Shown: piece by piece, positions 1 through 64,000 of the stretch
Layout: every line of letters begins with the position of its first letter
How positions within the stretch are numbered: the stretch's first letter is position 1
NCBI RefSeq assembly: GCF_022354825.1
Contig: NZ_CP031168.1
Coordinates: forward strand, 3,969,501-4,033,500
Direction of reading: 5' to 3'
DNA: 64,000 nt
From: Paenibacillus sp. H1-7
GTDB lineage: Bacteria > Bacillota > Bacilli > Paenibacillales > NBRC-103111
Notes under the pieces: generated by a model
What the model saw: the letters and a program-made list of their open reading frames with translations, nothing else
What the model was told of the DNA's origin: nothing
Databases searched by the model: none
Program-made: the position numbers and the translations under genes

Positions 1-40
1 CGGATGCACCTTACGGGTGTCCTAAAAGGGGAAATGGATT

Positions 41-1213
41 TTGCTGAACAAAGAGCGGTTGTTCGATGAAGACGAGATGTTAGAGTTGATGAGAGAGCGT
101 TTTTTAAGCAGCCTGGTGTCCAGGGAGAATTATTACAAGCAGCGCTTCAAAGAAATATGCTTCTACTTGAAGCTGAATCCTTATTTTAATTTCCCTGCTC
201 TTGCGCTGCTCGAGCCTGCCAGGTCCAGCGGCGAGGAATGGGAGAAGCGGAAGGCTTTGAAAGAAATTCGCGATTACTTGCAGCGATACGAGCATGGTGC
301 CGGCAGCATCGTTATTTTTACAGATAGCGAGGAACGGCTCGGATTGTTATTTTCATGGGTGTCGCGTGAACTGATAGAATCCATCAACAGCAAGCTGAAC
401 GGCGTGATGCCCCATCCGGTGCATATTGGCGTCGGCAGACCTTGCTCGAACCTGGCGGACGTGCATTTGTCATACCGCCAAGCTCTGGCGGCTTTGCAGG
501 ACAAGTTTTATAAAAGCGACGGAGAAGTGGTTTATTATAATGAGCTGATCCGATACCAGCCGGTTGGCAAATATCCTGTTGAGAAGGAAAAGGAATTGCT
601 GGAGTTTCTGAAGCATGCGCCGTCTAGCGGGGAGATCGAGTGTGCGGTCGAACGGTTTTATACGCATATATTGCAATATGGACCTGTTGACAGCAAATCA
701 ATCTATGAGCTGACGATCCGACTTTTATTGGGGTTGGAGAAAAGAATCCTTACCGATTTGGAAAACGTAAACGTTTACAAACCGTGCGAAAGCACGGCCG
801 TTGTGCAGATGAAATCGATGCGGCAGATTAAAGCCTATGTGACGGAGCAGCTCTCGGCATTACGGGAGGTACTGCTGCAGAACGAAGGGGAGAGCCACCG
901 CAATATCATTAAAAAGACGATTCAATATATGGAGCAGGAATGCCAGAACGCAACATTGTACAGCGTCGCACAAAAGGTCTATATGACCCCGACGTATTTA
1001 AGCTCGCTGTTCAAAATGAACACAGGGAAGACGTTCATCGATCAGCTGACGGAAATTCGGATTACGAAAGCGAAAGAGATGCTTAAATGCACACATCTGA
1101 AAAATTATGAGGTAGCCGAAAAGGTAGGCTATAAGGATTCGCGGTATTTCAGCCAAATTTTCAAAAAGAAGGTTGGTCTGTCGCCAAGCGAATATAGAGA
1201 TTCAGCACAGTAA
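41..1213 (+). CDS. AraC-family regulator of the YesN type, lacking a receiver domain
   Basis: DNA-binding transcriptional regulator, 390 aa. The C-terminal 100 residues hold the double helix-turn-helix of the AraC family (YSVAQKVYMTPTYLSSLFK, then YFSQIFKKKVGLSPSEYR). Residues about 85-170 resemble the degenerate cyclase-like linker of YesN-type response regulators. The phospho-receiver that normally precedes this region is absent: an in-frame TAA lies at 23-25, and a TTG start at 41 is preceded by AAGGGG with 9-nt spacing. The seven codons before that TAA (GCTLRVS) could be the end of an upstream gene, possibly a histidine kinase. It lies beside sugar-acid genes that share an operator-like motif, so it is the obvious candidate regulator of that locus. 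The family call is firm. The missing receiver could be natural or the result of an upstream frameshift. Confidence 0.85.
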   Translation: MLNKERLFDEDEMLELMRERFLSSLVSRENYYKQRFKEICFYLKLNPYFNFPALALLEPARSSGEEWEKRKALKEIRDYLQRYEHGAGSIVIFTDSEERLGLLFSWVSRELIESINSKLNGVMPHPVHIGVGRPCSNLADVHLSYRQALAALQDKFYKSDGEVVYYNELIRYQPVGKYPVEKEKELLEFLKHAPSSGEIECAVERFYTHILQYGPVDSKSIYELTIRLLLGLEKRILTDLENVNVYKPCESTAVVQMKSMRQIKAYVTEQLSALREVLLQNEGESHRNIIKKTIQYMEQECQNATLYSVAQKVYMTPTYLSSLFKMNTGKTFIDQLTEIRITKAKEMLKCTHLKNYEVAEKVGYKDSRYFSQIFKKKVGLSPSEYRDSAQ

Positions 1214-1228
1214 TGCTGAACTAATGAG

Positions 1229-1271
1229 GAGGCTGTCATTGCCATGCAGATGTCGATGGAAGCCTCTTTTT
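1229..1271 (+). terminator. Rho-independent terminator of the AraC-type regulator
   Basis: Stem GAGGCT (1229-1234) pairs with AGCCTC (1261-1266) across a 26-nt loop and is followed by TTTTT. It begins 16 nt after the stop codon. Confidence 0.55.
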
Positions 1272-1276
1272 ATGAT

Positions 1277-1340
1277 GAAAAAAAGGGACTGCTTTTCAGG
1301 ATTCGAGGAGCAAGCTGTTCCCCGGCATGAAAAGCGTCCC
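1277..1340 (-). terminator. Terminator of the leftward RraA-family gene
   Basis: Read on the minus strand, GGGACGCTTTTC (1340-1329) pairs with GAAAAGCAGTCCC (1297-1285), with one bulged base. A run of U follows, from the A tract at 1278-1284. It lies just beyond the stop of the leftward gene. Confidence 0.6.
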
Positions 1341-1349
1341 TGCGGCCAT

Positions 1350-2252
1350 TTACAAACGTACGTCGTTGGATCCGTTCGCATCGATTTTGCGGGCTTCTTC
1401 CAGCTCTCTATCCCACGTTAAATGACGGTACTGCGCTGCATCGTCCGATTGGTTGAACCAGTTCAGGAAATCCGACCACAGAGCTACCGTCCACGACGAA
1501 TCGATCTGCGCGGTGGTATAAACTCCTTCCTTCAAACGAACGAAGCCGAACACATCCCGAACCTGAGATTTCTCCGCCTGCACAACGGTCAGCTCCGCCA
1601 AATGCGGCGGGATGAAGATGACGCCGGAAGGAGTACCGAGAACGATATCTCCCGGCAAGCACACGGCACGTCCGATTCGTGTCGGGGCGTTCATGCTGAT
1701 CATCGTGCAATCCCCGATCGCAGTAGGATCGCTTCCGCGGAAATAGACATTGATATTTTCAATCTGCACAACCTGCTGATTATCCCGTATACCGCCCCAA
1801 ATTACGGCGCCGCCTCGTTTCGTGCGGGTAGAAATCGCCGTCGACAGATTCCCGCCTACATAGGTGCCCTGGTATATTTTGTCGTACATATCAACGACCA
1901 CAACGTCGTCTTCACCGAGCGAATCGATTACCCATTGATTGAAAAAGCCTTTTCGGCCTTCCTGTTCATGACCATAGGTAAGGAGCGTCTCGTGCAAATC
2001 CGGCCGTCTGGGCATCATGACGGCGGTAACCGCGCGTCCAACCATGGTTTTCTCAGGATGAATGATTTTGAAATCGCCTTCAAACTGATTCGTATATCCC
2101 CGGTTCCACAGAGGGCCCCATGCCTCTTCCAGCGTAATTTTTCTCATGCGGCGAAGAACATCGTCCGATACTTTCGGCCGGCCGTTCGGGAATCGCTCCC
2201 CTGTCCATAACGGGGTTAATTGAACGATATCTTCCGGATTATCGAATTTCAT
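1350..2252 (-). CDS. RraA-family protein (HMG/CHA aldolase-type)
   Basis: Probable cytoplasmic lyase of the RraA/HMG aldolase superfamily, 300 aa. Members cleave 4-hydroxy-4-methyl-2-oxoglutarate-type compounds or decarboxylate oxaloacetate; others only bind RNase E. The core runs from about residue 70 to 230. It shows the glycine pair at 133-134 and the catalytic/metal-site signature GGIRD at 153-157 (R156, D157). The protein is longer than the usual 160-230 residues, with extra N- and C-terminal segments. The ATG at 2252 is chosen because GAGGTG lies 6 nt upstream; an in-frame GTG nine bases earlier overlaps that site. It is transcribed divergently from an ABC importer. The surrounding dehydratases suggest it cleaves a 2-keto-3-deoxy sugar acid, but that is inference. 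Confidence 0.85.
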   Translation of the reverse strand: MKFDNPEDIVQLTPLWTGERFPNGRPKVSDDVLRRMRKITLEEAWGPLWNRGYTNQFEGDFKIIHPEKTMVGRAVTAVMMPRRPDLHETLLTYGHEQEGRKGFFNQWVIDSLGEDDVVVVDMYDKIYQGTYVGGNLSTAISTRTKRGGAVIWGGIRDNQQVVQIENINVYFRGSDPTAIGDCTMISMNAPTRIGRAVCLPGDIVLGTPSGVIFIPPHLAELTVVQAEKSQVRDVFGFVRLKEGVYTTAQIDSSWTVALWSDFLNWFNQSDDAAQYRHLTWDRELEEARKIDANGSNDVRL

Positions 2253-2335
2253 GCTAAGCACCTCACTCTTTCCGATGGGTATAGGATTGATTTCCTATGT
2301 CTATTGTTAAGGACATTGCCCGGTTTGTCGATGCG

Positions 2336-2365
2336 ACGAATTTAAGATATTTTCAGCAAATTCGT
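2336..2365. promoter_or_regulatory. Inverted repeat in the RraA/ABC divergent promoter region
   Basis: ACGAATTT (2336-2343) and AAATTCGT (2358-2365) form a perfect 8-bp inverted repeat with a 14-nt spacer. The half-site AAATTCGT resembles the core of the motif at 2437-2452. The left arm lies about 85 nt before the RraA start. It could be an operator; this is a sequence observation only. Confidence 0.4.
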
Positions 2366-2423
2366 AATATTTTCACACCTCGAAAGAAGGTGGAAGTATG
2401 CTTCCGGCATGTGCGACTCGGTT

Positions 2424-2455
2424 CTGAAAAAAATCAAACAAATTCATAAATTCCT
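2424..2455 (+). promoter_or_regulatory. Operator-like motif upstream of the ABC importer
   Basis: AAACAAATTCATAAATT (2436-2452) lies about 100 nt before the first permease gene. Near-identical copies occur in the SDR/MFS divergent region, one in each orientation, and a weaker copy precedes the mannonate dehydratase. The preceding AAAAAATCAAAC is identical to a stretch at 10312-10323. It is a likely binding site of the local AraC-type regulator. Confidence 0.5.
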
Positions 2456-2467
2456 CTCCTGTGCAAT

Positions 2468-2481
2468 TGAAAGCGCTTTTG
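2468..2481 (+). promoter_or_regulatory. cre-like catabolite site
   Basis: TGAAAGCGCTTTTG has the palindromic core AAAGCGCTTT expected for CcpA or another LacI-family protein. It departs from the cre consensus at its last two bases. It lies 70 nt before the ABC permease gene and would fit carbon catabolite control. Confidence 0.4.
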
Positions 2482-2550
2482 TTACTTTTATAAGCACAGG
2501 TGATTACACACCATGTTCATGCAAGATAATGAAAGGAGGTCTGGCAGTTC

Positions 2551-3519
2551 ATGGCGGATCCGATATCTATTGCAAATAAGAACGAGACATCGATTACAAG
2601 TCAGCAGCTTTCCTCGAAGAGAATCAAGAACGCTTCCGAAACCAATCTCGCAGGGTATCTGTTTATTTCGCCTTGGTTAGCTGGTTTTCTGCTGCTCACG
2701 GCATGGCCGATTGCCCAATCGCTCTACTTATCGTTTACGGAATATTCCTTGCTGGATGAGCCTGTCTGGATCGGAGCGGACAATTATGCCAACATCTTTA
2801 TGAAGGATCAGCTATTCCGCAAATCGTTAGCCGTTACGTTCACCTTCGTGTTATTCTCGGTGCCGATCAAGCTGTTCTGTTCCCTAATGGTCGCGATTGT
2901 TTTAAAACAGAGCATCAGAGGAATGAGTATTTACCGGACTGCGATCTATTTTCCGTCGCTAATTGGGGGCAGCATCGCCGTATCGGTGCTGTGGAGAAAC
3001 ATGTTCGGCCTGGACGGCTACATCAATCAGGTGTTGAGCTGGTTTGGCATTCAAGGAGTAGGGTGGATCACGAACCCTAACACATCGCTAGGTACGCTGA
3101 TTTTATTGAGTGCATGGCAGTTCGGCTCCACTATGGTTATTTTCTTGGCAGGGTTAAAGCAAATTCCTCAAGAGCTGTACGAATCTGCATCTGTCGACGG
3201 AGCAGGCAAGGTGAAGCAATTTTTCCGTATTACGCTGCCAATGCTGTCCCCGGTAATGTTTTTCAATCTTGTGCTTGGGATTATAGGCTCCTTCCAAATG
3301 TTCACCTCCGCTTTTGTCATTACGAAGGGCGGTCCTGTCAATTCAACCTATGTGTATGCGCTGTTCTTATTTGAAAAAGCGTTCAAGCATTACCAGATGG
3401 GCTACGCGTCCGCCTTGGCGTGGATCCTGCTCGCTATCATCGGCGTCCTGACGGCGATCAATTTCTTTGCTTCCCGGTACTGGGTATTCTACGAATCGGA
3501 AGGGGGGAAGGCCAAATGA
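2551..3519 (+). CDS. ABC sugar importer permease, MalF/UgpA type
   Basis: Inner-membrane permease of a CUT1-type carbohydrate ABC importer, 322 aa. A cytoplasmic N-terminus of about 30 residues is followed by about six membrane helices. The EAA loop that docks the ATPase is visible near residues 210-235 (LYESASVDGAGKVKQFFRIT). The ATG at 2551 has GGAGGT 12 nt upstream. The stop overlaps the start of the next permease by 4 nt (ATGA), so the two are translationally coupled. With that permease and the lipoprotein at 4389 it forms a complete importer apart from the ATPase, which must come from elsewhere (MsmX type). The likely substrate is the sugar acid or oligosaccharide degraded by the neighbouring enzymes. 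Confidence 0.93.
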   Translation: MADPISIANKNETSITSQQLSSKRIKNASETNLAGYLFISPWLAGFLLLTAWPIAQSLYLSFTEYSLLDEPVWIGADNYANIFMKDQLFRKSLAVTFTFVLFSVPIKLFCSLMVAIVLKQSIRGMSIYRTAIYFPSLIGGSIAVSVLWRNMFGLDGYINQVLSWFGIQGVGWITNPNTSLGTLILLSAWQFGSTMVIFLAGLKQIPQELYESASVDGAGKVKQFFRITLPMLSPVMFFNLVLGIIGSFQMFTSAFVITKGGPVNSTYVYALFLFEKAFKHYQMGYASALAWILLAIIGVLTAINFFASRYWVFYESEGGKAK

Positions 3520-4355
3520 ATACGTCCCGCCTGCGCGTAGCTTCTATAAGCAAGCACGTTATGCTGTCCGCCATATCGCTCCTCATGATGTATCCGGTCA
3601 TCTGGTGGGTGGGAGCGTCCTTGAAGAAAAACGAGGAAATGAGGCTGCCGAGCATTTGGCCCGAAACACCCATCTGGGACAATTATATCAAGGGCTGGAG
3701 CTTTTCGTCCGAGTACACCTTCACCCATTTTTTTGCCAATACGCTGATGATGGAGTTCTGGAGTGTAATCGGCGCCGTATTGAGCAGCTCCGTCGTAGCT
3801 TACGGCTTTGCCCGGCTTCAGTTCAAATTCCGTTCCCTGCTGTTCACAATCCTTCTAATGACGATGATGCTGCCGGGTCAGGTGACGATGGTACCGCAAT
3901 ACATTCTGTATAACAAATTCGGCTTGGTAGACAGCTACATCCCATTAATCTTGCCACACTTCTTCGGTGGGGGAGCCTTCTTCATCTTCCTGCTGGTACA
4001 ATTCATCCGGGGAATACCAAGAGAGCTAGACGAAGCGGCCAAGATGGACGGAGCCTCCGTATACGGCATCTTTATCCGGATTATTTTTCCGCTGCTTAAG
4101 CCTTCATTGATTACTGTAGCCATCTTCACGTTCATTTGGAGCTGGGACGACTTCTTCGGGCAAATGCTCTATTTAAGCTCCATTGATAAATACACCGTCG
4201 GGTTAGCGCTCCGGATGTTCGTCGATCAGTTTGAAATTCAATGGGGGCAGCTGCTTGCGATGTCACTGCTGTCCATCGTTCCTTCCGTCATCGTATTTTT
4301 CCTCGCGCAAAAGCATTTCGTGGAAGGGATAGCGACAACAGGCCTAAAAGGCTGA
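3516..4355 (+). CDS. ABC sugar importer permease, MalG type
   Basis: Second permease of the CUT1 importer, 279 aa, with six predicted helices. The EAA loop (RELDEAAKMDGASVYGIFIR) lies near residues 170-190, and the C-terminal ending GIATTGLKG is typical of MalG-like permeases. The ATG at 3516 is preceded by AGGGGGGAAGG and overlaps the stop of the upstream permease (ATGA). A longer in-frame reading from 3420 would run back into the upstream gene without a ribosome binding site, so it is rejected. Confidence 0.93.
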   Translation: MNTSRLRVASISKHVMLSAISLLMMYPVIWWVGASLKKNEEMRLPSIWPETPIWDNYIKGWSFSSEYTFTHFFANTLMMEFWSVIGAVLSSSVVAYGFARLQFKFRSLLFTILLMTMMLPGQVTMVPQYILYNKFGLVDSYIPLILPHFFGGGAFFIFLLVQFIRGIPRELDEAAKMDGASVYGIFIRIIFPLLKPSLITVAIFTFIWSWDDFFGQMLYLSSIDKYTVGLALRMFVDQFEIQWGQLLAMSLLSIVPSVIVFFLAQKHFVEGIATTGLKG

Positions 4356-4388
4356 ATCAACTTTCCATTTGAAAGGGGAGTAACAGGT

Positions 4389-5699
4389 ATGAACGGTCGA
4401 AGAAAGCTCTTTAAAGCAGGTTCTGTGTCTATGGTATCTCTAATCGCATTGCTGGTCCTGGCAGGGTGTAACGGAAGCGGAGCGAAGCCAACGGATACCA
4501 ATCCGAACGGACAGACAAGCTTAAGCATCATGTGGTGGGGTGCCGACGCGCGACACCAGGCTACCTTGAAGGCGCTCGATATTTACTCGCAGCAGCATAC
4601 CAATGTGAAGTTTAAGCCGGAATATTTGGCATGGGAAGGGTATTGGAGCAAGCTGACGACCTTGGCGGCTTCGAAGACGATGACGGACGTATTGCAAATG
4701 GACGGAGCTTACATTCAAGATTACGCGGGCAGAGGGACGCTGGAGGACTTGTCCGATATTGACTTGAAAGGGGTCGTCGATCCGAAAATTGTTGACTATT
4801 TAAAAATCAACGGCAAGCTGTACGGGATCCCGTTAAGCCATAACGGTCAAGGCTTTGCCTATAACAAAGCGGAGCTGGAGGCTGCAGGAATCCCTCTCCC
4901 AGCCAAGGACTGGACGTGGGACGACTATTTCAAGTTCGCCAAAGACGCCAGGGCGAAGCTGCCCAAAAATAAATACGGGATAGCCGATTCCTCATCCGAC
5001 TGGACCTTCTATCAGTATTATCAAATTGCCCAAGGCAAAGGACCGATGCTGACCGACGGGAAAACGTTCCAGCTCGACAAGGACGTCTGGTTTCGGTATC
5101 AGAACTTGTATAAAGATTTACGCAAGGATGGCATAGTACCGCCAATCGAAGTTTCGAAAGCCTTTGTAGAAAATGATCCGAAGGCCGATCCGATGGCTTC
5201 CGGCACGGTCATGACGAGAGGTGCGACGGTCGGCTCAGTCAGCGTGCTCGAGCAGTTAATGCCCGGAAAAGTAGGCGTGGCTTCGTATCCGATAGGGCCT
5301 ACGGGAGGCGGATGGGCGCAGTCGACTATTTTCCTCAGCGTCAGCGCCAATTCCAAAAACAAGCAGGCGGCCAAGGAGTTCGTCAAATGGTTCATTACCG
5401 ACAAGGAGGCTGGCAAAACGCTCGGGCTTACTCGCGGCATTCCGATAAGCGAATCGATCTACAAAGAGCTCGAGCCGACATTGGAGAAGAAGGATGTACT
5501 CGCCAAGGAGCTGTTGGACAAATCGCTGCCGAAGGCGCTTCCGTTCTATCCTGCTCCCACGGGCTGGTCGGAATGGGTTCAGGCTTACCAGGCGGAGATG
5601 GATGCCGTTGTGTACGGCCAGCAATCGCTGGAGGATGCTTTCAAGAAAATCGATTCGATGGGAAAAGAGACGGCGGCCAAAGTGAGCGGGAAGAAGTAA
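4389..5699 (+). CDS. Sugar-binding lipoprotein of the ABC importer
   Basis: Extracellular solute-binding protein, family 1, 436 aa. It has a lipoprotein signal peptide with lipobox LAGC at about residues 23-26. The mature protein carries the family pattern, including DVLQMDGAYIQDYAGRG and the middle segment NGKLYGIPLSHNGQGFAYNK. It would be anchored to the membrane outside the cell and deliver substrate to the two permeases just upstream. GAAAGGGGAG precedes the ATG. A strong terminator follows 33 nt after the stop and ends the three-gene operon. Confidence 0.93.
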   Translation: MNGRRKLFKAGSVSMVSLIALLVLAGCNGSGAKPTDTNPNGQTSLSIMWWGADARHQATLKALDIYSQQHTNVKFKPEYLAWEGYWSKLTTLAASKTMTDVLQMDGAYIQDYAGRGTLEDLSDIDLKGVVDPKIVDYLKINGKLYGIPLSHNGQGFAYNKAELEAAGIPLPAKDWTWDDYFKFAKDARAKLPKNKYGIADSSSDWTFYQYYQIAQGKGPMLTDGKTFQLDKDVWFRYQNLYKDLRKDGIVPPIEVSKAFVENDPKADPMASGTVMTRGATVGSVSVLEQLMPGKVGVASYPIGPTGGGWAQSTIFLSVSANSKNKQAAKEFVKWFITDKEAGKTLGLTRGIPISESIYKELEPTLEKKDVLAKELLDKSLPKALPFYPAPTGWSEWVQAYQAEMDAVVYGQQSLEDAFKKIDSMGKETAAKVSGKK

Positions 5700-5732
5700 A
5701 GCGTAGCGGGATAAGAAAATACATGTAAAAAG

Positions 5733-5757
5733 GACGCCGATTCATCGGCGTCTTTTT
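5733..5757 (+). terminator. Terminator of the first ABC operon
   Basis: GACGCCGA (5733-5740), loop TTCA, TCGGCGTC (5745-5752), then TTTTT. The 8-bp stem is perfect. Confidence 0.9.
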
Positions 5758-5800
5758 CATAAGTCATTAATTTTTGCTTACGGAGCAAAAAAACGCAATA

Positions 5801-5828
5801 AAAACAGCGGCCAAATAGCCGCTGTTTT
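5801..5828 (-). terminator. Terminator of the leftward SDR/dehydratase operon
   Basis: AAAACAGCGGC (5801-5811), loop CAAATA, GCCGCTGTTTT (5818-5828). This perfect 11-bp stem has A and U flanks, so it can act on both strands. It lies 36 nt after the end of the leftward operon. Confidence 0.88.
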
Positions 5829-5863
5829 ATTTATTTCCCGGCATCCTCGGATAATCTCTTCAT

Positions 5864-7249
5864 TTAGCTCCACAGCCTGTCGTTACCAAAATAGTGGTTC
5901 CACGATTCCGTCTCATCCCAATGTCCTGGAATATCCGGATGAAGATGCTGTGCGATAACTTCATCATTCAGCTCCTCAATGCCGAGTCCAGGCGCATCCG
6001 GAACGGCGATGAAGCCGTGTTGCAGCAGCGGCTTCGGCAGCTTGCTGATAATAATGTCGTCCCACCAATCCACATCGTTGGAGTGGAATTCCAACGCGAG
6101 GAAGTTCTCCGTAGCAGCGGCAGCATGAACCGCTGCCAGGCAGGCGATCGGGCTCTCGGCCATATGAATCGCCATGGCGACGCCGTGCTCCTGAGCGAGA
6201 TCGCCGATCTTTTTCGTCTCAAGGATGCCGCCGGTGGTTAGAACATCGGGATGAATTACCGATACGCCGCCCGATTGGATCAGGGGTCTGAAGTTTTCCT
6301 TCAAATAAATGTCTTCTCCGGTACATATCGGTGTAGTGACCGAGTTGGCCAGCCGGACATATTGCTCGGTGTACTGCCATGGAATCATGTCTTCCATCCA
6401 AGCCAGGTTGTACTTATCAATTCTCCGGCCGAGCTTAATGCAATCCTCGACGCCTATGTGTCCGAAATGGTCAATCGCGATCGGCACTTCGTCTCCGACA
6501 ACGGAACGCACATCGGCAACATACTGCTCAAGCACGTCAAGCCCTTTCTCCGTAATGTGGATGCCCGTAAACGGATGGGCGATATTTTGCAGGTCATACA
6601 AGCGGCTGCGCAGCTGGCGGAGCTCCAGCTCCGACAAATTGGCTTGTTTCCGGTTATGCCATTGGCGGGAAACAGCTCTCATTTCCTCCATAAATCCCAA
6701 CGGGGCGCTTACCGTTCCCGGCTCATTGGCAAGGATACCGAGGCCCAGGTCCATTTTGAGGAAGGTAAAGCCTTTGTCCATCCGTTTCTTTAACGCCTGG
6801 CCCATGGCAAGGCCGGTATTTTTGCCGTCGACATCCGTGTCGCAATACATCCGAATGGTATCGCGGAATTTGCCCCCCAGCATCTGGTAGATGGGAATGT
6901 GATAAGCTTTGCCGGCAAGGTCCCACAACGCGATCTCAATCCCGCTGACCCCGCCGCCTTGCCGGGCATGGCCGCCGAACTGCTTGATGCGACGGAACAG
7001 CTTATCGATATTGCACGGATTTTCGCCGATAAGGCGGCTCTTGAGCTGCTGGGCGTACAATTTATCCGCTCCGTCCCGTACTTCGCCGAACCCGACTAAG
7101 CCTTGGTTGGTGTATACCTTGATCAGGCTGCAATGCATGGGAGCTCCGGCAATATCCGCAAAACGAATATCCGTAATGCGAAGCTCCGAAGGCTTGGAAT
7201 TCGTGTTGACATGGGCTAGCGTGCTTTCGTAGGTTTCTTGATTGATCAT
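5864..7249 (-). CDS. Enolase-superfamily sugar-acid dehydratase (MR/MLE subgroup)
   Basis: Cytoplasmic enzyme that probably removes water from an aldonic or uronic acid after Mg-assisted proton abstraction; 461 aa. The capping domain covers about residues 25-150. The barrel carries K165-x-D167 (FLKMDLG), metal ligands D260 (AIDHFG), E286 (WMEDMIP) and E312 (CTGED), and a His-Asp dyad H362/D335, as in mandelate racemase and galactonate dehydratases. An unusual charged stretch at about 180-230 lengthens it beyond the usual 380-400 residues. The start is the ATG at 7249, with AGGAGG 7 nt upstream. It is the last gene of a leftward operon behind two SDR genes. The superfamily is certain; the exact substrate cannot be read from the sequence. 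Confidence 0.9.
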   Translation of the reverse strand: MINQETYESTLAHVNTNSKPSELRITDIRFADIAGAPMHCSLIKVYTNQGLVGFGEVRDGADKLYAQQLKSRLIGENPCNIDKLFRRIKQFGGHARQGGGVSGIEIALWDLAGKAYHIPIYQMLGGKFRDTIRMYCDTDVDGKNTGLAMGQALKKRMDKGFTFLKMDLGLGILANEPGTVSAPLGFMEEMRAVSRQWHNRKQANLSELELRQLRSRLYDLQNIAHPFTGIHITEKGLDVLEQYVADVRSVVGDEVPIAIDHFGHIGVEDCIKLGRRIDKYNLAWMEDMIPWQYTEQYVRLANSVTTPICTGEDIYLKENFRPLIQSGGVSVIHPDVLTTGGILETKKIGDLAQEHGVAMAIHMAESPIACLAAVHAAAATENFLALEFHSNDVDWWDDIIISKLPKPLLQHGFIAVPDAPGLGIEELNDEVIAQHLHPDIPGHWDETESWNHYFGNDRLWS

Positions 7250-7280
7250 AAGAGAACCTCCTGTATCGTAAAATTTGACA

Positions 7281-8039
7281 TCATAGCAGCATGCTGGCTC
7301 CATCCATACGGATGGAGGCTCCGGACAAAAATTCCGCCTCGTCCGAGGCGATGTAACAAATCAAATTACCGATATCATAAGGCCTTCCTGTTCTGCCCAA
7401 TGGGAACTTAAGAGCTATCCGCTTGCGTTCTTCTTCCTCCGAATGGCTGATTGGACGTACCCGAATTGCACCCGGTTCAATGGAATTGACGGTTATGCCG
7501 TATTGGGCAAGCTCGATGGCGCTTTCTCTGACGAGCATTTTGACGCCTCCCTTGGTCATCGAGTAGACGGTATCGAAGTCGGTCGGTCTTTTCCCGTGTA
7601 CGGAGCAGATATTGATAATTCTCCCGAACCGCTTCGCCTTCATGTAAGGAACGACGGCTTGAATGCACTGCCAATAGCCCTTCAAATTGATATTCATCTC
7701 TTGATCATACGTATCGTCATCATGCTGAAACAGCGTATAATTAAGCTGCAGAGCTGCATTATTGACGAGAATATCGATTCCGCCGAAATGTTCTGCCGCT
7801 TCCCGGACCATACGATCGATTTCATGCTTTTGGGAAACGTCCGCTTTTACGATGATAGATTCGCCGCCGACGTCCTTGATGCGCTGCATGGTCTCCAGGC
7901 CTGCGGCATCGCCGTCTTTGGAATTGCAGTTAATCGCTACTCTGACACCGCGCTTGGCCAGCTCTACCGCTGTGCCTTGTCCGATTCCGGTTCCCGATCC
8001 TGTAACCAACGCTACTTTTCCTGCAAGACTCAGTGTCAT
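7281..8039 (-). CDS. SDR-family dehydrogenase
   Basis: NAD(P)-dependent oxidoreductase of the classical short-chain family, 252 aa. The nucleotide motif TGSGTGIG is at residues 13-20, then NNAA. The catalytic Ser (INICSVHG) and the YSMTK motif are intact, and the C-terminal end is the usual LSGASIRMDGA. It probably oxidises a sugar or sugar acid ahead of the dehydratase encoded 31 nt downstream. The ATG at 8039 overlaps a purine-rich GGAAAAGGGG region; a GTG three bases earlier is possible. It is the middle gene of the leftward operon. Confidence 0.9.
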   Translation of the reverse strand: MTLSLAGKVALVTGSGTGIGQGTAVELAKRGVRVAINCNSKDGDAAGLETMQRIKDVGGESIIVKADVSQKHEIDRMVREAAEHFGGIDILVNNAALQLNYTLFQHDDDTYDQEMNINLKGYWQCIQAVVPYMKAKRFGRIINICSVHGKRPTDFDTVYSMTKGGVKMLVRESAIELAQYGITVNSIEPGAIRVRPISHSEEEERKRIALKFPLGRTGRPYDIGNLICYIASDEAEFLSGASIRMDGASMLL

Positions 8040-8055
8040 CACCCCTTTTCCAGAG

Positions 8056-8841
8056 TCAGCTTGACGGCTTCTTCATTTTGTGATTCATGTAATGCAGCAC
8101 GAATCCGCCGTCCAACCGAATATCCGCACCGTTGATGAAGCGGGATTCATCCGTTGCCAGGAAGAGCGCACAGTTCGCTATATCATCCGGTGTTCCTAAT
8201 TCTGCGCGGGGCACTTTGTACGTATAATCTTCATACAGGGTAGACAAACCGCTCTTGAACGTTTCGTTATCTCCTGCAACCGGACCGACCTCTATCGTAT
8301 TGACATTGATGTTGTAACGGCCGAGCTCGAGCGCCGCTTCCCGGGCCAGCATCTTCAGTGAGCTTCGGGAAACGCTGTACACAAAGGAGGAGCCGGTCGG
8401 TTTCTCGGCATGAATGGAGCTGATATACACGATTTTGCCGCTTTGTTTGGCGTACATTTGCTTTCCGACGGCTTGAGTGCACAGGAACGCGGATTTGGCA
8501 TTATAATTCATGACATTCGTAAACGTGTCTTCGTCGCATGCTTCGACACTGGCTGGCAGGACCTTGTTATTGTTATGAATAAGAACATCTACGGTTCCGA
8601 TCTTCCGCTCTGCTTCAGCTAACACGGAAGCGACTTCGGAGCCTCGCCAAAGGTCAGCCGTAACGACCATCGCTTTGGCTTGAACGGATTCACAGTAAGC
8701 CAGCTCCGATGCAATGGCACTGCCATCCGACAGGCTGTTTAAAATAAAATGAGCACCCTCATCCGCAAAACGGCGGATCATTGCCGAGCCTGTCGGGCTG
8801 TCCGCATCCGTAACAAAAACGATCTTTTGCTGCAATCTCAA
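8056..8841 (-). CDS. SDR-family protein with altered active-site motifs
   Basis: Short-chain dehydrogenase-like protein, 261 aa and first gene of the leftward operon. The Rossmann fold is recognisable and the C-terminal half (FINGADIRLDGGF) is typical. The glycine motif, however, reads TDADSPTGSA instead of TGxxxGIG. The NNAG motif reads NNNK, and the catalytic Tyr-x-x-x-Lys reads YSVSR, with Arg for Lys. The serine region (ISSIHAEKP) is kept. It may be catalytically weak, use another cofactor geometry, or act with its intact neighbour. The start is TTG at 8841, with AAAGGAGG 7 nt upstream. Upstream in-frame codons as far as 8892 lack a ribosome binding site. Confidence 0.85.
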   Translation of the reverse strand: MRLQQKIVFVTDADSPTGSAMIRRFADEGAHFILNSLSDGSAIASELAYCESVQAKAMVVTADLWRGSEVASVLAEAERKIGTVDVLIHNNNKVLPASVEACDEDTFTNVMNYNAKSAFLCTQAVGKQMYAKQSGKIVYISSIHAEKPTGSSFVYSVSRSSLKMLAREAALELGRYNINVNTIEVGPVAGDNETFKSGLSTLYEDYTYKVPRAELGTPDDIANCALFLATDESRFINGADIRLDGGFVLHYMNHKMKKPSS

Positions 8842-8927
8842 TGCAGTTCCTCCTTTCCTCAATAGGTAATTAACGTAAACTAAGGCACACACTCATCATA
8901 CCGAGGAAGCTGGAACGGATTCGATGC

Positions 8928-9003
8928 CGTAAATTTATGATTTTGTTTAATTTTTTTAGCAACCGCTCTATCTCCCCAAAAAAACGAACAAAATCATAAA
9001 AAT
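8928..9003. promoter_or_regulatory. Divergent operator-like inverted repeat between the SDR operon and the MFS gene
   Basis: TTTATGATTTTGTT (8934-8947) and AACAAAATCATAAA (8987-9000) are a perfect 14-bp inverted repeat with a 39-nt spacer. Each arm is a copy of the motif AAACAAAWTCATAAA and points toward one of the divergent genes, about 90 and 115 nt before their starts. The minus-strand copy matches the copy before the ABC importer at about 17 of 19 positions. Confidence 0.6.
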
Positions 9004-9118
9004 GCCGCCTATGCGCGGTATCGGGATACGGGTAGTTTGTAATCAGGAGATGGGGGATGACCCAAAATAGAGGTCTGTGCTGAAGAGGCATAGAGAAAAA
9101 GGGAGTAGGGAGACAATC

Positions 9119-10300
9119 ATGGTTCGAATGAGCTTGTTTATGTATTTTCTGTTTTCCACTTATAGCATAATGGGATTTTTTCTGCCTCCGTATCTCCAAA
9201 GCAATGGCCTCGATTCCGGTCAAATCGGCAATCTTCTGGCCGTAGGCTCATTGGTGGCCATGATAGCCCAGCCTGCCTGGGGATTTATCAGCGATAAGCA
9301 CAAAACCGTCAAGCCGATCCTGCTCGTGCTGCTTATCTGCGCTTTCTCGGTGAGCTTAGGATTTTTTTCGGCGACATCGTTTTTCGCCATCCTATTTTTT
9401 TATGCGCTGTTTTCCTGTTTTCACAGTGCAACCGGACCGCTGGCCGAAACGCTGTGTATTGCCTATGCGAGCCAACACCAAAAAAGCTTCGGGCAAATAC
9501 GGCTGTGGGGAGAAGTAGGGGTGGGAATGTCCTCGCTTCTTCTGGGCATCGTTATTGACCGCATCGGGATTCACCATCTAGGCGGTATCTATGCGTTGGC
9601 CGTGTGCGTAGCGGGTGCGGCTACTCTTTTGCTGCCAAACTCGAAGTCCGCTGCGTCCGCGGTGAACTTGTCGAACCTGGGGAAATTGTTCGTTAAACCC
9701 AAGCTATTATGGTTTCTGCTTCTTGTGCTAATGGTCGGAATCCCTCACCGGATGAACGATAGTATGCTAGCTATTTATCTTCACCGTTTGGGAGCGACGG
9801 ATACGCAGCTTGGGATGGCTTGGCTTGTGGCTACGTTCAGTACGGTCCCCGTGTTTATGTTTATAAGTAAAATCATGAGAAAATGGAACGAATTAGGCAT
9901 TCTAGTCATTGCCGCATTCGCGTATTCGCTCCGATGGATGATATACAGCTTTGCGGAGAGCCCTGGGGTTCTGATAGCCGCCCAGCTGCTGCACAGCTTG
10001 ACGTTCCCGTTATTCCTCGTATCCTCGATCCAATATTTGTCCAGTATCGTGCCTGCCGAGCTTAGAGCTTCCGGTCAAGCGGCCTTTGCCGTTACGTTCG
10101 GCGGTCTTGGGGGAATCATCGGCAGCTCAACAGGAGGATATGCCATGGCTCAGCTTGGACCTCAGCCGACTTATTTGGCCGGCAGCTTGCTCGCACTAGC
10201 TGGAGCTGCCGCCATCATAGCAACCTATAAGTTTGGTCAACGCAATAGCCGCCGGGGTCAGAGCGCAGTGATCAAGCCAGCGGATAACGAATCACTATAG
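9119..10300 (+). CDS. MFS transporter (sugar / phenylpropionate-permease-like)
   Basis: Twelve-helix major facilitator protein, 393 aa, of the MFS_1-like group that includes nucleoside/H+ symporters and HcaT-type permeases. The A-motif-like loop after helix 2 reads WGFISDKHKTVKP. The ATG at 9119 is chosen because GGGAGTAGGGAG lies just upstream; an earlier in-frame start at 9077 has none. It is transcribed divergently from the SDR operon across the inverted operator-like repeat and lies upstream of the mannonate dehydratase. It therefore probably moves a monomeric sugar acid. It is a distant paralogue of the MFS protein at 18876. Confidence 0.87.
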   Translation: MVRMSLFMYFLFSTYSIMGFFLPPYLQSNGLDSGQIGNLLAVGSLVAMIAQPAWGFISDKHKTVKPILLVLLICAFSVSLGFFSATSFFAILFFYALFSCFHSATGPLAETLCIAYASQHQKSFGQIRLWGEVGVGMSSLLLGIVIDRIGIHHLGGIYALAVCVAGAATLLLPNSKSAASAVNLSNLGKLFVKPKLLWFLLLVLMVGIPHRMNDSMLAIYLHRLGATDTQLGMAWLVATFSTVPVFMFISKIMRKWNELGILVIAAFAYSLRWMIYSFAESPGVLIAAQLLHSLTFPLFLVSSIQYLSSIVPAELRASGQAAFAVTFGGLGGIIGSSTGGYAMAQLGPQPTYLAGSLLALAGAAAIIATYKFGQRNSRRGQSAVIKPADNESL

Positions 10301-10310
10301 GAAAGCATTG

Positions 10311-10375
10311 TAAAAAATCAAACGATATCCGTAAAAATGTCACATGTACAGCGGCTCATCCGTTTGTTATTTTTA
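10311..10375 (+). promoter_or_regulatory. Weaker copy of the locus operator motif
   Basis: TAAAAAATCAAACG (10311-10324) shares 12 identical bases with the region before the ABC importer. It faces an imperfect inverted copy, CGTTTGTTATTTTTA, at 10361-10375. It lies 40-100 nt upstream of the mannonate dehydratase start. Confidence 0.35.
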
Positions 10376-10414
10376 CCACATAAGAAAAAATAACAGAACC
10401 GGAGGAGATTCGTC

Positions 10415-11374
10415 ATGAAGTTGGCGGAAATGCTGGGAACTCACAAGTCGCGATTGTGGACGTTATCGAAGCAAATGGGTGTTAATTACGCAGTAGCCGG
10501 TCTTCCTAAGGAAGAAAATGGATATAAGCCGTGGGATTTCATGAATCTTCTGCATATGAAGCAGCGATTTGAGAACTTCGGCATCGAGGTGGAAGTTATT
10601 GAATCGCGTCCTCCTGCCAACAAAATTAAACTGGGGTTGCCGGGCCGCGACGAAGAAATAGCGGTCATCCAGCAGCTGATCCGCAACATGGGCAAAGTCG
10701 GCATCCCCGTCTGGTGTTATGACTTTATGGCTGAATTCAACTGGTTCCGAACGTCAACGACGAAGCTGACCCGGGGCGGGGCGCTTGTATCAAGCTATAA
10801 TCACTCCTTGATGAAGGATGCGCCCTTTACGGAAAATGCGCCGATCAGTGAGGAGCAGCTGTGGGAAAATTTACAATATTACCTGGAAGCCATCGTACCG
10901 GTAGCGGAGGAAGCGAAGGTGAAGCTTGCGCTTCACCCAGACGACCCCCCGATCTCTCCTATCCGCGGCGTATCCCGCATACTTACCAGTGCCGATGCGC
11001 TGCAGCGTGCCATCGATCTTGTGCCAAGCGAGTATAGCGGCATCACCTTATGCCAAGGCACGCTGGCCGCTGCGGGTGACGATATCCCAGCAACAATACG
11101 CCGGTTTGCAAAGCAGAACAAGCTGTTCTTCGTTCATTTCCGGGATGTGCGGGGCACGGCCGAATTATTCGAAGAGACGTTTCACGACGACGGCAAAACC
11201 GATATGTACGAAGCTATGGTTGCTTATGCCGAATGCGGCTTCAACGGACCCGCGCGTCCGGATCATGTGCCGACGATGGACGGGGAGAGCAATGAGAATC
11301 CTGGATACGAGACGCTGGGCCGCCTGTTTGGAGTAGGTTACATCAAAGGTTTGATGGAAGCGGCTTATCGGTAA
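10415..11374 (+). CDS. Mannonate dehydratase (UxuA family)
   Basis: Cytoplasmic TIM-barrel enzyme that converts D-mannonate to 2-keto-3-deoxygluconate in hexuronate breakdown, 319 aa. The metal and active-site segments are present: LHPDDPP (about 173-179), C213 in LCQGT, HFRDVRG (241-247) and RPDHVP with H284. It is shorter than most UxuA proteins (350-390 aa), so substrate preference may differ. CGGAGGAG precedes the ATG. It is monocistronic, with its own promoter region carrying the weaker operator copy and a terminator behind it. Together with the RraA-type protein, the SDRs and the enolase-type dehydratase it marks this region as a sugar-acid catabolic locus. Confidence 0.9.
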   Translation: MKLAEMLGTHKSRLWTLSKQMGVNYAVAGLPKEENGYKPWDFMNLLHMKQRFENFGIEVEVIESRPPANKIKLGLPGRDEEIAVIQQLIRNMGKVGIPVWCYDFMAEFNWFRTSTTKLTRGGALVSSYNHSLMKDAPFTENAPISEEQLWENLQYYLEAIVPVAEEAKVKLALHPDDPPISPIRGVSRILTSADALQRAIDLVPSEYSGITLCQGTLAAAGDDIPATIRRFAKQNKLFFVHFRDVRGTAELFEETFHDDGKTDMYEAMVAYAECGFNGPARPDHVPTMDGESNENPGYETLGRLFGVGYIKGLMEAAYR

Positions 11375-11392
11375 ACAATGCGAAAGAAGGGA

Positions 11393-11447
11393 AAGTCCAC
11401 CTGGTTTGCGGTGCGTTATCACTGCGAATCGAGGCGGATTTTTTTTG
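11393..11447 (+). terminator. Terminator of the mannonate dehydratase gene
   Basis: A long imperfect hairpin pairs AGTCCACCT with AGGCGGATT. An inner TTGCGGTG/CACTGCGAA helix and TTTTTTTT complete it. Confidence 0.65.
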
Positions 11448-11462
11448 ATGCCCATTCATCAG

Positions 11463-11519
11463 ATCTTAATGAAATCTTCATCGAATCTTCATGCAGCTGC
11501 CATGGGAGAATGGTATGAT
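11463..11519 (+). promoter_or_regulatory. Three 11-bp-spaced repeats and -10 box upstream of dps
   Basis: ATCTTAAT (11463), ATCTTCAT (11474) and ATCTTCAT (11485) repeat exactly every 11 bp. A -10-like TATGAT follows at 11514-11519 without a good -35. This is the architecture of promoters activated by an OmpR/PhoB-type response regulator. Confidence 0.5.
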
Positions 11520-11571
11520 TTGTCTATCAAATTTAGATTTAGTTTAAATATAAAATAAGAGGTGAATGACA

Positions 11572-12015
11572 ATGACTCAAACTCAACCATTGGTAACGGC
11601 ACTGAACAAACAAATCGCGAACTGGACTGTCCTGTACATCAAATTGCACAACTATCATTGGTATGTAAAAGGAAATCAATTTTTCACGCTGCATCTGAAA
11701 TTTGAAGAGCTGTACAATGAAGCCGCCCTTCATATCGACAACTTGGCTGAGCGGGTGTTGACACTAAGAGGTCTGCCAGTTGCGACGATGAAGCAAGCGC
11801 TGCAGATCGCTTCTATCGAGGAAGCGGTTGGAAACGAGGATGCGAACGCCATGGTTTCTGCGACCGTCAAAGATTTCGAGCAGGTGCTGGCTGAGCTGAA
11901 GGAAGGCATGGAGCTGGCGGAACAAGAAGGCGACCAGACAACAGGCGACATGTTCCTAGCGATATACTCGTCGTTGGAGAAGCATACGTGGATGCTGTCG
12001 GCTTTCTTGGGCTAA
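11572..12015 (+). CDS. dps: Dps-family DNA-protecting ferritin
   Basis: Mini-ferritin of the Dps family, 147 aa, which oxidises and stores iron with peroxide and shields DNA in starvation or oxidative stress. The ferroxidase ligands are visible: H29 in NYHWYVKG, H41, and D56 and E60 in HIDNLAER. The length is normal for the family. The second ATG (11572) is preferred because GAGGTG ends 7 nt upstream; the first, at 11566, is only 1 nt from it. It is monocistronic with a strong terminator. The repeats upstream suggest control by a two-component regulator. Confidence 0.95.
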   Translation: MTQTQPLVTALNKQIANWTVLYIKLHNYHWYVKGNQFFTLHLKFEELYNEAALHIDNLAERVLTLRGLPVATMKQALQIASIEEAVGNEDANAMVSATVKDFEQVLAELKEGMELAEQEGDQTTGDMFLAIYSSLEKHTWMLSAFLG

Positions 12016-12055
12016 GCTTAAAACAAGAGCTTACGACCATCAGGAAACGCATACG

Positions 12056-12089
12056 AACCCTTGGCTTATGAAGCCGAGGGTTTGTTTTT
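12056..12089 (+). terminator. Terminator of dps
   Basis: AACCCttGGCTT, loop ATG, AAGCCgaGGGTT, then TTGTTTTTG. Confidence 0.8.
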
Positions 12090-12197
12090 GTTGTGGTATA
12101 GGGGAGAGCTGAGGAGGCAGACTTGGCCGTTTGCTCTATGCGAACGATTGTTCTATAATAGAAACGTCTAAAGCCTCATACGATGAAAGGAGTATGC

Positions 12198-12668
12198 ATG
12201 ATGTCAATCCTGAATCAAAATCCCATGGTTAAGGTAGAAATGCTGATTAGAAGACCGGTGGAAGAGGTATTTCGGGCTTTTATCGATCCCGCGATTACGA
12301 CCAAGTTTTGGTTCACCAAAAGCAGCGGCAGATTGGAAGCGGGTAAACGTGTCCGGTGGGAATGGGAAATGTATGGTGCTGCTGCCGATGTGAATGTTTT
12401 GGAAGTGGAAGAGAATAAGCGAATTGTCATCGATTGGGGGACTACTGTCGAGTGGACCTTTACTCCGAGAGGGGAGAACGAAACGTTCGTTACAATCATC
12501 AACACCGGGTTTGAAGGTGACGTGGATGACGTCTTAAAGCAAGCTACAGATTCAACGGAAGGCTTCACGATTGTGTTATGCGGGCTGAAGGCTCTGTTGG
12601 AGCACAACGTCGTCTTGAATCTTGTTGCGGATAAGGCTCCTGAGGCTCACGTTGACTCACGCGGATAA
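12198..12668 (+). CDS. SRPBCC (AHSA1-type) domain protein
   Basis: Small cytoplasmic protein, 156 aa, with the START/Bet v1-like fold of the AHSA1 group. It shows the typical N-terminal strand and helix (VEMLIRRPVEEVFRAFIDP), then TTKFWFTKSSG, the central strands, and a C-terminal helix around STEGFTIVLCGLKALLEH. Members bind hydrophobic ligands; many are uncharacterised. AAAGGAG precedes a pair of ATGs at 12198 and 12201; either is plausible. It stands alone between two terminators. No particular ligand is indicated. Confidence 0.85.
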   Translation: MMSILNQNPMVKVEMLIRRPVEEVFRAFIDPAITTKFWFTKSSGRLEAGKRVRWEWEMYGAAADVNVLEVEENKRIVIDWGTTVEWTFTPRGENETFVTIINTGFEGDVDDVLKQATDSTEGFTIVLCGLKALLEHNVVLNLVADKAPEAHVDSRG

Positions 12669-12764
12669 AAAAGATTCGATTCATCTGGCAGGAGTACAAG
12701 GATCGATATCGAATACATCTGGATGGCTAATACTTCGAATTTGACAGATTTTTCTTGACTTCCG

Positions 12765-12803
12765 AAAACGCCCACACTACAATCTGTAGTGTGGGCGTTT
12801 TGC
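12765..12803 (+). terminator. Strong bidirectional terminator
   Basis: AAAACGCCCACACTACA (12765-12781), loop ATC, TGTAGTGTGGGCGTTTT (12785-12801). The 17-bp stem is perfect. Confidence 0.92.
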
Positions 12804-12911
12804 TCATTTTTGTCAATATTGCATAGTTGAGTGGAGGGGGATAATTGGCGAGCAGAATCCAAATTCGTATGATTCAAAGTACATAAACACTAACTTTAGG
12901 AGGTTACCTTG

Positions 12912-13322
12912 ATGGTAAAAGTTCGTTCTGTTGCTGTGGCAGCGATTCTGTCTACTGCTCTAATCTTGTCGGCCTGCGGAGCCAAAACATCCAATGAAGC
13001 AAGCAAGCCTAATCCTACTCCTGCTGCAACCGCTACTCCGTCCCCATCCCCGTCTCCATCGGCTACACCAACGCCTACGCCTGCAGCTACGGCTATCAAT
13101 GCCGAGGCTATCGTGAAGCAAAACTGCATCGCCTGTCATGGCGATACGCTGGATGGCAAAGGAAGCGAGAAGAAGAACCTGCAGAAGATCGGCGCAAGAA
13201 TGAATAAAGATCAAATCGCCAAACAAATTGCCGATGGCGGCGGCGGTATGCCTGGAATGAAAAGCAAGCTGAAAGAAGAAGAAATCGCAGCTGTAGCTGC
13301 ATGGCTTGAAGCTAAGAAATAG
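12912..13322 (+). CDS. c-type cytochrome lipoprotein
   Basis: Membrane-anchored small cytochrome c, 136 aa, that carries electrons outside the cytoplasmic membrane. The lipobox LSAC places the lipidated Cys at residue 22. A Pro/Thr/Ser-rich linker (about 31-61) separates the anchor from the haem domain. The haem motif CIACH is at 72-76, and a methionine in GGGGMPGM is a likely axial ligand. It resembles cytochrome c-550/c-551 of Bacillus. AGGAGG lies 8 nt before the ATG at 12912. It is monocistronic with its own terminator. Confidence 0.92.
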   Translation: MVKVRSVAVAAILSTALILSACGAKTSNEASKPNPTPAATATPSPSPSPSATPTPTPAATAINAEAIVKQNCIACHGDTLDGKGSEKKNLQKIGARMNKDQIAKQIADGGGGMPGMKSKLKEEEIAAVAAWLEAKK

Positions 13323-13332
13323 AAATACGAAG

Positions 13333-13367
13333 ACGACCCCATTGCAGAAATGGAGTCGTTTTTTTTA
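13333..13367 (+). terminator. Terminator of the cytochrome gene
   Basis: ACGACCCCATT (13333-13343) pairs with AATGGAGTCGT (13349-13359) with one mismatch, followed by a run of T. Confidence 0.82.
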
Positions 13368-13464
13368 CGTATATAGAATTTATAATCGGAGCTCCTCGCA
13401 AAGTATCTGATTGACTTCGAAGCCAAAGCTCCACTTTGTGGGGTTATTTTAGCGGGGACAGGTG

Positions 13465-14154
13465 TTATCCTGCCATGTTATTGATGGAATCCTTCGGGCT
13501 GAAGACGGAGATATGGTCTACTTTGCCGCTGGATTCAGGGATGATAAACTTCAGTTCAAACTGCTCGCCGGCTTTGTAAACATAGATGGTTTCGGTTTTG
13601 TTAGGAATCGTATCGGAAGGGTTGCCCAGAACCGATTTGATCTCAGACAGCGATAACGAGTGAAGCTTGGCGTCGTAGGACCGCACATCGAAGATTTTGC
13701 TGCCTTTATTGAAGCCGAATGCCGCTTTATGATTATCGTAAGTTGAGTAGATTCCTTTGCCTGCGGACTCGGTGGTGTCTGCTTTTCCCCAGCTTTTCTC
13801 CACGTCGTCAATCAGGCTTGTATGCGCTGCAAAATCACTTCCCGGCACCTTGCCCTTCTTGGCTTGCTCCATGATTTGTTTCACGTAAGCGAGCGCCTCA
13901 TCCTGTTGCGAGGGGCCTTTCGGCGGAGCAGTTGCACCGTTGTTCCCTGTGGAGGAAGTCGGCGGCGGTGTCGGAACCGGTGTGGGCGAAGTGCTGGGCG
14001 TAGGCGTAGGAGTCGGTGTAGGTGTCGGCGCCGGAGTAGCGTCCTGTTTAGGTGGAGCCGCACTCTCTCCTGAAGCGCTGCATGCAGTTAGAGATAAGGC
14101 AAGTATAGCTGCAAAGGCGGAAAGTACAATATGTTTCTTGGTGAAACCCATCAT
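13465..14154 (-). CDS. DUF4309 (YjgB-like) lipoprotein
   Basis: Exported lipoprotein, 229 aa. A signal peptide ends in the lipobox LTAC. A low-complexity Thr-Pro linker follows (about residues 40-75), then a globular domain like B. subtilis YjgB (DUF4309). That domain contains SWGKADTTESAGKGIYSTYD and a C-terminal segment KLHSLSLSEIKSVLG. The function of the family is not known; a cell-surface role is likely. The ATG at 14154 is chosen because GGAG lies 8 nt upstream. An in-frame GTG at 14163 overlaps that site. Confidence 0.8.
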   Translation of the reverse strand: MMGFTKKHIVLSAFAAILALSLTACSASGESAAPPKQDATPAPTPTPTPTPTPSTSPTPVPTPPPTSSTGNNGATAPPKGPSQQDEALAYVKQIMEQAKKGKVPGSDFAAHTSLIDDVEKSWGKADTTESAGKGIYSTYDNHKAAFGFNKGSKIFDVRSYDAKLHSLSLSEIKSVLGNPSDTIPNKTETIYVYKAGEQFELKFIIPESSGKVDHISVFSPKDSINNMAG

Positions 14155-14321
14155 GATGTTCACTCCATTCCTTGATCTGTTGATCTCTGTTTAACCTTTA
14201 GACGAAGCTTTTGAAGAAAAGGTTGCCGCCAATTTGTCGAGGATCCAGTCGAGCGTGTCTAAACGGAAGGGTCGTTGCCCATAATAATACGTATTACCGG
14301 TGAAGTCAGGAGGATGTTACA

Positions 14322-14576
14322 TTGCTATCCGTACATTGGAGAATGGCTGAGCTTTGGACGCTACAGAAAACAAGAGGGCTGACGGAAGACGAGCAATCCG
14401 AATTGTCGGCATGCCTTCATTACAATGCCATTTATGCGCGAAAATTAGCCGGACTGTATAACCTCTCGCTCGCGGCGTCCATGACGAACGATACCGATTG
14501 GCAGCACGAAATATGCGCACAAATCGAAAAGCTGGAGAATCAGGGAGGCTCGTCGCCTCAACTGAAAAATGGATAA
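14322..14576 (+). CDS. Small conserved-looking protein of unknown function
   Basis: 84-aa soluble, mainly helical protein (HWRMAELWTLQKTRGLTEDEQSEL at the N-terminus, written here only as its character). The pattern resembles small uncharacterised proteins common in Paenibacillus. The start is TTG at 14322, with AGGAGG 8 nt upstream, which makes translation convincing. It lies alone ahead of a terminator. No domain with a known role is recognised. Confidence 0.7.
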   Translation: MLSVHWRMAELWTLQKTRGLTEDEQSELSACLHYNAIYARKLAGLYNLSLAASMTNDTDWQHEICAQIEKLENQGGSSPQLKNG

Positions 14577-14610
14577 AAAGCCGATTCGGTAAACGAATCT
14601 GGATGGAAGG

Positions 14611-14631
14611 GGCTGCGGAAGCAGCCTTTTT
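14611..14631 (+). terminator. Terminator after the 84-aa gene
   Basis: GGCTGC (14611-14616), loop GGAA, GCAGCC (14621-14626), then TTTTT. Confidence 0.85.
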
Positions 14632-14757
14632 GCGCTGACAAAAACGTGATAAAAAAGGATTTTCCCAAGTAATTGGCGAATGTTACCAATGAATGGGATT
14701 TTGCTCCGTTGGGGTAGGATTCCAATGAAAGGATGCTAGTAAACGAGGTGGGTTGAT

Positions 14758-15030
14758 GTGAAAAGAACGGTTATTCAAGCAGCGGTCTTTGGCGTCTGCG
14801 TTCTTGTGATGTATTATGCGGTTCAGATAGGGACCGGCATGTATTTGACGATGACTTATGTGCCTGATGTCATCAAGCAATATGAAACTGCTGGGCAGCT
14901 GCAAAGCCAAGTTTCGTTCGGGTATATGTCCGGATCTTTAAACGGTATGTGGGAGCTCGTGCTGCTGTTCATCGCCGGAATGGCTTTGTTCACCATGGGC
15001 AAGCTTGTGTACATGAAGCTGAGAAAATAA
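14758..15030 (+). CDS. Small membrane protein, two helices
   Basis: 90-aa protein with an N-terminal membrane helix (about 5-27) and a second helix (about 62-82) ending in KLRK. An exposed loop between them contains QLQSQVSFGYMSG. It starts with GTG at 14758 behind GAGGTGGG. No family is recognised. Topology suggests a small integral membrane protein; no function can be assigned. Confidence 0.65.
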   Translation: MKRTVIQAAVFGVCVLVMYYAVQIGTGMYLTMTYVPDVIKQYETAGQLQSQVSFGYMSGSLNGMWELVLLFIAGMALFTMGKLVYMKLRK

Positions 15031-15089
15031 TACAACTTTGTTAGGCCTTTGACTGAGCCGCGAACAGAAAGCTTTAAGCTGAAAGCGGG

Positions 15090-15120
15090 AAAAAAAGCGC
15101 AAGTCTTTACGACTTACGCT
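15090..15120 (-). terminator. Terminator overlapping the end of a leftward gene
   Basis: On the minus strand AGCGTAAGTC (15120-15111), loop GTAAA, GACTTGCGCT (15105-15096), then TTTTTT. The stop codon TAA (15109-15107) sits inside the loop, so the ascending arm encodes the last residues of the protein. Confidence 0.8.
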
Positions 15121-15421
15121 CGGTTGCCTTTCTTTTCGCAATTTCCTCGGTAACGACAAAGGCTAAATCCTCATTTCCGAATAAGGACAACACATTCAGA
15201 ATCATTTCGTCCGCAATTTCGCCCGCTTCATCCTTCGGAACCGTCAATTCAATGGCTTGCTGCAATGCCGGGTTCTCAGCCTGATCCGGGTGTGCGCGCA
15301 AATATATTGCGGCAGGATCCAGATCGTTATTAATGCACCATTGGGCGAAGACAAGAATCATCATTTGCTCTTCCTGCCGGTAGTTTTGTATGATTTGCTC
15401 TTCTATCTCTTTACGGTTCAT
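15107..15421 (-). CDS. Small acidic protein of unknown function
   Basis: 104-aa soluble, helical, acidic protein. It starts at ATG 15421, with AGAAGGAG 8-9 nt upstream. A segment FAQWCINNDLDPAAIYLRAHP is followed by a conserved-looking acidic helix (DEAGEIADEMILNVL). I do not recognise the family. The good ribosome binding site, typical codon use and an own terminator support it as a real gene. The terminator stem overlaps its last codons. Confidence 0.7.
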   Translation of the reverse strand: MNRKEIEEQIIQNYRQEEQMMILVFAQWCINNDLDPAAIYLRAHPDQAENPALQQAIELTVPKDEAGEIADEMILNVLSLFGNEDLAFVVTEEIAKRKATERKS

Positions 15422-15485
15422 TGATAAATCTCCTTCTGGGCTGTAATATAGGTTTCATTATAACGAAAGTTCAGGTGGAATCACA

Positions 15486-15962
15486 ATGATCATGAATGAA
15501 AAAATTAAAGCCTCCGAAGTCCAGCTTACCGGGATTCATGGAGAAAATTTGGGAGTAGTCGCTACATCGGAAGCGCTGGCTCTCGCCAAGAAGCTGAAGG
15601 TAGATTTGGTCTGCACTTCGTTAATGAGCAGTCCGCCGCCGTGTAAATTGATAGGAGCGGGAGCTGCGAAGCAGGAAGCCCAACAAGCCCGCAAGAAGGA
15701 GATCAAGGAGTCTAAGGTAAAGGAAATCAGGCTGACTCCACATATAGAGGACCACGATCTCGATACGAAAAAGCAGCAGGCCGAGCGGATTCTCAACTCG
15801 GGAGATAGCGTCTTGCTTGTGGTGAAGATTCAGGGGAAAGAAGGGACAAGGGCTAAGGAGCTTCTGGAATTACTGATCAAAGAGCTTGCTCCGGACGGCC
15901 GTCCCCTTACGAAAATCCAGCTCAGCGGGAAGCAAGCGGCTGTTCAGATCGACCCTCTATAA
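15486..15962 (+). CDS. Paralogue of translation initiation factor IF-3
   Basis: 158-aa protein with both IF-3 domains. The N-terminal part has NEKIKASEVQLTG, NLGVVATSEALALAKKLKVDLV and the PPPCK motif near residue 50-53. The C-terminal part has the usual SGDSVLLVVKIQGKE segment. It is slightly short. The normally conserved end of IF-3 (GRxMxMxLxPK type) is replaced by DGRPLTKIQLSGKQAAVQ. It stands alone, not in an infC-rpmI-rplT operon, so it is probably an extra copy. IF-3 discriminates against non-AUG start codons; whether this copy acts at initiation is unknown. The ATG at 15486 has AGGTGG 9 nt upstream. Confidence 0.85.
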   Translation: MIMNEKIKASEVQLTGIHGENLGVVATSEALALAKKLKVDLVCTSLMSSPPPCKLIGAGAAKQEAQQARKKEIKESKVKEIRLTPHIEDHDLDTKKQQAERILNSGDSVLLVVKIQGKEGTRAKELLELLIKELAPDGRPLTKIQLSGKQAAVQIDPL

Positions 15963-16032
15963 GCTCTTGGACATTTGCAGCGGGGAGGGCTGCTTTCTTG
16001 CAGTCTTCTTTTCTATGTCATGGACTCGTTAT

Positions 16033-16046
16033 AGAACATACGTTCC
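16033..16046. promoter_or_regulatory. LexA(DinR)-like box
   Basis: AGAACATACGTTCC matches the Gram-positive SOS box CGAACRNRYGTTYC at 13 of 14 positions. It lies 52 nt before the GntR-family start. The match is good, but the downstream gene is not a typical SOS gene. Confidence 0.35.
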
Positions 16047-16097
16047 AATTGTTCTGATTCGCAATCCGTACTAAGATAATGAACAGGAGATGATCAG

Positions 16098-16808
16098 ATG
16101 AATAAAGGATCGCTGTCGTTTCAAACGGTGAAACGCAAGCAAATCGTCGACGATGTGGTCGAACAGCTTCAGAAGAAAATTTCGCTCGGAGAGCTTGGTC
16201 CAGGGATGCAAATTCCGACGGAGCCGGAGCTTATGAATCAATTCGGAGTAGGCCGCTCGACGATTCGAGAAGCGGTGCGCGTGCTTGTGCATGCAGGCTT
16301 GCTTGAGAAAAAGCAAGGACACGGCACCTTCGTCTGCGAGCAGAAGACGATGAAAGAGCCGCTCGACTATCGGCTGCGCCGTGCGGAAATTCTGGAAGTA
16401 TACGAGGTTCGCCGCATGATGGAGCTCGAGGCGGCCCGATTGGCTGCGCTTCGCCGGGACGATGATGACTTGCGCACGATGCGGGAGCTTCTGGATCGCA
16501 GACAGCACGCGCTTGCAGACGGCAAGATGAGTGACTATCTGGACGCGGATATCGCTTATCACATTGCTGTAGTGGCTGCAACGAAAAATGCGGTTCTCAT
16601 GGATTTGTATCGGACATTTACCGACGTCATACGGCAAGCGCTGGAAAACCTGATGAAAGATCCAGAGCCCAAAAATCAATATTCGCTTCAGCACGAAAAA
16701 ATATATGAGGCGATACGAGACCGTGATCCCCATGCAGCGGAAATGTACAGCATTCAGCATTTGGACGGGACGAAGCTGGAGCTGCAGCAGCATATGGGAG
16801 AAAAATAA
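16098..16808 (+). CDS. GntR-family regulator, FadR subfamily
   Basis: DNA-binding transcriptional regulator, 236 aa. The N-terminal winged helix-turn-helix covers about residues 10-75 (TEPELMNQFGVGRSTIREAVRVL). The C-terminal FCD ligand domain runs from about 90 to 225, with the metal-binding His pattern DADIAYHIAVVAATKN. AGGAGA precedes the ATG. It lies 143 nt upstream of a fosmidomycin-resistance-like MFS gene, and the gap between them holds two similar repeats. It probably controls that transporter, with an organic acid or similar small molecule as effector. Confidence 0.92.
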   Translation: MNKGSLSFQTVKRKQIVDDVVEQLQKKISLGELGPGMQIPTEPELMNQFGVGRSTIREAVRVLVHAGLLEKKQGHGTFVCEQKTMKEPLDYRLRRAEILEVYEVRRMMELEAARLAALRRDDDDLRTMRELLDRRQHALADGKMSDYLDADIAYHIAVVAATKNAVLMDLYRTFTDVIRQALENLMKDPEPKNQYSLQHEKIYEAIRDRDPHAAEMYSIQHLDGTKLELQQHMGEK

Positions 16809-16828
16809 TATTTTTTTAAGAATAAACG

Positions 16829-16914
16829 TCTGATGATAAGATGTATCATTATGATTTTGTAACAGCTAGGAATAGTATCATGTTTTTTTATAATTAAACA
16901 TCAGATGATAGGAT
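16829..16914 (+). promoter_or_regulatory. Repeated operator-like sites before the MFS gene
   Basis: TCTGATGATAAGAT (16829-16842) and TCAGATGATAGGAT (16901-16914) are 14-mers that agree at 12 positions and flank the AT-rich promoter area. They are candidate sites for the adjacent GntR-type regulator. Confidence 0.45.
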
Positions 16915-16951
16915 CAATATGCTGTATTTTATCGATAGGAGTGGAGAAATC

Positions 16952-18196
16952 ATGAACCATCAAGCTGTAATGCGTCAACCTGCATCCACCATTTATTCCG
17001 TATTATTCGCTATCAGCATCGTGCATTTGTTGAATGATGCCATACAATCCGTCATTCCGGCCATGTTCCCGGTATTGCGCGATTCTCTGCACTTAACATT
17101 CGCTCAGATCGGCTGGATAGGCTTCACTCTGAACATGACCGCCTCCATCATACAGCCTGCTATTGGATGGTATACGGATTCTCGTCCTAAGCCTTATTTG
17201 CTACCTGTCGGGATGGGATTTACATTAGCCGGCATCGTCGGACTTGCTTTCGCGTCTTCGTACGGGCTGCTGCTGCTATGTGTTGTTTTGGTAGGCATCG
17301 GATCAGCCGTTCTGCATCCGGAATCGTCACGTGTAGCTCATTTGGCCGGCGGTACGCGTAAAGGTTTCGCGCAATCGTTGTTTCAGCTAGGCGGCAATAC
17401 CGGTCAGGCCATTGCTCCTGTGCTGGCTGCGCTTATTTTTATACCGTTGGGGCAAAAAAGCATTCTCTGGTTTTCGGTTGCTGCTATAACGGCTATTGCC
17501 GTCCAAATGTCCATCTCCCGCTGGTATGGGAATCACCTACATACAACAAAACGGGACAAAACGGCCGGAGCTGTCCCAACCGAGAGCAGGCTGTCGCGCG
17601 GAGCGGTCGCTGTGGCGATGGGTGTACTGATTTTCATGCTGTTCTCCAAATTCGTTTATATGGCCAGCATGACCGGCTACTATGCGTTTTACTTGATGGA
17701 TAAATTCCAGATGACCGTTCAAACCGCTCAATATTATTTGTTCGCTCTTCTCATAGCCGGGATGGCAGGAACCTTTATGGGAGGTCCACTCGCCGATCGT
17801 TTCGGCAGGCGCAATACGATCTGGTTTTCGATCTTGGGAACGGCGCCTTTCTCCATCGCATTGCCGTTTGCCAATCCATTCTGGTCCATGGTCTTGTGCG
17901 TTTGTATAGGCCTCATCCTGCTGTCAGGATTCTCTGTTATCGTAGTGTACGCTCAGGAGCTGCTGCCGGGAAAAGTCGGTACGATCGCAGGATTGTTCTT
18001 CGGACTTGCATTTGGTCTCGGAGGTATCGGCTCCGCATTACTCGGCTATTTGGCCGATTCGGCCGGCCTGGAGACAGTCATTCGAGTCAGCGCCTTCCTG
18101 CCGCTGCTCGGGCTGTTGGCTATCCTGCTGCCTTCCGATGAAGTGCTGACAGGGACAAAGACACCCGCTATGGACAGCTCATCTGTAAACAGCTGA
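16952..18196 (+). CDS. MFS transporter, fosmidomycin-resistance (Fsr) type
   Basis: Twelve-helix major facilitator exporter, 414 aa, of the Fsr group. The diagnostic segment LHPESSRVAHLAGG follows helix 4, and the central A-motif reads GGPLADRFGRRN. Fsr proteins expel fosmidomycin and other small compounds; the natural substrate here is unknown. The ATG at 16952 is chosen for the upstream GGAGTGGAG. It is probably regulated by the GntR-type protein encoded just upstream, through the two repeats in between. Confidence 0.9.
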   Translation: MNHQAVMRQPASTIYSVLFAISIVHLLNDAIQSVIPAMFPVLRDSLHLTFAQIGWIGFTLNMTASIIQPAIGWYTDSRPKPYLLPVGMGFTLAGIVGLAFASSYGLLLLCVVLVGIGSAVLHPESSRVAHLAGGTRKGFAQSLFQLGGNTGQAIAPVLAALIFIPLGQKSILWFSVAAITAIAVQMSISRWYGNHLHTTKRDKTAGAVPTESRLSRGAVAVAMGVLIFMLFSKFVYMASMTGYYAFYLMDKFQMTVQTAQYYLFALLIAGMAGTFMGGPLADRFGRRNTIWFSILGTAPFSIALPFANPFWSMVLCVCIGLILLSGFSVIVVYAQELLPGKVGTIAGLFFGLAFGLGGIGSALLGYLADSAGLETVIRVSAFLPLLGLLAILLPSDEVLTGTKTPAMDSSSVNS

Positions 18197-18424
18197 TCCT
18201 GTTAATCGTTCAGAGCCAGACAACAATTCGTTCGCAGGTCGCGATCCGGCAAGCGAATATTGGATCCGACAATTCACTGCTTCATCTCCAATAGATAACA
18301 AAATCGTAGAAGCTCTGTGAAGATCGCATTTTGATCGCTTCATGGCGGATAGGCGGAAGGCTGCATAAGGATCCGTTCTCCAAGGCAAAATATAGAAAAT
18401 AATGCATTGAAGGAGGGGCGGACA

Positions 18425-18628
18425 GTGACAAAACCAGAGGACATCTATAACGAAACGACGAATACGGCGGGAGGCATAACGACTCCGGCTGATCAGGAGG
18501 ATTGTGCTTCGACGGATATGATCAGCAATGCGGTCGCGGAAATGATGGATCGCATCCAGGAAGATTTTATCGGGGAGCCGGAAGACGACAAGCGGCAGCA
18601 TTACAACAACGAACGCAATAGAGTATAA
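18425..18628 (+). CDS. Small acidic hypothetical protein
   Basis: 67-aa hydrophilic, acidic protein (TKPEDIYNETTNTAGG at the start) with no recognised domain. The start is GTG at 18425, with AGGAGG 8 nt upstream, a near-ideal ribosome binding site that supports translation. A terminator follows 55 nt after the stop. It may be a small sporulation or stress protein, but there is no direct evidence. Confidence 0.6.
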   Translation: MTKPEDIYNETTNTAGGITTPADQEDCASTDMISNAVAEMMDRIQEDFIGEPEDDKRQHYNNERNRV

Positions 18629-18682
18629 CTCATGGAACAACGGGTAATACTAAGCTAATGTGTAGAACACCTTCTGCTTACT

Positions 18683-18722
18683 CCGTATAGAGCTGCGCCA
18701 TTGCAGCTTTATGCGGTTTTTT
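18683..18722 (+). terminator. Terminator after the small acidic gene
   Basis: CCGTATAGAGCTGC (18683-18696), loop GCCATT, GCAGCTTTATGCGG (18703-18716), then TTTTTTT. Two wobble pairs. Confidence 0.85.
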
Positions 18723-18875
18723 TATTGTAAAATCGCAATACTGCCCGACGGCAGGGAGTCCTTTCCGACATTTGCATCATGCCAGCAAAAGGTTTTTCCC
18801 CATTTTGGGACAAGGTGGATTATAATGTAGAGAGTAATCTAAAACTTAATACATAAAGAAAGACGGGCCAAGCTT

Positions 18876-20069
18876 ATGCAAAATAAAAATGTCATTATTT
18901 TAGCTATCTTCTATGCCTTTATTTACATGAGCACCGGATCGTTCTCTTCTTACATCGGTGTATATTTTACGGAGCAGGGGATCGGTCATACGGAAATCGG
19001 AATCCTTACGTCTATCGGTGCTGTTGTAGGATTGATCGCACAGCCTTTATGGGGACTGGCGGGGGACAGATCTAAGACGAAAAACCGTGTGCTAACGATC
19101 TGTACGCTGTTCGCCGGATTAACGGTATGGCTGGTACCGTGGGCAGGGACGCTGTTCTGGCCGCTGCTGGTTGCGATGGCCTTGTTCAGCTTGTTCCAGA
19201 TCGCCATCAATCCGCTCAGCGACGCGATTACATTGGAGCTGTCCTCGAAAGGAATCGTCCGTTTCTCCACCATCCGGACATTCGGCTCGGTAGGCTACGC
19301 CATCATTTCCATTGTTGCAGGATGGTTGTTCGCAAGACATCTGGATTCGATCTTTATGGTTACATCCTTTATCATGCTCGTCTGCTTCCTTATCGCTTTG
19401 GGAATTCCGAAGGTGGCCGGGCATCAGAGCGGCAAGAACAAGGTCAAGATGACGGAAATGCTCAAAAGCAAGCCTCTGATCCTCCTATACGGCTACACGC
19501 TGATCCTTTCGACAACGATGGGATTTTTGTGGTCTTTTCAGGCGATTTACAGCAAGGAGCAGGGAATCAGCTTGGAGGTGATCGGAATCGGTCTTGCGAT
19601 CGGATCGTTCACGCAGTTTCCTTTTATGATTTTCTTTCAAAAGGTGTATGACCGTTTCGGTATCCGGAACATATTGCTTTTTTCAGGATTGATTCACACT
19701 TTGCGCTGGTGCTTGTATGGCTTTGCTCTAACGCCGTTTACTTATATTTTAAGCTGGGTACTGCACGGAGGCACCTATATCATGTTCTATATGTGTCTTG
19801 CTGAATATGTGAACCGGAACGTAGTGAAAGAGCTGAAGGCTACCGGTCAAATGCTGAATTCCGTGATCCAGCTCAGTGCGGGCAAAATTATTGGAGGCAT
19901 GTTCGGAGGCATTATTGCGGCTCAATTAGGTTTCCGCCATTCGTTTATTATGCTGGCAGTGTTAGCCGGCGCTTCCACTGCCGCTTTTTATTTGGCTTGC
20001 CGAGTGTTCGGAGTCTTCTCCGAGTCGAAACGAAGAGCCATCGGACAGCAGACTACGCTGGCCAAGTAA
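18876..20069 (+). CDS. MFS transporter (MFS_1-like)
   Basis: Twelve-helix major facilitator protein, 397 aa. It belongs to the same broad MFS_1-like group as the protein at 9119 (nucleoside/H+ symporter or HcaT-type). The loop after helix 2 reads WGLAGDRSKTKNR, and the paired halves are clear. The substrate is not predictable. It is monocistronic, with a -10-like TATAAT at 18821 and a terminator behind. Purine-rich AAAGAAAGACGGG precedes the ATG. Confidence 0.88.
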   Translation: MQNKNVIILAIFYAFIYMSTGSFSSYIGVYFTEQGIGHTEIGILTSIGAVVGLIAQPLWGLAGDRSKTKNRVLTICTLFAGLTVWLVPWAGTLFWPLLVAMALFSLFQIAINPLSDAITLELSSKGIVRFSTIRTFGSVGYAIISIVAGWLFARHLDSIFMVTSFIMLVCFLIALGIPKVAGHQSGKNKVKMTEMLKSKPLILLYGYTLILSTTMGFLWSFQAIYSKEQGISLEVIGIGLAIGSFTQFPFMIFFQKVYDRFGIRNILLFSGLIHTLRWCLYGFALTPFTYILSWVLHGGTYIMFYMCLAEYVNRNVVKELKATGQMLNSVIQLSAGKIIGGMFGGIIAAQLGFRHSFIMLAVLAGASTAAFYLACRVFGVFSESKRRAIGQQTTLAK

Positions 20070-20108
20070 AAATGTAACCACTGATGACGTTTTCTCTCAA
20101 CAGTCAAG

Positions 20109-20134
20109 CCCCTTGTCGCCGACGAGGGGTTTTT
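20109..20134 (+). terminator. Terminator of the MFS gene
   Basis: CCCCTTGTC (20109-20117), loop GCC, GACGAGGGG (20121-20129), then TTTTT. Confidence 0.83.
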
Positions 20135-20242
20135 CAATGAAAATGTACGTTTTCAACCAGATAAAGGATCTCCTGTCCGCATGATCACAGTCAGAGAAAC
20201 AGTAGGCACATAAAGCACATGTCGTCACGGCAAAGCAAAAGC

Positions 20243-21334
20243 TCATGCATTGCTCATTTTCCGGCGGATCATGGAAATAACCATTAATCCTACTGGATAA
20301 AGAATAAGGATGGCTAACGAATAAAAAGGAGAGTCTGTCGTGAAAAAATGAATCAGCTCGTTTAAGTTGGGAGTAACCCAAATACTGGTCACAATGATAA
20401 CAAGCCCTAATGGATAGACGAGCGGACGATAGTCGTTTAGGTTCAGCCATTGAGCTATCCCGAGTGCCAGCGCATAGTACCATAAGGAGATTTGGACAAA
20501 GCCCCCGAGCACCCAAATGACCATCACTATGGCGTCCATATGTTCAATGAAATTGGCAAAGCTGATGTAGGATGCCGCTTCGAATACGGGAAAGTGAAAG
20601 GAGCCGGTTAAGTTTCCGAACAGAAACAGACTTGAGATATTGGTTATGACCATCATTACCATCATACCCAGAACCGATAGAAAGCCCCATTTCAGCGTCT
20701 TGCTCCGATCCGATACATAGGGGTAAAGAAACGAAATAAGAAAGAACTCCATAAACCAGGTATGCGGCAGTACGGAGCCTATGATCGAAGGCATGATGCC
20801 GTTCTCCATAATCGGAAACATCCGGTACGGCTTCAAATCCGGAATCAGCAAGATAGTGATGCCCAAAAAGATCAATAAAATAAAAGGCAAAAAGATTTGT
20901 GTCGCACGGGCTATGGCCTCGAGGCCGCATCGAACCGCTATGGCACAAACAATAATGAGACTTGTCATAATAATTATGCTGGGAGTTCGTAATAAGAAAG
21001 AGCTGACGATAAATTCGCCGTATTCCCGAGTTATTAACGCATTTCCGTGAATAAGGAAGTAAAGGATGAGCAAGCCTCCGAGCCTGCCGAAATAACGTCC
21101 CAATATGGATATGCTGTATTGAATGACAGTGTATTGAGGATACCACCGGTTCAATATCCACGACACAGAGATAACAACAAATCCGCTAATGGAGCCCCAA
21201 ATAGGCGATATCCACATATCGCGCTCCGCCTGCTGCGCAGTAATCGCAGGGACGATAAGAGTCGACGTCGCTCCGATCATAAGGAACATCAGCATCCCCA
21301 TCTGCAATGAGGAGATTTTACCTTTTTCTATCAT
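20243..21334 (-). CDS. Spore germination permease, GerB/GerAB family
   Basis: Integral membrane protein, 363 aa, about ten helices, of the endospore germination permease family (APC-type amino acid permease fold). These B subunits of germinant receptors recognise nutrients in the inner spore membrane. Typical segments are EKGKISSLQMGMLMF at the N-terminus and MEFFLISFLYPYV near the middle. The ATG at 21334 has GGAGG 5 nt upstream. No gerA or gerC partner gene is adjacent, so it is an orphan B subunit. It is direct evidence that the organism forms, or descends from formers of, endospores. Confidence 0.9.
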   Translation of the reverse strand: MIEKGKISSLQMGMLMFLMIGATSTLIVPAITAQQAERDMWISPIWGSISGFVVISVSWILNRWYPQYTVIQYSISILGRYFGRLGGLLILYFLIHGNALITREYGEFIVSSFLLRTPSIIIMTSLIIVCAIAVRCGLEAIARATQIFLPFILLIFLGITILLIPDLKPYRMFPIMENGIMPSIIGSVLPHTWFMEFFLISFLYPYVSDRSKTLKWGFLSVLGMMVMMVITNISSLFLFGNLTGSFHFPVFEAASYISFANFIEHMDAIVMVIWVLGGFVQISLWYYALALGIAQWLNLNDYRPLVYPLGLVIIVTSIWVTPNLNELIHFFTTDSPFYSLAILILYPVGLMVISMIRRKMSNA

Positions 21335-21590
21335 TGCAGCCTCCAATCCCGGCGTATTCTACACGCTTCCAGTCTTTGCCTAGTGTTACCTGAATTGAGG
21401 TGCTGTAAACGCGCTGTTACCCTGTCCAAGCCTCATTTTTAACTATAACTCTCATGTCAGGTTACCTGCTTTAATCCATGATACCATATTCCATTTTGGA
21501 TTCGTTATGAGAAAAGGAGCGCTTCAATAGCCCGGAACAGGGGATTCTAAGCGCATGTTAAGCCGTTTCAGGCGATAATTTATATTTTTT
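21335..21590. other. Intergenic region without a recognised gene
   Basis: Divergent region between gerB and the guanidine operon. It presumably holds the gerB promoter on the minus strand. I see no open reading frame with a ribosome binding site and no hairpin of note. Confidence 0.5.
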
Positions 21591-21607
21591 TGTTATAAAA
21601 CATAACA
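21591..21607. promoter_or_regulatory. TnrA/GlnR-type nitrogen control box
   Basis: TGTTATAAAACATAACA fits the consensus TGTNA-N7-TNACA without mismatch. Its centre is about 50 nt before the expected transcription start, the position used when TnrA activates. It links the operon below to nitrogen limitation. Confidence 0.75.
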
Positions 21608-21613
21608 AATCAG

Positions 21614-21642
21614 TTGCATTTCAATGAAGTAGATGTTATATT
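21614..21642 (+). promoter_or_regulatory. Sigma-A promoter of the guanidine operon
   Basis: TTGCAT (21614-21619), 17-nt spacer, TATATT (21637-21642). It lies 7 nt downstream of the nitrogen box and directly upstream of the riboswitch. Confidence 0.65.
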
Positions 21643-21654
21643 AAGTGACATAAA

Positions 21655-21790
21655 TTGAATATTTAGTTTACTAGGGTTCCGCTGACAGTCATTCATGTCA
21701 GGTCTGGTCCGAGGGTAAACCGTTTCTTGAGAGTCTAACGTACAAGGATTCAAGGGGAGCGACACGGACGGCTAAAATCCTGGGAGATAT
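21655..21790 (+). promoter_or_regulatory. ykkC / guanidine-I riboswitch
   Basis: The conserved elements of the ykkC aptamer appear in order. They are CTAGGGTTCCG (21671-21681), GGTCTGGTCCGAG (21701-21713), ACGGacgGCTAAAATCC around 21764-21780, and TGGGAGATA (21781-21789). An intrinsic terminator overlaps its 3' end, so ligand binding should favour read-through. The downstream carboxylase, deiminase and allophanate hydrolase genes point to the guanidine-sensing subtype rather than the ppGpp or PRPP subtypes. Confidence 0.92.
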
Positions 21791-21826
21791 CATTCAGACG
21801 TAATGTCTGTTGGTATCTCCTTTTTA
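21783..21826 (+). terminator. Riboswitch-controlled terminator
   Basis: GGAGATATC pairs with GGTATCTCC (21812-21820). An inner helix pairs CAGAC with GTCTG, and TTTTTATTTT follows. The ascending arm reuses the last bases of the aptamer. Confidence 0.85.
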
Positions 21827-21891
21827 TTTTATCTTTTTTAAGCACTGTTAAGGATAACAGCCGCAAAACAACCATTGGGAGGGGTAAATCA

Positions 21892-22614
21892 ATGAATAGC
21901 TTATGGAGTATAACCATTCGTCCAGGCGGGAAATGGTCAGCCGTTGTAGGTCGCGGCAAGCTGGTTCGTTTCACCGCTTTGGAGAAGGGAGCGAACGTCT
22001 CGCTCGCCTTGTATAACGCTGACGACACGTCGGAACGGTACAATATGCCGGATACGTTGAAGGCGCAGCATACGGCCCATTTGACGAGAGGCAATGTGCT
22101 GATGAGCGATAACGGCCGTGTCCTGGCTAGTATCGTCGAGGATTCGCTAGGCTGGCACGATACGATAAGCGGCTACACGACGAGGCAGGTTACCGATGCC
22201 AAATACGGTGAGACGACATATCAGGAGCTTCGTAATGAGTGGCTTCGCAGCGGGCAAGAAAATTTTGCCGTGGAGTTATTCAGGAATGGAATGCGTATGC
22301 GCGACATGGTGCCTGTCGTCAATCTGTTCTCGAAGGTTTACTGCGATGAGCATGGAGATATGAGATTTGTAACTGACCATGCCGTCAAGGGATCGACGGT
22401 GACATTGCGCACCGAAATGGACACATTGATCCTTTTGTCCAATACTCCAAATCCGTTGGATCCAAGAACAGCCTACCCGTCCGTGCCTGTGCAAATTGAT
22501 ATTCGCTCGTCGGCACCTGTGGACGAATCGGACTTTTGCTTAAACTACCGCCCGGAGAACCGGCGTTGCTTTGAGAATACGTGGGAGTATTACACGCTGT
22601 ATCCGCGAAAGTAA
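21892..22614 (+). CDS. Urea-carboxylase-associated (DUF1989) protein, carboxyguanidine deiminase subunit
   Basis: 240-aa cytoplasmic protein of the DUF1989 / urea carboxylase-associated family. In guanidine-degrading bacteria two such proteins form the heteromeric carboxyguanidine deiminase (CgdAB), which removes ammonia from carboxyguanidine to give allophanate. Family features are the segment SDNGRVLASIVEDSLGWHD and the C-terminal LSNTPNPLDPRTAY. The ATG at 21892 follows TTGGGAGGGG. It is the first gene of the riboswitch-controlled operon; its sister lies 54 nt downstream. Which of the two is A or B I cannot tell. Confidence 0.87.
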   Translation: MNSLWSITIRPGGKWSAVVGRGKLVRFTALEKGANVSLALYNADDTSERYNMPDTLKAQHTAHLTRGNVLMSDNGRVLASIVEDSLGWHDTISGYTTRQVTDAKYGETTYQELRNEWLRSGQENFAVELFRNGMRMRDMVPVVNLFSKVYCDEHGDMRFVTDHAVKGSTVTLRTEMDTLILLSNTPNPLDPRTAYPSVPVQIDIRSSAPVDESDFCLNYRPENRRCFENTWEYYTLYPRK

Positions 22615-22668
22615 CTGACTCGGAAATCGAGACGAATCACAAACGAATATGGTTAAGGAGGAGCTGCA

Positions 22669-23319
22669 ATGGCTGTATTTAATCGAGTTGAAAGTCCCCG
22701 CAAGGCGGAGGAGGCCATCTATGATACAACGGTGCTGGCAGGAGACGGATGGACAAGGGAGCTGCTGCCGGGCCAAGTGCTGCGGATTGTCGATCTGGAA
22801 GGGAATCAGGCGGCGGATACGCTCTTTTACGATGCGGATCATCCGGAGGATCACTATAGCGCCGTATCGACCATCGCCGGTCAAGGCAACATTTATTTGA
22901 CGGCGGGGAGCGTGTTGCGCACGGAGTCGGGCAAAGAGCTTCTTACCATTGTGGCCGATACATGCGGGCGTCACGATACGCTCGGAGGCTCGTGCTCGGC
23001 TCAAAGCAATACGGTTCGCTATTCGCCCGACAAGCTGCATATGCACAATTGCCGGGATACGTTCATGCTGCAATTGTCCAAACGGGATGGAGCTTATTCG
23101 AAGCGAGACCTCGCACCGAATGTGAACTTTTTTATGAATGTACCGGTAACTCCGGAAGGCGGACTTGAATTTGCAGACGGTGTATCGTCCCCGGGTGCTT
23201 ATGTCGAGCTGAAATCGCTATGCCGGACACTGGTCCTTATCAGCAATTGCCCACAGCTAAACAACCCTTGCAACGCCTACAACCCGACGCCGATTCGGCT
23301 GTTGATTTGGGATCAATAA
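22669..23319 (+). CDS. Urea-carboxylase-associated (DUF1989) protein, second deiminase subunit
   Basis: 216-aa paralogue of the preceding protein and the probable second subunit of carboxyguanidine deiminase. It carries the strongly conserved family segments ADTCGRHDTLGGSCSAQSNT, PNVNFFMNVPV and SNCPQLNNPCNAYNPTP, rich in Cys and His that may bind metal. AAGGAGGAG lies just before the ATG. The next gene starts 26 nt downstream. Annotation pipelines usually call it urea carboxylase-associated protein. The riboswitch and operon content argue for a role in guanidine breakdown. Confidence 0.9.
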   Translation: MAVFNRVESPRKAEEAIYDTTVLAGDGWTRELLPGQVLRIVDLEGNQAADTLFYDADHPEDHYSAVSTIAGQGNIYLTAGSVLRTESGKELLTIVADTCGRHDTLGGSCSAQSNTVRYSPDKLHMHNCRDTFMLQLSKRDGAYSKRDLAPNVNFFMNVPVTPEGGLEFADGVSSPGAYVELKSLCRTLVLISNCPQLNNPCNAYNPTPIRLLIWDQ

Positions 23320-23345
23320 CAAGCGCCCCGAGAGGAGAGGTCATC

Positions 23346-26300
23346 ATGTTCAACAAAGTGCTCATTGCCAATAGAGGAGCGATAGCCGTTCGGGTCGAGC
23401 GGACGTTGCGTAAGCTTGGTATTGCCTCCGTGGCGGTATATACGCAAGCCGACCAAGACAGTCTTCATGTGGAATATGCGGATGAAGTGGTGCCGATCGG
23501 AGAAGGGCCGGTCAAGGAAAGCTATTTGAATGCAGAGCTTATACTTCAAAAGGCGATTGAAACAGGTGCGGAAGCGATTCATCCCGGCTATGGCTTCCTG
23601 AGCGAAAATGCCTCCTTTGCCCGCACATGCCGTGACAGGGGCATCGTATTCATCGGTCCGACTCCGGAGCAGATGGAGATGTTCGGGCTCAAGCATTCCG
23701 CGCGAGAAATAGCGGAGAAGGCCGGCGTTCCGATGCTGCCCGGAACCGCCCTTATAACCGAGCTGGATGAAGCGGTCAATGAAGCGGCGTCGATCGGGTA
23801 CCCGGTCATACTGAAAAGCACGGCCGGCGGGGGCGGCATCGGCATGCGCGTTTGCGCCGACGAACCGGCGCTGCGGGAGGCATTTGATTCGGTGCGCCGG
23901 CTGGCGGAGACCAATTTCAAAAACGGCGGCGTATTCCTGGAAAAATATATTGCAAGAGCCCGGCATGTCGAGGTGCAAATATTCGGCAACCGGTTCGGCG
24001 AGGTTGTCGCACTCGGTGAAAGGGATTGCTCGATACAGCGCCGCAATCAGAAGGTTATCGAAGAAACGCCGGCTCCGTTACTGCCTGAGCATGTTCGAGC
24101 GGAAATGCTCGATTCCGCCAAACGGTTGGCCGCCGAGGTCGGGTATCGCAGCGCCGGGACGGTAGAATATTTGTACGATCCGCAAACCTGCGAATTTTAC
24201 TTCCTGGAGGTGAATACAAGACTCCAGGTAGAGCATGGCGTAACGGAAGAAGTGCTGAAGGTGGATTTGGTGGAATGGATGATCCGGGAAGCAGCTGATA
24301 ATCTGCGCGATTTGGCGTCACTGGTTCGGCAGCCTCAGGGGCACAGCATTCAGGCCCGCATTTATGCGGAGGATTGCTTGCACAATTTCCGGCCGAGCGC
24401 CGGTCAGCTGGACCGCGCCGTATTTTGCGACGATGCCCGCAACGAGACGTGGGTACGCGACGGTCTAACGGTAACCTCGCTGTACGATCCTATGCTTGCC
24501 AAAATTATCGTACATGGCGCAAACCGCGCGGATGCAATCCGCAAGCTAGCTGCAGCGCTCGAGCAAACCCGTCTGTACGGCATCACGACCAACCTGCAAT
24601 ATTTGCAGGCGCTGCTTCAGGATAAGGATGTGCTCGATGGCAATGTGTATACGCAGCTGCTGAACGGCTTTGAACCGGCGGAGCATGCGCTGGAAGTCGT
24701 TGACGGAGGAGTTCAGTCGACGGTACAGGACTATCCCGGCAGGACGGGACACTGGGATGTCGGTGTGCCGCCGTGCGGACCGATGGACCCGCTGGCGTTC
24801 CGAATCGGCAATAAGCTGCTTGGCAATGACGACTCCGCTCCGGGGCTCGAGTTGACGCTTCGCGGAGGAGCTTACCGGTTCCGTCAGGAGACGTGGTTTT
24901 GTATTACTGGAGCAGACATGCAGGCGACGCTGGATGATGTGCCTGTATCGATGTACAAACCGGCCTTTGCCGGAAAAGGCCAGCAATTAAGCTTCGGCGA
25001 AGCCGAGGAGGGGATGCGCGCGTACTTGCTCGTTGCCGGCGGCTTTGATATGCCGCACATTCTCGGAAGCGCGTCGACGTTCACGCTCGGCGGCTTCGGC
25101 GGGCATGGCGGACGGGCGCTGCGCACCGGCGATGTTCTCGGTATTCGCAAGATGGCGGCCAAGAACCCGGTATACAGCGGGTTAACCGCAGCGGATCGGC
25201 CGGCCGTATCGAGGGAATGGACGATAGGCGTGATCCCGGGGCCGCATTGCACGGAGGAGTTTTTGCGGCCGGAATATTTGCGCCAGCTCACGGATACGAG
25301 CTGGGAAGTGCATTTTAACAGCTCCCGTACGGGAGTGCGCCTAATCGGTCCGGCGCCGCTGTGGACCAGAGAAGACGGTGGAGAAGCAGGGCTGCATCCG
25401 TCGAACATTCATGACAATGCCTACGCCATCGGTACGCTGGATTTGACGGGCGACATGCCGATCCTGTTAGGTCCGGACGGGCCGAGTCTCGGGGGCTTCG
25501 TATGCCCGGTAACTACAGCGACTGCCGAGCTGTGGAAGCTCGGTCAGCTGCATCCGGGCGACAAGGTGCGCTTTCAGCTTGTTACGCTGCAGGAAGCTGA
25601 AGCGATGCGGCATGTGCAGGAAGCATATTTAGCTGGCGTCGGGGAAGGGAAACGGACGGAGCTTCAACTATCGGCGCTGCCGAAACATGAGTTTGAATCT
25701 AACACGGAGCTAACACCGGATTATCCTTTGTTAGCTTATGAAGCGGAGCATCGCCGATTCCCGATCACCATTCGCTGCTCCGGAGACCAAAATCTGCTGG
25801 TTGAGTACGGCCGGTTGGAGCTGGATTTACTCCTGCGTTTCCAAGTACACGCCTTAATGGAAGCTATCCAAACCAAGAGCGACATACCGGTGCTTGATTT
25901 GACGCCGGGTATCCGTTCGTTGCAAATTCATATCGATCCGCTGCAAATGACGGTAACCGAAGCTTGCCGCAAAGTGCTGGAGATCGATAGGCAGCTGCCG
26001 CCGTTGGAATCGATTCGGGTCCCATCGCGAATAGTCCGACTGCCGCTATCCTGGGACGATCCCGCTACACAGCTCGCGATTCAACGCTATCAGCAGACAG
26101 TCCGGCCTGACGCGCCTTGGTGCCCGAGCAATCTCGAATTCATCCACCGGATCAACGGGCTCGACAGTATCGATGACGTGCAATCCATTGTATTCGATGC
26201 AAGCTATCTCGTCCTTGGCTTAGGCGATGTGTACTTGGGCGCGCCGGTAGCCACGCCGATTGATCCGCGTCACCGGCTCGTAACGACCAAATACAATCCG

Positions 26301-26993
26301 GCTCGTACATGGACGCCGGAAAATGCAGTCGGTATCGGCGGAGCCTACATGTGCGTATATGGAATGGAAGGTCCCGGCGGCTATCAATTCGTCGGACGAA
26401 CGATCCAAATGTGGAATCGGCTTCGCTCCACCGAGAGCTTCCAGCCGGGCAAGCCTTGGCTGTTGAGATTTTTTGACCAGATCCAGTTTTATCCGGTAGG
26501 AGCCGATGAGCTTCTTAAGCTGCGTGAAGATTTCTTGCGCGGAAGGTACGAGGCGGACATTACGGAAACGACGTTCGATCTCGGAGAATATTTGCAATTC
26601 CTCGAATCCATCAAGGAAAGTGCGGATCGATTCCGCGAGCAGCAGCAGCGTTCGTTCCAGGCGGAGCGGGAGAGCTGGAAGGCTCTCGGCTTGGCGGAAT
26701 ATGTATCGGAACAGGATCATGACAAGGCTGCAGAGGAAGAGGAACTCCCGGAAGGTGCGGTAGCAGTCCGCTGCACCATGCCGGGAAGCGTATGGAAGGT
26801 TCTCGTCACACCGGGGCAGCTGGTCAAGAAGGGGGAGACGGTCATTATCGAGGAAAGCATGAAGATGGAGTTCCCGCAGTTCGCTCCGTGCGACGGATAT
26901 GTTCAGTCGGTCTTCGTCCAACCTGGCGACGAGGTTCATGCAGGTCAATTACTAGCCGGAATTGCGCTGGAGAAAGAGGTGTTGAGCAAATGA
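23346..26993 (+). CDS. Biotin-dependent guanidine (urea-type) carboxylase
   Basis: Multidomain cytoplasmic carboxylase, 1215 aa, using ATP, bicarbonate and biotin to carboxylate guanidine (or urea). The biotin carboxylase domain spans about 1-450, with the ATP-grasp loop STAGGGGIGMR, FLEVNTRLQVEHG and the RDCSIQRRNQK segment. The KipA/KipI-like carboxyltransferase halves span about 470-1110 (GGVQSTVQDYPGRTGHWDVG). The biotinyl domain is C-terminal, with the lysine K1173 in ESMKME. The ATG at 23346 follows GAGGAGAGG. The stop overlaps the allophanate hydrolase start by 4 nt. Sequence alone does not separate guanidine from urea carboxylase; the riboswitch and DUF1989 genes favour guanidine. Confidence 0.93.
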   Translation: MFNKVLIANRGAIAVRVERTLRKLGIASVAVYTQADQDSLHVEYADEVVPIGEGPVKESYLNAELILQKAIETGAEAIHPGYGFLSENASFARTCRDRGIVFIGPTPEQMEMFGLKHSAREIAEKAGVPMLPGTALITELDEAVNEAASIGYPVILKSTAGGGGIGMRVCADEPALREAFDSVRRLAETNFKNGGVFLEKYIARARHVEVQIFGNRFGEVVALGERDCSIQRRNQKVIEETPAPLLPEHVRAEMLDSAKRLAAEVGYRSAGTVEYLYDPQTCEFYFLEVNTRLQVEHGVTEEVLKVDLVEWMIREAADNLRDLASLVRQPQGHSIQARIYAEDCLHNFRPSAGQLDRAVFCDDARNETWVRDGLTVTSLYDPMLAKIIVHGANRADAIRKLAAALEQTRLYGITTNLQYLQALLQDKDVLDGNVYTQLLNGFEPAEHALEVVDGGVQSTVQDYPGRTGHWDVGVPPCGPMDPLAFRIGNKLLGNDDSAPGLELTLRGGAYRFRQETWFCITGADMQATLDDVPVSMYKPAFAGKGQQLSFGEAEEGMRAYLLVAGGFDMPHILGSASTFTLGGFGGHGGRALRTGDVLGIRKMAAKNPVYSGLTAADRPAVSREWTIGVIPGPHCTEEFLRPEYLRQLTDTSWEVHFNSSRTGVRLIGPAPLWTREDGGEAGLHPSNIHDNAYAIGTLDLTGDMPILLGPDGPSLGGFVCPVTTATAELWKLGQLHPGDKVRFQLVTLQEAEAMRHVQEAYLAGVGEGKRTELQLSALPKHEFESNTELTPDYPLLAYEAEHRRFPITIRCSGDQNLLVEYGRLELDLLLRFQVHALMEAIQTKSDIPVLDLTPGIRSLQIHIDPLQMTVTEACRKVLEIDRQLPPLESIRVPSRIVRLPLSWDDPATQLAIQRYQQTVRPDAPWCPSNLEFIHRINGLDSIDDVQSIVFDASYLVLGLGDVYLGAPVATPIDPRHRLVTTKYNPARTWTPENAVGIGGAYMCVYGMEGPGGYQFVGRTIQMWNRLRSTESFQPGKPWLLRFFDQIQFYPVGADELLKLREDFLRGRYEADITETTFDLGEYLQFLESIKESADRFREQQQRSFQAERESWKALGLAEYVSEQDHDKAAEEEELPEGAVAVRCTMPGSVWKVLVTPGQLVKKGETVIIEESMKMEFPQFAPCDGYVQSVFVQPGDEVHAGQLLAGIALEKEVLSK

Positions 26994-28780
26994 AGACGAA
27001 AGATGCGCCGGGCGCCTTGTCCATAGGCCGACTTAGAGAGCAGTATTTGAATGGCGAGACGACACCCGAAGCCGTCATTTCCGACATTATTCAGCGTGCA
27101 AATGAAGATGTGGAGATGAACCTGTGGATTACGCCTCCTACTATGGAGTGGATTCGGCCCTATCTGGACCAGCTGAATGCTATGGATCGGACCAAAGCGC
27201 CATTGTGGGGAATCCCTTTTGCAATCAAGGACAACATTGATCTGGCTGGATTGCCTACAACCGCAGGATGCCCTGATTATTCCTTTATCCCGGAGGAGCA
27301 TGCAGCGGTAGTCGCACGGCTGATCGAAGCCGGAGCGATCCCCGTCGGCAAAACGAATCTGGACCAGTTCGCCACGGGCCTTGTAGGCACAAGAAGCCCC
27401 TATGGGGAGACGCACAACGCGCTGCGCCCCGAGCTTATTAGCGGCGGTTCCAGCTCCGGCTCAGCTGTCGCTGTCGCTCGCGGCCATGCCGCCTTCGCGC
27501 TTGGTACCGATACTGCCGGCTCCGGCCGGGTGCCGGCGGCGCTGAACCGGCTCGTCGGATATAAGCCGAGTCTTGGAGCTTGGCCGACGAAAGGTGTCGT
27601 TCCGGCTTGCGCAAGTCTCGATTGCGTGACGGTTTTCGCCCGCAACCTTGAAGATGCACTGGTCGTAGACAGCGTTGCCAGAGGGTTGGAGGCTTCCGAT
27701 CCGTGGTCGAGAATGGTTGCTGGACCTGCTGTGAAGCTTCCTGGCAAAATCATATTGCCGAAACATGCATTGACGTTCTTCGGTCCCTTTGCCGACGAGT
27801 ACCGGCATGCCTGGAATGCTTCTGTTGCGCAGTGGGAATCTCTAGGTATTCCGATCGAATATGCTGAGATTGAATTGTTCTCCAAGGCGGCGGCCATCTT
27901 GTATGAAGGACCTTGGGTTGCGGAGCGTTGGGCGGCACTAGGCGGCTTCCTAGATGCTCACCCCGGCGCAGCGAACCAGGTAACGGAGCTTGTGCTGCGT
28001 TCCGCCACATCGGCGGAATATGACGCGACGGCGGTCTTTCAAGCGATGCACGACCTTCAAGTGTATAAGCTGGAAGCCCGTAAGCTGCTTCAGGATGCTG
28101 TTCTCGTCCTGCCGACCTCCGGCGGAACATGGTCCCGAGAGCAAGTAGAGCAGGATCCGGTCGCAACGAATCGGGACATGGGACGATATACGAATCATTG
28201 CAATTTGCTTGATTTGTGTGCAGCTGCCGTACCGGGTGAAGATGCAGGGGAGCAGTTGCCGTTCGGCATTACCCTTTTCGCGTTAGCGGAGAATGAAGGG
28301 CTTGTTTGCGGAGCTGCTGAGCGTTTTATGAACAGGGGGACGCCTATCGGACATGCTGAACCGAATGGACTGAACCAGGTGAGTGCGGCGCCGGACCGCG
28401 AACCGACGACTCTCGTAGCCGTATGCGGCTTGCATATGCGCGGGTTTCCGCTGGAGAAGCAGATGGTTGAATGCCGCGCGGCCTTTATTCGCGAGGAGTC
28501 GACGGCTCCACGGTATCAGTTCGTCAAGCTGCCAACGGTACCGGCCAAGCCAGGGCTAATCAAGCTGCCTGAGGGAGGCTCTTCGATCCGCTTGGAGGTA
28601 TGGGAAATGCCGCTTGCTTCCTTCGGCCGTTTTGCCGCGTCTATCCCGGCCCCGCTTGGTATTGGTAAAGTCGAGCTTGCCGACGGCTCGGAGGTGCCTG
28701 GTTTTGTATGCGAGGCTTATGCAGCGGAAGGGGCGGAGGATATTACGGCTTCCGGAGGTTGGCGGCAGGCGGAAGCCTGA
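26990..28780 (+). CDS. atzF: Allophanate hydrolase
   Basis: Amidase-signature enzyme, 596 aa, that hydrolyses allophanate to ammonia and CO2, the last step of guanidine or urea-carboxylase degradation. K80 (FAIKDN), the SGGSSSG loop at 151-157 and S178 in GTDTAGS form the Ser-cisSer-Lys centre. A C-terminal domain (about 450-596) with VCGLHMRGFPLEKQM is typical of full-length AtzF. The ATG at 26990 overlaps the carboxylase stop and is preceded by AAAGAGGTG, so translation is coupled. No guanidine transporter gene follows in the operon. Confidence 0.93.
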   Translation: MKTKDAPGALSIGRLREQYLNGETTPEAVISDIIQRANEDVEMNLWITPPTMEWIRPYLDQLNAMDRTKAPLWGIPFAIKDNIDLAGLPTTAGCPDYSFIPEEHAAVVARLIEAGAIPVGKTNLDQFATGLVGTRSPYGETHNALRPELISGGSSSGSAVAVARGHAAFALGTDTAGSGRVPAALNRLVGYKPSLGAWPTKGVVPACASLDCVTVFARNLEDALVVDSVARGLEASDPWSRMVAGPAVKLPGKIILPKHALTFFGPFADEYRHAWNASVAQWESLGIPIEYAEIELFSKAAAILYEGPWVAERWAALGGFLDAHPGAANQVTELVLRSATSAEYDATAVFQAMHDLQVYKLEARKLLQDAVLVLPTSGGTWSREQVEQDPVATNRDMGRYTNHCNLLDLCAAAVPGEDAGEQLPFGITLFALAENEGLVCGAAERFMNRGTPIGHAEPNGLNQVSAAPDREPTTLVAVCGLHMRGFPLEKQMVECRAAFIREESTAPRYQFVKLPTVPAKPGLIKLPEGGSSIRLEVWEMPLASFGRFAASIPAPLGIGKVELADGSEVPGFVCEAYAAEGAEDITASGGWRQAEA

Positions 28781-28873
28781 GAAGATCCTTTTTTCATTGA
28801 TAAAGCTGGTAAAAGGGATCCAATGCCTTCATAATATTGGAACGAAGGTAGTAAAAGAGCTGCATCTCGCTGC

Positions 28874-29086
28874 ATGGTGAAAAAATATATCGAGATCGGA
28901 TTAGGAAATCGCTGGTTCGCGAGAACCGAGTATGAACGGGAAGACGGGACCGAGTTCGAGAGGCGAGGGATGGATTTTCCCAATAAGTTCGAATCCGTCT
29001 ATTTAAGAATCTGGATGGGCAAACGCGTTCTTATTTGGGATAGCAAAGAAGGAATGAGACTACTCTTAAATCCAGTCGTAAACTGA
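28874..29086 (+). CDS. DUF3977-like small protein
   Basis: 70-aa soluble protein resembling the DUF3977 family. Its pattern is KKYIEIGLGNRWFARTEYE, a DGTEFERRG segment and YLRIWMGKRVLIWDSKEG. The function of the family is unknown. The start at 28874 has only a weak ribosome binding site. It lies 93 nt after the guanidine operon and ahead of a terminator. Confidence 0.7.
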   Translation: MVKKYIEIGLGNRWFARTEYEREDGTEFERRGMDFPNKFESVYLRIWMGKRVLIWDSKEGMRLLLNPVVN

Positions 29087-29129
29087 AGGTGGTATTAGGT
29101 ATTTCGGGTACGGAATAGGAACCTTGCGA

Positions 29130-29162
29130 GGACTCCAAATTCATTTTGGGGTCTCTTTTTTT
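29130..29162 (+). terminator. Terminator after the DUF3977-like gene
   Basis: GACTCCAAAT pairs imperfectly with ATTTTGGGGTC, followed by TCTTTTTTTG. Confidence 0.65.
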
Positions 29163-29294
29163 GTTTCCGGAAATTGGCTCGAGTGGTATAGTGAAGGGAA
29201 GCGGGACTGTGGGGAGATACGGAGTAACGCTATTGGGTAGATGTTCATAAGAGATGGTAAGCGTAACAACAAATTATGGAACAGGTGAATACTT

Positions 29295-29624
29295 ATTAAA
29301 TTACTATTTGTTTGCAGCCGCAATAAATGGCGGAGTTTAACTGCGGAGAAGATTTTTGAAGGATATAACGGGTACGAGGTCAAGTCCGCCGGGACAGAGG
29401 ATAGTGCAAGAATCAAGGTTACCGAGGGGCATATAGGCTGGGCCGATCTTATTTTTGCAATGGAGAAGAAGCACATAAGAAGACTTCAAGACAAATTCCC
29501 CTACAAATTGGCTGGTAAGAACGTGATCTGTCTCGATATCCAGGATGATTATCAGTTTATGGATGAGGATTTAATAGAAGTCTTGAAATCGAGAGTTTCC
29601 GAGCATATCGACATACCGGAGTAG
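29295..29624 (+). CDS. Low-molecular-weight protein tyrosine phosphatase-like protein with an ATT start
   Basis: 109-aa cytoplasmic protein matching the predicted LMW tyrosine phosphatase group (COG4551 type). It begins (M)KLLFVCSRNKWRS, with the phosphate loop C-x5-R-S near the N-terminus. It continues with TAEKIF, EVKSAGTEDSA and WADLIFAMEKKH, and ends near LDIQDDYQFMDEDLIEVLK. There is no ATG, GTG or TTG at the expected position. The reading frame opens after TGA at 29286-29288, and ATT at 29295 follows CAGGTG with about 7-nt spacing, exactly where the family starts. It is therefore probably real but uses AUU, or its start codon has mutated. Confidence 0.75.
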   Translation: MKLLFVCSRNKWRSLTAEKIFEGYNGYEVKSAGTEDSARIKVTEGHIGWADLIFAMEKKHIRRLQDKFPYKLAGKNVICLDIQDDYQFMDEDLIEVLKSRVSEHIDIPE

Positions 29625-29671
29625 ATATAAGATCTCCTTGTTACATTTTTGACGGAAGAAGGGATTGGAAG

Positions 29672-30120
29672 TTGACGACAAAAAGCAGATTGATTCAAGA
29701 AAGCGAGCTGGAGAGCTTATTGACGCTCTATAACTATTTGCAGCCTAACGATCCGGAGCTGACAACGGATGAGGAGCTGCTGCAGCATTGGCAAGAAATC
29801 ATGAATGATCCCGGCATGAACATTATTGTAGTGGAGCACGAGGGAACCTTGTCGCGACATGTGTTCTGGTGATCATCAAAAATTTAACAAGGAACGCAAG
29901 ACCGTACGCTCTTATTGAAAATGTAGTGACCCACGGAGAGTATAGACGGCAAGGCTTTGGCCGAATGGTCATAGAAAAAGCGATCGAGCTTGCTTCAGAG
30001 GCAAACTGCTACAAATTAATGCTGCTTACAGGATCTCAAAAAGAGGAAATCCATCAGTTTTACGAAAATGTAGGTTTTGTCAAAGGGAAGAAAACCGGGT
30101 TTATCAAGAGTATGATGTAA
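29672..30120 (+). pseudogene. GNAT acetyltransferase split by a frameshift
   Basis: Two overlapping frames together make one GNAT-family N-acetyltransferase. The first (from TTG 29672) gives the N-terminal part to HEGTLS. The second (to 30120) carries the acetyl-CoA motif [15 protein letters not shown] and the C-terminal [11 protein letters not shown]. Inserting one C in the AACC run at 29846-29850 restores a continuous [15 protein letters not shown]. Both halves keep good coding character, so this is a recent mutation or a sequencing error. Confidence 0.8.
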
Positions 30121-30132
30121 AAGGATGATCGT

Positions 30133-30834
30133 ATGAACATTTCCTTTTTATCCAAGGATGAATACCTTGTCCAGGATGTCCTAGTCCGTGATTTATTGAA
30201 CAGTACCTTTGTCGTATTCGATCTGGAAGGCACCGGGATTGATTTTGCAACCGAGTCGATAACTCAAATAGGCGCAGTGAAAGTAGAAAACGGCACCATT
30301 CATGCAGCTGCACCGTTCGAAAGCTTAGTTCAATCGTCCAAGCCTATTCCAGCAGCAATTGAAGAACTGACAGGCATTTCGAATCAGGAAATGGCCGATG
30401 CACCCAAGTTCCCGGAGGTGTATAAGCGTTTTGTAGAATTTATTGGGGACGCCGTTCTCGTAACGCAAGCCGGTTATGAATATGATGTGCCCATGCTTCA
30501 GAAATATTGTGAAACGTATAATGCTCCCCCGTTGACCAATACCGTTTTGGATACGAAAGTGCTTTTTGCCAACCTGCATCGGGATGTACAGGACGTAATA
30601 TCGACCGACTTTTTAATCCGGTATTACCATATACAAACCAGCGATTTGAAGAGACATGATGCTCTGGACGACTGTATACTTATTGGCAGAATTCTATTAG
30701 GTATATTGAATGAATATAAGGAAAAATCGATATCTTCGTTACATATAGACGGAGATGGATTAAGGGTTAAGCGATTTATCATACCCGCGATATACTTGAA
30801 CGAAAACAACAGCCATACCGATTCTACTGTTTAA
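30133..30834 (+). CDS. DnaQ-like 3'-5' exonuclease domain protein
   Basis: 233-aa protein with a DEDDh-type exonuclease fold. ExoI is FDLEGTG, with D30 and E32. ExoII lies in TQAGYEYDVPML, and ExoIII is RHDALDDC, with the catalytic His and Asp. It resembles the epsilon-type exonuclease of DNA polymerase III PolC. It may act in DNA repair or RNA trimming as a stand-alone nuclease. AAAAGGATGATC precedes the ATG. A 40-50 residue tail after the domain has no recognised motif. The next gene begins 14 nt downstream. Confidence 0.87.
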   Translation: MNISFLSKDEYLVQDVLVRDLLNSTFVVFDLEGTGIDFATESITQIGAVKVENGTIHAAAPFESLVQSSKPIPAAIEELTGISNQEMADAPKFPEVYKRFVEFIGDAVLVTQAGYEYDVPMLQKYCETYNAPPLTNTVLDTKVLFANLHRDVQDVISTDFLIRYYHIQTSDLKRHDALDDCILIGRILLGILNEYKEKSISSLHIDGDGLRVKRFIIPAIYLNENNSHTDSTV

Positions 30835-30847
30835 GGAGAGGATTCTT

Positions 30848-31327
30848 ATTTACACGCATAGAGCTTTATCCGATGCAGATTTACATTCGATCTGCAGCTT
30901 TCCGCAAACGGCTGAGGAGTTGTTTTATATTGGTCCCAAGTTCGTGTTCCCCCTTACGCCCGATCAAATCACTAGTTTACTTGCCAACCGCTTTGAGCCC
31001 ACAGTGGTCATCGAGGAAGGCACGGGGAACGTTGCTGCATATGCCAATCTGTATGATAGAAATGAGCAGACTTGCTGGCTTGGGAATGTCATTGTTTCAC
31101 CGGAATATAGAGGCAGAGGAGCGGCGGAGTATTTACTTAACACCATGATGAGAAAAGCAAGTCAGCTCCATGGTATGCACAAGCTCACGCTATACTGTCA
31201 TAATACGAATTCGCGGGGTCTAGCATTTTATCATAAGCATGGATTTAAGCCGGTTGATATAAGAATAACAGCGACGGATGCCGGAAAGTCAATTATATCG
31301 ATCCAAATGGAGAAGGCTTTAGTCTGA
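30848..31327 (+). CDS. GNAT acetyltransferase with an apparent ATT start
   Basis: 159-aa GNAT-family acetyltransferase. The first in-frame standard start (TTG 30920) would cut off clearly coding sequence: the frame reads YTHRALSDADLHSICSF upstream of it. ATT at 30848 is preceded by AAGGAGAGG with 9-nt spacing, and no better start exists. The acetyl-CoA loop is SPEYRGRGAAEYLL, and the C-terminal YHKHGFKPVD is typical. The substrate is unknown. It is probably co-transcribed with the exonuclease gene. This is the second ATT start in 1.6 kb. Confidence 0.78.
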   Translation: MYTHRALSDADLHSICSFPQTAEELFYIGPKFVFPLTPDQITSLLANRFEPTVVIEEGTGNVAAYANLYDRNEQTCWLGNVIVSPEYRGRGAAEYLLNTMMRKASQLHGMHKLTLYCHNTNSRGLAFYHKHGFKPVDIRITATDAGKSIISIQMEKALV

Positions 31328-31434
31328 TTATGGGTGTCATAACGGGGGGAAGCATCATGAAGCGGTCCTTTTTTTTGCTCTTATTGAATCATCCGGCTTT
31401 TGGCATCTCCAAGTACTGCAGAATCTTAATACTT

Positions 31435-31466
31435 AAGAATTGCCTCGTCGGCAGTTCTTTTTTTTG
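31435..31466 (+). terminator. Terminator after the GNAT gene
   Basis: AAGAATTGCC (31435-31444), loop TCGTC, GGCAGTTCTT (31450-31459), then a run of T. The rest of 31328-31630 shows no convincing gene. Confidence 0.8.
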
Positions 31467-31629
31467 TCTATCAAGATGCGATTCTATCATAAAAATCCAT
31501 TGTACATACCTTAATGCGCCATCTCTCGCGTTATGGTATTCTTTTTTGCCGCCGCTCTATACTCTAACATGGAAAAACCACTGACCGCTATTCATAGGCA
31601 GGAGGGTGAAACACCGACAGAGGAAATAA

Positions 31630-31971
31630 AAGATTAATATATGGTATAATCAGGAAAAAGTAACGAAAAAAGATCAGGTCGTTGGCATGATCGGCGTTCG
31701 GCTCGTGCATTACTATGAGGCAGATGGGGTGGCAGCGCAGATTTCGGCATTAGTCGCAAGACATGATTATCAAGGAAAAGGAATTGGAAAGCAGCTTATA
31801 GCCTATGTGGAGAAATGGGCGTTGGAGCAAGGATGCAGCAGTCTATATTTGACAAGCGGACTAAAGCCCGAACGAATGCAAGCGCATGAATTTTACAAAA
31901 AGCTCGGCTTTCAAATAACCGGATATCGATTCGTGAAGCCGTTATCAGGTTCACTAAATTCAGCTAAATGA
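31630..31971 (+). pseudogene. GNAT acetyltransferase remnant, N-terminus degraded
   Basis: From ATG 31687 the frame gives 94 aa with a complete acetyl-CoA motif (RHDYQGKGIGKQLIAYVE) and GNAT C-terminus (YKKLGFQITGYRFVK). Coding similarity continues upstream of that ATG (WYNQEKVTKKDQVVG) to an in-frame TAA at 31627. About 50 N-terminal residues of the domain are missing. No ribosome binding site suits the ATG at 31687. It is best read as a truncated gene, though a shortened product could still be made. Confidence 0.6.
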
Positions 31972-31982
31972 GGAAAAATGTT

Positions 31983-32459
31983 ATGCGTCCTAATAACTTA
32001 TGGAAGATGATCTTTATTGTTTATGTAGTTATGCTGCTGCTTTTTGTAGTAATAAAATTTGGCGATGCACTTGAAACGATTGCCAGAATAAAAGCAGGCA
32101 GAGAATTAGGGATATATAATTACGATTTTTCATTCAGAGCGCTAGCCTACTATCTTAAAAATATAAACGAGCCCTTTGCGTATAGGAATATTATAGGAAA
32201 TACAGTGGTCTTCGTTCCGCTGGGATTTCTGATTCCGATTGTTACAAAAAATTCCAGTTCGTTCTCAAGAACGCTGTTCATTTGTATACTCAGCATAGTC
32301 GGAATCGAAACGTTTCAGTTGGTCACCTTGGTTGGATTTTTTGATATTGCCGACATTATCCTAAACACGATGGGCTGTTTCATTGGTTGGATGGGATTCC
32401 GGGTCATGTTAGGTAAAAAACATTCACACAGAGCACAAAGACGGAGTTATCAACGCTAG
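31983..32459 (+). CDS. VanZ-like membrane protein
   Basis: 158-aa integral membrane protein of the VanZ family, about four helices. The signature IIGNTVVFVPLGFLIP lies in the middle, and the conserved IETFQ ... FDIADIILNTMGCFIGW follows. VanZ itself gives low-level teicoplanin resistance; most homologues are uncharacterised. The ATG at 31983 has GAGG 9 nt upstream. An earlier ATG at 31968 overlaps the preceding stop and lacks a ribosome binding site. Confidence 0.85.
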   Translation: MRPNNLWKMIFIVYVVMLLLFVVIKFGDALETIARIKAGRELGIYNYDFSFRALAYYLKNINEPFAYRNIIGNTVVFVPLGFLIPIVTKNSSSFSRTLFICILSIVGIETFQLVTLVGFFDIADIILNTMGCFIGWMGFRVMLGKKHSHRAQRRSYQR

Positions 32460-32616
32460 ATGCGTTGGAGAGCAAAGCCATGGAACGATCACAATATCAG
32501 AGGATTTTTCCACAAGATCGCTAGTTGTATGAAAAAATGGTGAAGATTACAATGGGTGTGACAAGTTTTCCATCGTTTGGAAAGCCTCAATAATCAATAG
32601 AGAAAGGGATAGATTC

Positions 32617-33819
32617 ATGAGTATTGGAATCAAAGTAAGGCTAAGCTGTGCTCCGGAAACTCCGCTTCCCACCGTATCGAGATTGGAGCTGGAAGAAGCT
32701 GTATTTCAACGGCTGGAGGATTGGACCGGCAACATGGAGCTACTACTTGTTCACGAGTCCGGTCTGGAGCTTGCCTGCCAGCTAAGCCGCACAGCCATGT
32801 CTGCCTCCCCTGACGCGATGGGGGAAGAGCGGGCGCTCTATCTATTGTTGACGGAATGGCCAGCCGGGAATGAAAATTCGGAGCTGATCTTCTCTTTTGC
32901 CAAGAAGCCCAAGCCGGAGGCGGCACTCATCGAGAGATCCAACAATCCTTGGAAGCACATGCCTGGGGTGTATCTTGATCATCAGGAGGAAAATGCGAGG
33001 GTAGTTGTGAGTGTCCAGGGCGCATTGTTCACCCGATATCTGTATTCGCTTTATGTAGGAAAGCCGTATTATTACCCCATGATCGGACCCAATGGGAAAA
33101 CGCTGATTCAGGACGCTCCGGACGATCATCTGCATCATCACGGTCTATGGTGGGGACACGACGATGTGAACGGTCACAAGGTGTACCACGAATTTCGCGG
33201 GGAAGGGCGGCAGCTTCATCGCAAGTTTCTCGCTATGTTCGGCGGTCCTGTCTTCGGACAAATTACGTCGCAAGTGGAGTGGGTTGGCGAACAAAGTCAG
33301 CCTCTGCTAACCGAGACGCGCAGTGTGCGTATTTATAACATGCCCCGTGAGGCAAGGTATGTGGATCTTTGCACGGAGCTGCATGCGGTGAACGGCGATG
33401 TTCGATTCGGGGATACGAAAGAGGGCGGGTTTCCTTTCGTCCGTGTTAACGAGCAGATAAACGGCCATCATACCGGAATGTTGACCGCCGCGAACGGTAA
33501 CAGGGGAGAAGCAGGCATCTTCGGGACATCAACCGAGTGGGTTGATTATAGCGGAACGGTTTATCGTGATACGGATGCCGGAATCGCGATGTTCTCCCAT
33601 CCTGAGAATGAATCGTATGCATCCCAATGGTTTGTCCGTGACTACGGCCCTTTTACTCCAGCGAATTTTCATTTTTGCGGTGGTATGGATGTGCCTGGCG
33701 GCAGTACGCTGCGCATGAAGCATCGTTTGTATTTGCATCAAGGGGATGTTACTAGCGGCAAAGTGAAGGAGCGCTATGAGGAATATATCCGGCAGCTGCC
33801 GGCTGAACTGATTTTGTAG
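32617..33819 (+). CDS. PmoA-family (DUF6807) protein
   Basis: 400-aa protein of the PmoA/DUF6807 family, which occurs in carbohydrate loci of many bacteria and whose activity is unsettled. The hallmark histidine-rich segment PDDHLHHHGLWWGHDDVNG (about residues 167-185) could bind metal, and GDTKEGGFPFVRV is also typical. It lacks a signal peptide, so it acts inside the cell. AGAAAGGGAT precedes the ATG, and a strong terminator follows. No sugar genes are adjacent, so context does not help. Confidence 0.83.
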   Translation: MSIGIKVRLSCAPETPLPTVSRLELEEAVFQRLEDWTGNMELLLVHESGLELACQLSRTAMSASPDAMGEERALYLLLTEWPAGNENSELIFSFAKKPKPEAALIERSNNPWKHMPGVYLDHQEENARVVVSVQGALFTRYLYSLYVGKPYYYPMIGPNGKTLIQDAPDDHLHHHGLWWGHDDVNGHKVYHEFRGEGRQLHRKFLAMFGGPVFGQITSQVEWVGEQSQPLLTETRSVRIYNMPREARYVDLCTELHAVNGDVRFGDTKEGGFPFVRVNEQINGHHTGMLTAANGNRGEAGIFGTSTEWVDYSGTVYRDTDAGIAMFSHPENESYASQWFVRDYGPFTPANFHFCGGMDVPGGSTLRMKHRLYLHQGDVTSGKVKERYEEYIRQLPAELIL

Positions 33820-33868
33820 CAATAGCATCTTATTGTGGTCCGTCCGTAATATGAAATCTCTAATAGCT

Positions 33869-33914
33869 GCACCCCGATTGTTAATTACAACTTACAATCG
33901 GAGGTGCTTTTTTG
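33869..33914 (+). terminator. Terminator of the PmoA-family gene
   Basis: GCACCCCGATTGT (33869-33881) pairs with ACAATCGGAGGTGC (33894-33907) with one bulge, then TTTTTTG. Confidence 0.85.
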
Positions 33915-34056
33915 TATGAGTATATTTCATAACAGGCGGCAAACTTCAGTGAAAATGATTATAACTGAACTTACTGTTGTCTGCAGACCCATGCAGGTAT
34001 AATCTGGAACTGCCTTCTACGAGGGCATTGATAATGTTACAGATTGGGGCGACGAT

Positions 34057-34512
34057 ATGTTTGTTATTAAATCGATTACTGAGTGTCCTCAGCGCAAAAG
34101 GGAGCTTACTGAATTTGTAATTGAAAAGTGGCCGCAAGTGAAAAAGGTCGTGCTCCCAACCATTGAAGAAAGTGTAACCTCTGCAGGTGTGTTTCCATTT
34201 ACATTTTTGCTATTAAAAAACGAGAAAATAATAGGATTTTATCAATTAATTGAGCAGGAATTTGTAACCCGAAAAGATATATCGCCCTGGATAGCACCCT
34301 TGTTCATCGACGAGAATGAGCGAGGGCAGGCGCTAGGCGCATTTTTGCTGGCGCATGCAAGAAAAATAGCCGGGCAATTGAACTATGACAAGGTTTATTT
34401 GGCGACAGACCATATTCGTTACTATGAGAAATACGGATTCAGGGAAATCGGATTGGACATGTTCGAGTGGGGGCGACCGACCAAACTATATGAGCATGAC
34501 ACTATCAAGTAA
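34057..34512 (+). CDS. GNAT acetyltransferase
   Basis: 151-aa cytoplasmic N-acetyltransferase. The acetyl-CoA loop is NERGQALGAFLLAHARK, the middle strand is FLLLKNEKIIGFYQL, and the C-terminal part YYEKYGFREIG is typical of the family. The substrate is unknown. GGGGCGACGAT precedes the ATG. Confidence 0.85.
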   Translation: MFVIKSITECPQRKRELTEFVIEKWPQVKKVVLPTIEESVTSAGVFPFTFLLLKNEKIIGFYQLIEQEFVTRKDISPWIAPLFIDENERGQALGAFLLAHARKIAGQLNYDKVYLATDHIRYYEKYGFREIGLDMFEWGRPTKLYEHDTIK

Positions 34513-34599
34513 TTTTTTAATCGCTGTATAAGCAGTTATGAAATAATAGCATTAGTAAAATTTTCCTAGACCATTTATTATTACCAGAGGGGGTGTTCA

Positions 34600-34698
34600 A
34601 TGGACTGGGAAAGAGATTACGACGCAAACCTTCGTCATGTGCGGCAAGTATATTTAAAACTGTACTCTCTCGAATTTTCAACTGATAGTTTAGGATAG
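34600..34698 (+). CDS. Possible 32-aa peptide
   Basis: A short frame (MDWERDYDANLRHVRQ...) follows a strong GAGGGGGTG ribosome binding site with 4-5 nt spacing. It has no recognised family and could be a small protein or the N-terminal stub of a decayed gene. The remainder of 34513-34753 holds no other gene. Confidence 0.3.
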   Translation: MDWERDYDANLRHVRQVYLKLYSLEFSTDSLG

Positions 34699-34753
34699 GG
34701 AGATAGGATTAAATTCATCGAATGAATCATTTATATATAGGGGGACGATCCGC

Positions 34754-35425
34754 ATGAGAAGGCAAACACTCAAACGAGCGTTTATTAATACAGCTCCTGC
34801 ATCCAAGTGGAGCAATAAAAACTGGGTGGTGCTTGGTGACAGCATATCGGTAGTGACCGGGCTAACCGAAAAATTTTATCATGAGTACATCCAGGATTCC
34901 ATTCCGGGGTTGACAGTGTATAATCATGCGATTAGCGGAACGGGATATTATTGCAATGTACGCAGCAGAATTTATCAGGTTATTGACTCATTGGAAAACG
35001 ATGCCGATTTAATCACGATATTCGCTGGAACGAATGATTGGAACGAAAATGGCGGTACACCAATGACGCTGGGGAATCTGGGGGACACCGATCCAACCGA
35101 ATCGTTTTATGGTGCTGTTGATTACACCTTGCGCCAGCTGGTCACGAAGTACCCGACAAAAACTATTGCTGTGTTTACACCTCTGCCGCGAGACAATAAT
35201 TGGGGCGTAAAATCGACGGGCGTTACGCTGGAACAGGTAGCGGATGCTATTAAGCGAACTTCGCATCGTTACTCGATCCCAGTACTTGATTTGTATAATG
35301 AAAGCAATTTCTATGCATGGGATAGTAATTTTAACCGTTATGCGATGCCCGATGGTCTGCATCCTAATGCGAATGGTCACAAGATTATAGCGAATAAGGT
35401 GTTAAGCTTTCTTAATTCCTTGTAA
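34754..35425 (+). CDS. SGNH/GDSL hydrolase
   Basis: 223-aa esterase-like hydrolase of the SGNH fold. Block I is VVLGDSIS with the nucleophile Ser near residue 30. Block II has the oxyanion glycine in ISGTG, and block III is FAGTNDW. Block V is DGLHPN, with the catalytic Asp and His. Substrates of such enzymes include acetylated sugars and lipids. No signal peptide is evident. GGGGGACG precedes the ATG. It stands alone. Confidence 0.87.
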   Translation: MRRQTLKRAFINTAPASKWSNKNWVVLGDSISVVTGLTEKFYHEYIQDSIPGLTVYNHAISGTGYYCNVRSRIYQVIDSLENDADLITIFAGTNDWNENGGTPMTLGNLGDTDPTESFYGAVDYTLRQLVTKYPTKTIAVFTPLPRDNNWGVKSTGVTLEQVADAIKRTSHRYSIPVLDLYNESNFYAWDSNFNRYAMPDGLHPNANGHKIIANKVLSFLNSL

Positions 35426-35432
35426 GAAATCA

Positions 35433-35450
35433 ATTAATTAATTGAATAGT
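35433..35450. promoter_or_regulatory. 18-bp operator-like site shared with the MFS gene
   Basis: The minus strand reads ACTATTCAATTAATTAAT. This is identical over 18 bases to 37393-37410 upstream of the MFS gene. It lies just before the ArsR-rhodanese promoter. Confidence 0.6.
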
Positions 35451-35462
35451 TGATAAAATAGC

Positions 35463-35510
35463 TTGACGATAAAATGCCTTCTTGCATATAATTCAACTAT
35501 TGCATTGAAT
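35463..35510 (+). promoter_or_regulatory. Promoter and overlapping operator of the ArsR-rhodanese gene
   Basis: TTGACG (35463-35468), 18-nt spacer, TATAAT (35487-35492). An inverted repeat ATTCAA...TTGAAT (35491-35510) covers the expected transcription start, as in ArsR-family autoregulation. Confidence 0.7.
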
Positions 35511-35531
35511 AGATTGGAAAGGAAGAGAGGC

Positions 35532-36197
35532 ATGAACGATTCCCCAGTACGAGAATTTAAAGATGATTTGTATCGGCAATTTGCTCGAATCGGGAAATGC
35601 TTGTCCAGTGATAAACGGTTAGAGCTTATGCACCTGCTATCACAAGGGCCAAAATCGGTGGAGAAGCTGGCTCAGGCTACGGAGATGACGGTGGCTAACG
35701 TTTCCAGACATCTTCAGATCTTGCTTGATGCCAATTTGGTCAAATTTAGCAAAAAGGGCAATTTTGTTATTTACACTCTTGCTGACGCAGATATCAATGG
35801 ATTTTTGACTTCCATGTGGAGACTTTGTGAATCTCAGCTTGCGGACATACCCCGCATTAAATCGAGTTTTATGAACCAGTATGAGGATTTGGAGACACTT
35901 TCTCTTCATGAAGTGTTAACCAAAATGGAGGATGGCAGCATTATTTTGCTGGATGTTCGCCCGGCTGAAGAATTTGAGGCGAAACACATTCCGGGAGCAA
36001 TTTCCGTCCCATTGGAGGAGCTTCATCATTATCTCCGAGAGCTGCCCAAAAGTATTCAGATCGCAGCTTATTGCCGCGGACCTTATTGTGTGTATGCGGC
36101 ACAGGCGGTGGAGGAAATGCGCCGGGAAGGTTTTACAGCATTCCACTTGGAAGAAGGGGTTAATGAATGGCAGGAATATCAAACACAGAATCATTAA
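35532..36197 (+). CDS. ArsR-family regulator fused to a rhodanese domain
   Basis: 221-aa protein with two domains. An ArsR winged helix (about 12-95, SVEKLAQATEMTVANVSRHLQ) is followed by a rhodanese domain (about 125-220, LLDVRPAEEFEAKHIPGAISV). The rhodanese active-site loop is CRGPYC at 181-186, with the persulfide-forming C181. Further cysteines are C23 and C100. It probably represses its own operon and responds to sulfane sulfur or a related oxidant. The ATG at 35532 is chosen for GGAAGAGAGG just upstream. Its end overlaps the cysteine desulfurase gene by 31 nt. Confidence 0.92.
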   Translation: MNDSPVREFKDDLYRQFARIGKCLSSDKRLELMHLLSQGPKSVEKLAQATEMTVANVSRHLQILLDANLVKFSKKGNFVIYTLADADINGFLTSMWRLCESQLADIPRIKSSFMNQYEDLETLSLHEVLTKMEDGSIILLDVRPAEEFEAKHIPGAISVPLEELHHYLRELPKSIQIAAYCRGPYCVYAAQAVEEMRREGFTAFHLEEGVNEWQEYQTQNH

Positions 36198-37318
36198 AGC
36201 CGATTTATTTGGATAATAACGCCAGTACGCCGGTGGCTCCTGAAGTGTTTCAAGAAATGCTGCCGTTTCTGCAGCAGCATTACGGCAATCCATCCTCTTC
36301 GCATTGGGCTGCAGCGTCACTCCAAGAGACGATTGAAATGGCCAGAAGCCGGATCGCTTCAGCTATTGGAGCTGCCACTAGGGAGGTTATCTTTACAAGC
36401 GGAGGGACCGAAGCCAACAACCATGCTTTAAAAGGAGTTTATTTTGCGTCACGACATCGCGGGTCTCATATTATTACGACGACGATTGAGCATCCGGCGA
36501 TTTTAAACCCTTGCAGCTTCCTGGAAACGCTAGGCGCTGAGGTTACCTATGTCCCGGTTGACGGATTGGGGCGGGTATCGCCTGAAGCTGTGGAGCGAGC
36601 GATCCGTAACGATACGATCCTGATTTCCGTCATGCACGCCAATAGCGAGGTAGGAACGATCCAGCCGATCGGGGAAATTGCCAGGATCGCTAAGCGATAC
36701 GGTATTCTTGTACATACGGATGCAGCACAGTCCTTTGGCAAAATTCCCGTCCATGTCGATGAGCTTGGCGTAGACTTGTTGTCTATCGCTGGCCATAAGC
36801 TTTATGCACCTAAGGGTGTAGGAGCGCTATATGTTCGTAACGGCACGGAGATTTCGCCGTTTGTACATGGAGCTGGACACGAATCGGGCAGACGGGCGGG
36901 AACCGAAAATGTGCCATATCTCGTAGCGTTAGGGAAAGCGGCGGAGCTGGCAGCCGAAAAAGTCAATGATCCTGCTGTACGAGTACTTAGGGATGCATTA
37001 AAGGACGGGCTGCAAGCTGTCTTTGGCCATCGTGTTCAGTTCAATGGCGACCCCACGCTGAATTTGCCCAATACGCTAAACGTTAGTTTTTTGGGGATGA
37101 ATGGTCAACAAATTTTGAATCAATTTCCGGAAATTGCTGCTTCGACCGGATCCGCTTGTCATTCGGGGAGCACATCGCTTTCCCCCGTGCTGCGTGCGAT
37201 GGGGATCAGCGAATATGAAGGCTTAGGAGCCATCCGATTTAGCTTAGGCCGATACACAACGAGGGAAGAAATCGAGACGGTCGTTGCATTGTTCGCAGAG
37301 CGTCTTCCTTCAACCTAG
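36167..37318 (+). CDS. Cysteine desulfurase, NifS/IscS-like
   Basis: PLP-dependent enzyme, 383 aa, that takes sulfur from cysteine to give alanine and an enzyme persulfide. The pattern is complete: YLDNNASTPV at the N-terminus, H109 in TTIEHPAI, D185 in HTDAAQSFGK, the PLP lysine K211 in SIAGHKLYAPKG, and the catalytic C331 in STGSACHSG. AAGAAGGGG lies just before the ATG, which is inside the upstream gene, so translation is coupled. The partner with a rhodanese-domain repressor suggests a role in sulfur transfer or persulfide balance rather than general Fe-S assembly. Confidence 0.93.
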   Translation: MAGISNTESLKPIYLDNNASTPVAPEVFQEMLPFLQQHYGNPSSSHWAAASLQETIEMARSRIASAIGAATREVIFTSGGTEANNHALKGVYFASRHRGSHIITTTIEHPAILNPCSFLETLGAEVTYVPVDGLGRVSPEAVERAIRNDTILISVMHANSEVGTIQPIGEIARIAKRYGILVHTDAAQSFGKIPVHVDELGVDLLSIAGHKLYAPKGVGALYVRNGTEISPFVHGAGHESGRRAGTENVPYLVALGKAAELAAEKVNDPAVRVLRDALKDGLQAVFGHRVQFNGDPTLNLPNTLNVSFLGMNGQQILNQFPEIAASTGSACHSGSTSLSPVLRAMGISEYEGLGAIRFSLGRYTTREEIETVVALFAERLPST

Positions 37319-37340
37319 TAATTGAGTCTTCGATACCCAT

Positions 37341-37381
37341 CTCCATGCGGACCACGTGTCAGACGCGAGGAGAGTTTTTTT
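37341..37381 (+). terminator. Probable terminator after the cysteine desulfurase gene
   Basis: An imperfect hairpin pairs CTCC and GCG with CGC and GGAG and is followed by TTTTTTT. It separates the MFS gene, which has its own operator. Confidence 0.5.
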
Positions 37382-37392
37382 ACTTCTATCAA

Positions 37393-37410
37393 ACTATTCA
37401 ATTAATTAAT
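37393..37410. promoter_or_regulatory. 18-bp operator-like site before the MFS gene
   Basis: ACTATTCAATTAATTAAT is an exact copy, in the opposite orientation, of the site at 35433-35450. It lies 22 nt before the MFS start codon and would block transcription or early elongation. Confidence 0.6.
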
Positions 37411-37432
37411 AGAATAAGAGGGGGTGCGATTG

Positions 37433-38734
37433 ATGGATGAATCCATAGCAAAGAATCAAAGTTATCCTGGCGGGATTCAAGCCTATGTTGAATCATTCGA
37501 GAAACAGAGGCAGCTGTACAAAAGAACGATGGTCATCGTTATCCTATCACAAATTTTTGGCGGTGCAGGGCTGGCCGCAGGGATCACCGTTGGGGCATTA
37601 CTTGCGCAAGACATGCTGGGAACGGACAGCTATGCCGGGGTTCCTGCCGCCTTATTCACGTTAGGCTCTGCTGGCGCAGCACTTCTGGTCGGCCGTCTCT
37701 CCCAGCGTTATGGACGACGGTTTGGATTGGCAACGGGGTTTTTGGCAGGCGGACTAGGGGCCATCGGTGTTGTCTTGGCTGCTGTATTGAATCATTTGCC
37801 ACTGCTGTTCTTGTCCTTATTGGTTTATGGGGCAGGTACCGCGACGAATTTGCAGGCGCGTTATGCCGGCACCGATCTAGCACTGCCTACACAGCGTGCA
37901 AAAGCCATCAGTACAGCCATGGTATTCACAACTTTTGGTGCGGTTGCCGGTCCTAATCTTGTTACTGCCATGGGAAAGGTAGCGATCTCGGTGGGCGTTC
38001 CTGCTCTGGCTGGTCCGTTTATTCTAGCGGCTGTGGCGTATATTATAGCCGGGTTGGTGCTTCTGTTCATGCTTAGACCCGATCCTTTAATTGTGGCAAG
38101 GGCCGTTGCGGAATCGCAATTCGTAAACGAGAAGCGCAGCGAGGCAAAGAACGGGGAACATGCAACAAGCTATAAATCAGGCTTGATCGTAGGTGCAACG
38201 GTGATGGTACTGACCCAAATTGTCATGGTTGCCATAATGACCATGACCCCGGTTCATATGAGGCATCATGGACATGGACTGGGGGATGTCGGCATTGTCA
38301 TCGGGATTCATGTTGCAGCGATGTATCTTCCTTCCCTCATCACCGGTATTCTGGCTGATAAATATGGGCGAACGGTGATGGCTTACGCTTCCGGCGTAAC
38401 CTTGCTTCTGGCGGGCTTAGTGGCTGCCATTGCACCAGGGGATTCGATGGTTCTGCTAGTAGTTGCGCTTGCGCTTCTAGGACTTGGCTGGAATTTCGGC
38501 TTGATTAGCGGCACGGCTACGATAGTTGACTCAACACCGCCAAGTGTTAGGGCTAAAACACAAGGGACAGTGGATGTTTTAATAGCTTTGTCGGGAGCCT
38601 CCGGCGGTGCGTTGTCCGGTATGGTTGTTGCCAGCTCAAGTTATTCCACGCTTTCTCTGCTTGGCGGCTTCCTTTCCTTGCTTCTGATTCCGGTCATCAT
38701 TTGGTCGCGCAGGAGCAAAAGAGAGAGACAGTGA
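37433..38734 (+). CDS. MFS transporter of the ArsR-rhodanese module
   Basis: Twelve-helix major facilitator protein, 433 aa. It has a cytoplasmic N-terminal extension of about 35 residues. A-motif loops read GRLSQRYGRRFG and GILADKYGRTV. The middle loop MRHHGHGLGD is rich in histidine. The ATG at 37433 has AGAGGGGGTG upstream. The shared 18-bp operator puts it under the ArsR-rhodanese regulator. It may export a sulfur compound or a toxic metalloid-thiol conjugate; that is inference. Confidence 0.88.
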   Translation: MDESIAKNQSYPGGIQAYVESFEKQRQLYKRTMVIVILSQIFGGAGLAAGITVGALLAQDMLGTDSYAGVPAALFTLGSAGAALLVGRLSQRYGRRFGLATGFLAGGLGAIGVVLAAVLNHLPLLFLSLLVYGAGTATNLQARYAGTDLALPTQRAKAISTAMVFTTFGAVAGPNLVTAMGKVAISVGVPALAGPFILAAVAYIIAGLVLLFMLRPDPLIVARAVAESQFVNEKRSEAKNGEHATSYKSGLIVGATVMVLTQIVMVAIMTMTPVHMRHHGHGLGDVGIVIGIHVAAMYLPSLITGILADKYGRTVMAYASGVTLLLAGLVAAIAPGDSMVLLVVALALLGLGWNFGLISGTATIVDSTPPSVRAKTQGTVDVLIALSGASGGALSGMVVASSSYSTLSLLGGFLSLLLIPVIIWSRRSKRERQ

Positions 38735-38822
38735 GCGATAGCATCCGTTACATGTTGTAGTAAAGAAGGATCCTTTTTTCTAGTCTTGATAAAGGGATCA
38801 GCATCTCGAACAAGCTTATATT

Positions 38823-38855
38823 CAAGGGATCAGTCAACTGGGGCTGATCCCTTTG
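38823..38855 (+). terminator. Hairpin after the MFS gene
   Basis: AAGGGATCAG (38824-38833) pairs with CTGATCCCTT (38844-38853). The stem is perfect but the U tract is weak. Confidence 0.5.
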
Positions 38856-38940
38856 TACATTTTGATAGTCATTATGTGTAAGATAAAAGAGACGGATTCA
38901 TAGCTGTTTACGGCAGAAGCTCACTCCTGTATACTATTTT

Positions 38941-38954
38941 TGAAAGCGTTTCCT
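38941..38954 (+). promoter_or_regulatory. cre box (CcpA site)
   Basis: TGAAAGCGTTTCCT fits the cre consensus TGWAARCGYTWNCW at every position. It lies 24 nt before the start of the membrane-bound AraC regulator and should bring it under catabolite repression. Confidence 0.75.
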
Positions 38955-38977
38955 GTTAAGGGGAGGAGGAAAGGCGC

Positions 38978-41314
38978 ATGTTCCGAATGAGCGGTACGTT
39001 TCGCTCCCGCACTTATTTTATCCGTATCCTGCGAACGATTACTTTGGTATTGATCATGTTTCTGTTGATTTTGTCATCCGTACTGTATGTGTTCTCCCGA
39101 AGCATGGCGCTGGAGATGCAGCAGGATGCGAGCCGTAAGGTACTAAACCAGATCAGCTACAACATCGATAACTTAAATGAAACGGTTCGCAGTCTGATGA
39201 TGACGGCTTTCAACGATCGCGATATGACGGTACTGATGAACAATCAAGATATTGAGGTGTTCGAGCTGTACAATAAGCTGAATAAGCTGGATCTCTTCGT
39301 CAGCTCCAATCCTTTTATCCAGTCGATTTGGATCTATAACGGGTTTAACGGCTGCTACTACTCGACCGCACTGAGTGCTATGGTTTCCTGTAAAGAACTT
39401 GACAGCGCAAGCAATCTGTTGAAGCCGTACATCGTCCAGCCCGCAACGCTGACCAAGCTGACGCTGCTGCCGATCGGTCCGAGCTTCTCCGAAGCGGGCA
39501 AGCAGGAGCTGTTTGCTTATTTTATGTACAAAAATTTGGATGCTTATGTTCCAGGCAGCAGCGTGCTGATGATGTCAATTAAAGCGAAGTGGCTATTCGA
39601 TAATATTCGAACGCTGAACGAGCTAGGTGAAAATTCGCTTGGCGATCTGTTCATTATGGATTCAGCCGGTAAGGTGTACAGTCCTGGCGAGAACGGACAA
39701 ATTTGGGATGACAGCATTTATAATGCCATCCGGTCGGCATCCTCTCCATCGGGATATTTAATGATCGGTGAAGGAAGCGAGAAGCAAATCGTCACCTATA
39801 TGACTTCCAAATTCAACAACTGGAAAGTCGTAAGCGTTCAGCCGCATGACAAGGTTTTTGGCAAGGTCAACAAGCTGTTTACGATGATGGTCATTATTCT
39901 CGGAATATTTATTATACTTGCTTTCGTGGTGTCGTCTCTTGCGACAGTACGGCTGTATCGTCCGTTCGGAAGGCTGATGAGCAAAATTCAAGGATTGCAT
40001 GAGGAGCAGATGGGGCTGTCGCCGAAGGATGAGCTGAGTATGATGTCGTCCGTGTATGACCGGATTGTGGAAAAGATGAATCAGCTGCAGGCTGATCATT
40101 CCGGGAATCATGAAATCTGGCAAAGCTATCGGCTGCGCCGCCTCATTACCGACAGCGCCGCCGTTTCTGAGGAGGAATTCGCAGAGTGTTTGCCAACTGC
40201 AGCTTCTGCAGCGGAGGGAAGACAATTCATTGTAGCAGTGTTAAAACTCGACGATTATGAGACCTTTAGGCGGACGCGCAGCGAACGAGAACAGAAGCTG
40301 TGCCGCTTCGCCGTCACCAATATTGCAGGGGAGCTATATGGCGGGCATTTTCCGAACGTTCCGGTAGATATGAAGAGCGACCATGCCGCTGTATTGCTCA
40401 TGGTTCCTCCCGGGGATGCCGAAGCGGCTTACGCGGAGCTATCCCGGTTGACCAACTTGGTGATGAGCACAGTTGATAGCTACTACAACTTGTCGCTAAC
40501 TGCGGCGTTCAGCGAGCCGTTCAACGATATCAGGAACACAGCTGAGAGCTACGAACAGGCGTTGGCTTACAGTCTTTACCGGATGGTGTTCGGCAGAATG
40601 TCCGTAATTACGCCTTCTCATATTGCCTTCCGTCAGGGCGTCGACGCCTATGAAATCCCTTATGAGATGGAAAAGAAGCTGGTTGAAGCGATCCGATCGG
40701 GAGAGTCGACAGTCGTACATACCCGTATGGATGCGATTTTCGAATATATGGCGGAGTTGAGCCCGGATAATGTTGACTATGCCATTTTGCACTTACTTAT
40801 TATTTTGCAGCACACGGTGAGGGAAATTAGCTCCAACAAGCTGAAGAACGTGGCTGTAGATTTGCGTGCTTACAACCATCGCATGCTGGAGCAGGAGACG
40901 CTGGCGGACGTGCGCCGTCTTATGAACGATCTCCTGCATGAAGTTACCGAACAGATCCAGTCGGCCGCAAAGGGCAAGAACGAGTATCTGATAGAAGCTG
41001 TGAAGGAGATCGTGGAGAACAATTACGCAGATGAAAACCTGAGCTTGCAGTATATTGCATCGGCGCTGCGAATGTCTGCAGCTTACCTTGGCCGGTTTTA
41101 CCGTAACAGCGAAGGGCAGTCTGTGGCAGATTACATCAACGAAGTACGGCTGACGAAGGCGCAGGATATGCTGAGTGCCGGTAATGACAGCATCGTGGCG
41201 ATCATGAAGAACGTTGGTTTTACGAACGAAAGTAACTTCTTTAAGCATTTCAAGAAAAAGACGGGCGCTACGCCTGGTGAATACCGATTGAAAAAAGCAA
41301 ATCCATTGCAATGA
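38978..41314 (+). CDS. Membrane-bound AraC-family regulator (YesS-like)
   Basis: One-component transcription activator, 778 aa. A first membrane helix (about 18-40) is followed by an extracellular sensor of about 260 residues and a second helix (about 305-328). A cytoplasmic linker comes next, then a C-terminal AraC double helix-turn-helix (SLQYIASALRMSAAYLGRFY and FTNESNFFKHFKKKTG). The architecture matches B. subtilis YesS and RhgR-type regulators of pectin loci. It probably senses a saccharide outside and activates the operon 280 nt downstream. GGGGAGGAGG precedes the ATG. Confidence 0.92.
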   Translation: MFRMSGTFRSRTYFIRILRTITLVLIMFLLILSSVLYVFSRSMALEMQQDASRKVLNQISYNIDNLNETVRSLMMTAFNDRDMTVLMNNQDIEVFELYNKLNKLDLFVSSNPFIQSIWIYNGFNGCYYSTALSAMVSCKELDSASNLLKPYIVQPATLTKLTLLPIGPSFSEAGKQELFAYFMYKNLDAYVPGSSVLMMSIKAKWLFDNIRTLNELGENSLGDLFIMDSAGKVYSPGENGQIWDDSIYNAIRSASSPSGYLMIGEGSEKQIVTYMTSKFNNWKVVSVQPHDKVFGKVNKLFTMMVIILGIFIILAFVVSSLATVRLYRPFGRLMSKIQGLHEEQMGLSPKDELSMMSSVYDRIVEKMNQLQADHSGNHEIWQSYRLRRLITDSAAVSEEEFAECLPTAASAAEGRQFIVAVLKLDDYETFRRTRSEREQKLCRFAVTNIAGELYGGHFPNVPVDMKSDHAAVLLMVPPGDAEAAYAELSRLTNLVMSTVDSYYNLSLTAAFSEPFNDIRNTAESYEQALAYSLYRMVFGRMSVITPSHIAFRQGVDAYEIPYEMEKKLVEAIRSGESTVVHTRMDAIFEYMAELSPDNVDYAILHLLIILQHTVREISSNKLKNVAVDLRAYNHRMLEQETLADVRRLMNDLLHEVTEQIQSAAKGKNEYLIEAVKEIVENNYADENLSLQYIASALRMSAAYLGRFYRNSEGQSVADYINEVRLTKAQDMLSAGNDSIVAIMKNVGFTNESNFFKHFKKKTGATPGEYRLKKANPLQ

Positions 41315-41343
41315 TGCTGCCGGCGTCCGCAAGAGCGATACAG

Positions 41344-41398
41344 GCCTTTTCATGAACCCTTTTCTCTAGATGAGAAGGGTTGACGAAGAGGCTTTTTA
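41344..41398 (+). terminator. Terminator of the AraC regulator gene
   Basis: GCCTTTTC (41344-41351) pairs with GAAGAGGC (41385-41392). An inner AACCCTT/AAGGGTT helix lies inside it, and TTTTTATTTTT follows. Confidence 0.8.
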
Positions 41399-41461
41399 TT
41401 TTTCTGTAAGCTCTGGTTTTTGGCGTCCTGACAGGATTTCATATACGGAATCTGCGAAAAT

Positions 41462-41513
41462 AACAGGAATGTATCATTTAAACAGTTGTAAAAAACAGGA
41501 ATATTCAACAGTT
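41462..41513 (+). promoter_or_regulatory. Direct repeats upstream of the Lpl-type operon
   Basis: AACAGGAAT occurs at 41462-41470 and 41494-41502, and AACAGTT at 41481-41487 and 41507-41513. This makes two related composite units, typical of AraC-family binding regions. Confidence 0.45.
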
Positions 41514-41598
41514 ACAGTACCCCATGGAGGGGAAGTTCGGGATAATACAATCAACCCGTAAACAGCCCTACTCTTATGTCAAGCGAGGTGATATCAAG

Positions 41599-42600
41599 AT
41601 GCATCAAAATAATAGCGTCAACATCGGAACATCGGAACAGAGTCATACAAAAAAGGGCGATACAGCAACGAAAGGAATTGTCTTCAAATTACGGATGGAA
41701 TGGAAGCAATTTCAGAAAAACCGCGAATTGTTCATTCTGACCGTTCCTGCGCTCCTATTTAAGTTTATTTTTTCTTACTTGCCGCTGGTAGGCCTGATCA
41801 TCGCATTTAAAAAGTTCAATTATGCCAAAGGGCTGTGGGGCAGCGAGTGGGTCGGACTGAAAAATTTCTCGTTTTTTTTCGCTTCGGATAACGCCTTCCG
41901 TATTACACGCAATACGATTTTGTACAATATCAGCTTTATTGTGCTGACAACAGTCATTGCAGTAACGCTGGCCATTCTAATGAATGAATTGAGCAAAAAA
42001 TGGTTGAAGCTGCATCAAACCGCGTTGTTTCTGCCTTACTTCTTATCTTGGGTTGTCGTCAGCTACGTCACACTCGGATTCCTTGATAACGGCAGCGGTT
42101 ATCTCAACCAGCTGCTGCAGCAGTTCGGTGCGGCACCGGTAAAATGGTACCAAGAAGCAAAGTACTGGCCGTTTATTCTTATTCTTGTTCATTTATGGAA
42201 GTCGGTAGGCTTCTCTGCGCTCATTTATTATGCAGGTATAATCGGCATCGACTCGAGCTATTACGAGGCGGCCCGGATCGATGGCGCGACCCGACTGCAA
42301 ATGATCCGCCGCATTACGATTCCGCTGCTTACTCCGCTCATCATCATTTTATTTATCGTCGCTGTCGGGCAAATGTTCCGCGCGGATTTCGGCTTGTTCT
42401 TCTTCGTGCCGAATGACACAAGCTTTCTTTACGCGACGACGGATGTCATTGACACCTACGTGTACCGCTCGCTTCGTGTCGTCGGTGACATCGGCATGTC
42501 TTCCGCTATCGGCCTGTATCAATCGGTTGTCGGACTTGTGCTCGTGCTTGCCGCGAATTATGTAGTAAAAAAAATCAACTCGGAAAACTCGCTATGGTAG
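41599..42600 (+). CDS. ABC saccharide importer permease, LplB type
   Basis: Inner-membrane permease, 333 aa, of the LplB/YtcP-type carbohydrate importers. An N-terminal cytoplasmic tail of about 50 residues is followed by six helices. The EAA loop reads YYEAARIDGATRLQMIRRI. The start at 41599 has GAGGTG 8 nt upstream. It is the first gene of an operon that runs through 53058. Partners are the permease at 42616 and the lipoprotein at 43564; no ATPase gene is present. Confidence 0.93.
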   Translation: MHQNNSVNIGTSEQSHTKKGDTATKGIVFKLRMEWKQFQKNRELFILTVPALLFKFIFSYLPLVGLIIAFKKFNYAKGLWGSEWVGLKNFSFFFASDNAFRITRNTILYNISFIVLTTVIAVTLAILMNELSKKWLKLHQTALFLPYFLSWVVVSYVTLGFLDNGSGYLNQLLQQFGAAPVKWYQEAKYWPFILILVHLWKSVGFSALIYYAGIIGIDSSYYEAARIDGATRLQMIRRITIPLLTPLIIILFIVAVGQMFRADFGLFFFVPNDTSFLYATTDVIDTYVYRSLRVVGDIGMSSAIGLYQSVVGLVLVLAANYVVKKINSENSLW

Positions 42601-42615
42601 GAGGTGAACCAATCT

Positions 42616-43515
42616 ATGAGTGCTTCAGCTGCATCCAATAGCAAACCAACGCTTGCTCAGCATCTGATCAACTTGTTCTTTTGCGTATTGACGATCGGGA
42701 TGGTCATTCCGATGGTGCTTGTCATATCCATTTCGCTATCGGAGGAGAAATCGCTCGTACTGAACGGGTATCGCCTGCTCCCCGAGAAGTTCAGCCTAAT
42801 GGCGTACGAACTCATCTTACAAAGCCCCGGACAGCTGCTGAAGGCGTATGGTGTGACCATCTTTGTCACGGTAGTCGGGTTGATCGCCAGCCTGCTTATA
42901 ACCTCCATGGTCGCTTACTCGATATCGAGAAGAGATTACCGGTATCGGCGGATCACGACGATGTACGTGCTGTTCACGATGCTGTTCAGCGGAGGTCTGG
43001 TGCCATTTTATATATTGGTCACGCAATATTTGCATCTGAAGGATACGATCTGGGCGCTGATCGTGCCGTATTTGGTCAGTCCGTTTTATGTCCTGATTAT
43101 GAAGGGTTTTCTGGAAAAGCTGCCGGGGGAAATCTTTGAATCGGCCAAAGTGGACGGGGCGAGCGAATGGCGCATTTTCTTTCGCATCGTGCTTCCCTTA
43201 TCTACTCCTGCATTAGCGACCGTAGGCCTGTTCATAGCATTCGCTTATTGGAATGACTGGTGGCTCGGACTGCTGTTCATCAACGATCAGGATCTGGTTC
43301 CTCTGCAGCTACTGCTGTACCGGATTATGAGCACGATCGAATTTATGACGAACAACATCAATACGGTTAATGTACAAATTGACCTGTCACAGTTTCCTAG
43401 TCTATCGGCCCGAATGGCGATGGCCGTGCTTGCTGCAGGACCGATGATGTTCGTATTCCCGTTTTTTCAGCGGTTTTTCGTGGCCGGACTGACCGTTGGC
43501 TCGGTTAAGAGCTAA
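42616..43515 (+). CDS. ABC saccharide importer permease, LplC type
   Basis: Second permease of the importer, 299 aa, six helices. The EAA loop is IFESAKVDGASEWRIFFRIV, and the C-terminus FFVAGLTVGSVKS is typical of LplC/YtcP permeases. The ATG at 42616 follows GGAGGTGA. An in-frame GTG at 42604 lies inside that site and is rejected. Confidence 0.93.
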   Translation: MSASAASNSKPTLAQHLINLFFCVLTIGMVIPMVLVISISLSEEKSLVLNGYRLLPEKFSLMAYELILQSPGQLLKAYGVTIFVTVVGLIASLLITSMVAYSISRRDYRYRRITTMYVLFTMLFSGGLVPFYILVTQYLHLKDTIWALIVPYLVSPFYVLIMKGFLEKLPGEIFESAKVDGASEWRIFFRIVLPLSTPALATVGLFIAFAYWNDWWLGLLFINDQDLVPLQLLLYRIMSTIEFMTNNINTVNVQIDLSQFPSLSARMAMAVLAAGPMMFVFPFFQRFFVAGLTVGSVKS

Positions 43516-43563
43516 GACGGTGCAGCCGCCTTAACTTAAATCCTTAAAGGGAGGGTCTTTACT

Positions 43564-45072
43564 ATGAATCGATTTGCGTCAACCACATGGTCTCGTACGT
43601 TACTTGCCGGTCTCAGCGCATCCTTATTGTTAGCCGGGTGCAGCAGTGGCTCCGGGGGTGCAGGAACGAAAGAAGCGGGGGCGGATGGAGACGGCGGACT
43701 GAAGCCGGTCCAGTTGTCCTGGTATTACCCTGCGACCGCCGGGGTTCCGGCCGATCTGAAGACGGTGGAGGAAGCGGTTAACAAAATTACGAAAGCCCAA
43801 ATTAATGCAACCGTTAAGCTGAATGCCGTGTCGTCCGGCGACTACAATCAGAAAATGAACACGAGCGTCGCGTCCGGGGAAGAGTTCGATATTTTATGGA
43901 CATCCAACTGGAACTTCGATTATGTGCAAAATCAGAGTAAGGGTGCCTTCATTGCGCTTGATGAACTGATCGACAAATATGCGCCGACGGTTAAGAAGAG
44001 CATGCCTGACTTTGTATGGGAAGCGACGAAAATTGATGGCAAAATCTATGGCCTTCCCAATTATCAGACCGTGACGAACAAAGAGGGCTTCGTGCTGCAA
44101 AAACGGTATCTCGACAAATACAATATCGATCCGTCGCAGCTGAAGAAGATAGAGGATATCGAGCCGCTGCTCGCTAAACTGAAGGATAATGAGAAGGATG
44201 TTATTCCGTTTATGATGGACCGGAAAGGGAAGTTCGGCAACATGCTGCGGATGTATAATCTGGAAAGCGTGATCAATGGCATTGCCGTCATTAATTTGAA
44301 CAACCCGGATAAAATTCTGAACATGTACGACATCCCAGAATACAAGAAATATCTGGATCTCGTGCGTGCCTGGAATACCAAAGGCTACATTAACCAGGAT
44401 GCAGCAACGCTGAAGAATGGCAACGATTACACTAAGGTCGGTAAAACGGCGGTCAGCTATCATAACGTGCTGAAGCCGGGCGGGGAGCAGGAGTCCAAGG
44501 TATCGTCGGGAGGACTGGATCATGTATACGCTCCGATAACCGATGTCTATACGGGAACGAACACGATCATTACAACGCTGCAGGCGATTAGCCGTACTTC
44601 GAAAAATCCGGAGCGTGCGATGATGTTCCTTAATTTGGTCAATACGGATAAAGAACTGTACAACTTGTTATCGTTCGGCGTCGAAGGCAAGCATTATACG
44701 AAAAATGCCGACGGCACGATCAAAATCAATAAGGACGCGGGCTACGTAGCGGCCGATTGGGTGTTCGGCAATGTGTTTAACGGCATTCCCATCGAAGGTA
44801 AAGCGCTTGATATTTTCGATAAGACGAAGAAGGAAAACGAATCCGCCAAGCCGTCGCCTATTATGGGCTTTAAGTTTAAGGCGGATCCGGTAGCTGCCGA
44901 GGTCGCAAACATTAATGCGGTTGTAGACGAGTTCGGGCCGGGTCTTAATACCGGTATCGTTGATCCAGGGAAGCTCGGTGAATTTCAGGATAAGCTGAAA
45001 AAAGCCGGCATGGAGAAAGTGATTGCTGAGGCGCAAAGGCAATTGGACGAGTGGAAGAAAACGAAAAAATAA
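43564..45072 (+). CDS. Saccharide-binding lipoprotein, LplA type
   Basis: Extracellular solute-binding protein, 502 aa, with a lipobox LAGC at about residues 23-26. It is larger than family-1 binding proteins. It ends in a DUF3502-like domain (about 430-500, FKADPVAAEVANINAVVDEF) that marks LplA-type binding proteins for complex oligosaccharides. GGGAGGG precedes the ATG. A GC-rich hairpin without a U tract follows it. Confidence 0.93.
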   Translation: MNRFASTTWSRTLLAGLSASLLLAGCSSGSGGAGTKEAGADGDGGLKPVQLSWYYPATAGVPADLKTVEEAVNKITKAQINATVKLNAVSSGDYNQKMNTSVASGEEFDILWTSNWNFDYVQNQSKGAFIALDELIDKYAPTVKKSMPDFVWEATKIDGKIYGLPNYQTVTNKEGFVLQKRYLDKYNIDPSQLKKIEDIEPLLAKLKDNEKDVIPFMMDRKGKFGNMLRMYNLESVINGIAVINLNNPDKILNMYDIPEYKKYLDLVRAWNTKGYINQDAATLKNGNDYTKVGKTAVSYHNVLKPGGEQESKVSSGGLDHVYAPITDVYTGTNTIITTLQAISRTSKNPERAMMFLNLVNTDKELYNLLSFGVEGKHYTKNADGTIKINKDAGYVAADWVFGNVFNGIPIEGKALDIFDKTKKENESAKPSPIMGFKFKADPVAAEVANINAVVDEFGPGLNTGIVDPGKLGEFQDKLKKAGMEKVIAEAQRQLDEWKKTKK

Positions 45073-45085
45073 CACGGACCGCCAT

Positions 45086-45110
45086 AGCGGGCGGCGAAAT
45101 GCCGCCCGCT
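45086..45110 (+). other. Intercistronic hairpin
   Basis: AGCGGGCGGC (45086-45095), loop GAAAT, GCCGCCCGCT (45101-45110): a perfect 10-bp stem without a T run. Such hairpins after binding-protein genes often protect the upstream mRNA 3' end, which favours binding-protein over enzyme expression. Confidence 0.6.
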
Positions 45111-45141
45111 GTGTGCATCCGCTTTGTTCAGGAGGAGGAAC

Positions 45142-47028
45142 ATGACAGGTATCGATCAATTGTCGTTGCGTCAGCTTAAAAATGCGCTGGAACATCCCGC
45201 TGGTCAGGAGAAACCGTTGTTCCCGGAGGCTGCAAACAAGGAATATTGCCTTCGCAGTAATCGGGACCCTCGTTGTGAGGCCGTATGGGATGATATTCGC
45301 AAGGCGGGGGAGTCGTTTACAGCCGTTCCTGTGGAGCTGCTGCCGTATTCGGAGTTTACACTATTTCATCGAACCGGCGACCGAACCCGGTATGATGATA
45401 AATATTTCGACCGTCGACGCCGGCTCTGCGTGTTAGCCATGCTGGCGCTTGCAGACGAGGATGCAGAACGCTGGATCGCTCCGCTCCAGGATATCATCTG
45501 GGCCATTTGTGACGAATATACATGGGTCATTCCGGCTCATGTCGGGCTGTATCATAATGAGTATCCGAACGGCATTTGGGATCAGCCTGCACCTCCGCGA
45601 GAGACGGTGGACTTATTCGCCGGGGAGACGGGGCTTGCGCTTGCCGAGATCGTCGGTTTATTGGAGCCGAAGCTGGAGCCATGGATTGTCCATCGGGTAC
45701 GTGAGGAAGTGGAGCGGCGACTGCTGAGCGTGTATTTCGCCGATCCGGCGCCGCAAAATTGGGAGCTGAAGACGAACAATTGGCCGGCTGTCTGTGCAGC
45801 TTGCATCGGCTGTGCGGCAATGTGGCTCGTCCGCGACCCGGAGAGGCTTGCCGGAATGCTATGGCGGGCGATCCATGCTTTGCGGCAGCACTTGCAGGGC
45901 TTCGATGCACAAGGGGCAACGCCGGAAGGAGCCGCTTACTGGCAGTTTGGTTTCGGTTACTACGTTTATTTTGCGGAGATGATGGCTGAACGCACTGCCG
46001 GTCAGATCGATTTGTTGGCTGGAGAAAAGCTGCGCCGTATCGCCTGCTTCCCGCGCAGCTGCATGCTGACCGGCAGCCAGGTGATCAATTTCTCCGATGC
46101 TCCTGCGGAAATGGATTATCAGCCGGGGCTGTACCACCGGCTTCACAGACGGTTTCCGGAGGCAGCACTGCCGGATCAAGCACCCGTATACGGGAGCGCA
46201 TTCCGCTCCTGGACGATGGCCAGCCGCATGCTGCTGTGGATGGAGCCGGAAGCTTCGGAAATCAACCGAGACTATGGAGTACTACCATTCGAAGACTATT
46301 ATTTTCCCGGCCATGGCTGGGTTATCAGCAAGTCGGAGGATACCGGTGGCCTTGTCGCCTTTGCAGCCAAGGGCGGGAGTAACGATGAGCCGCATAATCA
46401 TAACGACCTTGGACATTTTATCATCCATGTGTACGGCCAGAGCGTTCTGTGTGACCTAGGGGCAGGCGAGTATACTAGGCAATATTTTCAACCGGCCTAT
46501 CGCTATGCTCAGTTAACAGCCAGCTCGCACGGTCATTCCGTACCTGTCATAGCAGGTACGGGTCAGTTGGCTGGAGAACAGTATCGCGCTTCTCCGCTCG
46601 GATACGAGCAAACGGATGGAAGAGTCGTATACAAGATCGATCTGACCAGGGCGTATCCTGCCAGTACAGTGCTTGATCGGCTGCATCGTGAATTCGTATG
46701 GGAGAGGCCGCAAGCGCCGTCCGAGACGGATTATCGGCTTACCTTGCGAGATGAATGCGTCTTTACAAGCGGAGCAGAAGCCTTTGAATCCGTCTTCATG
46801 TGCAGTATACCTCCACGGCTGATGGAGCCGGGATGGGTAGCGATCGGCCCCGTTAGGATGATATACGATGCGGAACGGTTCCGCTGCCGGTTTACAGAGG
46901 AGCACTACCGGTCCATTGCAGGTGAGGAGCGTATGGCATACCGGCTTGTATTGGCTGTAATCAAGCCGTCTGCCCGAACGGTGTGTGAGGTTCAGTTTGA
47001 AGTGAAGGGGAGAGGTGAACGGATATGA
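45142..47028 (+). CDS. Heparinase II/III-family protein
   Basis: 628-aa protein with an alpha/alpha-toroid N-terminal half and a C-terminal beta-sheet domain of the heparinase II/III type. The key segment NDEPHNHNDLGHFIIH, with the conserved histidines, is at about residues 415-430, followed by DLGAGEYTR. Family members are lyases acting on uronic-acid polysaccharides or their oligomers. No signal peptide is present, so it should work on imported oligosaccharides. The ATG at 45142 follows AGGAGGAGG. It overlaps the next gene by 4 nt. Confidence 0.87.
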   Translation: MTGIDQLSLRQLKNALEHPAGQEKPLFPEAANKEYCLRSNRDPRCEAVWDDIRKAGESFTAVPVELLPYSEFTLFHRTGDRTRYDDKYFDRRRRLCVLAMLALADEDAERWIAPLQDIIWAICDEYTWVIPAHVGLYHNEYPNGIWDQPAPPRETVDLFAGETGLALAEIVGLLEPKLEPWIVHRVREEVERRLLSVYFADPAPQNWELKTNNWPAVCAACIGCAAMWLVRDPERLAGMLWRAIHALRQHLQGFDAQGATPEGAAYWQFGFGYYVYFAEMMAERTAGQIDLLAGEKLRRIACFPRSCMLTGSQVINFSDAPAEMDYQPGLYHRLHRRFPEAALPDQAPVYGSAFRSWTMASRMLLWMEPEASEINRDYGVLPFEDYYFPGHGWVISKSEDTGGLVAFAAKGGSNDEPHNHNDLGHFIIHVYGQSVLCDLGAGEYTRQYFQPAYRYAQLTASSHGHSVPVIAGTGQLAGEQYRASPLGYEQTDGRVVYKIDLTRAYPASTVLDRLHREFVWERPQAPSETDYRLTLRDECVFTSGAEAFESVFMCSIPPRLMEPGWVAIGPVRMIYDAERFRCRFTEEHYRSIAGEERMAYRLVLAVIKPSARTVCEVQFEVKGRGERI

Positions 47029-49016
47029 TGACAGATAAGGATGGGGCGTTCTCCAAGGTGGCTGTAGACGCTGGGGATGGTGCAGGATCGGCTAGTACCA
47101 GGCTGCTGCCGAAGATTGAGGCTACTAGCGGCTGGAATCCGCCTAAATGGGCGCTGATGCAGCGACTTCTGCTGGATACGTTGAACGATGCTGCGGTCGA
47201 ATTCGTTCAGCGGTATACGCATCCGGACGGGACACTGATTTGGCGGGATAACTGGCCGGGTATGGACGGTTCGGACGATCCGTATGAGGCGTTCATGAAT
47301 TTGGCCCTGCTTTATGCGCTTGGCGGCAGTGAGGAAGTTCATGCTCTGGCGCTGAAAATGTGGGACGCCATCACTTGGCAGTGGACGCAGTACGGACAAA
47401 TTCATAATGAATTCGACCGGTACTACGATTGGATGCATCATGGCGAGGGCTATTTATATTTATATTTCCTTGGACTGACCGATCCGCATTTGCCCAAACA
47501 GGTGCAGCGTTCCATCCGGTTTGCCGGGATGTATACCGGTGACGACCCGGAGGCGTTGAATTACGATAAAGAAAAGAAGCTGATCCGATCCCCCATCACT
47601 GGAAGTCAGGGGCCGAGATTTACGATGACGGAAGAGGACTGGTGTACGCACCGGGGGGTGCTGGACGACTATTTGGCGCCGTTCGAGGATATTCCCGGCG
47701 TTGATTTCGCCAGCGGAAAATGCAGGTGGTCCGACGATGACGTCTATCGCGAGGTCATCCGGCTGATGAATGAACGGATGGCGCGTGGCGACGTGCCGCT
47801 CAATCTTAATGCGACCTCTCTTGTTGCGCACGCCTATCTGATCTCGGGTGAGGAGCGCTTCCGCGACTGGGTGTTAACCTATTACGCTGCATGGGAAGAT
47901 CGAGCGAGGCGTAATGGCGGCATTATGCCCGATAATATCGGACTATCAGGGGAAATTGGGGAATGTATGGACGGCAAATGGTGGGGCGGCTATTACGGCT
48001 GGCGTTGGCCGCACGGCTTTATGACGGTGATTGAGCCGCTGACGAATGCGGCGATGAACGCTGTGCTCCTCTCTGGAGACATGGCCCACCTCGAGGAAGC
48101 ACGCCGTCAGCTCGATTTGAATTGGTCGCTCGGGAAGCAGGAAAACGGCGTATGGGTCGTTCCGCACCGTCATTTCGACGCAGGATGGACGGATTATCGG
48201 CAGCCGGATCCGAAATACGCCATCCATCTGTGGACGATGTCGATGTCGGAGGAAGACCTGCTGCGGGCGAATCGGATTGAGGCTGCCCCTCACTTCCGCG
48301 AAATCGACGTTCCTTCCGTCTCCGGACGAAATCCGGTGACACGGAAAGAGACGAAGCATTTTATCGGCAATACGTATCCATGGTTCCGCTATATGCAGGG
48401 ACTGGCACCGGATTATCCCGAGCAAATTACACAAGCAGGGTACCGCCTGATCCGGCAGCAGTTGGAAAAAATGCGGTCGGAAGCCGGAAATCCGCGTAAC
48501 TGGCATTATGGTGTGTACAACACGGACGACTTGTCGAGCATCCATTTCTGGCAGGAGTATTGCCCGCTTTACTTCGAGAGTCTGGTGCAGCTGACACTAG
48601 GCGCCCCGATGCACATTTCACATGGAGGTTTGCAGCATGCTCGCCTGAGGTATTTTGATGCAGACGGACGCAGGCCCGGCCTGCCTGAGCAGGTTGGTGC
48701 GCTTGTAGAAGAGCTGTCGGCGGACAGCGCTACGGTGACGCTAGTGAATGTCGGTCTCGCGGCAGAACGAAGGGTTATCGTGCAGGCCGGCTGCTTCGGG
48801 GAGCACCGCTTGGAGCATGCGGTGTGCTATGACGAGCAGGGGAAAGAAACGGGAACGGTGCCGATTGGGAGCAAATGGGTTGAAATCAAGCTTGCACCCG
48901 GCAGCGGCATCCGGTTAAAGCTGGTAATGTCGCGCTACGTTAATGCGCCAACCTATGCCACTCCATGGTCGTCGGAGTCAGATTATGCACAGGTACTTCA
49001 CGGCAGAACAAGATAA
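47025..49016 (+). CDS. Large protein of unknown function, probably alpha/alpha-barrel
   Basis: 663-aa cytoplasmic protein without a signal peptide. Its helical repeats rich in aromatic residues (WPGMDGSDDPYEAFMNLALLY, shown in part) suggest an (alpha/alpha)6 barrel as in glycoside hydrolases and lyases. The C-terminal 120 residues look beta-rich. Acidic and aromatic residues cluster at NEFDRYYDWMHHGEGYLY and GGYYGWRWPHGF. I cannot name a family. The start overlaps the heparinase-like gene by 4 nt and follows GGGGAGAGGTG. Operon position says it processes the same imported saccharide. Confidence 0.8.
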   Translation: MMTDKDGAFSKVAVDAGDGAGSASTRLLPKIEATSGWNPPKWALMQRLLLDTLNDAAVEFVQRYTHPDGTLIWRDNWPGMDGSDDPYEAFMNLALLYALGGSEEVHALALKMWDAITWQWTQYGQIHNEFDRYYDWMHHGEGYLYLYFLGLTDPHLPKQVQRSIRFAGMYTGDDPEALNYDKEKKLIRSPITGSQGPRFTMTEEDWCTHRGVLDDYLAPFEDIPGVDFASGKCRWSDDDVYREVIRLMNERMARGDVPLNLNATSLVAHAYLISGEERFRDWVLTYYAAWEDRARRNGGIMPDNIGLSGEIGECMDGKWWGGYYGWRWPHGFMTVIEPLTNAAMNAVLLSGDMAHLEEARRQLDLNWSLGKQENGVWVVPHRHFDAGWTDYRQPDPKYAIHLWTMSMSEEDLLRANRIEAAPHFREIDVPSVSGRNPVTRKETKHFIGNTYPWFRYMQGLAPDYPEQITQAGYRLIRQQLEKMRSEAGNPRNWHYGVYNTDDLSSIHFWQEYCPLYFESLVQLTLGAPMHISHGGLQHARLRYFDADGRRPGLPEQVGALVEELSADSATVTLVNVGLAAERRVIVQAGCFGEHRLEHAVCYDEQGKETGTVPIGSKWVEIKLAPGSGIRLKLVMSRYVNAPTYATPWSSESDYAQVLHGRTR

Positions 49017-49075
49017 ATCCGGAGGCGGAACGACATGAAACAATGAATGTCAGAGGCGATAGGGAGGTAAGCGAA

Positions 49076-51268
49076 ATGGCAGCGTGCGCATACGAGGGTC
49101 TGACCGCAGCGGAGCGGGCATACGTGGAATCGCTGGAGCATGATGGTGAGACAGTCAACTTCGTAACCGACTATTTCAAGAGGTGTGGCGATCCTGAGTC
49201 AAGCGAAGCTTTGGATGTAAAGAAGACGGCTCGGTCCGCCAAGGAGGCATATCTGGACTTTGCGGAAGCGCGGTTGCGCCAATTTGCGGACTGCATCGAT
49301 GAATCTGCAGCCGTAATCGACCCGTATGACGGGAAGGAGCGGCAATTCGTCACCTCCAGCTTTGCGTTGACAGGGGCGGTGCTCCTCGCAGCCGGACGAT
49401 GCGCAGAAATCGAGGACAAGGTGCTTGCGACGATGGATAGAGCTACGCTTGCTCTGCAGTGCCGCAGCGTGCCGGACAGCCACGAGGACTTCACGACGCA
49501 TATGCTGATGCAGGCGCTGCGACTGCTCGGGGACCGGAATCAGGCATCCGGGCGCGTGGCCGAATGGAGAGAACGGCTTGCAGCGATCGATCCCGAGTAT
49601 ACCTATACGCAGGTGGAGCGCAATATGCCCCTAAGGCACGTTCGCAACTGGGCGACGTATGCGATGCTGGGCGAGCAGATGCGAATCCGTGACGGACTTG
49701 CCGAGTCAGTTGGCTTTATCGATAAATATATTTCTGCACAGCTGCCCCGGTTTACGCCAGAAGGCCTGTACCGCGATCCGAATCTCCCCGCAGCGTACGA
49801 TCTGGCGGCGCGCGACAATTTGGCGGGATTGCTGGACGAAGGCTATGCAGGACCGGCGGCGCTATTACTTGAGAAGCTGCTGCGGCGCGGGGCGCTGACC
49901 ATGCTGTTTACCCAGTCGGTCACAGGAGAAGTATCCTGCGGCGGCCGCAGCAATCAATTCTTATGGAATGAGTTGACGTTTGCCCATATTTGCGAACGCG
50001 AAGCCGTTCACTACAAAGCTGCGGGAGATCTGCACCTTGCGGGCGTGTTTAAACGAGCTGCACGCCGCGCCATGGACTCTCTCCGGCGTTGGGCGGACAT
50101 GACGGAGGTGCGCCCGGTGAAGAACCGCTTTCCGCCGGGAAGCCGCGCAGGCTACGAGCTCTATGCGTTCGACGCCAACTATTTACTGTATGCCGGCAAA
50201 ATTGCTGCTTCCTGCTACATGCATGCGGACGATGATATCCTGGAGCGGCCTGCGCCCTGCGACCTCGGCAGCTATGTGCTGAGCTTGCCATCATTTCATC
50301 GTATCTATGCTACGGCAAGCCCTGCGCAAGGGGGATACCACCTATGCATCGACACGGCGGCACAGATGGGCCAGGATGCGACTGGCCTTGTACGGCTACA
50401 TCGGTCGGGCGTTCCTGGAGAGACGGCCTTGTCGGCCGGGATCCCCGGAGCCCAAGGTGAAGTGCCTCTGGCCTTTATGCGCCCTAGAACCATAACGCCG
50501 CCGCCATGGCAGGCGGTGGCAATCGGGCCCCAGTGGCGGGATGAGCATGGTACATGGCATCGTCTGGCGGACTTCGGCCGCCGTAAGCACGAGATTTTCC
50601 ATGCAGTGGACAATCGGGGACAGCCGTTTGATCCAGAGCCGTTGGCTTGGGAGGCGGAGCTGCGGTTTGACGAGTGCCGGGTGTCAGGGCAGAGTAAAGC
50701 TCTGACCGAAGCTACGTTCGGTGGATTAGCTGATGATAAAGGAGAGCTTTGCTTTGAGGTCATCTATACTGCGCGCTCCGTAACGGTTGCGGACCCGTCA
50801 CCGGATGGAGTACCTCCCGGAGCGGGAGCGCAGGAGGTATTGCACCGTGCACAGGCAGACATATTGCCGCGTCCAGGTTGTGGGAGTTGCGCCAAGTTGA
50901 TCGAGCGTTACCGGATCAGCAAGACAGGAGTTGTTATCGACTGGGAAGTACAAAGCGCGGAAGGCGGTGAAGTAACGGCCGTCGCTGCGGTCGTACCTCT
51001 ATTGACAACGAACGGCACGGATACGTCGGAAATCGCAGTCAATAGGGACGATGGCGTTACGCTTCGATATCTTGGCAGTGAGTATTCTGTAAAGCCGGTT
51101 CAGCAAGAAACCGCGGTTGAACGGGGTGATCGACCTTGGGATCTGGAGCTGTATCCCGGTCTTGCACCAAATCGCAATGGCCATTACCGTCTGGCTGAAT
51201 GGACGCACCGGGGCGGCAGCAGCGTGAAGCTGCTGCTGCGGTTGGAGCCGCCTGCAGCGGGAGCTTAA
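49076..51268 (+). CDS. Large protein of unknown function in the saccharide operon
   Basis: 730-aa cytoplasmic protein without a signal peptide. The first 400 residues are helical, with a central GGRSNQFLWNELTFAHICE segment and KRAARRAMDSLRRW, reminiscent of alpha/alpha-barrel carbohydrate enzymes. The C-terminal half is beta-rich. I do not recognise the family. GGGAGGTAAGCGAA precedes the ATG at 49076. An ATG at 49043 is an alternative, and a three-residue frame (ATGAAACAATGA) with its own GGAGG lies at 49035. Its neighbours imply a role in breakdown of the imported saccharide. Confidence 0.78.
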   Translation: MAACAYEGLTAAERAYVESLEHDGETVNFVTDYFKRCGDPESSEALDVKKTARSAKEAYLDFAEARLRQFADCIDESAAVIDPYDGKERQFVTSSFALTGAVLLAAGRCAEIEDKVLATMDRATLALQCRSVPDSHEDFTTHMLMQALRLLGDRNQASGRVAEWRERLAAIDPEYTYTQVERNMPLRHVRNWATYAMLGEQMRIRDGLAESVGFIDKYISAQLPRFTPEGLYRDPNLPAAYDLAARDNLAGLLDEGYAGPAALLLEKLLRRGALTMLFTQSVTGEVSCGGRSNQFLWNELTFAHICEREAVHYKAAGDLHLAGVFKRAARRAMDSLRRWADMTEVRPVKNRFPPGSRAGYELYAFDANYLLYAGKIAASCYMHADDDILERPAPCDLGSYVLSLPSFHRIYATASPAQGGYHLCIDTAAQMGQDATGLVRLHRSGVPGETALSAGIPGAQGEVPLAFMRPRTITPPPWQAVAIGPQWRDEHGTWHRLADFGRRKHEIFHAVDNRGQPFDPEPLAWEAELRFDECRVSGQSKALTEATFGGLADDKGELCFEVIYTARSVTVADPSPDGVPPGAGAQEVLHRAQADILPRPGCGSCAKLIERYRISKTGVVIDWEVQSAEGGEVTAVAAVVPLLTTNGTDTSEIAVNRDDGVTLRYLGSEYSVKPVQQETAVERGDRPWDLELYPGLAPNRNGHYRLAEWTHRGGSSVKLLLRLEPPAAGA

Positions 51269-51287
51269 ACTGAGAGGAGCAATCTAG

Positions 51288-52190
51288 ATGGAATATACGA
51301 CATTGGGCCGAACCGGTATCCGCGTCTCGCGAATGGGACTAGGCGGGGCGCCGCTCGGGGGGGATTTCGGGGCGACGAGTGAGAAGGACGCGGTCGATAC
51401 GGTGCACGCCGCACTGGATGCCGGCGTGACCTTTTTCGATACCGCGCCGTTATACGGACGCGGTGAAAGCGAGCGCCGGCTTGGGCTTGCTCTCAAAGGC
51501 AGACGGTCCGAGGCGGTCATTGCAACTAAAGCGGTTATGAGGGGCGACGCGTATACATATGACAACACGATCAAGTCGGTGGAGCAAAGCCTCCAGCGGT
51601 TACAAACGGACTGGATCGATCTTATTCAGCTGCATGAGACGGAAGCGACGACCTTTCAGGAAGCAAGCGAAGGAACGCTCGCTGCTTTTCAGCAGTTGAA
51701 GCAGGAAGGCAAGGTACGGGCGATCGGTGCGAATGGCCGCAATGCAGATACGCTTGCTTTGTATTTACGTACCGGTCTGTTGGATACGGCGCAGACGTAC
51801 TGCCGCTATACGCTGATCGATCATACGGCGCGTGAGCTCGTATTTCCGCTTGCACGAGAATACGGTGTAGCCATAATTAATGGCAGCCCGTTGAATATGG
51901 GGGTGCTGGCGGATACGCCCGCTCCATTCTTACTAAATAATCCGGAGCTCCTTGCAGAGGCCGACCGGCGCATGGGGCTGCTGGACTTTCTACGGAAGCC
52001 GGAGCCGCACGGTCTTGTGGAAGCTGCCATGCGGTTCAGCTTGACGTGTCAGGACATCGCCGTGACATTAACCGGAGCCGCATCCCCGGACATCGTAACT
52101 CAAAATGCGGCCTATTGTGACGGCCGCGGGCTGAAGGATGAAGAGCTGCTCCGGGTGCTGGAGTTGTTTGCCGGAAAGCCGTTATATTAA
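51288..52190 (+). CDS. Aldo/keto reductase, sugar dehydrogenase-like
   Basis: NAD(P)-dependent oxidoreductase, 300 aa. The AKR tetrad is D51 and Y56 (FFDTAPLYG), K81 (IATK) and H116 (LIQLHE). It resembles galactose/fucose 1-dehydrogenase-type AKRs, which oxidise an aldose to its lactone. The next gene encodes a lactonase-like amidohydrolase, which fits an oxidative non-phosphorylating route for a deoxy sugar or galactose. GAGAGGAG precedes the ATG by 10 nt. Confidence 0.9.
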   Translation: MEYTTLGRTGIRVSRMGLGGAPLGGDFGATSEKDAVDTVHAALDAGVTFFDTAPLYGRGESERRLGLALKGRRSEAVIATKAVMRGDAYTYDNTIKSVEQSLQRLQTDWIDLIQLHETEATTFQEASEGTLAAFQQLKQEGKVRAIGANGRNADTLALYLRTGLLDTAQTYCRYTLIDHTARELVFPLAREYGVAIINGSPLNMGVLADTPAPFLLNNPELLAEADRRMGLLDFLRKPEPHGLVEAAMRFSLTCQDIAVTLTGAASPDIVTQNAAYCDGRGLKDEELLRVLELFAGKPLY

Positions 52191-52207
52191 AGAAAGAAGG
52201 GACGCCG

Positions 52208-53058
52208 GTGTATATCGACAGTCATGTTCATTTTTGGCGGCTGGCGCGCGGTGATTACGGTTGGATTAAGCCGGATAATCCCATATTGTATCAGGATTTC
52301 ACCCCCGAGCACCTGCTGCCTTTTTTAAAAGAAGAATCGGTTGGCGGCTGCATTGCCGTTCAAGCTGCTCCGACTATTGCCGAGACCGAATTTCTGCTAT
52401 CGTTAATTATTGATCATCCTTGGATTCTGGGAGTCGTCGGATCGCTGGACCCGTACTTAGTGGAGGCGGAATACATTCTCCACTATGAGCGTCTGCGTGT
52501 GAACCGAATGTTTAAAGGAGTCAGGCTGAATGGCGATCAGCTGGAACGAATCGCTCGTTACGGTGGAGAAGCCTTGCTGCGACTGAGACGCTGGGCCAAG
52601 GACAGAGTGACGGTTGATCTGCTTGTGCGCGAACATCAGCTGGAACATGCATTGACGCTGCTTCGGTTTGTGCCGGAGCTGCATATAGTGGTGAACCATT
52701 TGGGCAGCCCGCCGTATGGTGAAGAGCGTTTGAGCGAGCAGTGGGCACAGCATATGTCTGCGCTCGCGCGCTACCCTAATGTTATGGTGAAAATCTCCGG
52801 GATGATTACACCCGCAGGGAATAGACCGCAAGTGCTGCGCCCTTATGTTACACATCTTCTTGATGCATATGGGCCAGGTCGGCTTATGTATGGGAGCGAT
52901 TGGCCTGTGGCTAAGCAAAAAGGGAGCTACGCGGACGTTGTGAGGCTATGACACAGGTGCTTCCAGAGGGACTTACGGAGCGGGAATTGCATGCGATTCG
53001 TTTCGGGAGCGCTTGTGACTTTTATGGGGTTTCTGAATGCCAGGAAAATAATAGTTAA
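52208..53058 (+). pseudogene. Lactonase-like amidohydrolase, frameshifted near its end
   Basis: Metal-dependent hydrolase of the amidohydrolase-2 (fuconolactonase-like) group. It has HVHFW at the N-terminus, NHLG, and YGSDWPV near residue 235. The first frame stops after 247 aa at 52951. The next frame continues with the expected family ending (MTQVLPEGLTERELHAIRF and ACDFYGV) to TAA 53056-53058. One missing base near 52943-52948 explains the break. The start is GTG 52208 behind GAAGGGAC. The product should open the sugar lactone made by the aldo/keto reductase. Either the gene is recently damaged or the sequence has an error. Confidence 0.8.
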
Positions 53059-53121
53059 GACTGATTCGGAGTATACGAGGATACAGGGGGGGGAGCCCTC
53101 AGATATCCATAAAACGACAAA

Positions 53122-53149
53122 GAGCCGCTTCTACGAGTAGGCTCCTTTT
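53122..53149 (+). terminator. Probable terminator of the first saccharide operon
   Basis: GAGCC (53122-53126) pairs with GGCTC (53140-53144), followed by CTTTTG. It is modest but in the right place. Confidence 0.55.
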
Positions 53150-53246
53150 GTCCGTTACTAGCTTAGGCTCTCCATACGTCAAAAGCCAAATGAGCCTCGA
53201 GTTTCCGTTTTACCAAGAAAAACTTGTTTCCCTCGCGAGTTGGGTA

Positions 53247-53275
53247 TTGACGTTATCAGGCAAGTTATCTAAGAT
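53247..53275 (+). promoter_or_regulatory. Sigma-A-like promoter of the YesM/YesN-type pair
   Basis: TTGACG (53247-53252), 17-nt spacer, TAAGAT (53270-53275), 30 nt before the histidine kinase start. Confidence 0.6.
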
Positions 53276-53304
53276 AGCAGTAAATTCGCGAGGAGGCTCG
53301 GCTG

Positions 53305-55035
53305 ATGAAGCGCGTTCCCGGCACTCACTCCATTCAAACCAAACTGACCTTGACGTTTCTGTTGATTTTGATTCCTCTTGTGGCGGTTAGTGTATTTGCC
53401 AATTATTATTCGCGAAATATCTTAAACGAGCAAATTAGCGACCGGACCGAGGGAGCCCTATTGACCACGCTGGAGTATATCGAACAGATGACCAAGAGCA
53501 TGGATCAGCAAACGCTCTTGATCGCATCAAATCCTAATATCGTGGACATCTGGAGCAACGTCGACGACCCGCTTAGACCGGATCTTCTTTATGGCATCCA
53601 TACGGTACAACAGCAGCTGTCGGCATTGACCAACGTGAACGGAGCGGTCAAGGAGGCGTACATTCTTCACGGGGAGAGCGGAAACGGGGTCTCGACACTG
53701 AAGGGCGGTGTCAAATGGCCCGGGGTCAAAGAGGAGTTCTGGTTTCAACAAACCATCGATGCAAGAGGGGGGCTCGTTACTTATGTCCCGACGGATACGG
53801 AAGTGTTCCGATCCAACTATTTAAACAATGATCTGATTTATTACGTGAGGCAGCTTGATTTTCTAAGTCATAATAAGGAGCCTAATGTCATGATTTTGGC
53901 TGTGGACAAGCTTGCTTTTCGATCGATCATTCAGCACCTTCAAACATCGGAGAATACTAACATCACTTTGTTTTATAACAAGGAGCGTGTGCTGGAAACG
54001 AATCCTTTAAATGAGGAAGTCCGCAGCAAGCCGATGTTCAACATTCAAGTTGAAAGCGATTACTGGTCCATTGAGCTGGAACAGCCGATGTCGGAGGTAT
54101 ACCATCTGTCCCGAAATCTGCAGAAGTTCACTTTTGTCATCATTGCATTTAGCATTATCTTGGCGATGTGGATCTCATGGCTTGTTTACAGCGGAATCGC
54201 GAAGCCGCTGCGCCAGCTTCTCGGCGCATTCAAGCAGTTCGGCAGCGGCAATCTGACTTTTCAGGTCGAGCATCGGAGAAAGGACGAATTCGGGCTCGTC
54301 ATGAATGGATTTAACCGGATGGCGGCCACCCAGCGCAAATTGATCGAGGATGATTATGAGAAGGAGCTTCGGTTGGCCAAGGCCGAATTTTCTCTGCTGC
54401 AATCGCAAATCAATCCGCACTTTTTGTATAACACGCTGGATACGATCTACTCGGTAGCACTGAAGAAGCAGGTGCCGGAAATTAGCGAGATGGTCATAAA
54501 CCTCGCCCGCTTTTTCAGAGTAAGTCTTGGAAAAGGCAGAGAGTCGTTCCCGTTGTCGGAGACCGTGCAGCATCTGATGTACTATATACGTGTGCAGCAG
54601 CTGCGAAAGGACCACTTTACGGTCCACATCCAATTGGCTGAGGAAACGAAGGGTATTCCTATGCTGAAGCTGATCTTGCAGCCGATTGTTGAAAACGCAA
54701 TCATTCATGGCTTGGATAAAAGCAGGGGGGAGAGCGAGCTTACTATTCGATCGCAGATGGATAGAGAAAGACTGATCGTTGAAGTAAGCGATACGGGAGA
54801 GGGGATTCCGGAGCCAGTTTTGACAGACCTGCGACATGAGCTATCCTTGATCAACAGCCAGTCGTACCAGCATGCAGAGACGCGTCAGTTCCGGCGTTAT
54901 TATGGCTTGCAGAACGTGAAGTCCCGTATCAAGCTGTATTATGGCGATGAAGCGGATCTGACTCTGGAAAGCGCCGCAGGACAAGGAACAACGGTGAAGC
55001 TGATATTACCTATTCGGAAGGAGGATCGGGAATGA
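53305..55035 (+). CDS. Sensor histidine kinase, YesM type
   Basis: Membrane histidine kinase, 576 aa. Two helices (about 15-35 and 275-297) enclose an extracellular sensor. A HAMP domain (about 298-350), a His-kinase domain with H372 in SQINPHFLYNTLD, and a GHKL ATPase domain with ILQPIVENAIIHG and DTGEGIPE follow. It would sense an extracellular saccharide and phosphorylate the regulator whose start overlaps its stop (ATGA). GAGGAGG precedes the ATG. The pair lies directly ahead of an Lpl-type importer, the usual arrangement. Confidence 0.94.
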   Translation: MKRVPGTHSIQTKLTLTFLLILIPLVAVSVFANYYSRNILNEQISDRTEGALLTTLEYIEQMTKSMDQQTLLIASNPNIVDIWSNVDDPLRPDLLYGIHTVQQQLSALTNVNGAVKEAYILHGESGNGVSTLKGGVKWPGVKEEFWFQQTIDARGGLVTYVPTDTEVFRSNYLNNDLIYYVRQLDFLSHNKEPNVMILAVDKLAFRSIIQHLQTSENTNITLFYNKERVLETNPLNEEVRSKPMFNIQVESDYWSIELEQPMSEVYHLSRNLQKFTFVIIAFSIILAMWISWLVYSGIAKPLRQLLGAFKQFGSGNLTFQVEHRRKDEFGLVMNGFNRMAATQRKLIEDDYEKELRLAKAEFSLLQSQINPHFLYNTLDTIYSVALKKQVPEISEMVINLARFFRVSLGKGRESFPLSETVQHLMYYIRVQQLRKDHFTVHIQLAEETKGIPMLKLILQPIVENAIIHGLDKSRGESELTIRSQMDRERLIVEVSDTGEGIPEPVLTDLRHELSLINSQSYQHAETRQFRRYYGLQNVKSRIKLYYGDEADLTLESAAGQGTTVKLILPIRKEDRE

Positions 55036-56630
55036 AGCTGTTAATCGTGGAGGATGAGCCTCATGTAAGGGAACGAATTGCAGAAGGGATCGACTGGGCC
55101 GCTTATCAGATTGAACTGGCGGCTGCAGTCGAGAGCGCTCAAGAAGCGCTTATGATTATGCATAACGATAAGATCGATCTCGTTCTGAGCGATATTTATA
55201 TGCCTGAGATGAGCGGGTTGGAGCTAGCCAAACGGATTAAGGCGGAATTTCCGCTCGTGAAAACAATTCTGTTATCCGGATACGATGAGTTCGAATATGC
55301 GAGGGAAAGCATAGCTTATGGCGTGTTCAAATATCTGCTCAAGCCGGCGGAGAATGAGGAGATTGTAAGCACGGTCCTTGAGGCAAGGAGCGTTCGAGAG
55401 AGGGAACTGCATGACAAGCATAACCTTCAAACGCTGCAGCAGCGATGGAAGGATCACTTCCCCTATTTGCGTGAGCTTTTCTATAAAAATTGGTTGAACG
55501 GGCGTTATTCCGAACGGGAGATTGAGAAAAGCAGCCAGGAGTTCGCGCTATCGCTGGAGCGGCAAATCTACCTTCCGCTTATCCTCGATATGGATCCGAT
55601 AGCGAAGGACAATGAGCGGTTTCAACCACGAGACCGTTCGCTGGTCCAATTCCAGCTGTTTACCATTGCAAGAGACCTCTTGCCGGGAACGGAATGGATG
55701 GTGCTGCAAGATGATGACGGTATGACGGCGGTGGTGTGCTCCGCCCCGGCGGATGTTCAAGAAGATGCGTTCTGCAATCGAGTCAACTCGCTTGTAAGTA
55801 CGGTACTTGGCACGGTGCACGATTGTTTGAAGCTCACGGCCAGCGCGGGCATAGGGACTGTCGTTAGGACTCCGCTGCTGCTCAGCCAGGCCTACAAGCA
55901 GAGCAGGCTTGCACTGCAAGAGCGGCTTATATTCGGCAACGGCATAGCCATCCCTTATCGTAATGATGGAGCAGCGCAGCGTTCATGGGTGCTTATGGAG
56001 CAGCTTGAGAAAGAGCTGGAGCTGTCCATTGAAACGGGAGACGAGTCCAAACGCAGGCAAACGATCGCAGCCATTATGGAATCGGAATTTTCGGAAGAGC
56101 ATGTACTGGCCGATTCGAAGGAAGCGTTGTGGAGGTTCGTCTGCCTGTTGGCCCGAATGGTTCACAAGCACGGTTGGACTTTGCGCGATACGTTAAAGGA
56201 GGAAATCGAAGACTTCGAACAGTTCCATCAGCTGCTGTCGAAAGAACAGATCGCGGAATGGCTGGATCGAATGTCCTCCCGGATCAGCCAATCGATTGCC
56301 GAACGGCGGCAGAGCGGCACGCAAATCGCGATGAATGAAGTTGTGGGTTTTATTCATGCCCATCTCCATGAAGAGGCGCTCAGTTTATATCTCATTTCAG
56401 AGAAGACGTACATCAGTTATTCGTATTTGAGCAGAACCTTCAAGGAAGCTATCGGAGAGTCATTCACCGAGTACGTGCTGCGGCTGCGCATGGAGCGGGC
56501 GAAGGAGCTTTTGTCCAAAGGCTGTAAGGTTTACGATGTATCGGAGCAGGTCGGGTATAAGCATGTCAATTACTTTTCCAAAAACTTTCAAAGATATTGG
56601 GGAATAAAGCCAAGCGATGTGAACAAGTAG
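55032..56630 (+). CDS. Response regulator with AraC DNA-binding domain, YesN type
   Basis: 532-aa response regulator. The receiver (1-118) has VEDEP, the phospho-acceptor D54 (LSDIYMPEMSG) and the lysine of YLLKP. A long linker and a C-terminal AraC double helix-turn-helix follow (TYISYSYLSRTFKEAIGESF and VNYFSKNFQRYWGIKPSD). It is translationally coupled to the kinase and probably activates the importer operon that begins 161 nt downstream. Confidence 0.94.
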   Translation: MKLLIVEDEPHVRERIAEGIDWAAYQIELAAAVESAQEALMIMHNDKIDLVLSDIYMPEMSGLELAKRIKAEFPLVKTILLSGYDEFEYARESIAYGVFKYLLKPAENEEIVSTVLEARSVRERELHDKHNLQTLQQRWKDHFPYLRELFYKNWLNGRYSEREIEKSSQEFALSLERQIYLPLILDMDPIAKDNERFQPRDRSLVQFQLFTIARDLLPGTEWMVLQDDDGMTAVVCSAPADVQEDAFCNRVNSLVSTVLGTVHDCLKLTASAGIGTVVRTPLLLSQAYKQSRLALQERLIFGNGIAIPYRNDGAAQRSWVLMEQLEKELELSIETGDESKRRQTIAAIMESEFSEEHVLADSKEALWRFVCLLARMVHKHGWTLRDTLKEEIEDFEQFHQLLSKEQIAEWLDRMSSRISQSIAERRQSGTQIAMNEVVGFIHAHLHEEALSLYLISEKTYISYSYLSRTFKEAIGESFTEYVLRLRMERAKELLSKGCKVYDVSEQVGYKHVNYFSKNFQRYWGIKPSDVNK

Positions 56631-56652
56631 CCGGAGATGCTTCCGGCTTTTT
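56630..56652 (+). terminator. Terminator of the two-component operon
   Basis: GCCGGA (56630-56635), loop GATGCT, TCCGGC (56642-56647), then TTTTT. The stem starts at the last base of the stop codon. Confidence 0.8.
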
Positions 56653-56791
56653 CCCATTTTCCCGAAACAATAAGTTCAACATGACAAAATAGTTGCGAGT
56701 AAACGCAAAGAAATGGTATACGACGGAATTGGCAAAGATGCTACAGTAAATGTGAGCGGTTACACTATTGCGATTAAAGGAGGAGAACGCC

Positions 56792-57739
56792 ATGAGAGCG
56801 GCGACTACGCCAACGTCCGCCATGTCCAAAGCCGCTGCGAAACGACGCCGTCCGCTGTTGAAGTTTTGGGATTTCTACTTAATGCTAATTCCTGCGCTGC
56901 TGTTCCTGCTTGTGTTCAAGTATGCGCCGATGTACGGTGTCGTGATCGCATTCAAGGATTTCAACATTATTCAGGGGGTGATGAAAAGTCCCTGGGTCGG
57001 CCTGCAGCATTTTCGCGAGCTGTTTGCTTTTAGCGAATTTCCCCAGGTTGTCCGAAACACGCTGATCATCAGTCTCATGAAGCTCGTCATCGGCTTTCCG
57101 GCTCCCATTATTATGGCGCTGCTGCTTAATGAGCTGAGATTTGCACTATTCAAGCGTACGGTGCAAACAATAACGTATTTGCCTCATTTTATTTCTTGGG
57201 TCGTCATTGGGGGGATTACGGTCGATCTGTTGTCTCCGAACAGTGGAATCGTCAATATGGTAATACAGTCTTTTGGGGTGAAGCCGATCTTTTTCATGAC
57301 CGACGAGAAGCTGTTTCGCTGGATTCTGGTGCTAACCGACATCTGGAAGGAAGCGGGATGGGGCGCGATTATTTATCTGGCGGCCTTGCTGGGCATCAAT
57401 GAAGAGCTGTTTCAGGCGGCTACGGTGGACGGGGCCGGGAGAATGCGGCAGATCTGGCATATTTCACTGCCGGGCATTCGATCGACTATTGTCGTGCTGC
57501 TGCTGCTGCGTCTCGGGAATGTGCTGGATGTCGGCTTTGAGCAAGTGCTCGCGATGTACAACCCGACAGTGTACTCCGTCGCCGATATTATTGACACTTA
57601 TGTATTCCGGGTGGGCCTCGGCACGATGCAGTTCGGCCTAACTACTGCCGCCGGCCTGTTCAAGTCGGTGATCGGCTGCATCCTCCTGATTGTAGCGAAC
57701 TATATCGCACGGAGATTGGGGGAAGACGGCATCTATTAG
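56792..57739 (+). CDS. ABC saccharide importer permease, LplB type
   Basis: Permease of the second Lpl-type importer, 315 aa, six helices, with the EAA loop LFQAATVDGAGRMRQIWHI. The start at 56792 follows AAAGGAGGAG. The first helix begins near residue 28 (FYLMLIPALLFLLVFKY). It is a paralogue of the permease at 41599 but belongs to a separate operon behind the YesM/YesN-type pair. Confidence 0.93.
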   Translation: MRAATTPTSAMSKAAAKRRRPLLKFWDFYLMLIPALLFLLVFKYAPMYGVVIAFKDFNIIQGVMKSPWVGLQHFRELFAFSEFPQVVRNTLIISLMKLVIGFPAPIIMALLLNELRFALFKRTVQTITYLPHFISWVVIGGITVDLLSPNSGIVNMVIQSFGVKPIFFMTDEKLFRWILVLTDIWKEAGWGAIIYLAALLGINEELFQAATVDGAGRMRQIWHISLPGIRSTIVVLLLLRLGNVLDVGFEQVLAMYNPTVYSVADIIDTYVFRVGLGTMQFGLTTAAGLFKSVIGCILLIVANYIARRLGEDGIY

Positions 57740-57768
57740 CCGGAACAAAACGAGGAGGAGGTGCCGCC

Positions 57769-58635
57769 ATGATTCGTTCGAGAGGCGAGAATGCATTTTC
57801 GGTTGTGAACATCATTATTTTAAGCTTGATTTCTCTTTCGATGATACTGCCGTTTATTCATATCGCCGCCAAATCGTTAAGCAGCGAGGCTTATGTGTTA
57901 GCGAAGGAAATCTTACTGTGGCCAAAGGGTTTTACTTGGATGTCGTATCAGTATGTGCTTACGAACAAACAGTTTTTTGATTCCTTTACAAATTCAGTGT
58001 TCATTACGGTTGTCGGCACATTGATCAGCATGGCGTTAACGGTATTGGCCGCTTACCCGCTGTCCAAGCGCAATCTCCCTTACGGAAGGGTTCTCATGCT
58101 GCTGTTCGTCATCACGATGTTTTTTAGCGGGGGTCTAATCCCTACTTATTTGGTTGTCAAGGAAGTCGGTTTGTTGAACACCCTCTGGTCGCTAATTTTG
58201 CCTGGGGCGCTTGCTCCGTTCAATTTGATTCTGGTACGCAACTTTTTTCTCAGTCTGCCTGACACACTGGAAGAGTCGGCGCGCATGGACGGAGCTTCCA
58301 ACTGGCGCATTTTATGGTCGCTCTACATTCCTTTGTCCAAGCCTGCGCTCGCGACTATATCCATGTTCTATGCCGTCGGCTACTGGAACAGCTTTTTTCA
58401 GGCGATGATGTATATTACCGAGCGACGCTGGATGCCGCTTCAGATGTTCCTGCTTCAGCTGGTTACGGATGAGAAGACGGCGGATACAGCCGTTCTCGAC
58501 GTGTTTCGTGACATCACTCCGGAGACGATTCGGGCGGCAGCGATTCTATGTGTGGTCATTCCGATTCTGTGCGTGTACCCGTTTATTCAAAAATATTTCG
58601 TCAAAGGCGTTATGCTCGGTGCGGTCAAGGGCTAG
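57769..58635 (+). CDS. ABC saccharide importer permease, LplC type
   Basis: Second permease of this importer, 288 aa. The EAA loop is LEESARMDGASNWRILWSLY, and the C-terminus ends YFVKGVMLGAVKG. GAGGAGGAGGTG precedes the ATG. It lies 29 nt after the first permease. It is a paralogue of the permease at 42616. Confidence 0.93.
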   Translation: MIRSRGENAFSVVNIIILSLISLSMILPFIHIAAKSLSSEAYVLAKEILLWPKGFTWMSYQYVLTNKQFFDSFTNSVFITVVGTLISMALTVLAAYPLSKRNLPYGRVLMLLFVITMFFSGGLIPTYLVVKEVGLLNTLWSLILPGALAPFNLILVRNFFLSLPDTLEESARMDGASNWRILWSLYIPLSKPALATISMFYAVGYWNSFFQAMMYITERRWMPLQMFLLQLVTDEKTADTAVLDVFRDITPETIRAAAILCVVIPILCVYPFIQKYFVKGVMLGAVKG

Positions 58636-58716
58636 CCACTACCCTGACTGGGATATGTTGACGCAGGATGCTTGGCCGAATACAAAAAGGCTATCAAAAA
58701 ATGGGGGAGTGTAAGC

Positions 58717-60207
58717 ATGTTAATGAAAAAGGCTTCTTTCATCGGTTTGTCGGCTTTACTACTGACGGGGATGACGGCGGGCTGCAGCCAGAGCCCGGAC
58801 GCAGGCGGTACTTCCAGCGATGCGACAGGCAGCAAAAATAAGGATTTGAAGGTGATGATGTCTTATCACGCTTCCATGGAGCAATTCAAGGGCTCGGACA
58901 ATATGAATGATAATAAGCTGACCAAAGTGATCAGAGAGAAATCCGGGTTGAATGTGAAATACGAATCGCTCCCCAAGGATAATCCGTCCCAAAAGGTATC
59001 TATCGTATTGGCTTCCGGCGACGTTCCCGACCTGATGCGGATTAACGGCAAGTCCGATTATTTCAAGCTGGCCAAGCAAGGAGCCTTCGAACCGCTGGAC
59101 GAATTGATCGCCAAATATATACCGAACGTCTCGCAGATGAATTCCAAAGAAGTGTTGGATGCTACCCGCTATGAAGGTAAAATATACGGGCTTCCTCACC
59201 GGGTTGCGCAAAAGGTAGGAGCCGGAATTTTGAGCCGGTCGGACATGATGCAGGAGCTGGGTATTCAGGAACCCAAAACTATGGATGAGTTTTATGCGGC
59301 GATGAAGACGATCAAGGAAAAGAAGAACATCGCCCCTCTTACGGCCAAAGCCTCTAATCCGGGCACCTTCCTACAATCGTTCCTGCCTTTTGCCGGCGCA
59401 TTCGGAGTTGGCACCACCACGGTTGTGAAGGATGGCAAGCTGGAATTTTCCTGGGTGCAGCCCGAATTCAAAGAGTTTCTAGCCACGATGAAAAAGTGGT
59501 ACGACGAAGGCTTGATCGATCAGGAGTTCTCCATCAATAAAGACGAGAAGGAGAAGATGATCAACGGCACAGCTGCTTTCTCCATATCGTACTGGGCGGA
59601 TGCGATGGCGATCGACCGATCGATCAAGGAGAAGAAGTCGGGAGGAACGATTCGTTTTCTTGCCCCGGTCACGGGTAAAAACGGCCAGTCCGGTGTGCCT
59701 GAGGAAGCAGTGGCTGGAGGCAGCTATTGGGTTATTCCCAAGCAAGCCAAAAACAAACAAGGCGCAGCGGAATATATCAACTATATTTACGGAACCGATG
59801 CAGATAAGCTGCTGACCTACGGGATCGAAGGACAAGATTACAAAGTAGAGAACGGTAAGGTCATACAGACCCCGGAGCAAAGCAACGAGATTCCATGGCG
59901 TACGCTGTACTTCCTGGGCGATTCGGACCCGAGCTTCTTCGCCCGGCTGGAGGCGAAAGGGTTCCTGCCTTACTATCAGCCGTTGGAGCCGTTCAAGCGT
60001 AACCGCGAGGAGACGGTATTCTCGCCGTCCGTGGAAGCGTACGATACGAAATTTTCGGAGCTGCGCAATTTTATGGAAGAAAACGCACTGAAATTTATTA
60101 TGAATAAACGCAGTCTCGACGAGTTCGATAAATTCGTTCAGGAATTCAATGCCAAGGGCGGCAAAGCCGCAATTGACGCCATGAACGGCTGGTACACCAA
60201 GAAATAA
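58717..60207 (+). CDS. Saccharide-binding lipoprotein of the second Lpl-type importer
   Basis: Extracellular solute-binding protein, 496 aa, with lipobox TAGC near residue 23. The pattern is that of LplA-type binding proteins: ASGDVPDLMRINGKSDYFK, YEGKIYGLPHR, and a late FARLEAKGFLPYYQPL segment. It lacks the DUF3502-like end of the paralogue at 43564, so ligand binding probably differs. The ATG at 58717 follows GGGGGAGTG; another in-frame ATG lies 6 nt on. Confidence 0.92.
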   Translation: MLMKKASFIGLSALLLTGMTAGCSQSPDAGGTSSDATGSKNKDLKVMMSYHASMEQFKGSDNMNDNKLTKVIREKSGLNVKYESLPKDNPSQKVSIVLASGDVPDLMRINGKSDYFKLAKQGAFEPLDELIAKYIPNVSQMNSKEVLDATRYEGKIYGLPHRVAQKVGAGILSRSDMMQELGIQEPKTMDEFYAAMKTIKEKKNIAPLTAKASNPGTFLQSFLPFAGAFGVGTTTVVKDGKLEFSWVQPEFKEFLATMKKWYDEGLIDQEFSINKDEKEKMINGTAAFSISYWADAMAIDRSIKEKKSGGTIRFLAPVTGKNGQSGVPEEAVAGGSYWVIPKQAKNKQGAAEYINYIYGTDADKLLTYGIEGQDYKVENGKVIQTPEQSNEIPWRTLYFLGDSDPSFFARLEAKGFLPYYQPLEPFKRNREETVFSPSVEAYDTKFSELRNFMEENALKFIMNKRSLDEFDKFVQEFNAKGGKAAIDAMNGWYTKK

Positions 60208-60316
60208 GCCGGAAGTTTCCAGCGGTGAGCCGTTTTCTATGAAGCGTTACGCGAAGGAAGCGGCTCACTATTTGGTAAGGGAAGCTCATGTCCGAAAAAA
60301 GGAGAGTTGTAGAGAA

Positions 60317-61060
60317 ATGAGTCATTGTCATCATTCCGTCATTGCCGGTCATCCGGCGCTGGTATCCTTCTGGGATTTCCAAGGCGAAGAGGCGCTGCTG
60401 GCGAAGGGACCGTATCCGTACCAGTTGGAGGAAATGGCCGGGCGCGTCGAACGGTTCACGGAAGGCGTATTTGGACCGCAGTCGCTTCGCTTCGAAAGAG
60501 GGCAGTGGCTTCGCATTCCGCGCTCCGACTGTCCTGCTCTGAATTTCCGGGGGCACGGGGCCAAATTGACGATAGCAGCTTGGATCAAGCGGGAAGCAGC
60601 CCCGGAAGGGCAGTGCCAGGCGGTTGCCGGCATGTGGAACGAGACGGAGAAGAAGCGGCAGTACTGCCTATTTCTGAACCTGCGAATTTGGGACAGCAAG
60701 GATCAGGTGTGCGGGCATGTGTCTGCAACTGGCGGGCCGACTCCAGGGTATCCCTGGTGCATGACTACGGCTATCGGCGCTTCGCCGATTCCTTTGGAGA
60801 AGTGGAGCTTTGTAGCCTTCACCTATGACGGCGCATTTGCCAAAGTCTATGTAGACGGAAAGCTGGACGCCCGGCTCGCGTTTAATCCGTTCGCTTATTT
60901 TGAGGGATTATACGATGGAGGGGAGAACGGGGCGGATTTTACCGTAGGTGGCGTGAATCGTTCCGGGGAGATGGGCAATTTTTTTGCCGGGGTTCTTGGT
61001 GGGCTTGCTGTGTTCAACGAAGCGCTTGGCGAAGACGAGTTGTCCGCAATCGCAACCTAA
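60317..61060 (+). CDS. LamG-like (concanavalin A-type) domain protein
   Basis: 247-aa protein made almost entirely of one LamG-like jelly-roll domain. HPALVSFWDF starts the domain, KLTIAAWIKRE is a core strand, WSFVAFTYDG and KVYVDGKLDA are the typical late strands, and AVFNEALGEDEL ends it. There is no signal peptide, which is unusual for this fold. It may bind or process the imported sugar in the cytoplasm. The ATG at 60317 is favoured by AAAGGAGAG upstream. Confidence 0.82.
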   Translation: MSHCHHSVIAGHPALVSFWDFQGEEALLAKGPYPYQLEEMAGRVERFTEGVFGPQSLRFERGQWLRIPRSDCPALNFRGHGAKLTIAAWIKREAAPEGQCQAVAGMWNETEKKRQYCLFLNLRIWDSKDQVCGHVSATGGPTPGYPWCMTTAIGASPIPLEKWSFVAFTYDGAFAKVYVDGKLDARLAFNPFAYFEGLYDGGENGADFTVGGVNRSGEMGNFFAGVLGGLAVFNEALGEDELSAIAT

Positions 61061-61099
61061 GCTTCATCGGCTAGATTTATGAGGAGGAGATGAACAAGC

Positions 61100-61498
61100 A
61101 TGGCGATATATCCCGTCGCCTCGGTGGACGAAATACCGGAAGGCATGTACAAAATCGTAAGCGTAGAGGGCCGTTCGATCGGGATCTACAATGTAAAGGG
61201 CGAATATTGCGCCATTCCTAATTATTGCCCGCATCAGGGGGCGGAGCTGTGCAAAGGACCGGTGTGCGGCACGACGCTCGAATCCCAGGTGTATGAATTC
61301 ATTTACGGCCGCGATCAGGAGATCGTGCGTTGTCCATGGCACGGCTGGGAGTTTGATTTGAAGACCGGCAAGTCATTGTTTAGCGAAAAAGTGCGCGTAC
61401 GCCGCTACACGGTAGTCGTAGAGGACGGCCGGATAGGCATTCTCATCGGCAGCTCTTCGATGGAAAGGATGGATCCCCATGAGTCATACTCAGAGTAA
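61100..61498 (+). CDS. Rieske [2Fe-2S] ferredoxin-like protein
   Basis: 132-aa soluble electron-transfer or oxygenase-component protein. The cluster ligands are complete: C43-x-H45 in YCPHQGA and C78-x2-H81 in RCPWHGWEFD. The loop between them is longer than in simple Rieske ferredoxins and resembles the N-terminal domain of ring-hydroxylating oxygenase alpha subunits. No catalytic oxygenase domain or reductase gene is nearby. GAGGAGGAG precedes the ATG. It overlaps the amidohydrolase gene by 20 nt. Confidence 0.9.
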   Translation: MAIYPVASVDEIPEGMYKIVSVEGRSIGIYNVKGEYCAIPNYCPHQGAELCKGPVCGTTLESQVYEFIYGRDQEIVRCPWHGWEFDLKTGKSLFSEKVRVRRYTVVVEDGRIGILIGSSSMERMDPHESYSE

Positions 61499-62558
61499 AG
61501 AAATCATTCCCGTTATAGATTGCGATGTGCACAATCAGTTTCGCACGAATAAGGACCTCGTACCCTATTTGGAGGAACCATGGAAAAGTCATGTTGCTAA
61601 ATTCGGTGTGAGCGGAGGTGGCCTGCCTTATGCGTCACCGATCGGCAACAAGCGCAAGGACGCCGACCCCCCAAGTGGTCTGCCTGTAGGCTCGGATCCG
61701 GAGTATATGCTTCAGCATCTGGTGGAGCCGTTTCATATGGAATACGCGCTGCTGTGCTCGGATTCGATCATTGGCGTATCCGCATTCGCCGATCCCGATT
61801 ATACGGCTGCGATCTGCAGGGCGTACAATGACTACCTGATCGCGGAATGGTTGTCCGTCAGTCCGAAGTTCAAAGGCTTCCTATGTATCGGCACCCAGGA
61901 TCCCGAGACAGCGGCATGGGAAATCGACCGGGTCGGCTCTCATCCCGACATTATCGGCGTGGCCGTCATTGGAGGATCCCGCTCTCCATACGGCCAACGC
62001 TTTTACCATCCGATCTATGCGGCTTGTGAACGCAACGGCTTGCCCTTAATCATTCATCCCGGCTCAGAGGGAGCGGGTATCTTCAATCCGCCAACAGCGG
62101 TCGGTTATGTCTCCAATTATTTGCAATGGCATACTTGTTTGCCGCAAACCTATATGGCGCACCTGGTTAGCTTCGTTTGTGAAGGCGTATTCGAGAAGTA
62201 TCCGGGACTGAAGGTGGTGTTCGGCGAAGGCGGCGTCAGCTGGCTGCCATCGCTGCTGTGGCGGCTGGACAAAAACTACAAGGCTTTGCGCTCCTCCGTA
62301 CCGTGGCTAAAGCGCATGCCGAGCGAGTATGTGCAAGATCACTGCTTTATGACTACGCAGCCGATCGAGGAACCGGACAATCCGAAGCATCTGGACGCTA
62401 TGTTCGAAATGTTTGACGCCGAGCATATGCTGCTGTTCTCAAGCGACTATCCGCATTGGGATTTTGACGATCCGACGAAAATTTTGCAGCGGCTTCCGTT
62501 AGAGAAGAAGCGGAAAATTTTTAGTGAAAACGCGAAGCAGCTGTTCAAGCTGAAGTGA
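61479..62558 (+). CDS. Amidohydrolase (ACMSD-like metal-dependent hydrolase/decarboxylase)
   Basis: 359-aa TIM-barrel enzyme of the amidohydrolase-2 family, related to decarboxylases of the ACMSD/resorcylate type. Segments include DCDVHNQ (D14, D16, H18), LIIHPGSEG, VFGEGGVSWLPSLLWRLD and SSDYPHWDFDDP, the metal Asp. The usual first HxH is reduced to DVH. The substrate is unknown. The start at 61479 lies inside the Rieske gene, so the two proteins are made together and probably act in one pathway. A terminator closes the operon. Confidence 0.88.
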   Translation: MSHTQSKEIIPVIDCDVHNQFRTNKDLVPYLEEPWKSHVAKFGVSGGGLPYASPIGNKRKDADPPSGLPVGSDPEYMLQHLVEPFHMEYALLCSDSIIGVSAFADPDYTAAICRAYNDYLIAEWLSVSPKFKGFLCIGTQDPETAAWEIDRVGSHPDIIGVAVIGGSRSPYGQRFYHPIYAACERNGLPLIIHPGSEGAGIFNPPTAVGYVSNYLQWHTCLPQTYMAHLVSFVCEGVFEKYPGLKVVFGEGGVSWLPSLLWRLDKNYKALRSSVPWLKRMPSEYVQDHCFMTTQPIEEPDNPKHLDAMFEMFDAEHMLLFSSDYPHWDFDDPTKILQRLPLEKKRKIFSENAKQLFKLK

Positions 62559-62583
62559 TGCATGAACGATAATTTATAAAACA

Positions 62584-62623
62584 AGGGTGTTACATGGTTG
62601 TATATGATGTAACCCCTTTTTTC
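62584..62623 (+). terminator. Terminator of the second saccharide operon
   Basis: AGGGTGTTACAT pairs with ATGTAACCCCT with a small bulge, then TTTTTT. Confidence 0.8.
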
Positions 62624-62756
62624 GTTGCTCTAGGATCTGCGGTTTAGTCGGTTGTTTTGTTATAGCACATCAATCGATTACATTACTACTTCCAAAATGT
62701 GTTAATATTAACCCGGAAAGAAATTAGTAAAGAAGGATGCTGCTAGGAGGGTGAGA

Positions 62757-63601
62757 ATGGGACAGGATTTAATCAAGGAAATCTTGGCTATGTTGGAAGT
62801 AGATCCATCGGACTGCAAGCTTACAGGCGGATACAGCAGCAATGTATTTGAAGTTGGCCGTAGCGAAAAGTTTATAGTGAAAATTTTGGAAAAGTCAGTT
62901 GTTAATGAATCCAGCATATTAGCTGAAATGGAATGGCTTGATTTCCTTTTCTCGAGGGGGATTCATGCTGCTAGACCGATACGTAAACTGGGAAAAGATT
63001 ATATTCAACAGATTAACGATGACTACTACTTCGTTAGTTATGAGAAGATAAACGGATTGCATGTCAGACCTGCCGATAAAGAGAATTGGGGAGCACGTTT
63101 GTTCGAACAATGGGGCGAAGCGATGGGACAAATTCATGCTGCTTCAAAAGCTTATAAAGCAAACAATGCGTTTCCAACCTGGAATGAAAATAAGACTTTA
63201 CTTGCGTTAGAGTCATTGCAACTTCATCCTCTACTAGTCGAGAAATGGTCCAAATACATGAATGAGCAAAAGCAGCTCCCAGCTTCATCGGATCATTTTG
63301 AGCTGATTCATGGTGATCTTCATCATGGGAACTTGCTGCTCAGCGAAAATGCTCTTTGTGTTATTGATTTCGGTGACAGCGAGTATCACTGGTTTATGAA
63401 GGGATATGTTCGGTGGAACCCGGATACGAGCTTTACAAGGGACATAAATTATTTCATTCATATAGACATTTATACTCATTCACTTATCACTCTCTCTATT
63501 TAGACAAAAGTCAACTAACGGAAAAACAATTGGAGCACCTGAAAAATATGGAGTTCTCGCTGGTTAACGACGAGCCTTACTTAAATTTGAATTTAAGCTA
63601 G
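62757..63601 (+). pseudogene. APH-type phosphotransferase, frameshifted
   Basis: Aminoglycoside phosphotransferase/kinase-like gene. The first frame gives LTGGYSSNVFEV, the catalytic loop IHGDLHHGN and the metal motif VIDFGDSE, then runs out at 63503. A second frame continues with coherent sequence (LYKGHKLFHSYRHLYSF to the end at 63601). Adding one G in the ACGAGC stretch near 63427 would join them (NPDTELYKG). About 30 residues that usually follow the metal motif also seem to be missing. AGGAGGGTG precedes the ATG at 62757. Confidence 0.75.
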
Positions 63602-63650
63602 ACGTTTATCTAACGGGGTAAAAGGCATCAGGTGAAAAGGAGATCTGGTT

Positions 63651-64000
63651 ATGAACTATGTTTACGAAAATGATTTGCTAACAGAAAGCTTGTCAAAGCT
63701 ATCCACACTGGAGATATCCTATCATTGAGAAGAATCCTTGCTGAGAATCCGGGTTTGGCTGCAGCAAGAATTGTCAAAAGAAACAGTAACAACGAGGACA
63801 GCAGCTGCAAAATATCTCGAACACTTTTGCATGTGGTCGCCGATTGGCCCGGTCACTTTCCTAATGGTGCGGCTACTGTGGGTACTTTAGTCGAATTCGG
63901 AGCAGATGTGATTGCTCGGACCATTGGCTCTCACACCGAGACTCCGTTACATTGGGCTTCTAGCTGCGATGATACTGATGTGCTTGACGCTCTTCTGGAT
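63651..64000 (+). pseudogene. Ankyrin-repeat protein, frameshifted and cut by the window end
   Basis: ATG 63651, with AAAAGGAGAT upstream, starts a frame that stops after 25 codons. One base is missing in the A run at 63695-63697. Beyond it the next frame is open to the window edge and reads as ankyrin repeats (AIHTGDILSLRRILAENPGL, TPLHWASSCDDTDVLDALL). Such proteins mediate protein contacts; no specific role is evident. Confidence 0.7.

Follow-up and report, generated by a model that had tools for sequence, protein, structure and literature searches.

The guanidine operon and its leader

The window, a stretch of 64,000 nucleotides of the soil bacterium Paenibacillus sp. H1-7, contains an operon of four closely spaced forward-strand genes that is present in only 3 of 13 genomes of the genus. 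As the original prediction had it, these genes encode two DUF1989 proteins, a urea-type carboxylase and an allophanate hydrolase. The two DUF1989 proteins are the subunits of a carboxyguanidine deiminase, CgdA (21892-22614; UAAP1, 303 bits against a cut-off of 206) and CgdB (22669-23319; UAAP2, 298 bits against a cut-off of 285, with 3oru as a PDB relative), and this UAAP1 and UAAP2 pair adjoins the carboxylase gene (23346-26993), whose product belongs to the urea-carboxylase family and carries biotin carboxylase, CT and biotin domains. The allophanate hydrolase gene (26990-28780) overlaps the carboxylase gene in an ATGA. Guanidine carboxylases are called by aspartates at the positions equivalent to residues 1330 and 1584 of the Kluyveromyces lactis enzyme KlUC (PMC11410670), and the corresponding Asp/Asn rule for telling guanidine from urea carboxylases is also stated in PMC12186494. 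In an alignment with the urea amidolyase of K. lactis (5i8i), the carboxylase of the window has Asp at the position of Asn1330 and retains Asp1584 (codons 25440-25442 and 26226-26228, respectively). The residue at the 1330 position speaks against a urea carboxylase, and the two diagnostic residues support a guanidine carboxylase, as well as the earlier assignment of the gene set to guanidine degradation. Because these residues mark a guanidine carboxylase, the operon should convert guanidine via carboxyguanidine to allophanate, and then to ammonia and CO2.

The leader of this operon reads, from 5' to 3', box 1, 6 nt, TTGCAT, 17 nt, TATATT, aptamer, terminator and cgdA. Box 1, TGTTATAAAACATAACA (21591-21607, no strand assigned), is a perfect match to the TGTNA-N7-TNACA operator of the GlnR/TnrA regulon; it is centred at about -50 and is recognised by its sequence, by its recurrence at -50/-51 in other leaders and by a geometry that is rare in the genome. 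Exactly 6 nt 3' of it lies the -35 element TTGCAT (21614-21619, forward strand), which is weak, matching TTGACA at 3/6 positions, and at which a generic promoter scan makes no call. The -10 element TATATT (21637-21642, forward strand), assigned from its sequence, follows after a 17-nt spacer, and transcription would start at about 21649. A second perfect box, TGTTATATTAAGTGACA (21634-21650, no strand assigned), encloses the -10 element, with its centre at about -7, 43 bp from that of box 1; most relatives share this position. Dinucleotide shuffles of the 220 nt 5' of the aptamer contain one or more perfect boxes in 0.4% of cases and two or more in 0.005%. Single boxes are not rare in the genome, since 104 perfect boxes were counted over its 8.4 Mb, versus 58 for the reversed pattern. 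The arrangement box-6-TTGNNN-15..18-TANNNT occurs twice in the 8.4-Mb genome, one occurrence being the leader described here, and its reversed-pattern control is found nowhere in the whole 8.4 Mb.

The riboswitch aptamer (21660-21788, forward strand) matches the guanidine-I family RF00442 of Rfam with 74.7 bits, above the gathering score of 63. This covariance score rules out the PRPP and ppGpp subtypes, and settles in favour of guanidine the subtype of the ykkC element that had been proposed. An intrinsic terminator hairpin followed by a U run (21782-21821, forward strand; -22.1 kcal/mol, z -6.7) overlaps the 3' end of the aptamer with its 5' arm, so that the aptamer 3' strand is common to both structures; ON switches are usually laid out with a terminator that starts inside this strand. 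The pocket strands ACACGGA and GGGAGAU are retained, but the P3 loop positions are unlike those of the other extracted aptamers: P3 (21766-21788) reads GGCTAAAATCC where the others show GGA/GGG..AAAA(G/A)CC, and the outer pair of P3 is mismatched (C/U). Judged from the sequence, this odd P3 may reduce the affinity for guanidine; it leaves the comparative result below unaffected, and counts for experiments on this particular leader.

Boxes on guanidine-I leaders of the Bacilli

For the comparison, leaders from the family and from the class Bacilli were picked by covariance-model match before any inspection for boxes, the first gene behind each was named by tblastn, and perfect boxes were sought in the 220 nt upstream. 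The sample was picked by hand and balanced, from among the better-scoring matches, so that weak aptamers are under-represented. Among its 131 riboswitches, a perfect box precedes 44 of the 46 guanidine-I leaders of degradation or import genes, compared with none of the 85 leaders of SMR/Gdx exporters (Fisher p about 7e-33, with the reservation that related genomes are not independent). In the family sample all 36 assimilation leaders have the box (cgdA, 12/12; APC, 12/12; NMT1-type ABC importer, 11/11; isochorismatase-like hydrolase, 1/1) versus 0/25 of the SMR exporters (Fisher p 1e-17), and 71 boxes were observed against 0.64 in composition-preserving shuffles. The class sample gave 8/10 and 0/60, respectively, the two assimilation leaders without a perfect box preceding ABC importers. 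By genus labels, the box-bearing assimilation leaders span about 11 genera in several families, and the exporters many more. Four further cgdA leaders, located by way of the protein or the operon and not of the box, each combine an aptamer with a perfect box 6 nt upstream of the -35 element. A GTDB scan for aptamer plus box returned 56 cgdA, 28 ABC importer, 21 APC and 2 exporter leaders, counts without a denominator, as the scan selects on the box. Its matches are mostly Paenibacillaceae, together with Heyndrickxia, Sporolactobacillus and Alicyclobacillus; those from outside the Bacilli (Opitutales L101, Pricia L133, Leptolyngbyaceae L144) were set aside, their aptamers not being recognised as guanidine-I by the motif. 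In Paenibacillaceae and some other Bacilli, this candidate operator goes with the import and breakdown genes of the guanidine regulon and not with the exporters.

The box centres cluster at four positions relative to promoters, namely -50/-51, -38/-39 (over the -35), -7 (over the -10) and +9 to +11, with an additional centre at about -101 in divergent APC/cgdA pairs that have their boxes in common. Promoters were scored by a simple matrix that favours hexamers inside boxes; at -7 and -38 the box supplies the hexamer, which makes these two peaks partly circular, whereas the -50 and +10 peaks are free of this circularity. The pairing of -50 with -7 is also seen in P. soyae and P. arenilitoris (L119, L161), the -50/-51 box recurs without a -7 box at a constant 6-nt spacing to the -35, and most relatives have the -7 box alone, many of them with a consensus TTGACA -35. 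Given this clustering across leaders, the putative activation position of box 1 belongs to a small group of standard positions. A weak -35 is not a regular partner of the -50 box, as many -50 promoters carry TTGACA. Helical phasing, as looping would require, was also rejected: centre spacings such as 43, 47, 51, 62, 74, 86 and 94 fit, by inspection, no single 10.5-bp ladder, and their quantisation tracks the promoter positions.

Two other RF00442 matches were found in the genome of the window. One of them (L001), a guanidine-I switch, has perfect boxes at both -96 and -22 relative to the aptamer core and precedes an APC-type permease that is probably a guanidine importer. The other (L003) scores below the cut-off and is a PRPP-type ykkC element beside a purine aptamer before xpt (L003:1501-1694, reverse strand), which corresponds to the tandem guanine/PRPP arrangement described previously; no perfect box was found before it. 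The same genome encodes GlnR (L004), with glnA directly downstream and a C-terminal end, GELSRFFKK, that resembles the tail of Bacillus subtilis GlnR. It also encodes two TnrA-like proteins of 85 and 78 amino acids (L005:1480-1737 and L006:1486-1722), which have the same recognition helix and are shorter than B. subtilis TnrA. Perfect boxes lie upstream of both tnrA-like genes (L005:1396-1412 and L006:1335-1351) and of 2/3 amtB loci, and serve as internal positive controls since such genes are classical targets. The protein that reads the boxes would be a member of the GlnR/TnrA family, most likely GlnR or else a short TnrA-like paralogue.

Several leaders precede genes of other kinds. Guanidine-I aptamers with GlnR-type boxes stand before methyl-accepting chemotaxis proteins with 4HB or dCache sensor domains (L158:4184-5869, reverse strand; L102 from about 7491; L169:1186-3189) in P. 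qinlingensis, Paenibacillus sp. Soil750 and P. psychroresistens; these proteins are possible guanidine chemoreceptors. Arginase-family, guanidinase-like enzymes follow guanidine-I switches in Alicyclobacillus cellulosilyticus (L164:4-441, reverse strand), where a perfect box lies at -82, and in a second genome of the Bacilli (L297:1299-2441, reverse strand), where the boxes are near-perfect. At L064:10160-10961 and downstream, a guanidine-I aptamer with two perfect boxes precedes an isochorismatase-family hydrolase and an NCS1-like permease. Biuret hydrolase and N-carbamoylsarcosine amidase are among the closest PDB relatives of this hydrolase, and the locus may serve a guanylurea or related pathway. 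A guanidine-I-like leader below the Rfam cut-off, with a box, precedes a CbiM-type nickel/cobalt transporter component in P. xylaniclasticus (L108:1962-2621, reverse strand). Another guanidine-I-like leader (L288:474-926), which has no box, stands before the gene of a P-II protein, behind which lies a probable ammonium transporter gene. At L044:2011 an aptamer with two one-mismatch boxes has no recognisable same-strand target gene downstream, this leader being apparently orphaned.

A proposed two-input control

The operon is probably under two-input control, in which nitrogen status and guanidine act together as an AND gate. Initiation at TTGCAT-17-TATATT would be set by nitrogen status through a dimer of the GlnR/TnrA family, most likely GlnR. 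When nitrogen is short, a dimer bound to box 1 at -50 would assist RNA polymerase; when nitrogen is plentiful, a dimer bound to box 2 over the -10, together with feedback-inhibited glutamine synthetase, would shut the promoter. We model this proposed division of activation and repression on the nif promoter of P. polymyxa, which has two sites. Elongation would in turn be set by guanidine, the ligand stabilising the aptamer and preventing the overlapping terminator from forming. Only when both signals are present would CgdAB, guanidine carboxylase and allophanate hydrolase be made, releasing three ammonia per guanidine at the expense of ATP. The same design appears to be repeated before the APC-type permease of this genome, and the box-free exporters would leave detoxification governed by guanidine alone.

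Dual control by nitrogen and guanidine had been part of the original prediction, and this interpretation largely holds, being supported by the sequence elements and the comparative pattern. The predicted order of box, promoter, aptamer and terminator was borne out as well; the nitrogen box gains weight from its recurrence at -50 and from the split between leader classes, although the second perfect box had been missed. With two boxes in the promoter, repression at -10 is just as likely as activation from -50, and the presence of a GlnR with a GlnR-like tail beside two shortened TnrA-like proteins means that activation, then ascribed to TnrA, should be ascribed to a GlnR/TnrA-family protein, most likely GlnR.

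Three other readings have to be weighed against the AND gate. GlnR might only repress, shutting the promoter from the -10 in nitrogen excess while the -50 site serves as an auxiliary operator and nothing is activated. The many relatives with a -7 box alone and a TTGACA -35 speak for this, as does the description of B. subtilis GlnR as a classical repressor in the introduction of PMC6191146; yet the -50/-51 box, the working position of TnrA-type activators, recurs without a -7 box at its constant distance from the -35, and the -35 in the window is weak, so that we regard pure repression as possible but rather unlikely. The boxes might instead reflect chance or promoter composition, the operon responding to guanidine alone: AT-rich leaders do yield more boxes, TTGACA is itself half a box, and the box-selected exporter or variant-switch leaders L168, L182, L192 and L199 are of that kind. 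This is very improbable in view of the excess over shuffles and the split between leader classes already given. Equally remote is an operon that breaks down not guanidine but urea, to which the NCBIfam family names still refer; against it stand the Asp at the 1330 position, the CgdAB partners and the guanidine-I leader.

Beyond this operon, the AND gate is likely to belong to a clade-wide nitrogen-guanidine regulon of Paenibacillaceae and relatives, in which GlnR-type boxes were added, at four alternative promoter positions, to the guanidine-I leaders of genes for degradation and import and, in a few species, of genes for a chemoreceptor, a guanidinase or an isochorismatase-family hydrolase, with the exporters kept box-free; guanidine would then be food only when nitrogen is needed, and poison always. 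The field has yet to settle whether bacteria meet guanidine chiefly as a poison or as a nutrient, and a box that labels the nutrient branch but is missing from the export branch would offer a genomic way to tell them apart. It also predicts new guanidine genes, such as those for the APC permease, the NMT1-type ABC importer and the chemoreceptors. The promoters would form a set in which one operator function was retained while its position shifted among -50, -38, -7 and +10, and the leader in the window, where a DNA-binding protein and a riboswitch would act together, offers a direct test of the AND gate.

Relation to known systems

No guanidine gene or guanidine riboswitch is listed in the searched parts of the accounts of the TnrA/GlnR regulons of Bacilli (PMC3412718, PMC9948412), which have in common with the present case the 17-bp box and nitrogen-scavenging genes as targets, and the term guanidine is absent from the P. 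polymyxa GlnR mapping paper. In the open literature no paper was found that joins guanidine with GlnR, TnrA, NtcA or nitrogen limitation.

In P. polymyxa WLY78, a single GlnR activates nif from an upstream site and represses it from a downstream site with feedback-inhibited glutamine synthetase, and looping has been argued against (PMC6191146). Both promoters have a GlnR-type site upstream of the -35 and another that lies at the core promoter or beyond it, and activation and repression by one regulator, as in nif, is what we propose for the window. However, nif is without a riboswitch and its sites are 118 bp apart, the second lying downstream of the start, whereas in the window 43 bp separate the two centres, one of which lies over the -10.

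Guanidine carboxylase operons controlled by guanidine-I riboswitches have been described in Pseudomonas syringae, Raoultella and Klebsiella (PMC12186494), and resemble the present operon in aptamer class, CgdAB, guanidine carboxylase and allophanate hydrolase. They differ in that the reviewed descriptions consulted here name the riboswitch only, whereas in the window a GlnR/TnrA-type two-box promoter precedes the aptamer. The individual parts were already known; what is new is the division of the guanidine regulon by a putative nitrogen control.

Follow-up and report, generated by a model that had tools for sequence, protein, structure and literature searches.

The operon described here, from the soil bacterium Paenibacillus sp. 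H1-7, would import an oligosaccharide of uronic acid and 6-deoxy-L-hexose, which gene A (with gene C) may cut and gene B may relieve of its deoxy-sugar; genes D and E, the latter now truncated, may take that sugar through its first oxidation. We hold this reading tentatively, as falling a little short of probable. Two of its proteins, B and C, belong to families without a name. The operon lies in a 64,000-nucleotide stretch of contig NZ_CP031168.1 (positions 3,969,501 to 4,033,500, hereafter the window).

Gene organisation and importer

An earlier note on this DNA had described three consecutive large genes, the first two overlapping by 4 nt, and their coordinates on the + strand were confirmed (Table 1), the overlap of genes A and B being ATGA. 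All three are real genes; chance reading frames were ruled out for B and C because many genomes preserve an uninterrupted long frame for each of the two families. Gene A encodes 628 aa from an ATG after AGGAGGAGG, with an alternative TTG start open at 45124, gene B 663 aa, and gene C 730 aa from an ATG behind GGGAGGT, with alternative starts open at 48965 and 49046.

Table 1. Features of the importer operon and its upstream regulator, in window coordinates.
Feature	Position	Strand	Basis
AraC-type regulator, 778 aa	38978..41314	+	Pfam HTH_18 / HTH_AraC / GGDEF_2; first gene upstream of importer
Importer permease 1	41524..42600	+	Pfam BPD_transp_1
Importer permease 2	42604..43515	+	Pfam BPD_transp_1
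Lipoprotein-type substrate-binding protein	43564..45072	+	Pfam DUF3502 + SBP_bac_1; hydrophobic leader
Gene A, PL33-like polysaccharide lyase, cytoplasmic	45142..47028	+	phmmer to PL33 structures 8r75/8r6z/8r73/8r70
Gene B, (alpha/alpha) toroid + beta-sandwich enzyme, unnamed family	47025..49016	+	Predicted model; linkage to D
Gene C, predicted heparinase-type lyase/epimerase fold, unnamed family	49076..51268	+	Predicted model; Foldseek
Gene D, aldo-keto reductase, proposed 6-deoxy-L-hexose / L-galactose-type 1-dehydrogenase	51288..52190	+	Pfam Aldo_ket_red; nearest PDB
Gene E, COG3618-type lactonase, cut by in-frame stop	52208..52951	+	Amidohydro_2; NCBIfam; nearest PDB

The two permeases and the DUF3502 binding protein (which we take to be LplA-type) upstream of gene A fit the Lpl-type importer that had been proposed. 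A Kyte-Doolittle scan near the N-terminus found no hydrophobic leader in A, B or C, whose best 15-residue means were -0.19, 0.63 and 0.34, against 1.84 in the binding protein, in agreement with the claim that all three lack a signal peptide and are cytoplasmic. The operon holds neither a GH88 nor a mutarotase gene.

Gene A is a PL33-like lyase

The description of the first protein as heparinase-like was upheld. Gene A matches Pfam Heparinase II/III at 24.4 bits, barely above the cut-off of 24, and four distinct PL33 chains (8r75, 8r6z, 8r73 and 8r70) at phmmer E-values of 2e-38 to 5e-37, with a PL33 alignment covering residues 54-519 (E about 1e-38). The published catalytic residues of PL33 are Asn238, Tyr291, His444 and Tyr470 (PMC11848413); these and F475 of BtPL33HA and BcPL33HA correspond to N213, Y266, H418, Y444 and F449 of gene A. 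Within the gene A family N213, Y266 and H418 are kept in 26/26 members and Y444 in 25/26. The assignment of gene A as a PL33-like enzyme, predicted from sequence to cleave a uronic-acid linkage by beta-elimination, is thus well supported. Unlike BtPL33HA and BcPL33HA, to which its sequence similarity is distant, it is cytoplasmic behind an ABC importer.

Gene B, a toroid enzyme of an unnamed family

Neither B nor C has a Pfam or NCBIfam match at E ≤ 1, as expected from the earlier remark that they match no nameable family. For gene B there is also no PDB sequence match at E ≤ 10, and 35 members of its family scanned singly against Pfam gave only scattered, unrelated models (best E 0.066). The predicted model of gene B (pLDDT 84.3, pTM 0.88) consists of an (alpha/alpha) toroid and a C-terminal beta-sandwich, and has no close fold among the matches listed (query TM ≤ 0.32, best Foldseek E 6e-5). 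The nearest toroids are those of GH76, GH127, GH88 and the AGE epimerases, which share the alpha toroid with the model of gene B but are distant in fold at that TM limit, among the matches listed, and give no family match; GH127 also carries a beta domain. The top VIA match, D-mannose isomerase 5x32 (Z 14.7, 4.2 A, 309 residues), is tied with GH76 mannanases, and Z-scores of 12-15 are common to GH76, GH47, GH88 and AGE enzymes alike. Comparison with hhalign ruled out that B and C are relatives of each other (probability 0.1%) or that either is a relative of the gene A family.

Relatives of gene B occur in Bacillota, Actinomycetota, Chloroflexota, Devosia and haloarchaea. Gene B is 53-57% identical to the aligned actinobacterial, Chloroflexota-type and Devosia members and 39-41% identical to the four haloarchaeal relatives measured. 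Twelve acids (D84, D85, E88, D135, E141, D181, D222, D256, D303, D411, D545 and E593) are kept in 39/39 members, too many for the catalytic residues to be picked among them.

In Paenibacillaceae genes B and D are tightly linked: among 147 related genomes, gene B is present in 28, a D orthologue in 29 and both in 24 (Fisher p 9e-19, the genomes not being independent), and D lies within 6 kb of B in 29 of the 37 B copies. D orthologues (at least 45% identity) were found in 32/53 Bacillota and 4/5 Chloroflexota-type loci of the 80 B loci examined, and an L-fuconate dehydratase lies beside B in 3/18 actinobacterial loci (L109, L088 and L082); one such dehydratase from the actinobacterial B loci matches the solved enzyme at E 2e-193. 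Conversely, twelve loci of 18-19.5 kb without B had D, E, a rhaM-type mutarotase or FAH in 0/12 cases. The counts over the 80 loci were made with a simple ORF caller; they include both near-duplicate loci of one genome (L064 and L065), the neighbours of B in two loci where the caller missed B itself (L077 and L095) and, among the five Chloroflexota-type loci, L102, which is labelled Singulisphaera and may be mis-binned, its gene order being that of the Roseiflexaceae loci L103 and L104. On the strength of this linkage gene B is proposed to be a glycosidase freeing a 6-deoxy-L-hexose.

Genes D and E and the identity of the deoxy-sugar

The nearest solved relatives of gene D are L-galactose dehydrogenases (E 5e-44). 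Gene E scores 158.5 bits against the NCBIfam L-fucono-1,5-lactonase, below the cut-off of 400, and its nearest PDB entry is 4dlf (E 7e-28); it is truncated by an in-frame stop, past which the homology to intact relatives runs on. By homology, the operon would thus contain the dehydrogenase and a truncated lactonase of the non-phosphorylating L-fucose pathway. As set out in PMC11199699, that route comprises a mutarotase, dehydrogenase, lactonase, dehydratase, L-KDF dehydrogenase and diketo-acid hydrolase, and D, E and the neighbours of B correspond to its enzymes in Herbaspirillum and Xanthomonas. Unlike in those organisms, the pathway is here coupled to a lyase, GH88, B and C, and the window has only D and the truncated E. 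In the whole genome no full-length L-fuconate dehydratase was found (the best match has 36% identity over half of the query) and the Pfam rhaM model has no match, but a relative of the neighbour mutarotase, with 33% identity, lies at 7877038. The genome also has seven strong GH29-type hits among 11 PF01120 matches, so that a new fucosidase is in principle not needed.

The sugar could instead be L-rhamnose, with B a rhamnosidase-like enzyme acting on a gellan- or rhamnogalacturonan-type rhamnose/glucuronate polymer. The mutarotase neighbour of B in relatives matches Pfam rhaM, the best NCBIfam model for the FAH neighbour is 2,4-didehydro-3-deoxy-L-rhamnonate hydrolase (233 bits, the cut-off of 500 not being reached), the title of the UGL entry 2fv0 names a dGlcA-Glc-Rha-Glc ligand, and gellan is a substrate of one PL33 enzyme (PMC11848413). 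In E. coli, the capsule locus that carries a relative of C makes dTDP-rhamnose as well. However, D is nearest to L-galactose dehydrogenases and E to 4dlf and the fuconolactonase model, which points to the L-fucose type, as does the L-fuconate dehydratase of the three actinobacterial loci, and the late enzymes of the L-fucose and L-rhamnose routes are described as close relatives in PMC11199699. We therefore consider L-rhamnose somewhat unlikely.

It is a little less likely still that gene B attacks the uronic acid, as a uronidase or an aldobiouronate hydrolase; deoxy-sugar genes would then accompany it because the deoxy-sugar is the partner of the uronate in one disaccharide. In 8/8 haloarchaeal plasmid regions viewed (of 17 plasmid records with a match), the 9-12 kb around the B relative contain at least one uronate/pectin-type gene (pectate lyase, GH28, GH4, glucuronate isomerase, mannonate dehydratase, or an MR/MLE and dihydrodipicolinate-synthase-type pair), and the toroid of B resembles GH88/GH105 among many others. 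However, the four archaeal proteins measured are the distant ones noted above, such plasmids may be rich in uronate and pectin genes anyway, and the strongest bacterial partner of B is gene D.

Gene C, a candidate lyase or C5-epimerase

Against PDB sequences gene C gave two weak local matches alone (E 0.23 and 0.3), 19 family members scanned singly against Pfam found scattered unrelated models only (best E 0.025), and the family profile found no lyase among PDB sequences. Its predicted model, computed from 5 sequences only, has a pLDDT of 60.2, with the beta domain largely below 50. The top Foldseek matches to this low-confidence model are GAGases, PL33, alginate lyases, DS-epimerase and heparinase II, among them GAGase VII 8khw (E 7.6e-10), PL33 (3e-9) and DS-epimerase 6hzn (2.8e-8). 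Two-domain VIA matches are 6hzn (Z 19.8, 6.1 A, 488 residues), 9o3q (Z 19.2, 7.4 A, 412) and 8khw (Z 18.8, 6.9 A, 434). Both B and C had been read as alpha/alpha barrels with beta-rich C-terminal domains; the architecture is found in both models, but gene C would not be an unknown barrel, since the prediction and fold comparison that had been suggested point, at low confidence, to the heparinase-type lyase/dermatan-epimerase fold, while B was left without a close one.

The low-confidence model of gene C resembles PL35 GAGases, PL12/15/17/21 lyases and DS-epimerase 1 in combining an alpha toroid with an antiparallel beta domain, but sequence and profile comparisons detected no similarity to them, and the family has no invariant His. 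Residues N191, Y232, Y241, R291 and E361 are kept in 19/19 family members, whereas the invariant His of a PL33-type Tyr and beta-domain His dyad is missing (H422 is found in 10/19), and hhalign detects no homology to the gene A (PL33) family (E 0.1, probability 0.6%). In this family an Asn is invariant, the first of two Tyr precedes the second by 9 residues in 16/19 members (by 14 in three) and Gly-Arg-Ser stands 50 residues on, a spacing similar to that of PL8 lyases, where 16 local sequences have a His 9 before the Tyr and Gly-Arg 54 on. Membership of PL8 was ruled out, as hhalign gave E 0.52 and Tyr replaces the His of the Asn-His-Tyr-Arg tetrad.

Genes of the C type pair with PL33-like and GH88 genes, forming A-C-GH88 trios in L161, L162 and L171, and A occurs together with B-C-GH88 in L166 and L031. 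The L031 GH88 copy is nearest to the unsaturated glucuronyl hydrolase 1vd5 (E 1e-68), and all eight of its PDB matches below 0.01 are UGL-type or GH88 rather than GH105. A further family member (profile E 2e-101) lies in the E. coli locus mentioned above, an ABC-type capsule synthesis locus, beside a nucleotide-sugar dehydrogenase. A scan of viral contigs found no relatives of C, and a search of phage records with the E. coli relative found none.

On its modelled fold, gene C could be a lyase or a C5-epimerase. An epimerase of the dermatan-sulfate kind would interconvert glucuronate and iduronate within the chain and so make it cleavable by A, and the +1 subsite of PL33 is described as GlcA-specific in PMC11848413. 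The longest high-scoring VIA match is indeed human DS-epimerase 1 (6hzn), and the capsule locus would suit such an activity. However, lyases rank above DS-epimerase in Foldseek, the low-confidence model leaves the catalytic residues unplaced, and lyases are also found in polysaccharide synthesis operons, e.g. that of alginate. We judge the epimerase unlikely, and a lyase remains our preferred reading. A compound proposal, in which B founds a bacterial and haloarchaeal glycosidase family splitting uronate/6-deoxy-L-hexose and C founds a bacterial C5-epimerase family serving both glycan eating (with the PL33 lyase) and E. coli capsule building, is a long shot.

Proposed pathway

In the pathway we favour, an acidic oligosaccharide containing uronic acid and 6-deoxy-L-hexose, the latter preferably of the L-fucose type, would be imported and dismantled in the cytoplasm. 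Gene A would cut the uronic-acid linkage by beta-elimination through its PL33-type Asn/Tyr/His/Tyr centre, and C would most likely be a second lyase for this uronate backbone, differing from A in the linkages that it cuts. A GH88 enzyme, encoded in the operon in relatives and elsewhere in this genome, may strip the unsaturated uronyl ends. The deoxy-sugar released by the putative glycosidase B would be oxidised at C1 to the lactone by D, and the lactone opened by E, at least before its truncation; relatives would finish the route with a mutarotase, a dehydratase, an SDR dehydrogenase and an FAH-type hydrolase. That B is instead an AGE-type isomerase or 2-epimerase acting on the freed sugar, as its top VIA match might suggest, is highly improbable, given the scores in the same range for GH76, GH47 and GH88, its C-terminal beta-sandwich and the absence of an AGE Pfam match.

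Several observations run against the main reading: the operon has no GH88 or mutarotase, the genome has no full-length L-fuconate dehydratase and no rhaM match, and E is truncated; the GH29-type hits make a further fucosidase dispensable in principle; haloarchaeal relatives of B adjoin pectin/uronate genes; D is not within 6 kb of B in 8/37 copies; and the model of C is weak and its family lacks an invariant His for a PL33-type dyad.

The earlier note had singled out these genes as a candidate for an undescribed degradation pathway, a lead that mostly holds. The activity of B, the lyase or epimerase role of C and the glycan are undescribed as far as searched, but the sugar oxidation route is known, since D, E and the neighbours of B elsewhere belong to the established route by which 6-deoxy-L-hexoses are oxidised without phosphorylation, so the pathway is not wholly new. 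No published description of B, C or the operon was found in the titles and abstract openings of the open-licence literature; one may still exist.

Gene B is strongly conserved and lacks a Pfam or NCBIfam family model, but its tie to a defined route of sugar oxidation suggests an activity that is open to direct testing. The unnamed family of gene C, with the predicted fold of lyases and human dermatan-sulfate epimerase, links the breakdown of glycans with the building of capsules; gene C would add a lyase family if a lyase, and provide a bacterial model of the human enzyme if an epimerase. Genes A, B and D offer three ready assays for identifying the glycan.

Organisation of the operon

Genes A to E form one operon-like run on the plus strand with two permease genes and the gene for a binding protein that carries DUF3502, in a genome of 8.38 Mb on a single contig. 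A, D and E belong to known kinds of enzyme; for the families of B and C, the libraries searched (Pfam, NCBIfam) contain no model. The earlier note's proposal of an undescribed degradation pathway is partly supported. The note was right that A, B and C are consecutive, with a 4 nt overlap between the first two. In line with its statement that none has a signal peptide, scanning for hydropathy, as distinct from signal-peptide prediction, found no leader-like hydrophobic stretch in any of them. On this basis all three proteins should be cytoplasmic.

The hairpin preceding A might set differing transcript levels for importer and enzymes. Elsewhere in the window, two overlapping neighbour genes look like a urea amidolyase pair.

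Features of the operon and of related loci (window positions unless a genome or locus is named)
Feature	Position	Description
A	45142-47028	PL33-like lyase gene (predicted)
B	47025-49016	663 aa
C	49076-51268	730 aa
D	51288-52190	aldo-keto reductase gene
E	52208-52951	COG3618-type lactonase gene, in-frame stop
Hairpin	45086-45110	10 pairs, GC-rich, without T run; between binding-protein gene and A
Second importer system	53305-60207	directly downstream; own HAMP/His_kinase sensor and AraC-type response regulator
Carboxylase and amidase genes	23220-28780	biotin-dependent carboxylase with carboxyltransferase A/B and C/D domains; allophanate-hydrolase-type amidase
A paralogue, then immediately GH88-family gene	G000:C1:3675103-3677699	same genome, outside window; paralogue 36% identical to A
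Cluster X482 protein	L047:7546-8991	~480 aa
C-family protein, named hypothetical	L216:16159-18186	E. coli ABC-type capsule locus
C-family protein, named hypothetical	L217:20172-22397	E. coli ABC-type capsule locus

Identity and folds of the three enzymes

The protein encoded by A, described earlier as heparinase-like, matched four PL33 chains (phmmer, E 2e-38 to 5e-37); PL35-type enzymes came next, at E 2e-12 or weaker. In alignments, N213, Y266, H418 and Y444 of A correspond to the residues that PMC11848413 names as catalytic in BtPL33HA; the first three are invariant in 26 A-family proteins and Y444 differs in one. Given this homology and the retained residues, A is predicted to be a PL33-like lyase. 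The family is common in the order (106 of 147 genomes), with seven copies in this genome.

That B and C match no nameable family was confirmed: B has no Pfam or NCBIfam match at E <= 1 and no PDB sequence match at E <= 10, a 35-member B profile gave only noise against the PDB, and C had no family match and only weak noise among PDB sequences. The AlphaFold2 model of B (29 sequences, pLDDT 84.3, pTM 0.88) has a helical toroid (~41-525) and a beta-sandwich (541-636), in keeping with the alpha/alpha barrel and beta-rich C-terminal domain previously suggested. Its best Foldseek match was a GH76 mannanase (E 6e-5, query TM 0.24), with GH127 and AGE enzymes close behind, and structure comparison with VIA left several families tied, among them a mannose isomerase (Z 14.7, 4.2 A, 309 residues) and GH76 (Z 14.5, 5.3 A, 291 residues). 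B thus appears to be a toroid of the carbohydrate-enzyme kind, and none of the solved structures compared is close to it.

The first 22 Foldseek matches of the weak C model (5 sequences, pLDDT 60.2, pTM 0.59) were two-domain lyases or DS-epimerase, from 7.6e-10. VIA comparison of the same model placed AGE epimerases on top for the toroid only (Z 23.3, 3.5 A, 305 residues), and DS-epimerase, PL35 and GAGase VII over both domains (Z 18.8-19.8, rmsd 6.1-7.4 A). N191, Y232, Y241, R291 and E361 are kept in nineteen C members, a lyase-like set that, unlike that of PL33, lacks the PL33 His.

Genomic company of C

Among 197 related genomes, 50 carry C-family genes. No more than 1 kb separates an A-like from a C-like match in at least 13 of the 147 in which A was sought (G114, G116, G119, G120, G122, G126, G127, G128, G131, G132, G134, G138, G140), and a GH88-type gene comes next in the three such loci read (L161, L162, L171). 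Twelve C-bearing loci with long flanks include an A-like gene in four and a GH88-type gene in five. No match to C was found in G002, the species with the B most alike (86%); C is therefore not essential to the gene set.

Both an E. coli plasmid and the chromosome of strain FAM21845, the only one of 5426 E. coli genomes in which most of the query was found, encode a C-family protein in full length (profile E 2e-101). Its gene lies directly 5' of a nucleotide-sugar dehydrogenase gene, within a capsule cluster with export, glycosyltransferase and dTDP-rhamnose genes, and this setting supports action of C-family proteins on a uronate polymer, as lyase or epimerase.

Distribution of B and its putative sugar-oxidation neighbours

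B relatives were encoded in 234 of 239 candidate stretches of genome contigs, 80 of which were kept as the locus set. Judged by their record titles, they span Paenibacillus, Cohnella, Bacillus, Neobacillus and one Ruminiclostridium MAG within the Bacillota and, beyond it, actinobacterial MAGs, Roseiflexaceae, Thermomicrobiales and Devosia. Remoter relatives, annotated as hypothetical protein or unannotated, are carried on 17 plasmid records, mostly haloarchaeal; four of these share 39-41% identity with B.

Of the same 147 genomes, 28 have B and 29 an orthologue of D (E <= 1e-60); 24 have both, five D alone and four B alone (Fisher p 9e-19, kinship between genomes ignored). D lies within 6 kb of B in 29 of 37 B copies (>= 57% identity), and B within 6 kb of D in 29 of 43 D copies; in the genome that contains the window, the next best relative to align along most of D is 35% identical. 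The 53 Bacillota loci of the set contain D (>= 45%) in 32, lactonase-type E in 20, rhaM-type genes in 19, GH88 in 13, FAH in 9, A in 6 and C in 4. D is present in four and a rhaM-type gene in three of the five Chloroflexota-type loci; L-fuconate dehydratase in three and any enolase-superfamily gene in eight of the 18 Actinomycetota loci; and an enolase-superfamily gene in two of the four Devosia loci. None of twelve B-less loci (L161-L165, L167-L173) contained D, E, rhaM or FAH.

L-galactose dehydrogenases are nearest to the D protein. Nearest to E is 4dlf, an L-fucono-lactonase whose entry is listed as Amidohydrolase 2. The dehydratase of locus L109 matches L-fuconate dehydratase at E 2e-193. 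Enzymes of these types, a dehydrogenase, a lactonase and a dehydratase, make up part of the published non-phosphorylating L-fucose route (PMC11199699). Against a pure fucose reading, the names of B's rhaM and FAH neighbours suggest rhamnose, and pectin and uronate genes accompany haloarchaeal B genes.

Proposed pathway

The order of the genes, their conservation and linkage and the homologies of A, D and E are observed; from these we infer every reaction of a pathway that most likely runs in the order import, A/C, GH88, B and D. The substrate would enter via the Lpl-type transporter and be cut by A through beta-elimination, with C acting as a second lyase or an epimerase. A GH88 enzyme would take off the unsaturated end (PF07470 has 15 matches elsewhere in this genome), and B would free a 6-deoxy-L-hexose for oxidation by D.

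Other observations

The in-frame stop in E gives a product of 247 aa, compared with typically ~277-294 aa in relatives, and homology picks up again in patches beyond it. The cluster X482 protein (L047 and seven further loci) is encoded near B in 8 of the 53 Bacillota loci; it has a GH127 match below threshold and is possibly another unnamed toroid enzyme. In three actinobacterial MAG loci (L081, L082, L086), read by eye, B stands beside methylisocitrate lyase-, citrate synthase-, MmgE/PrpD- and glycerate kinase-like genes, surroundings unlike those in Bacillota.
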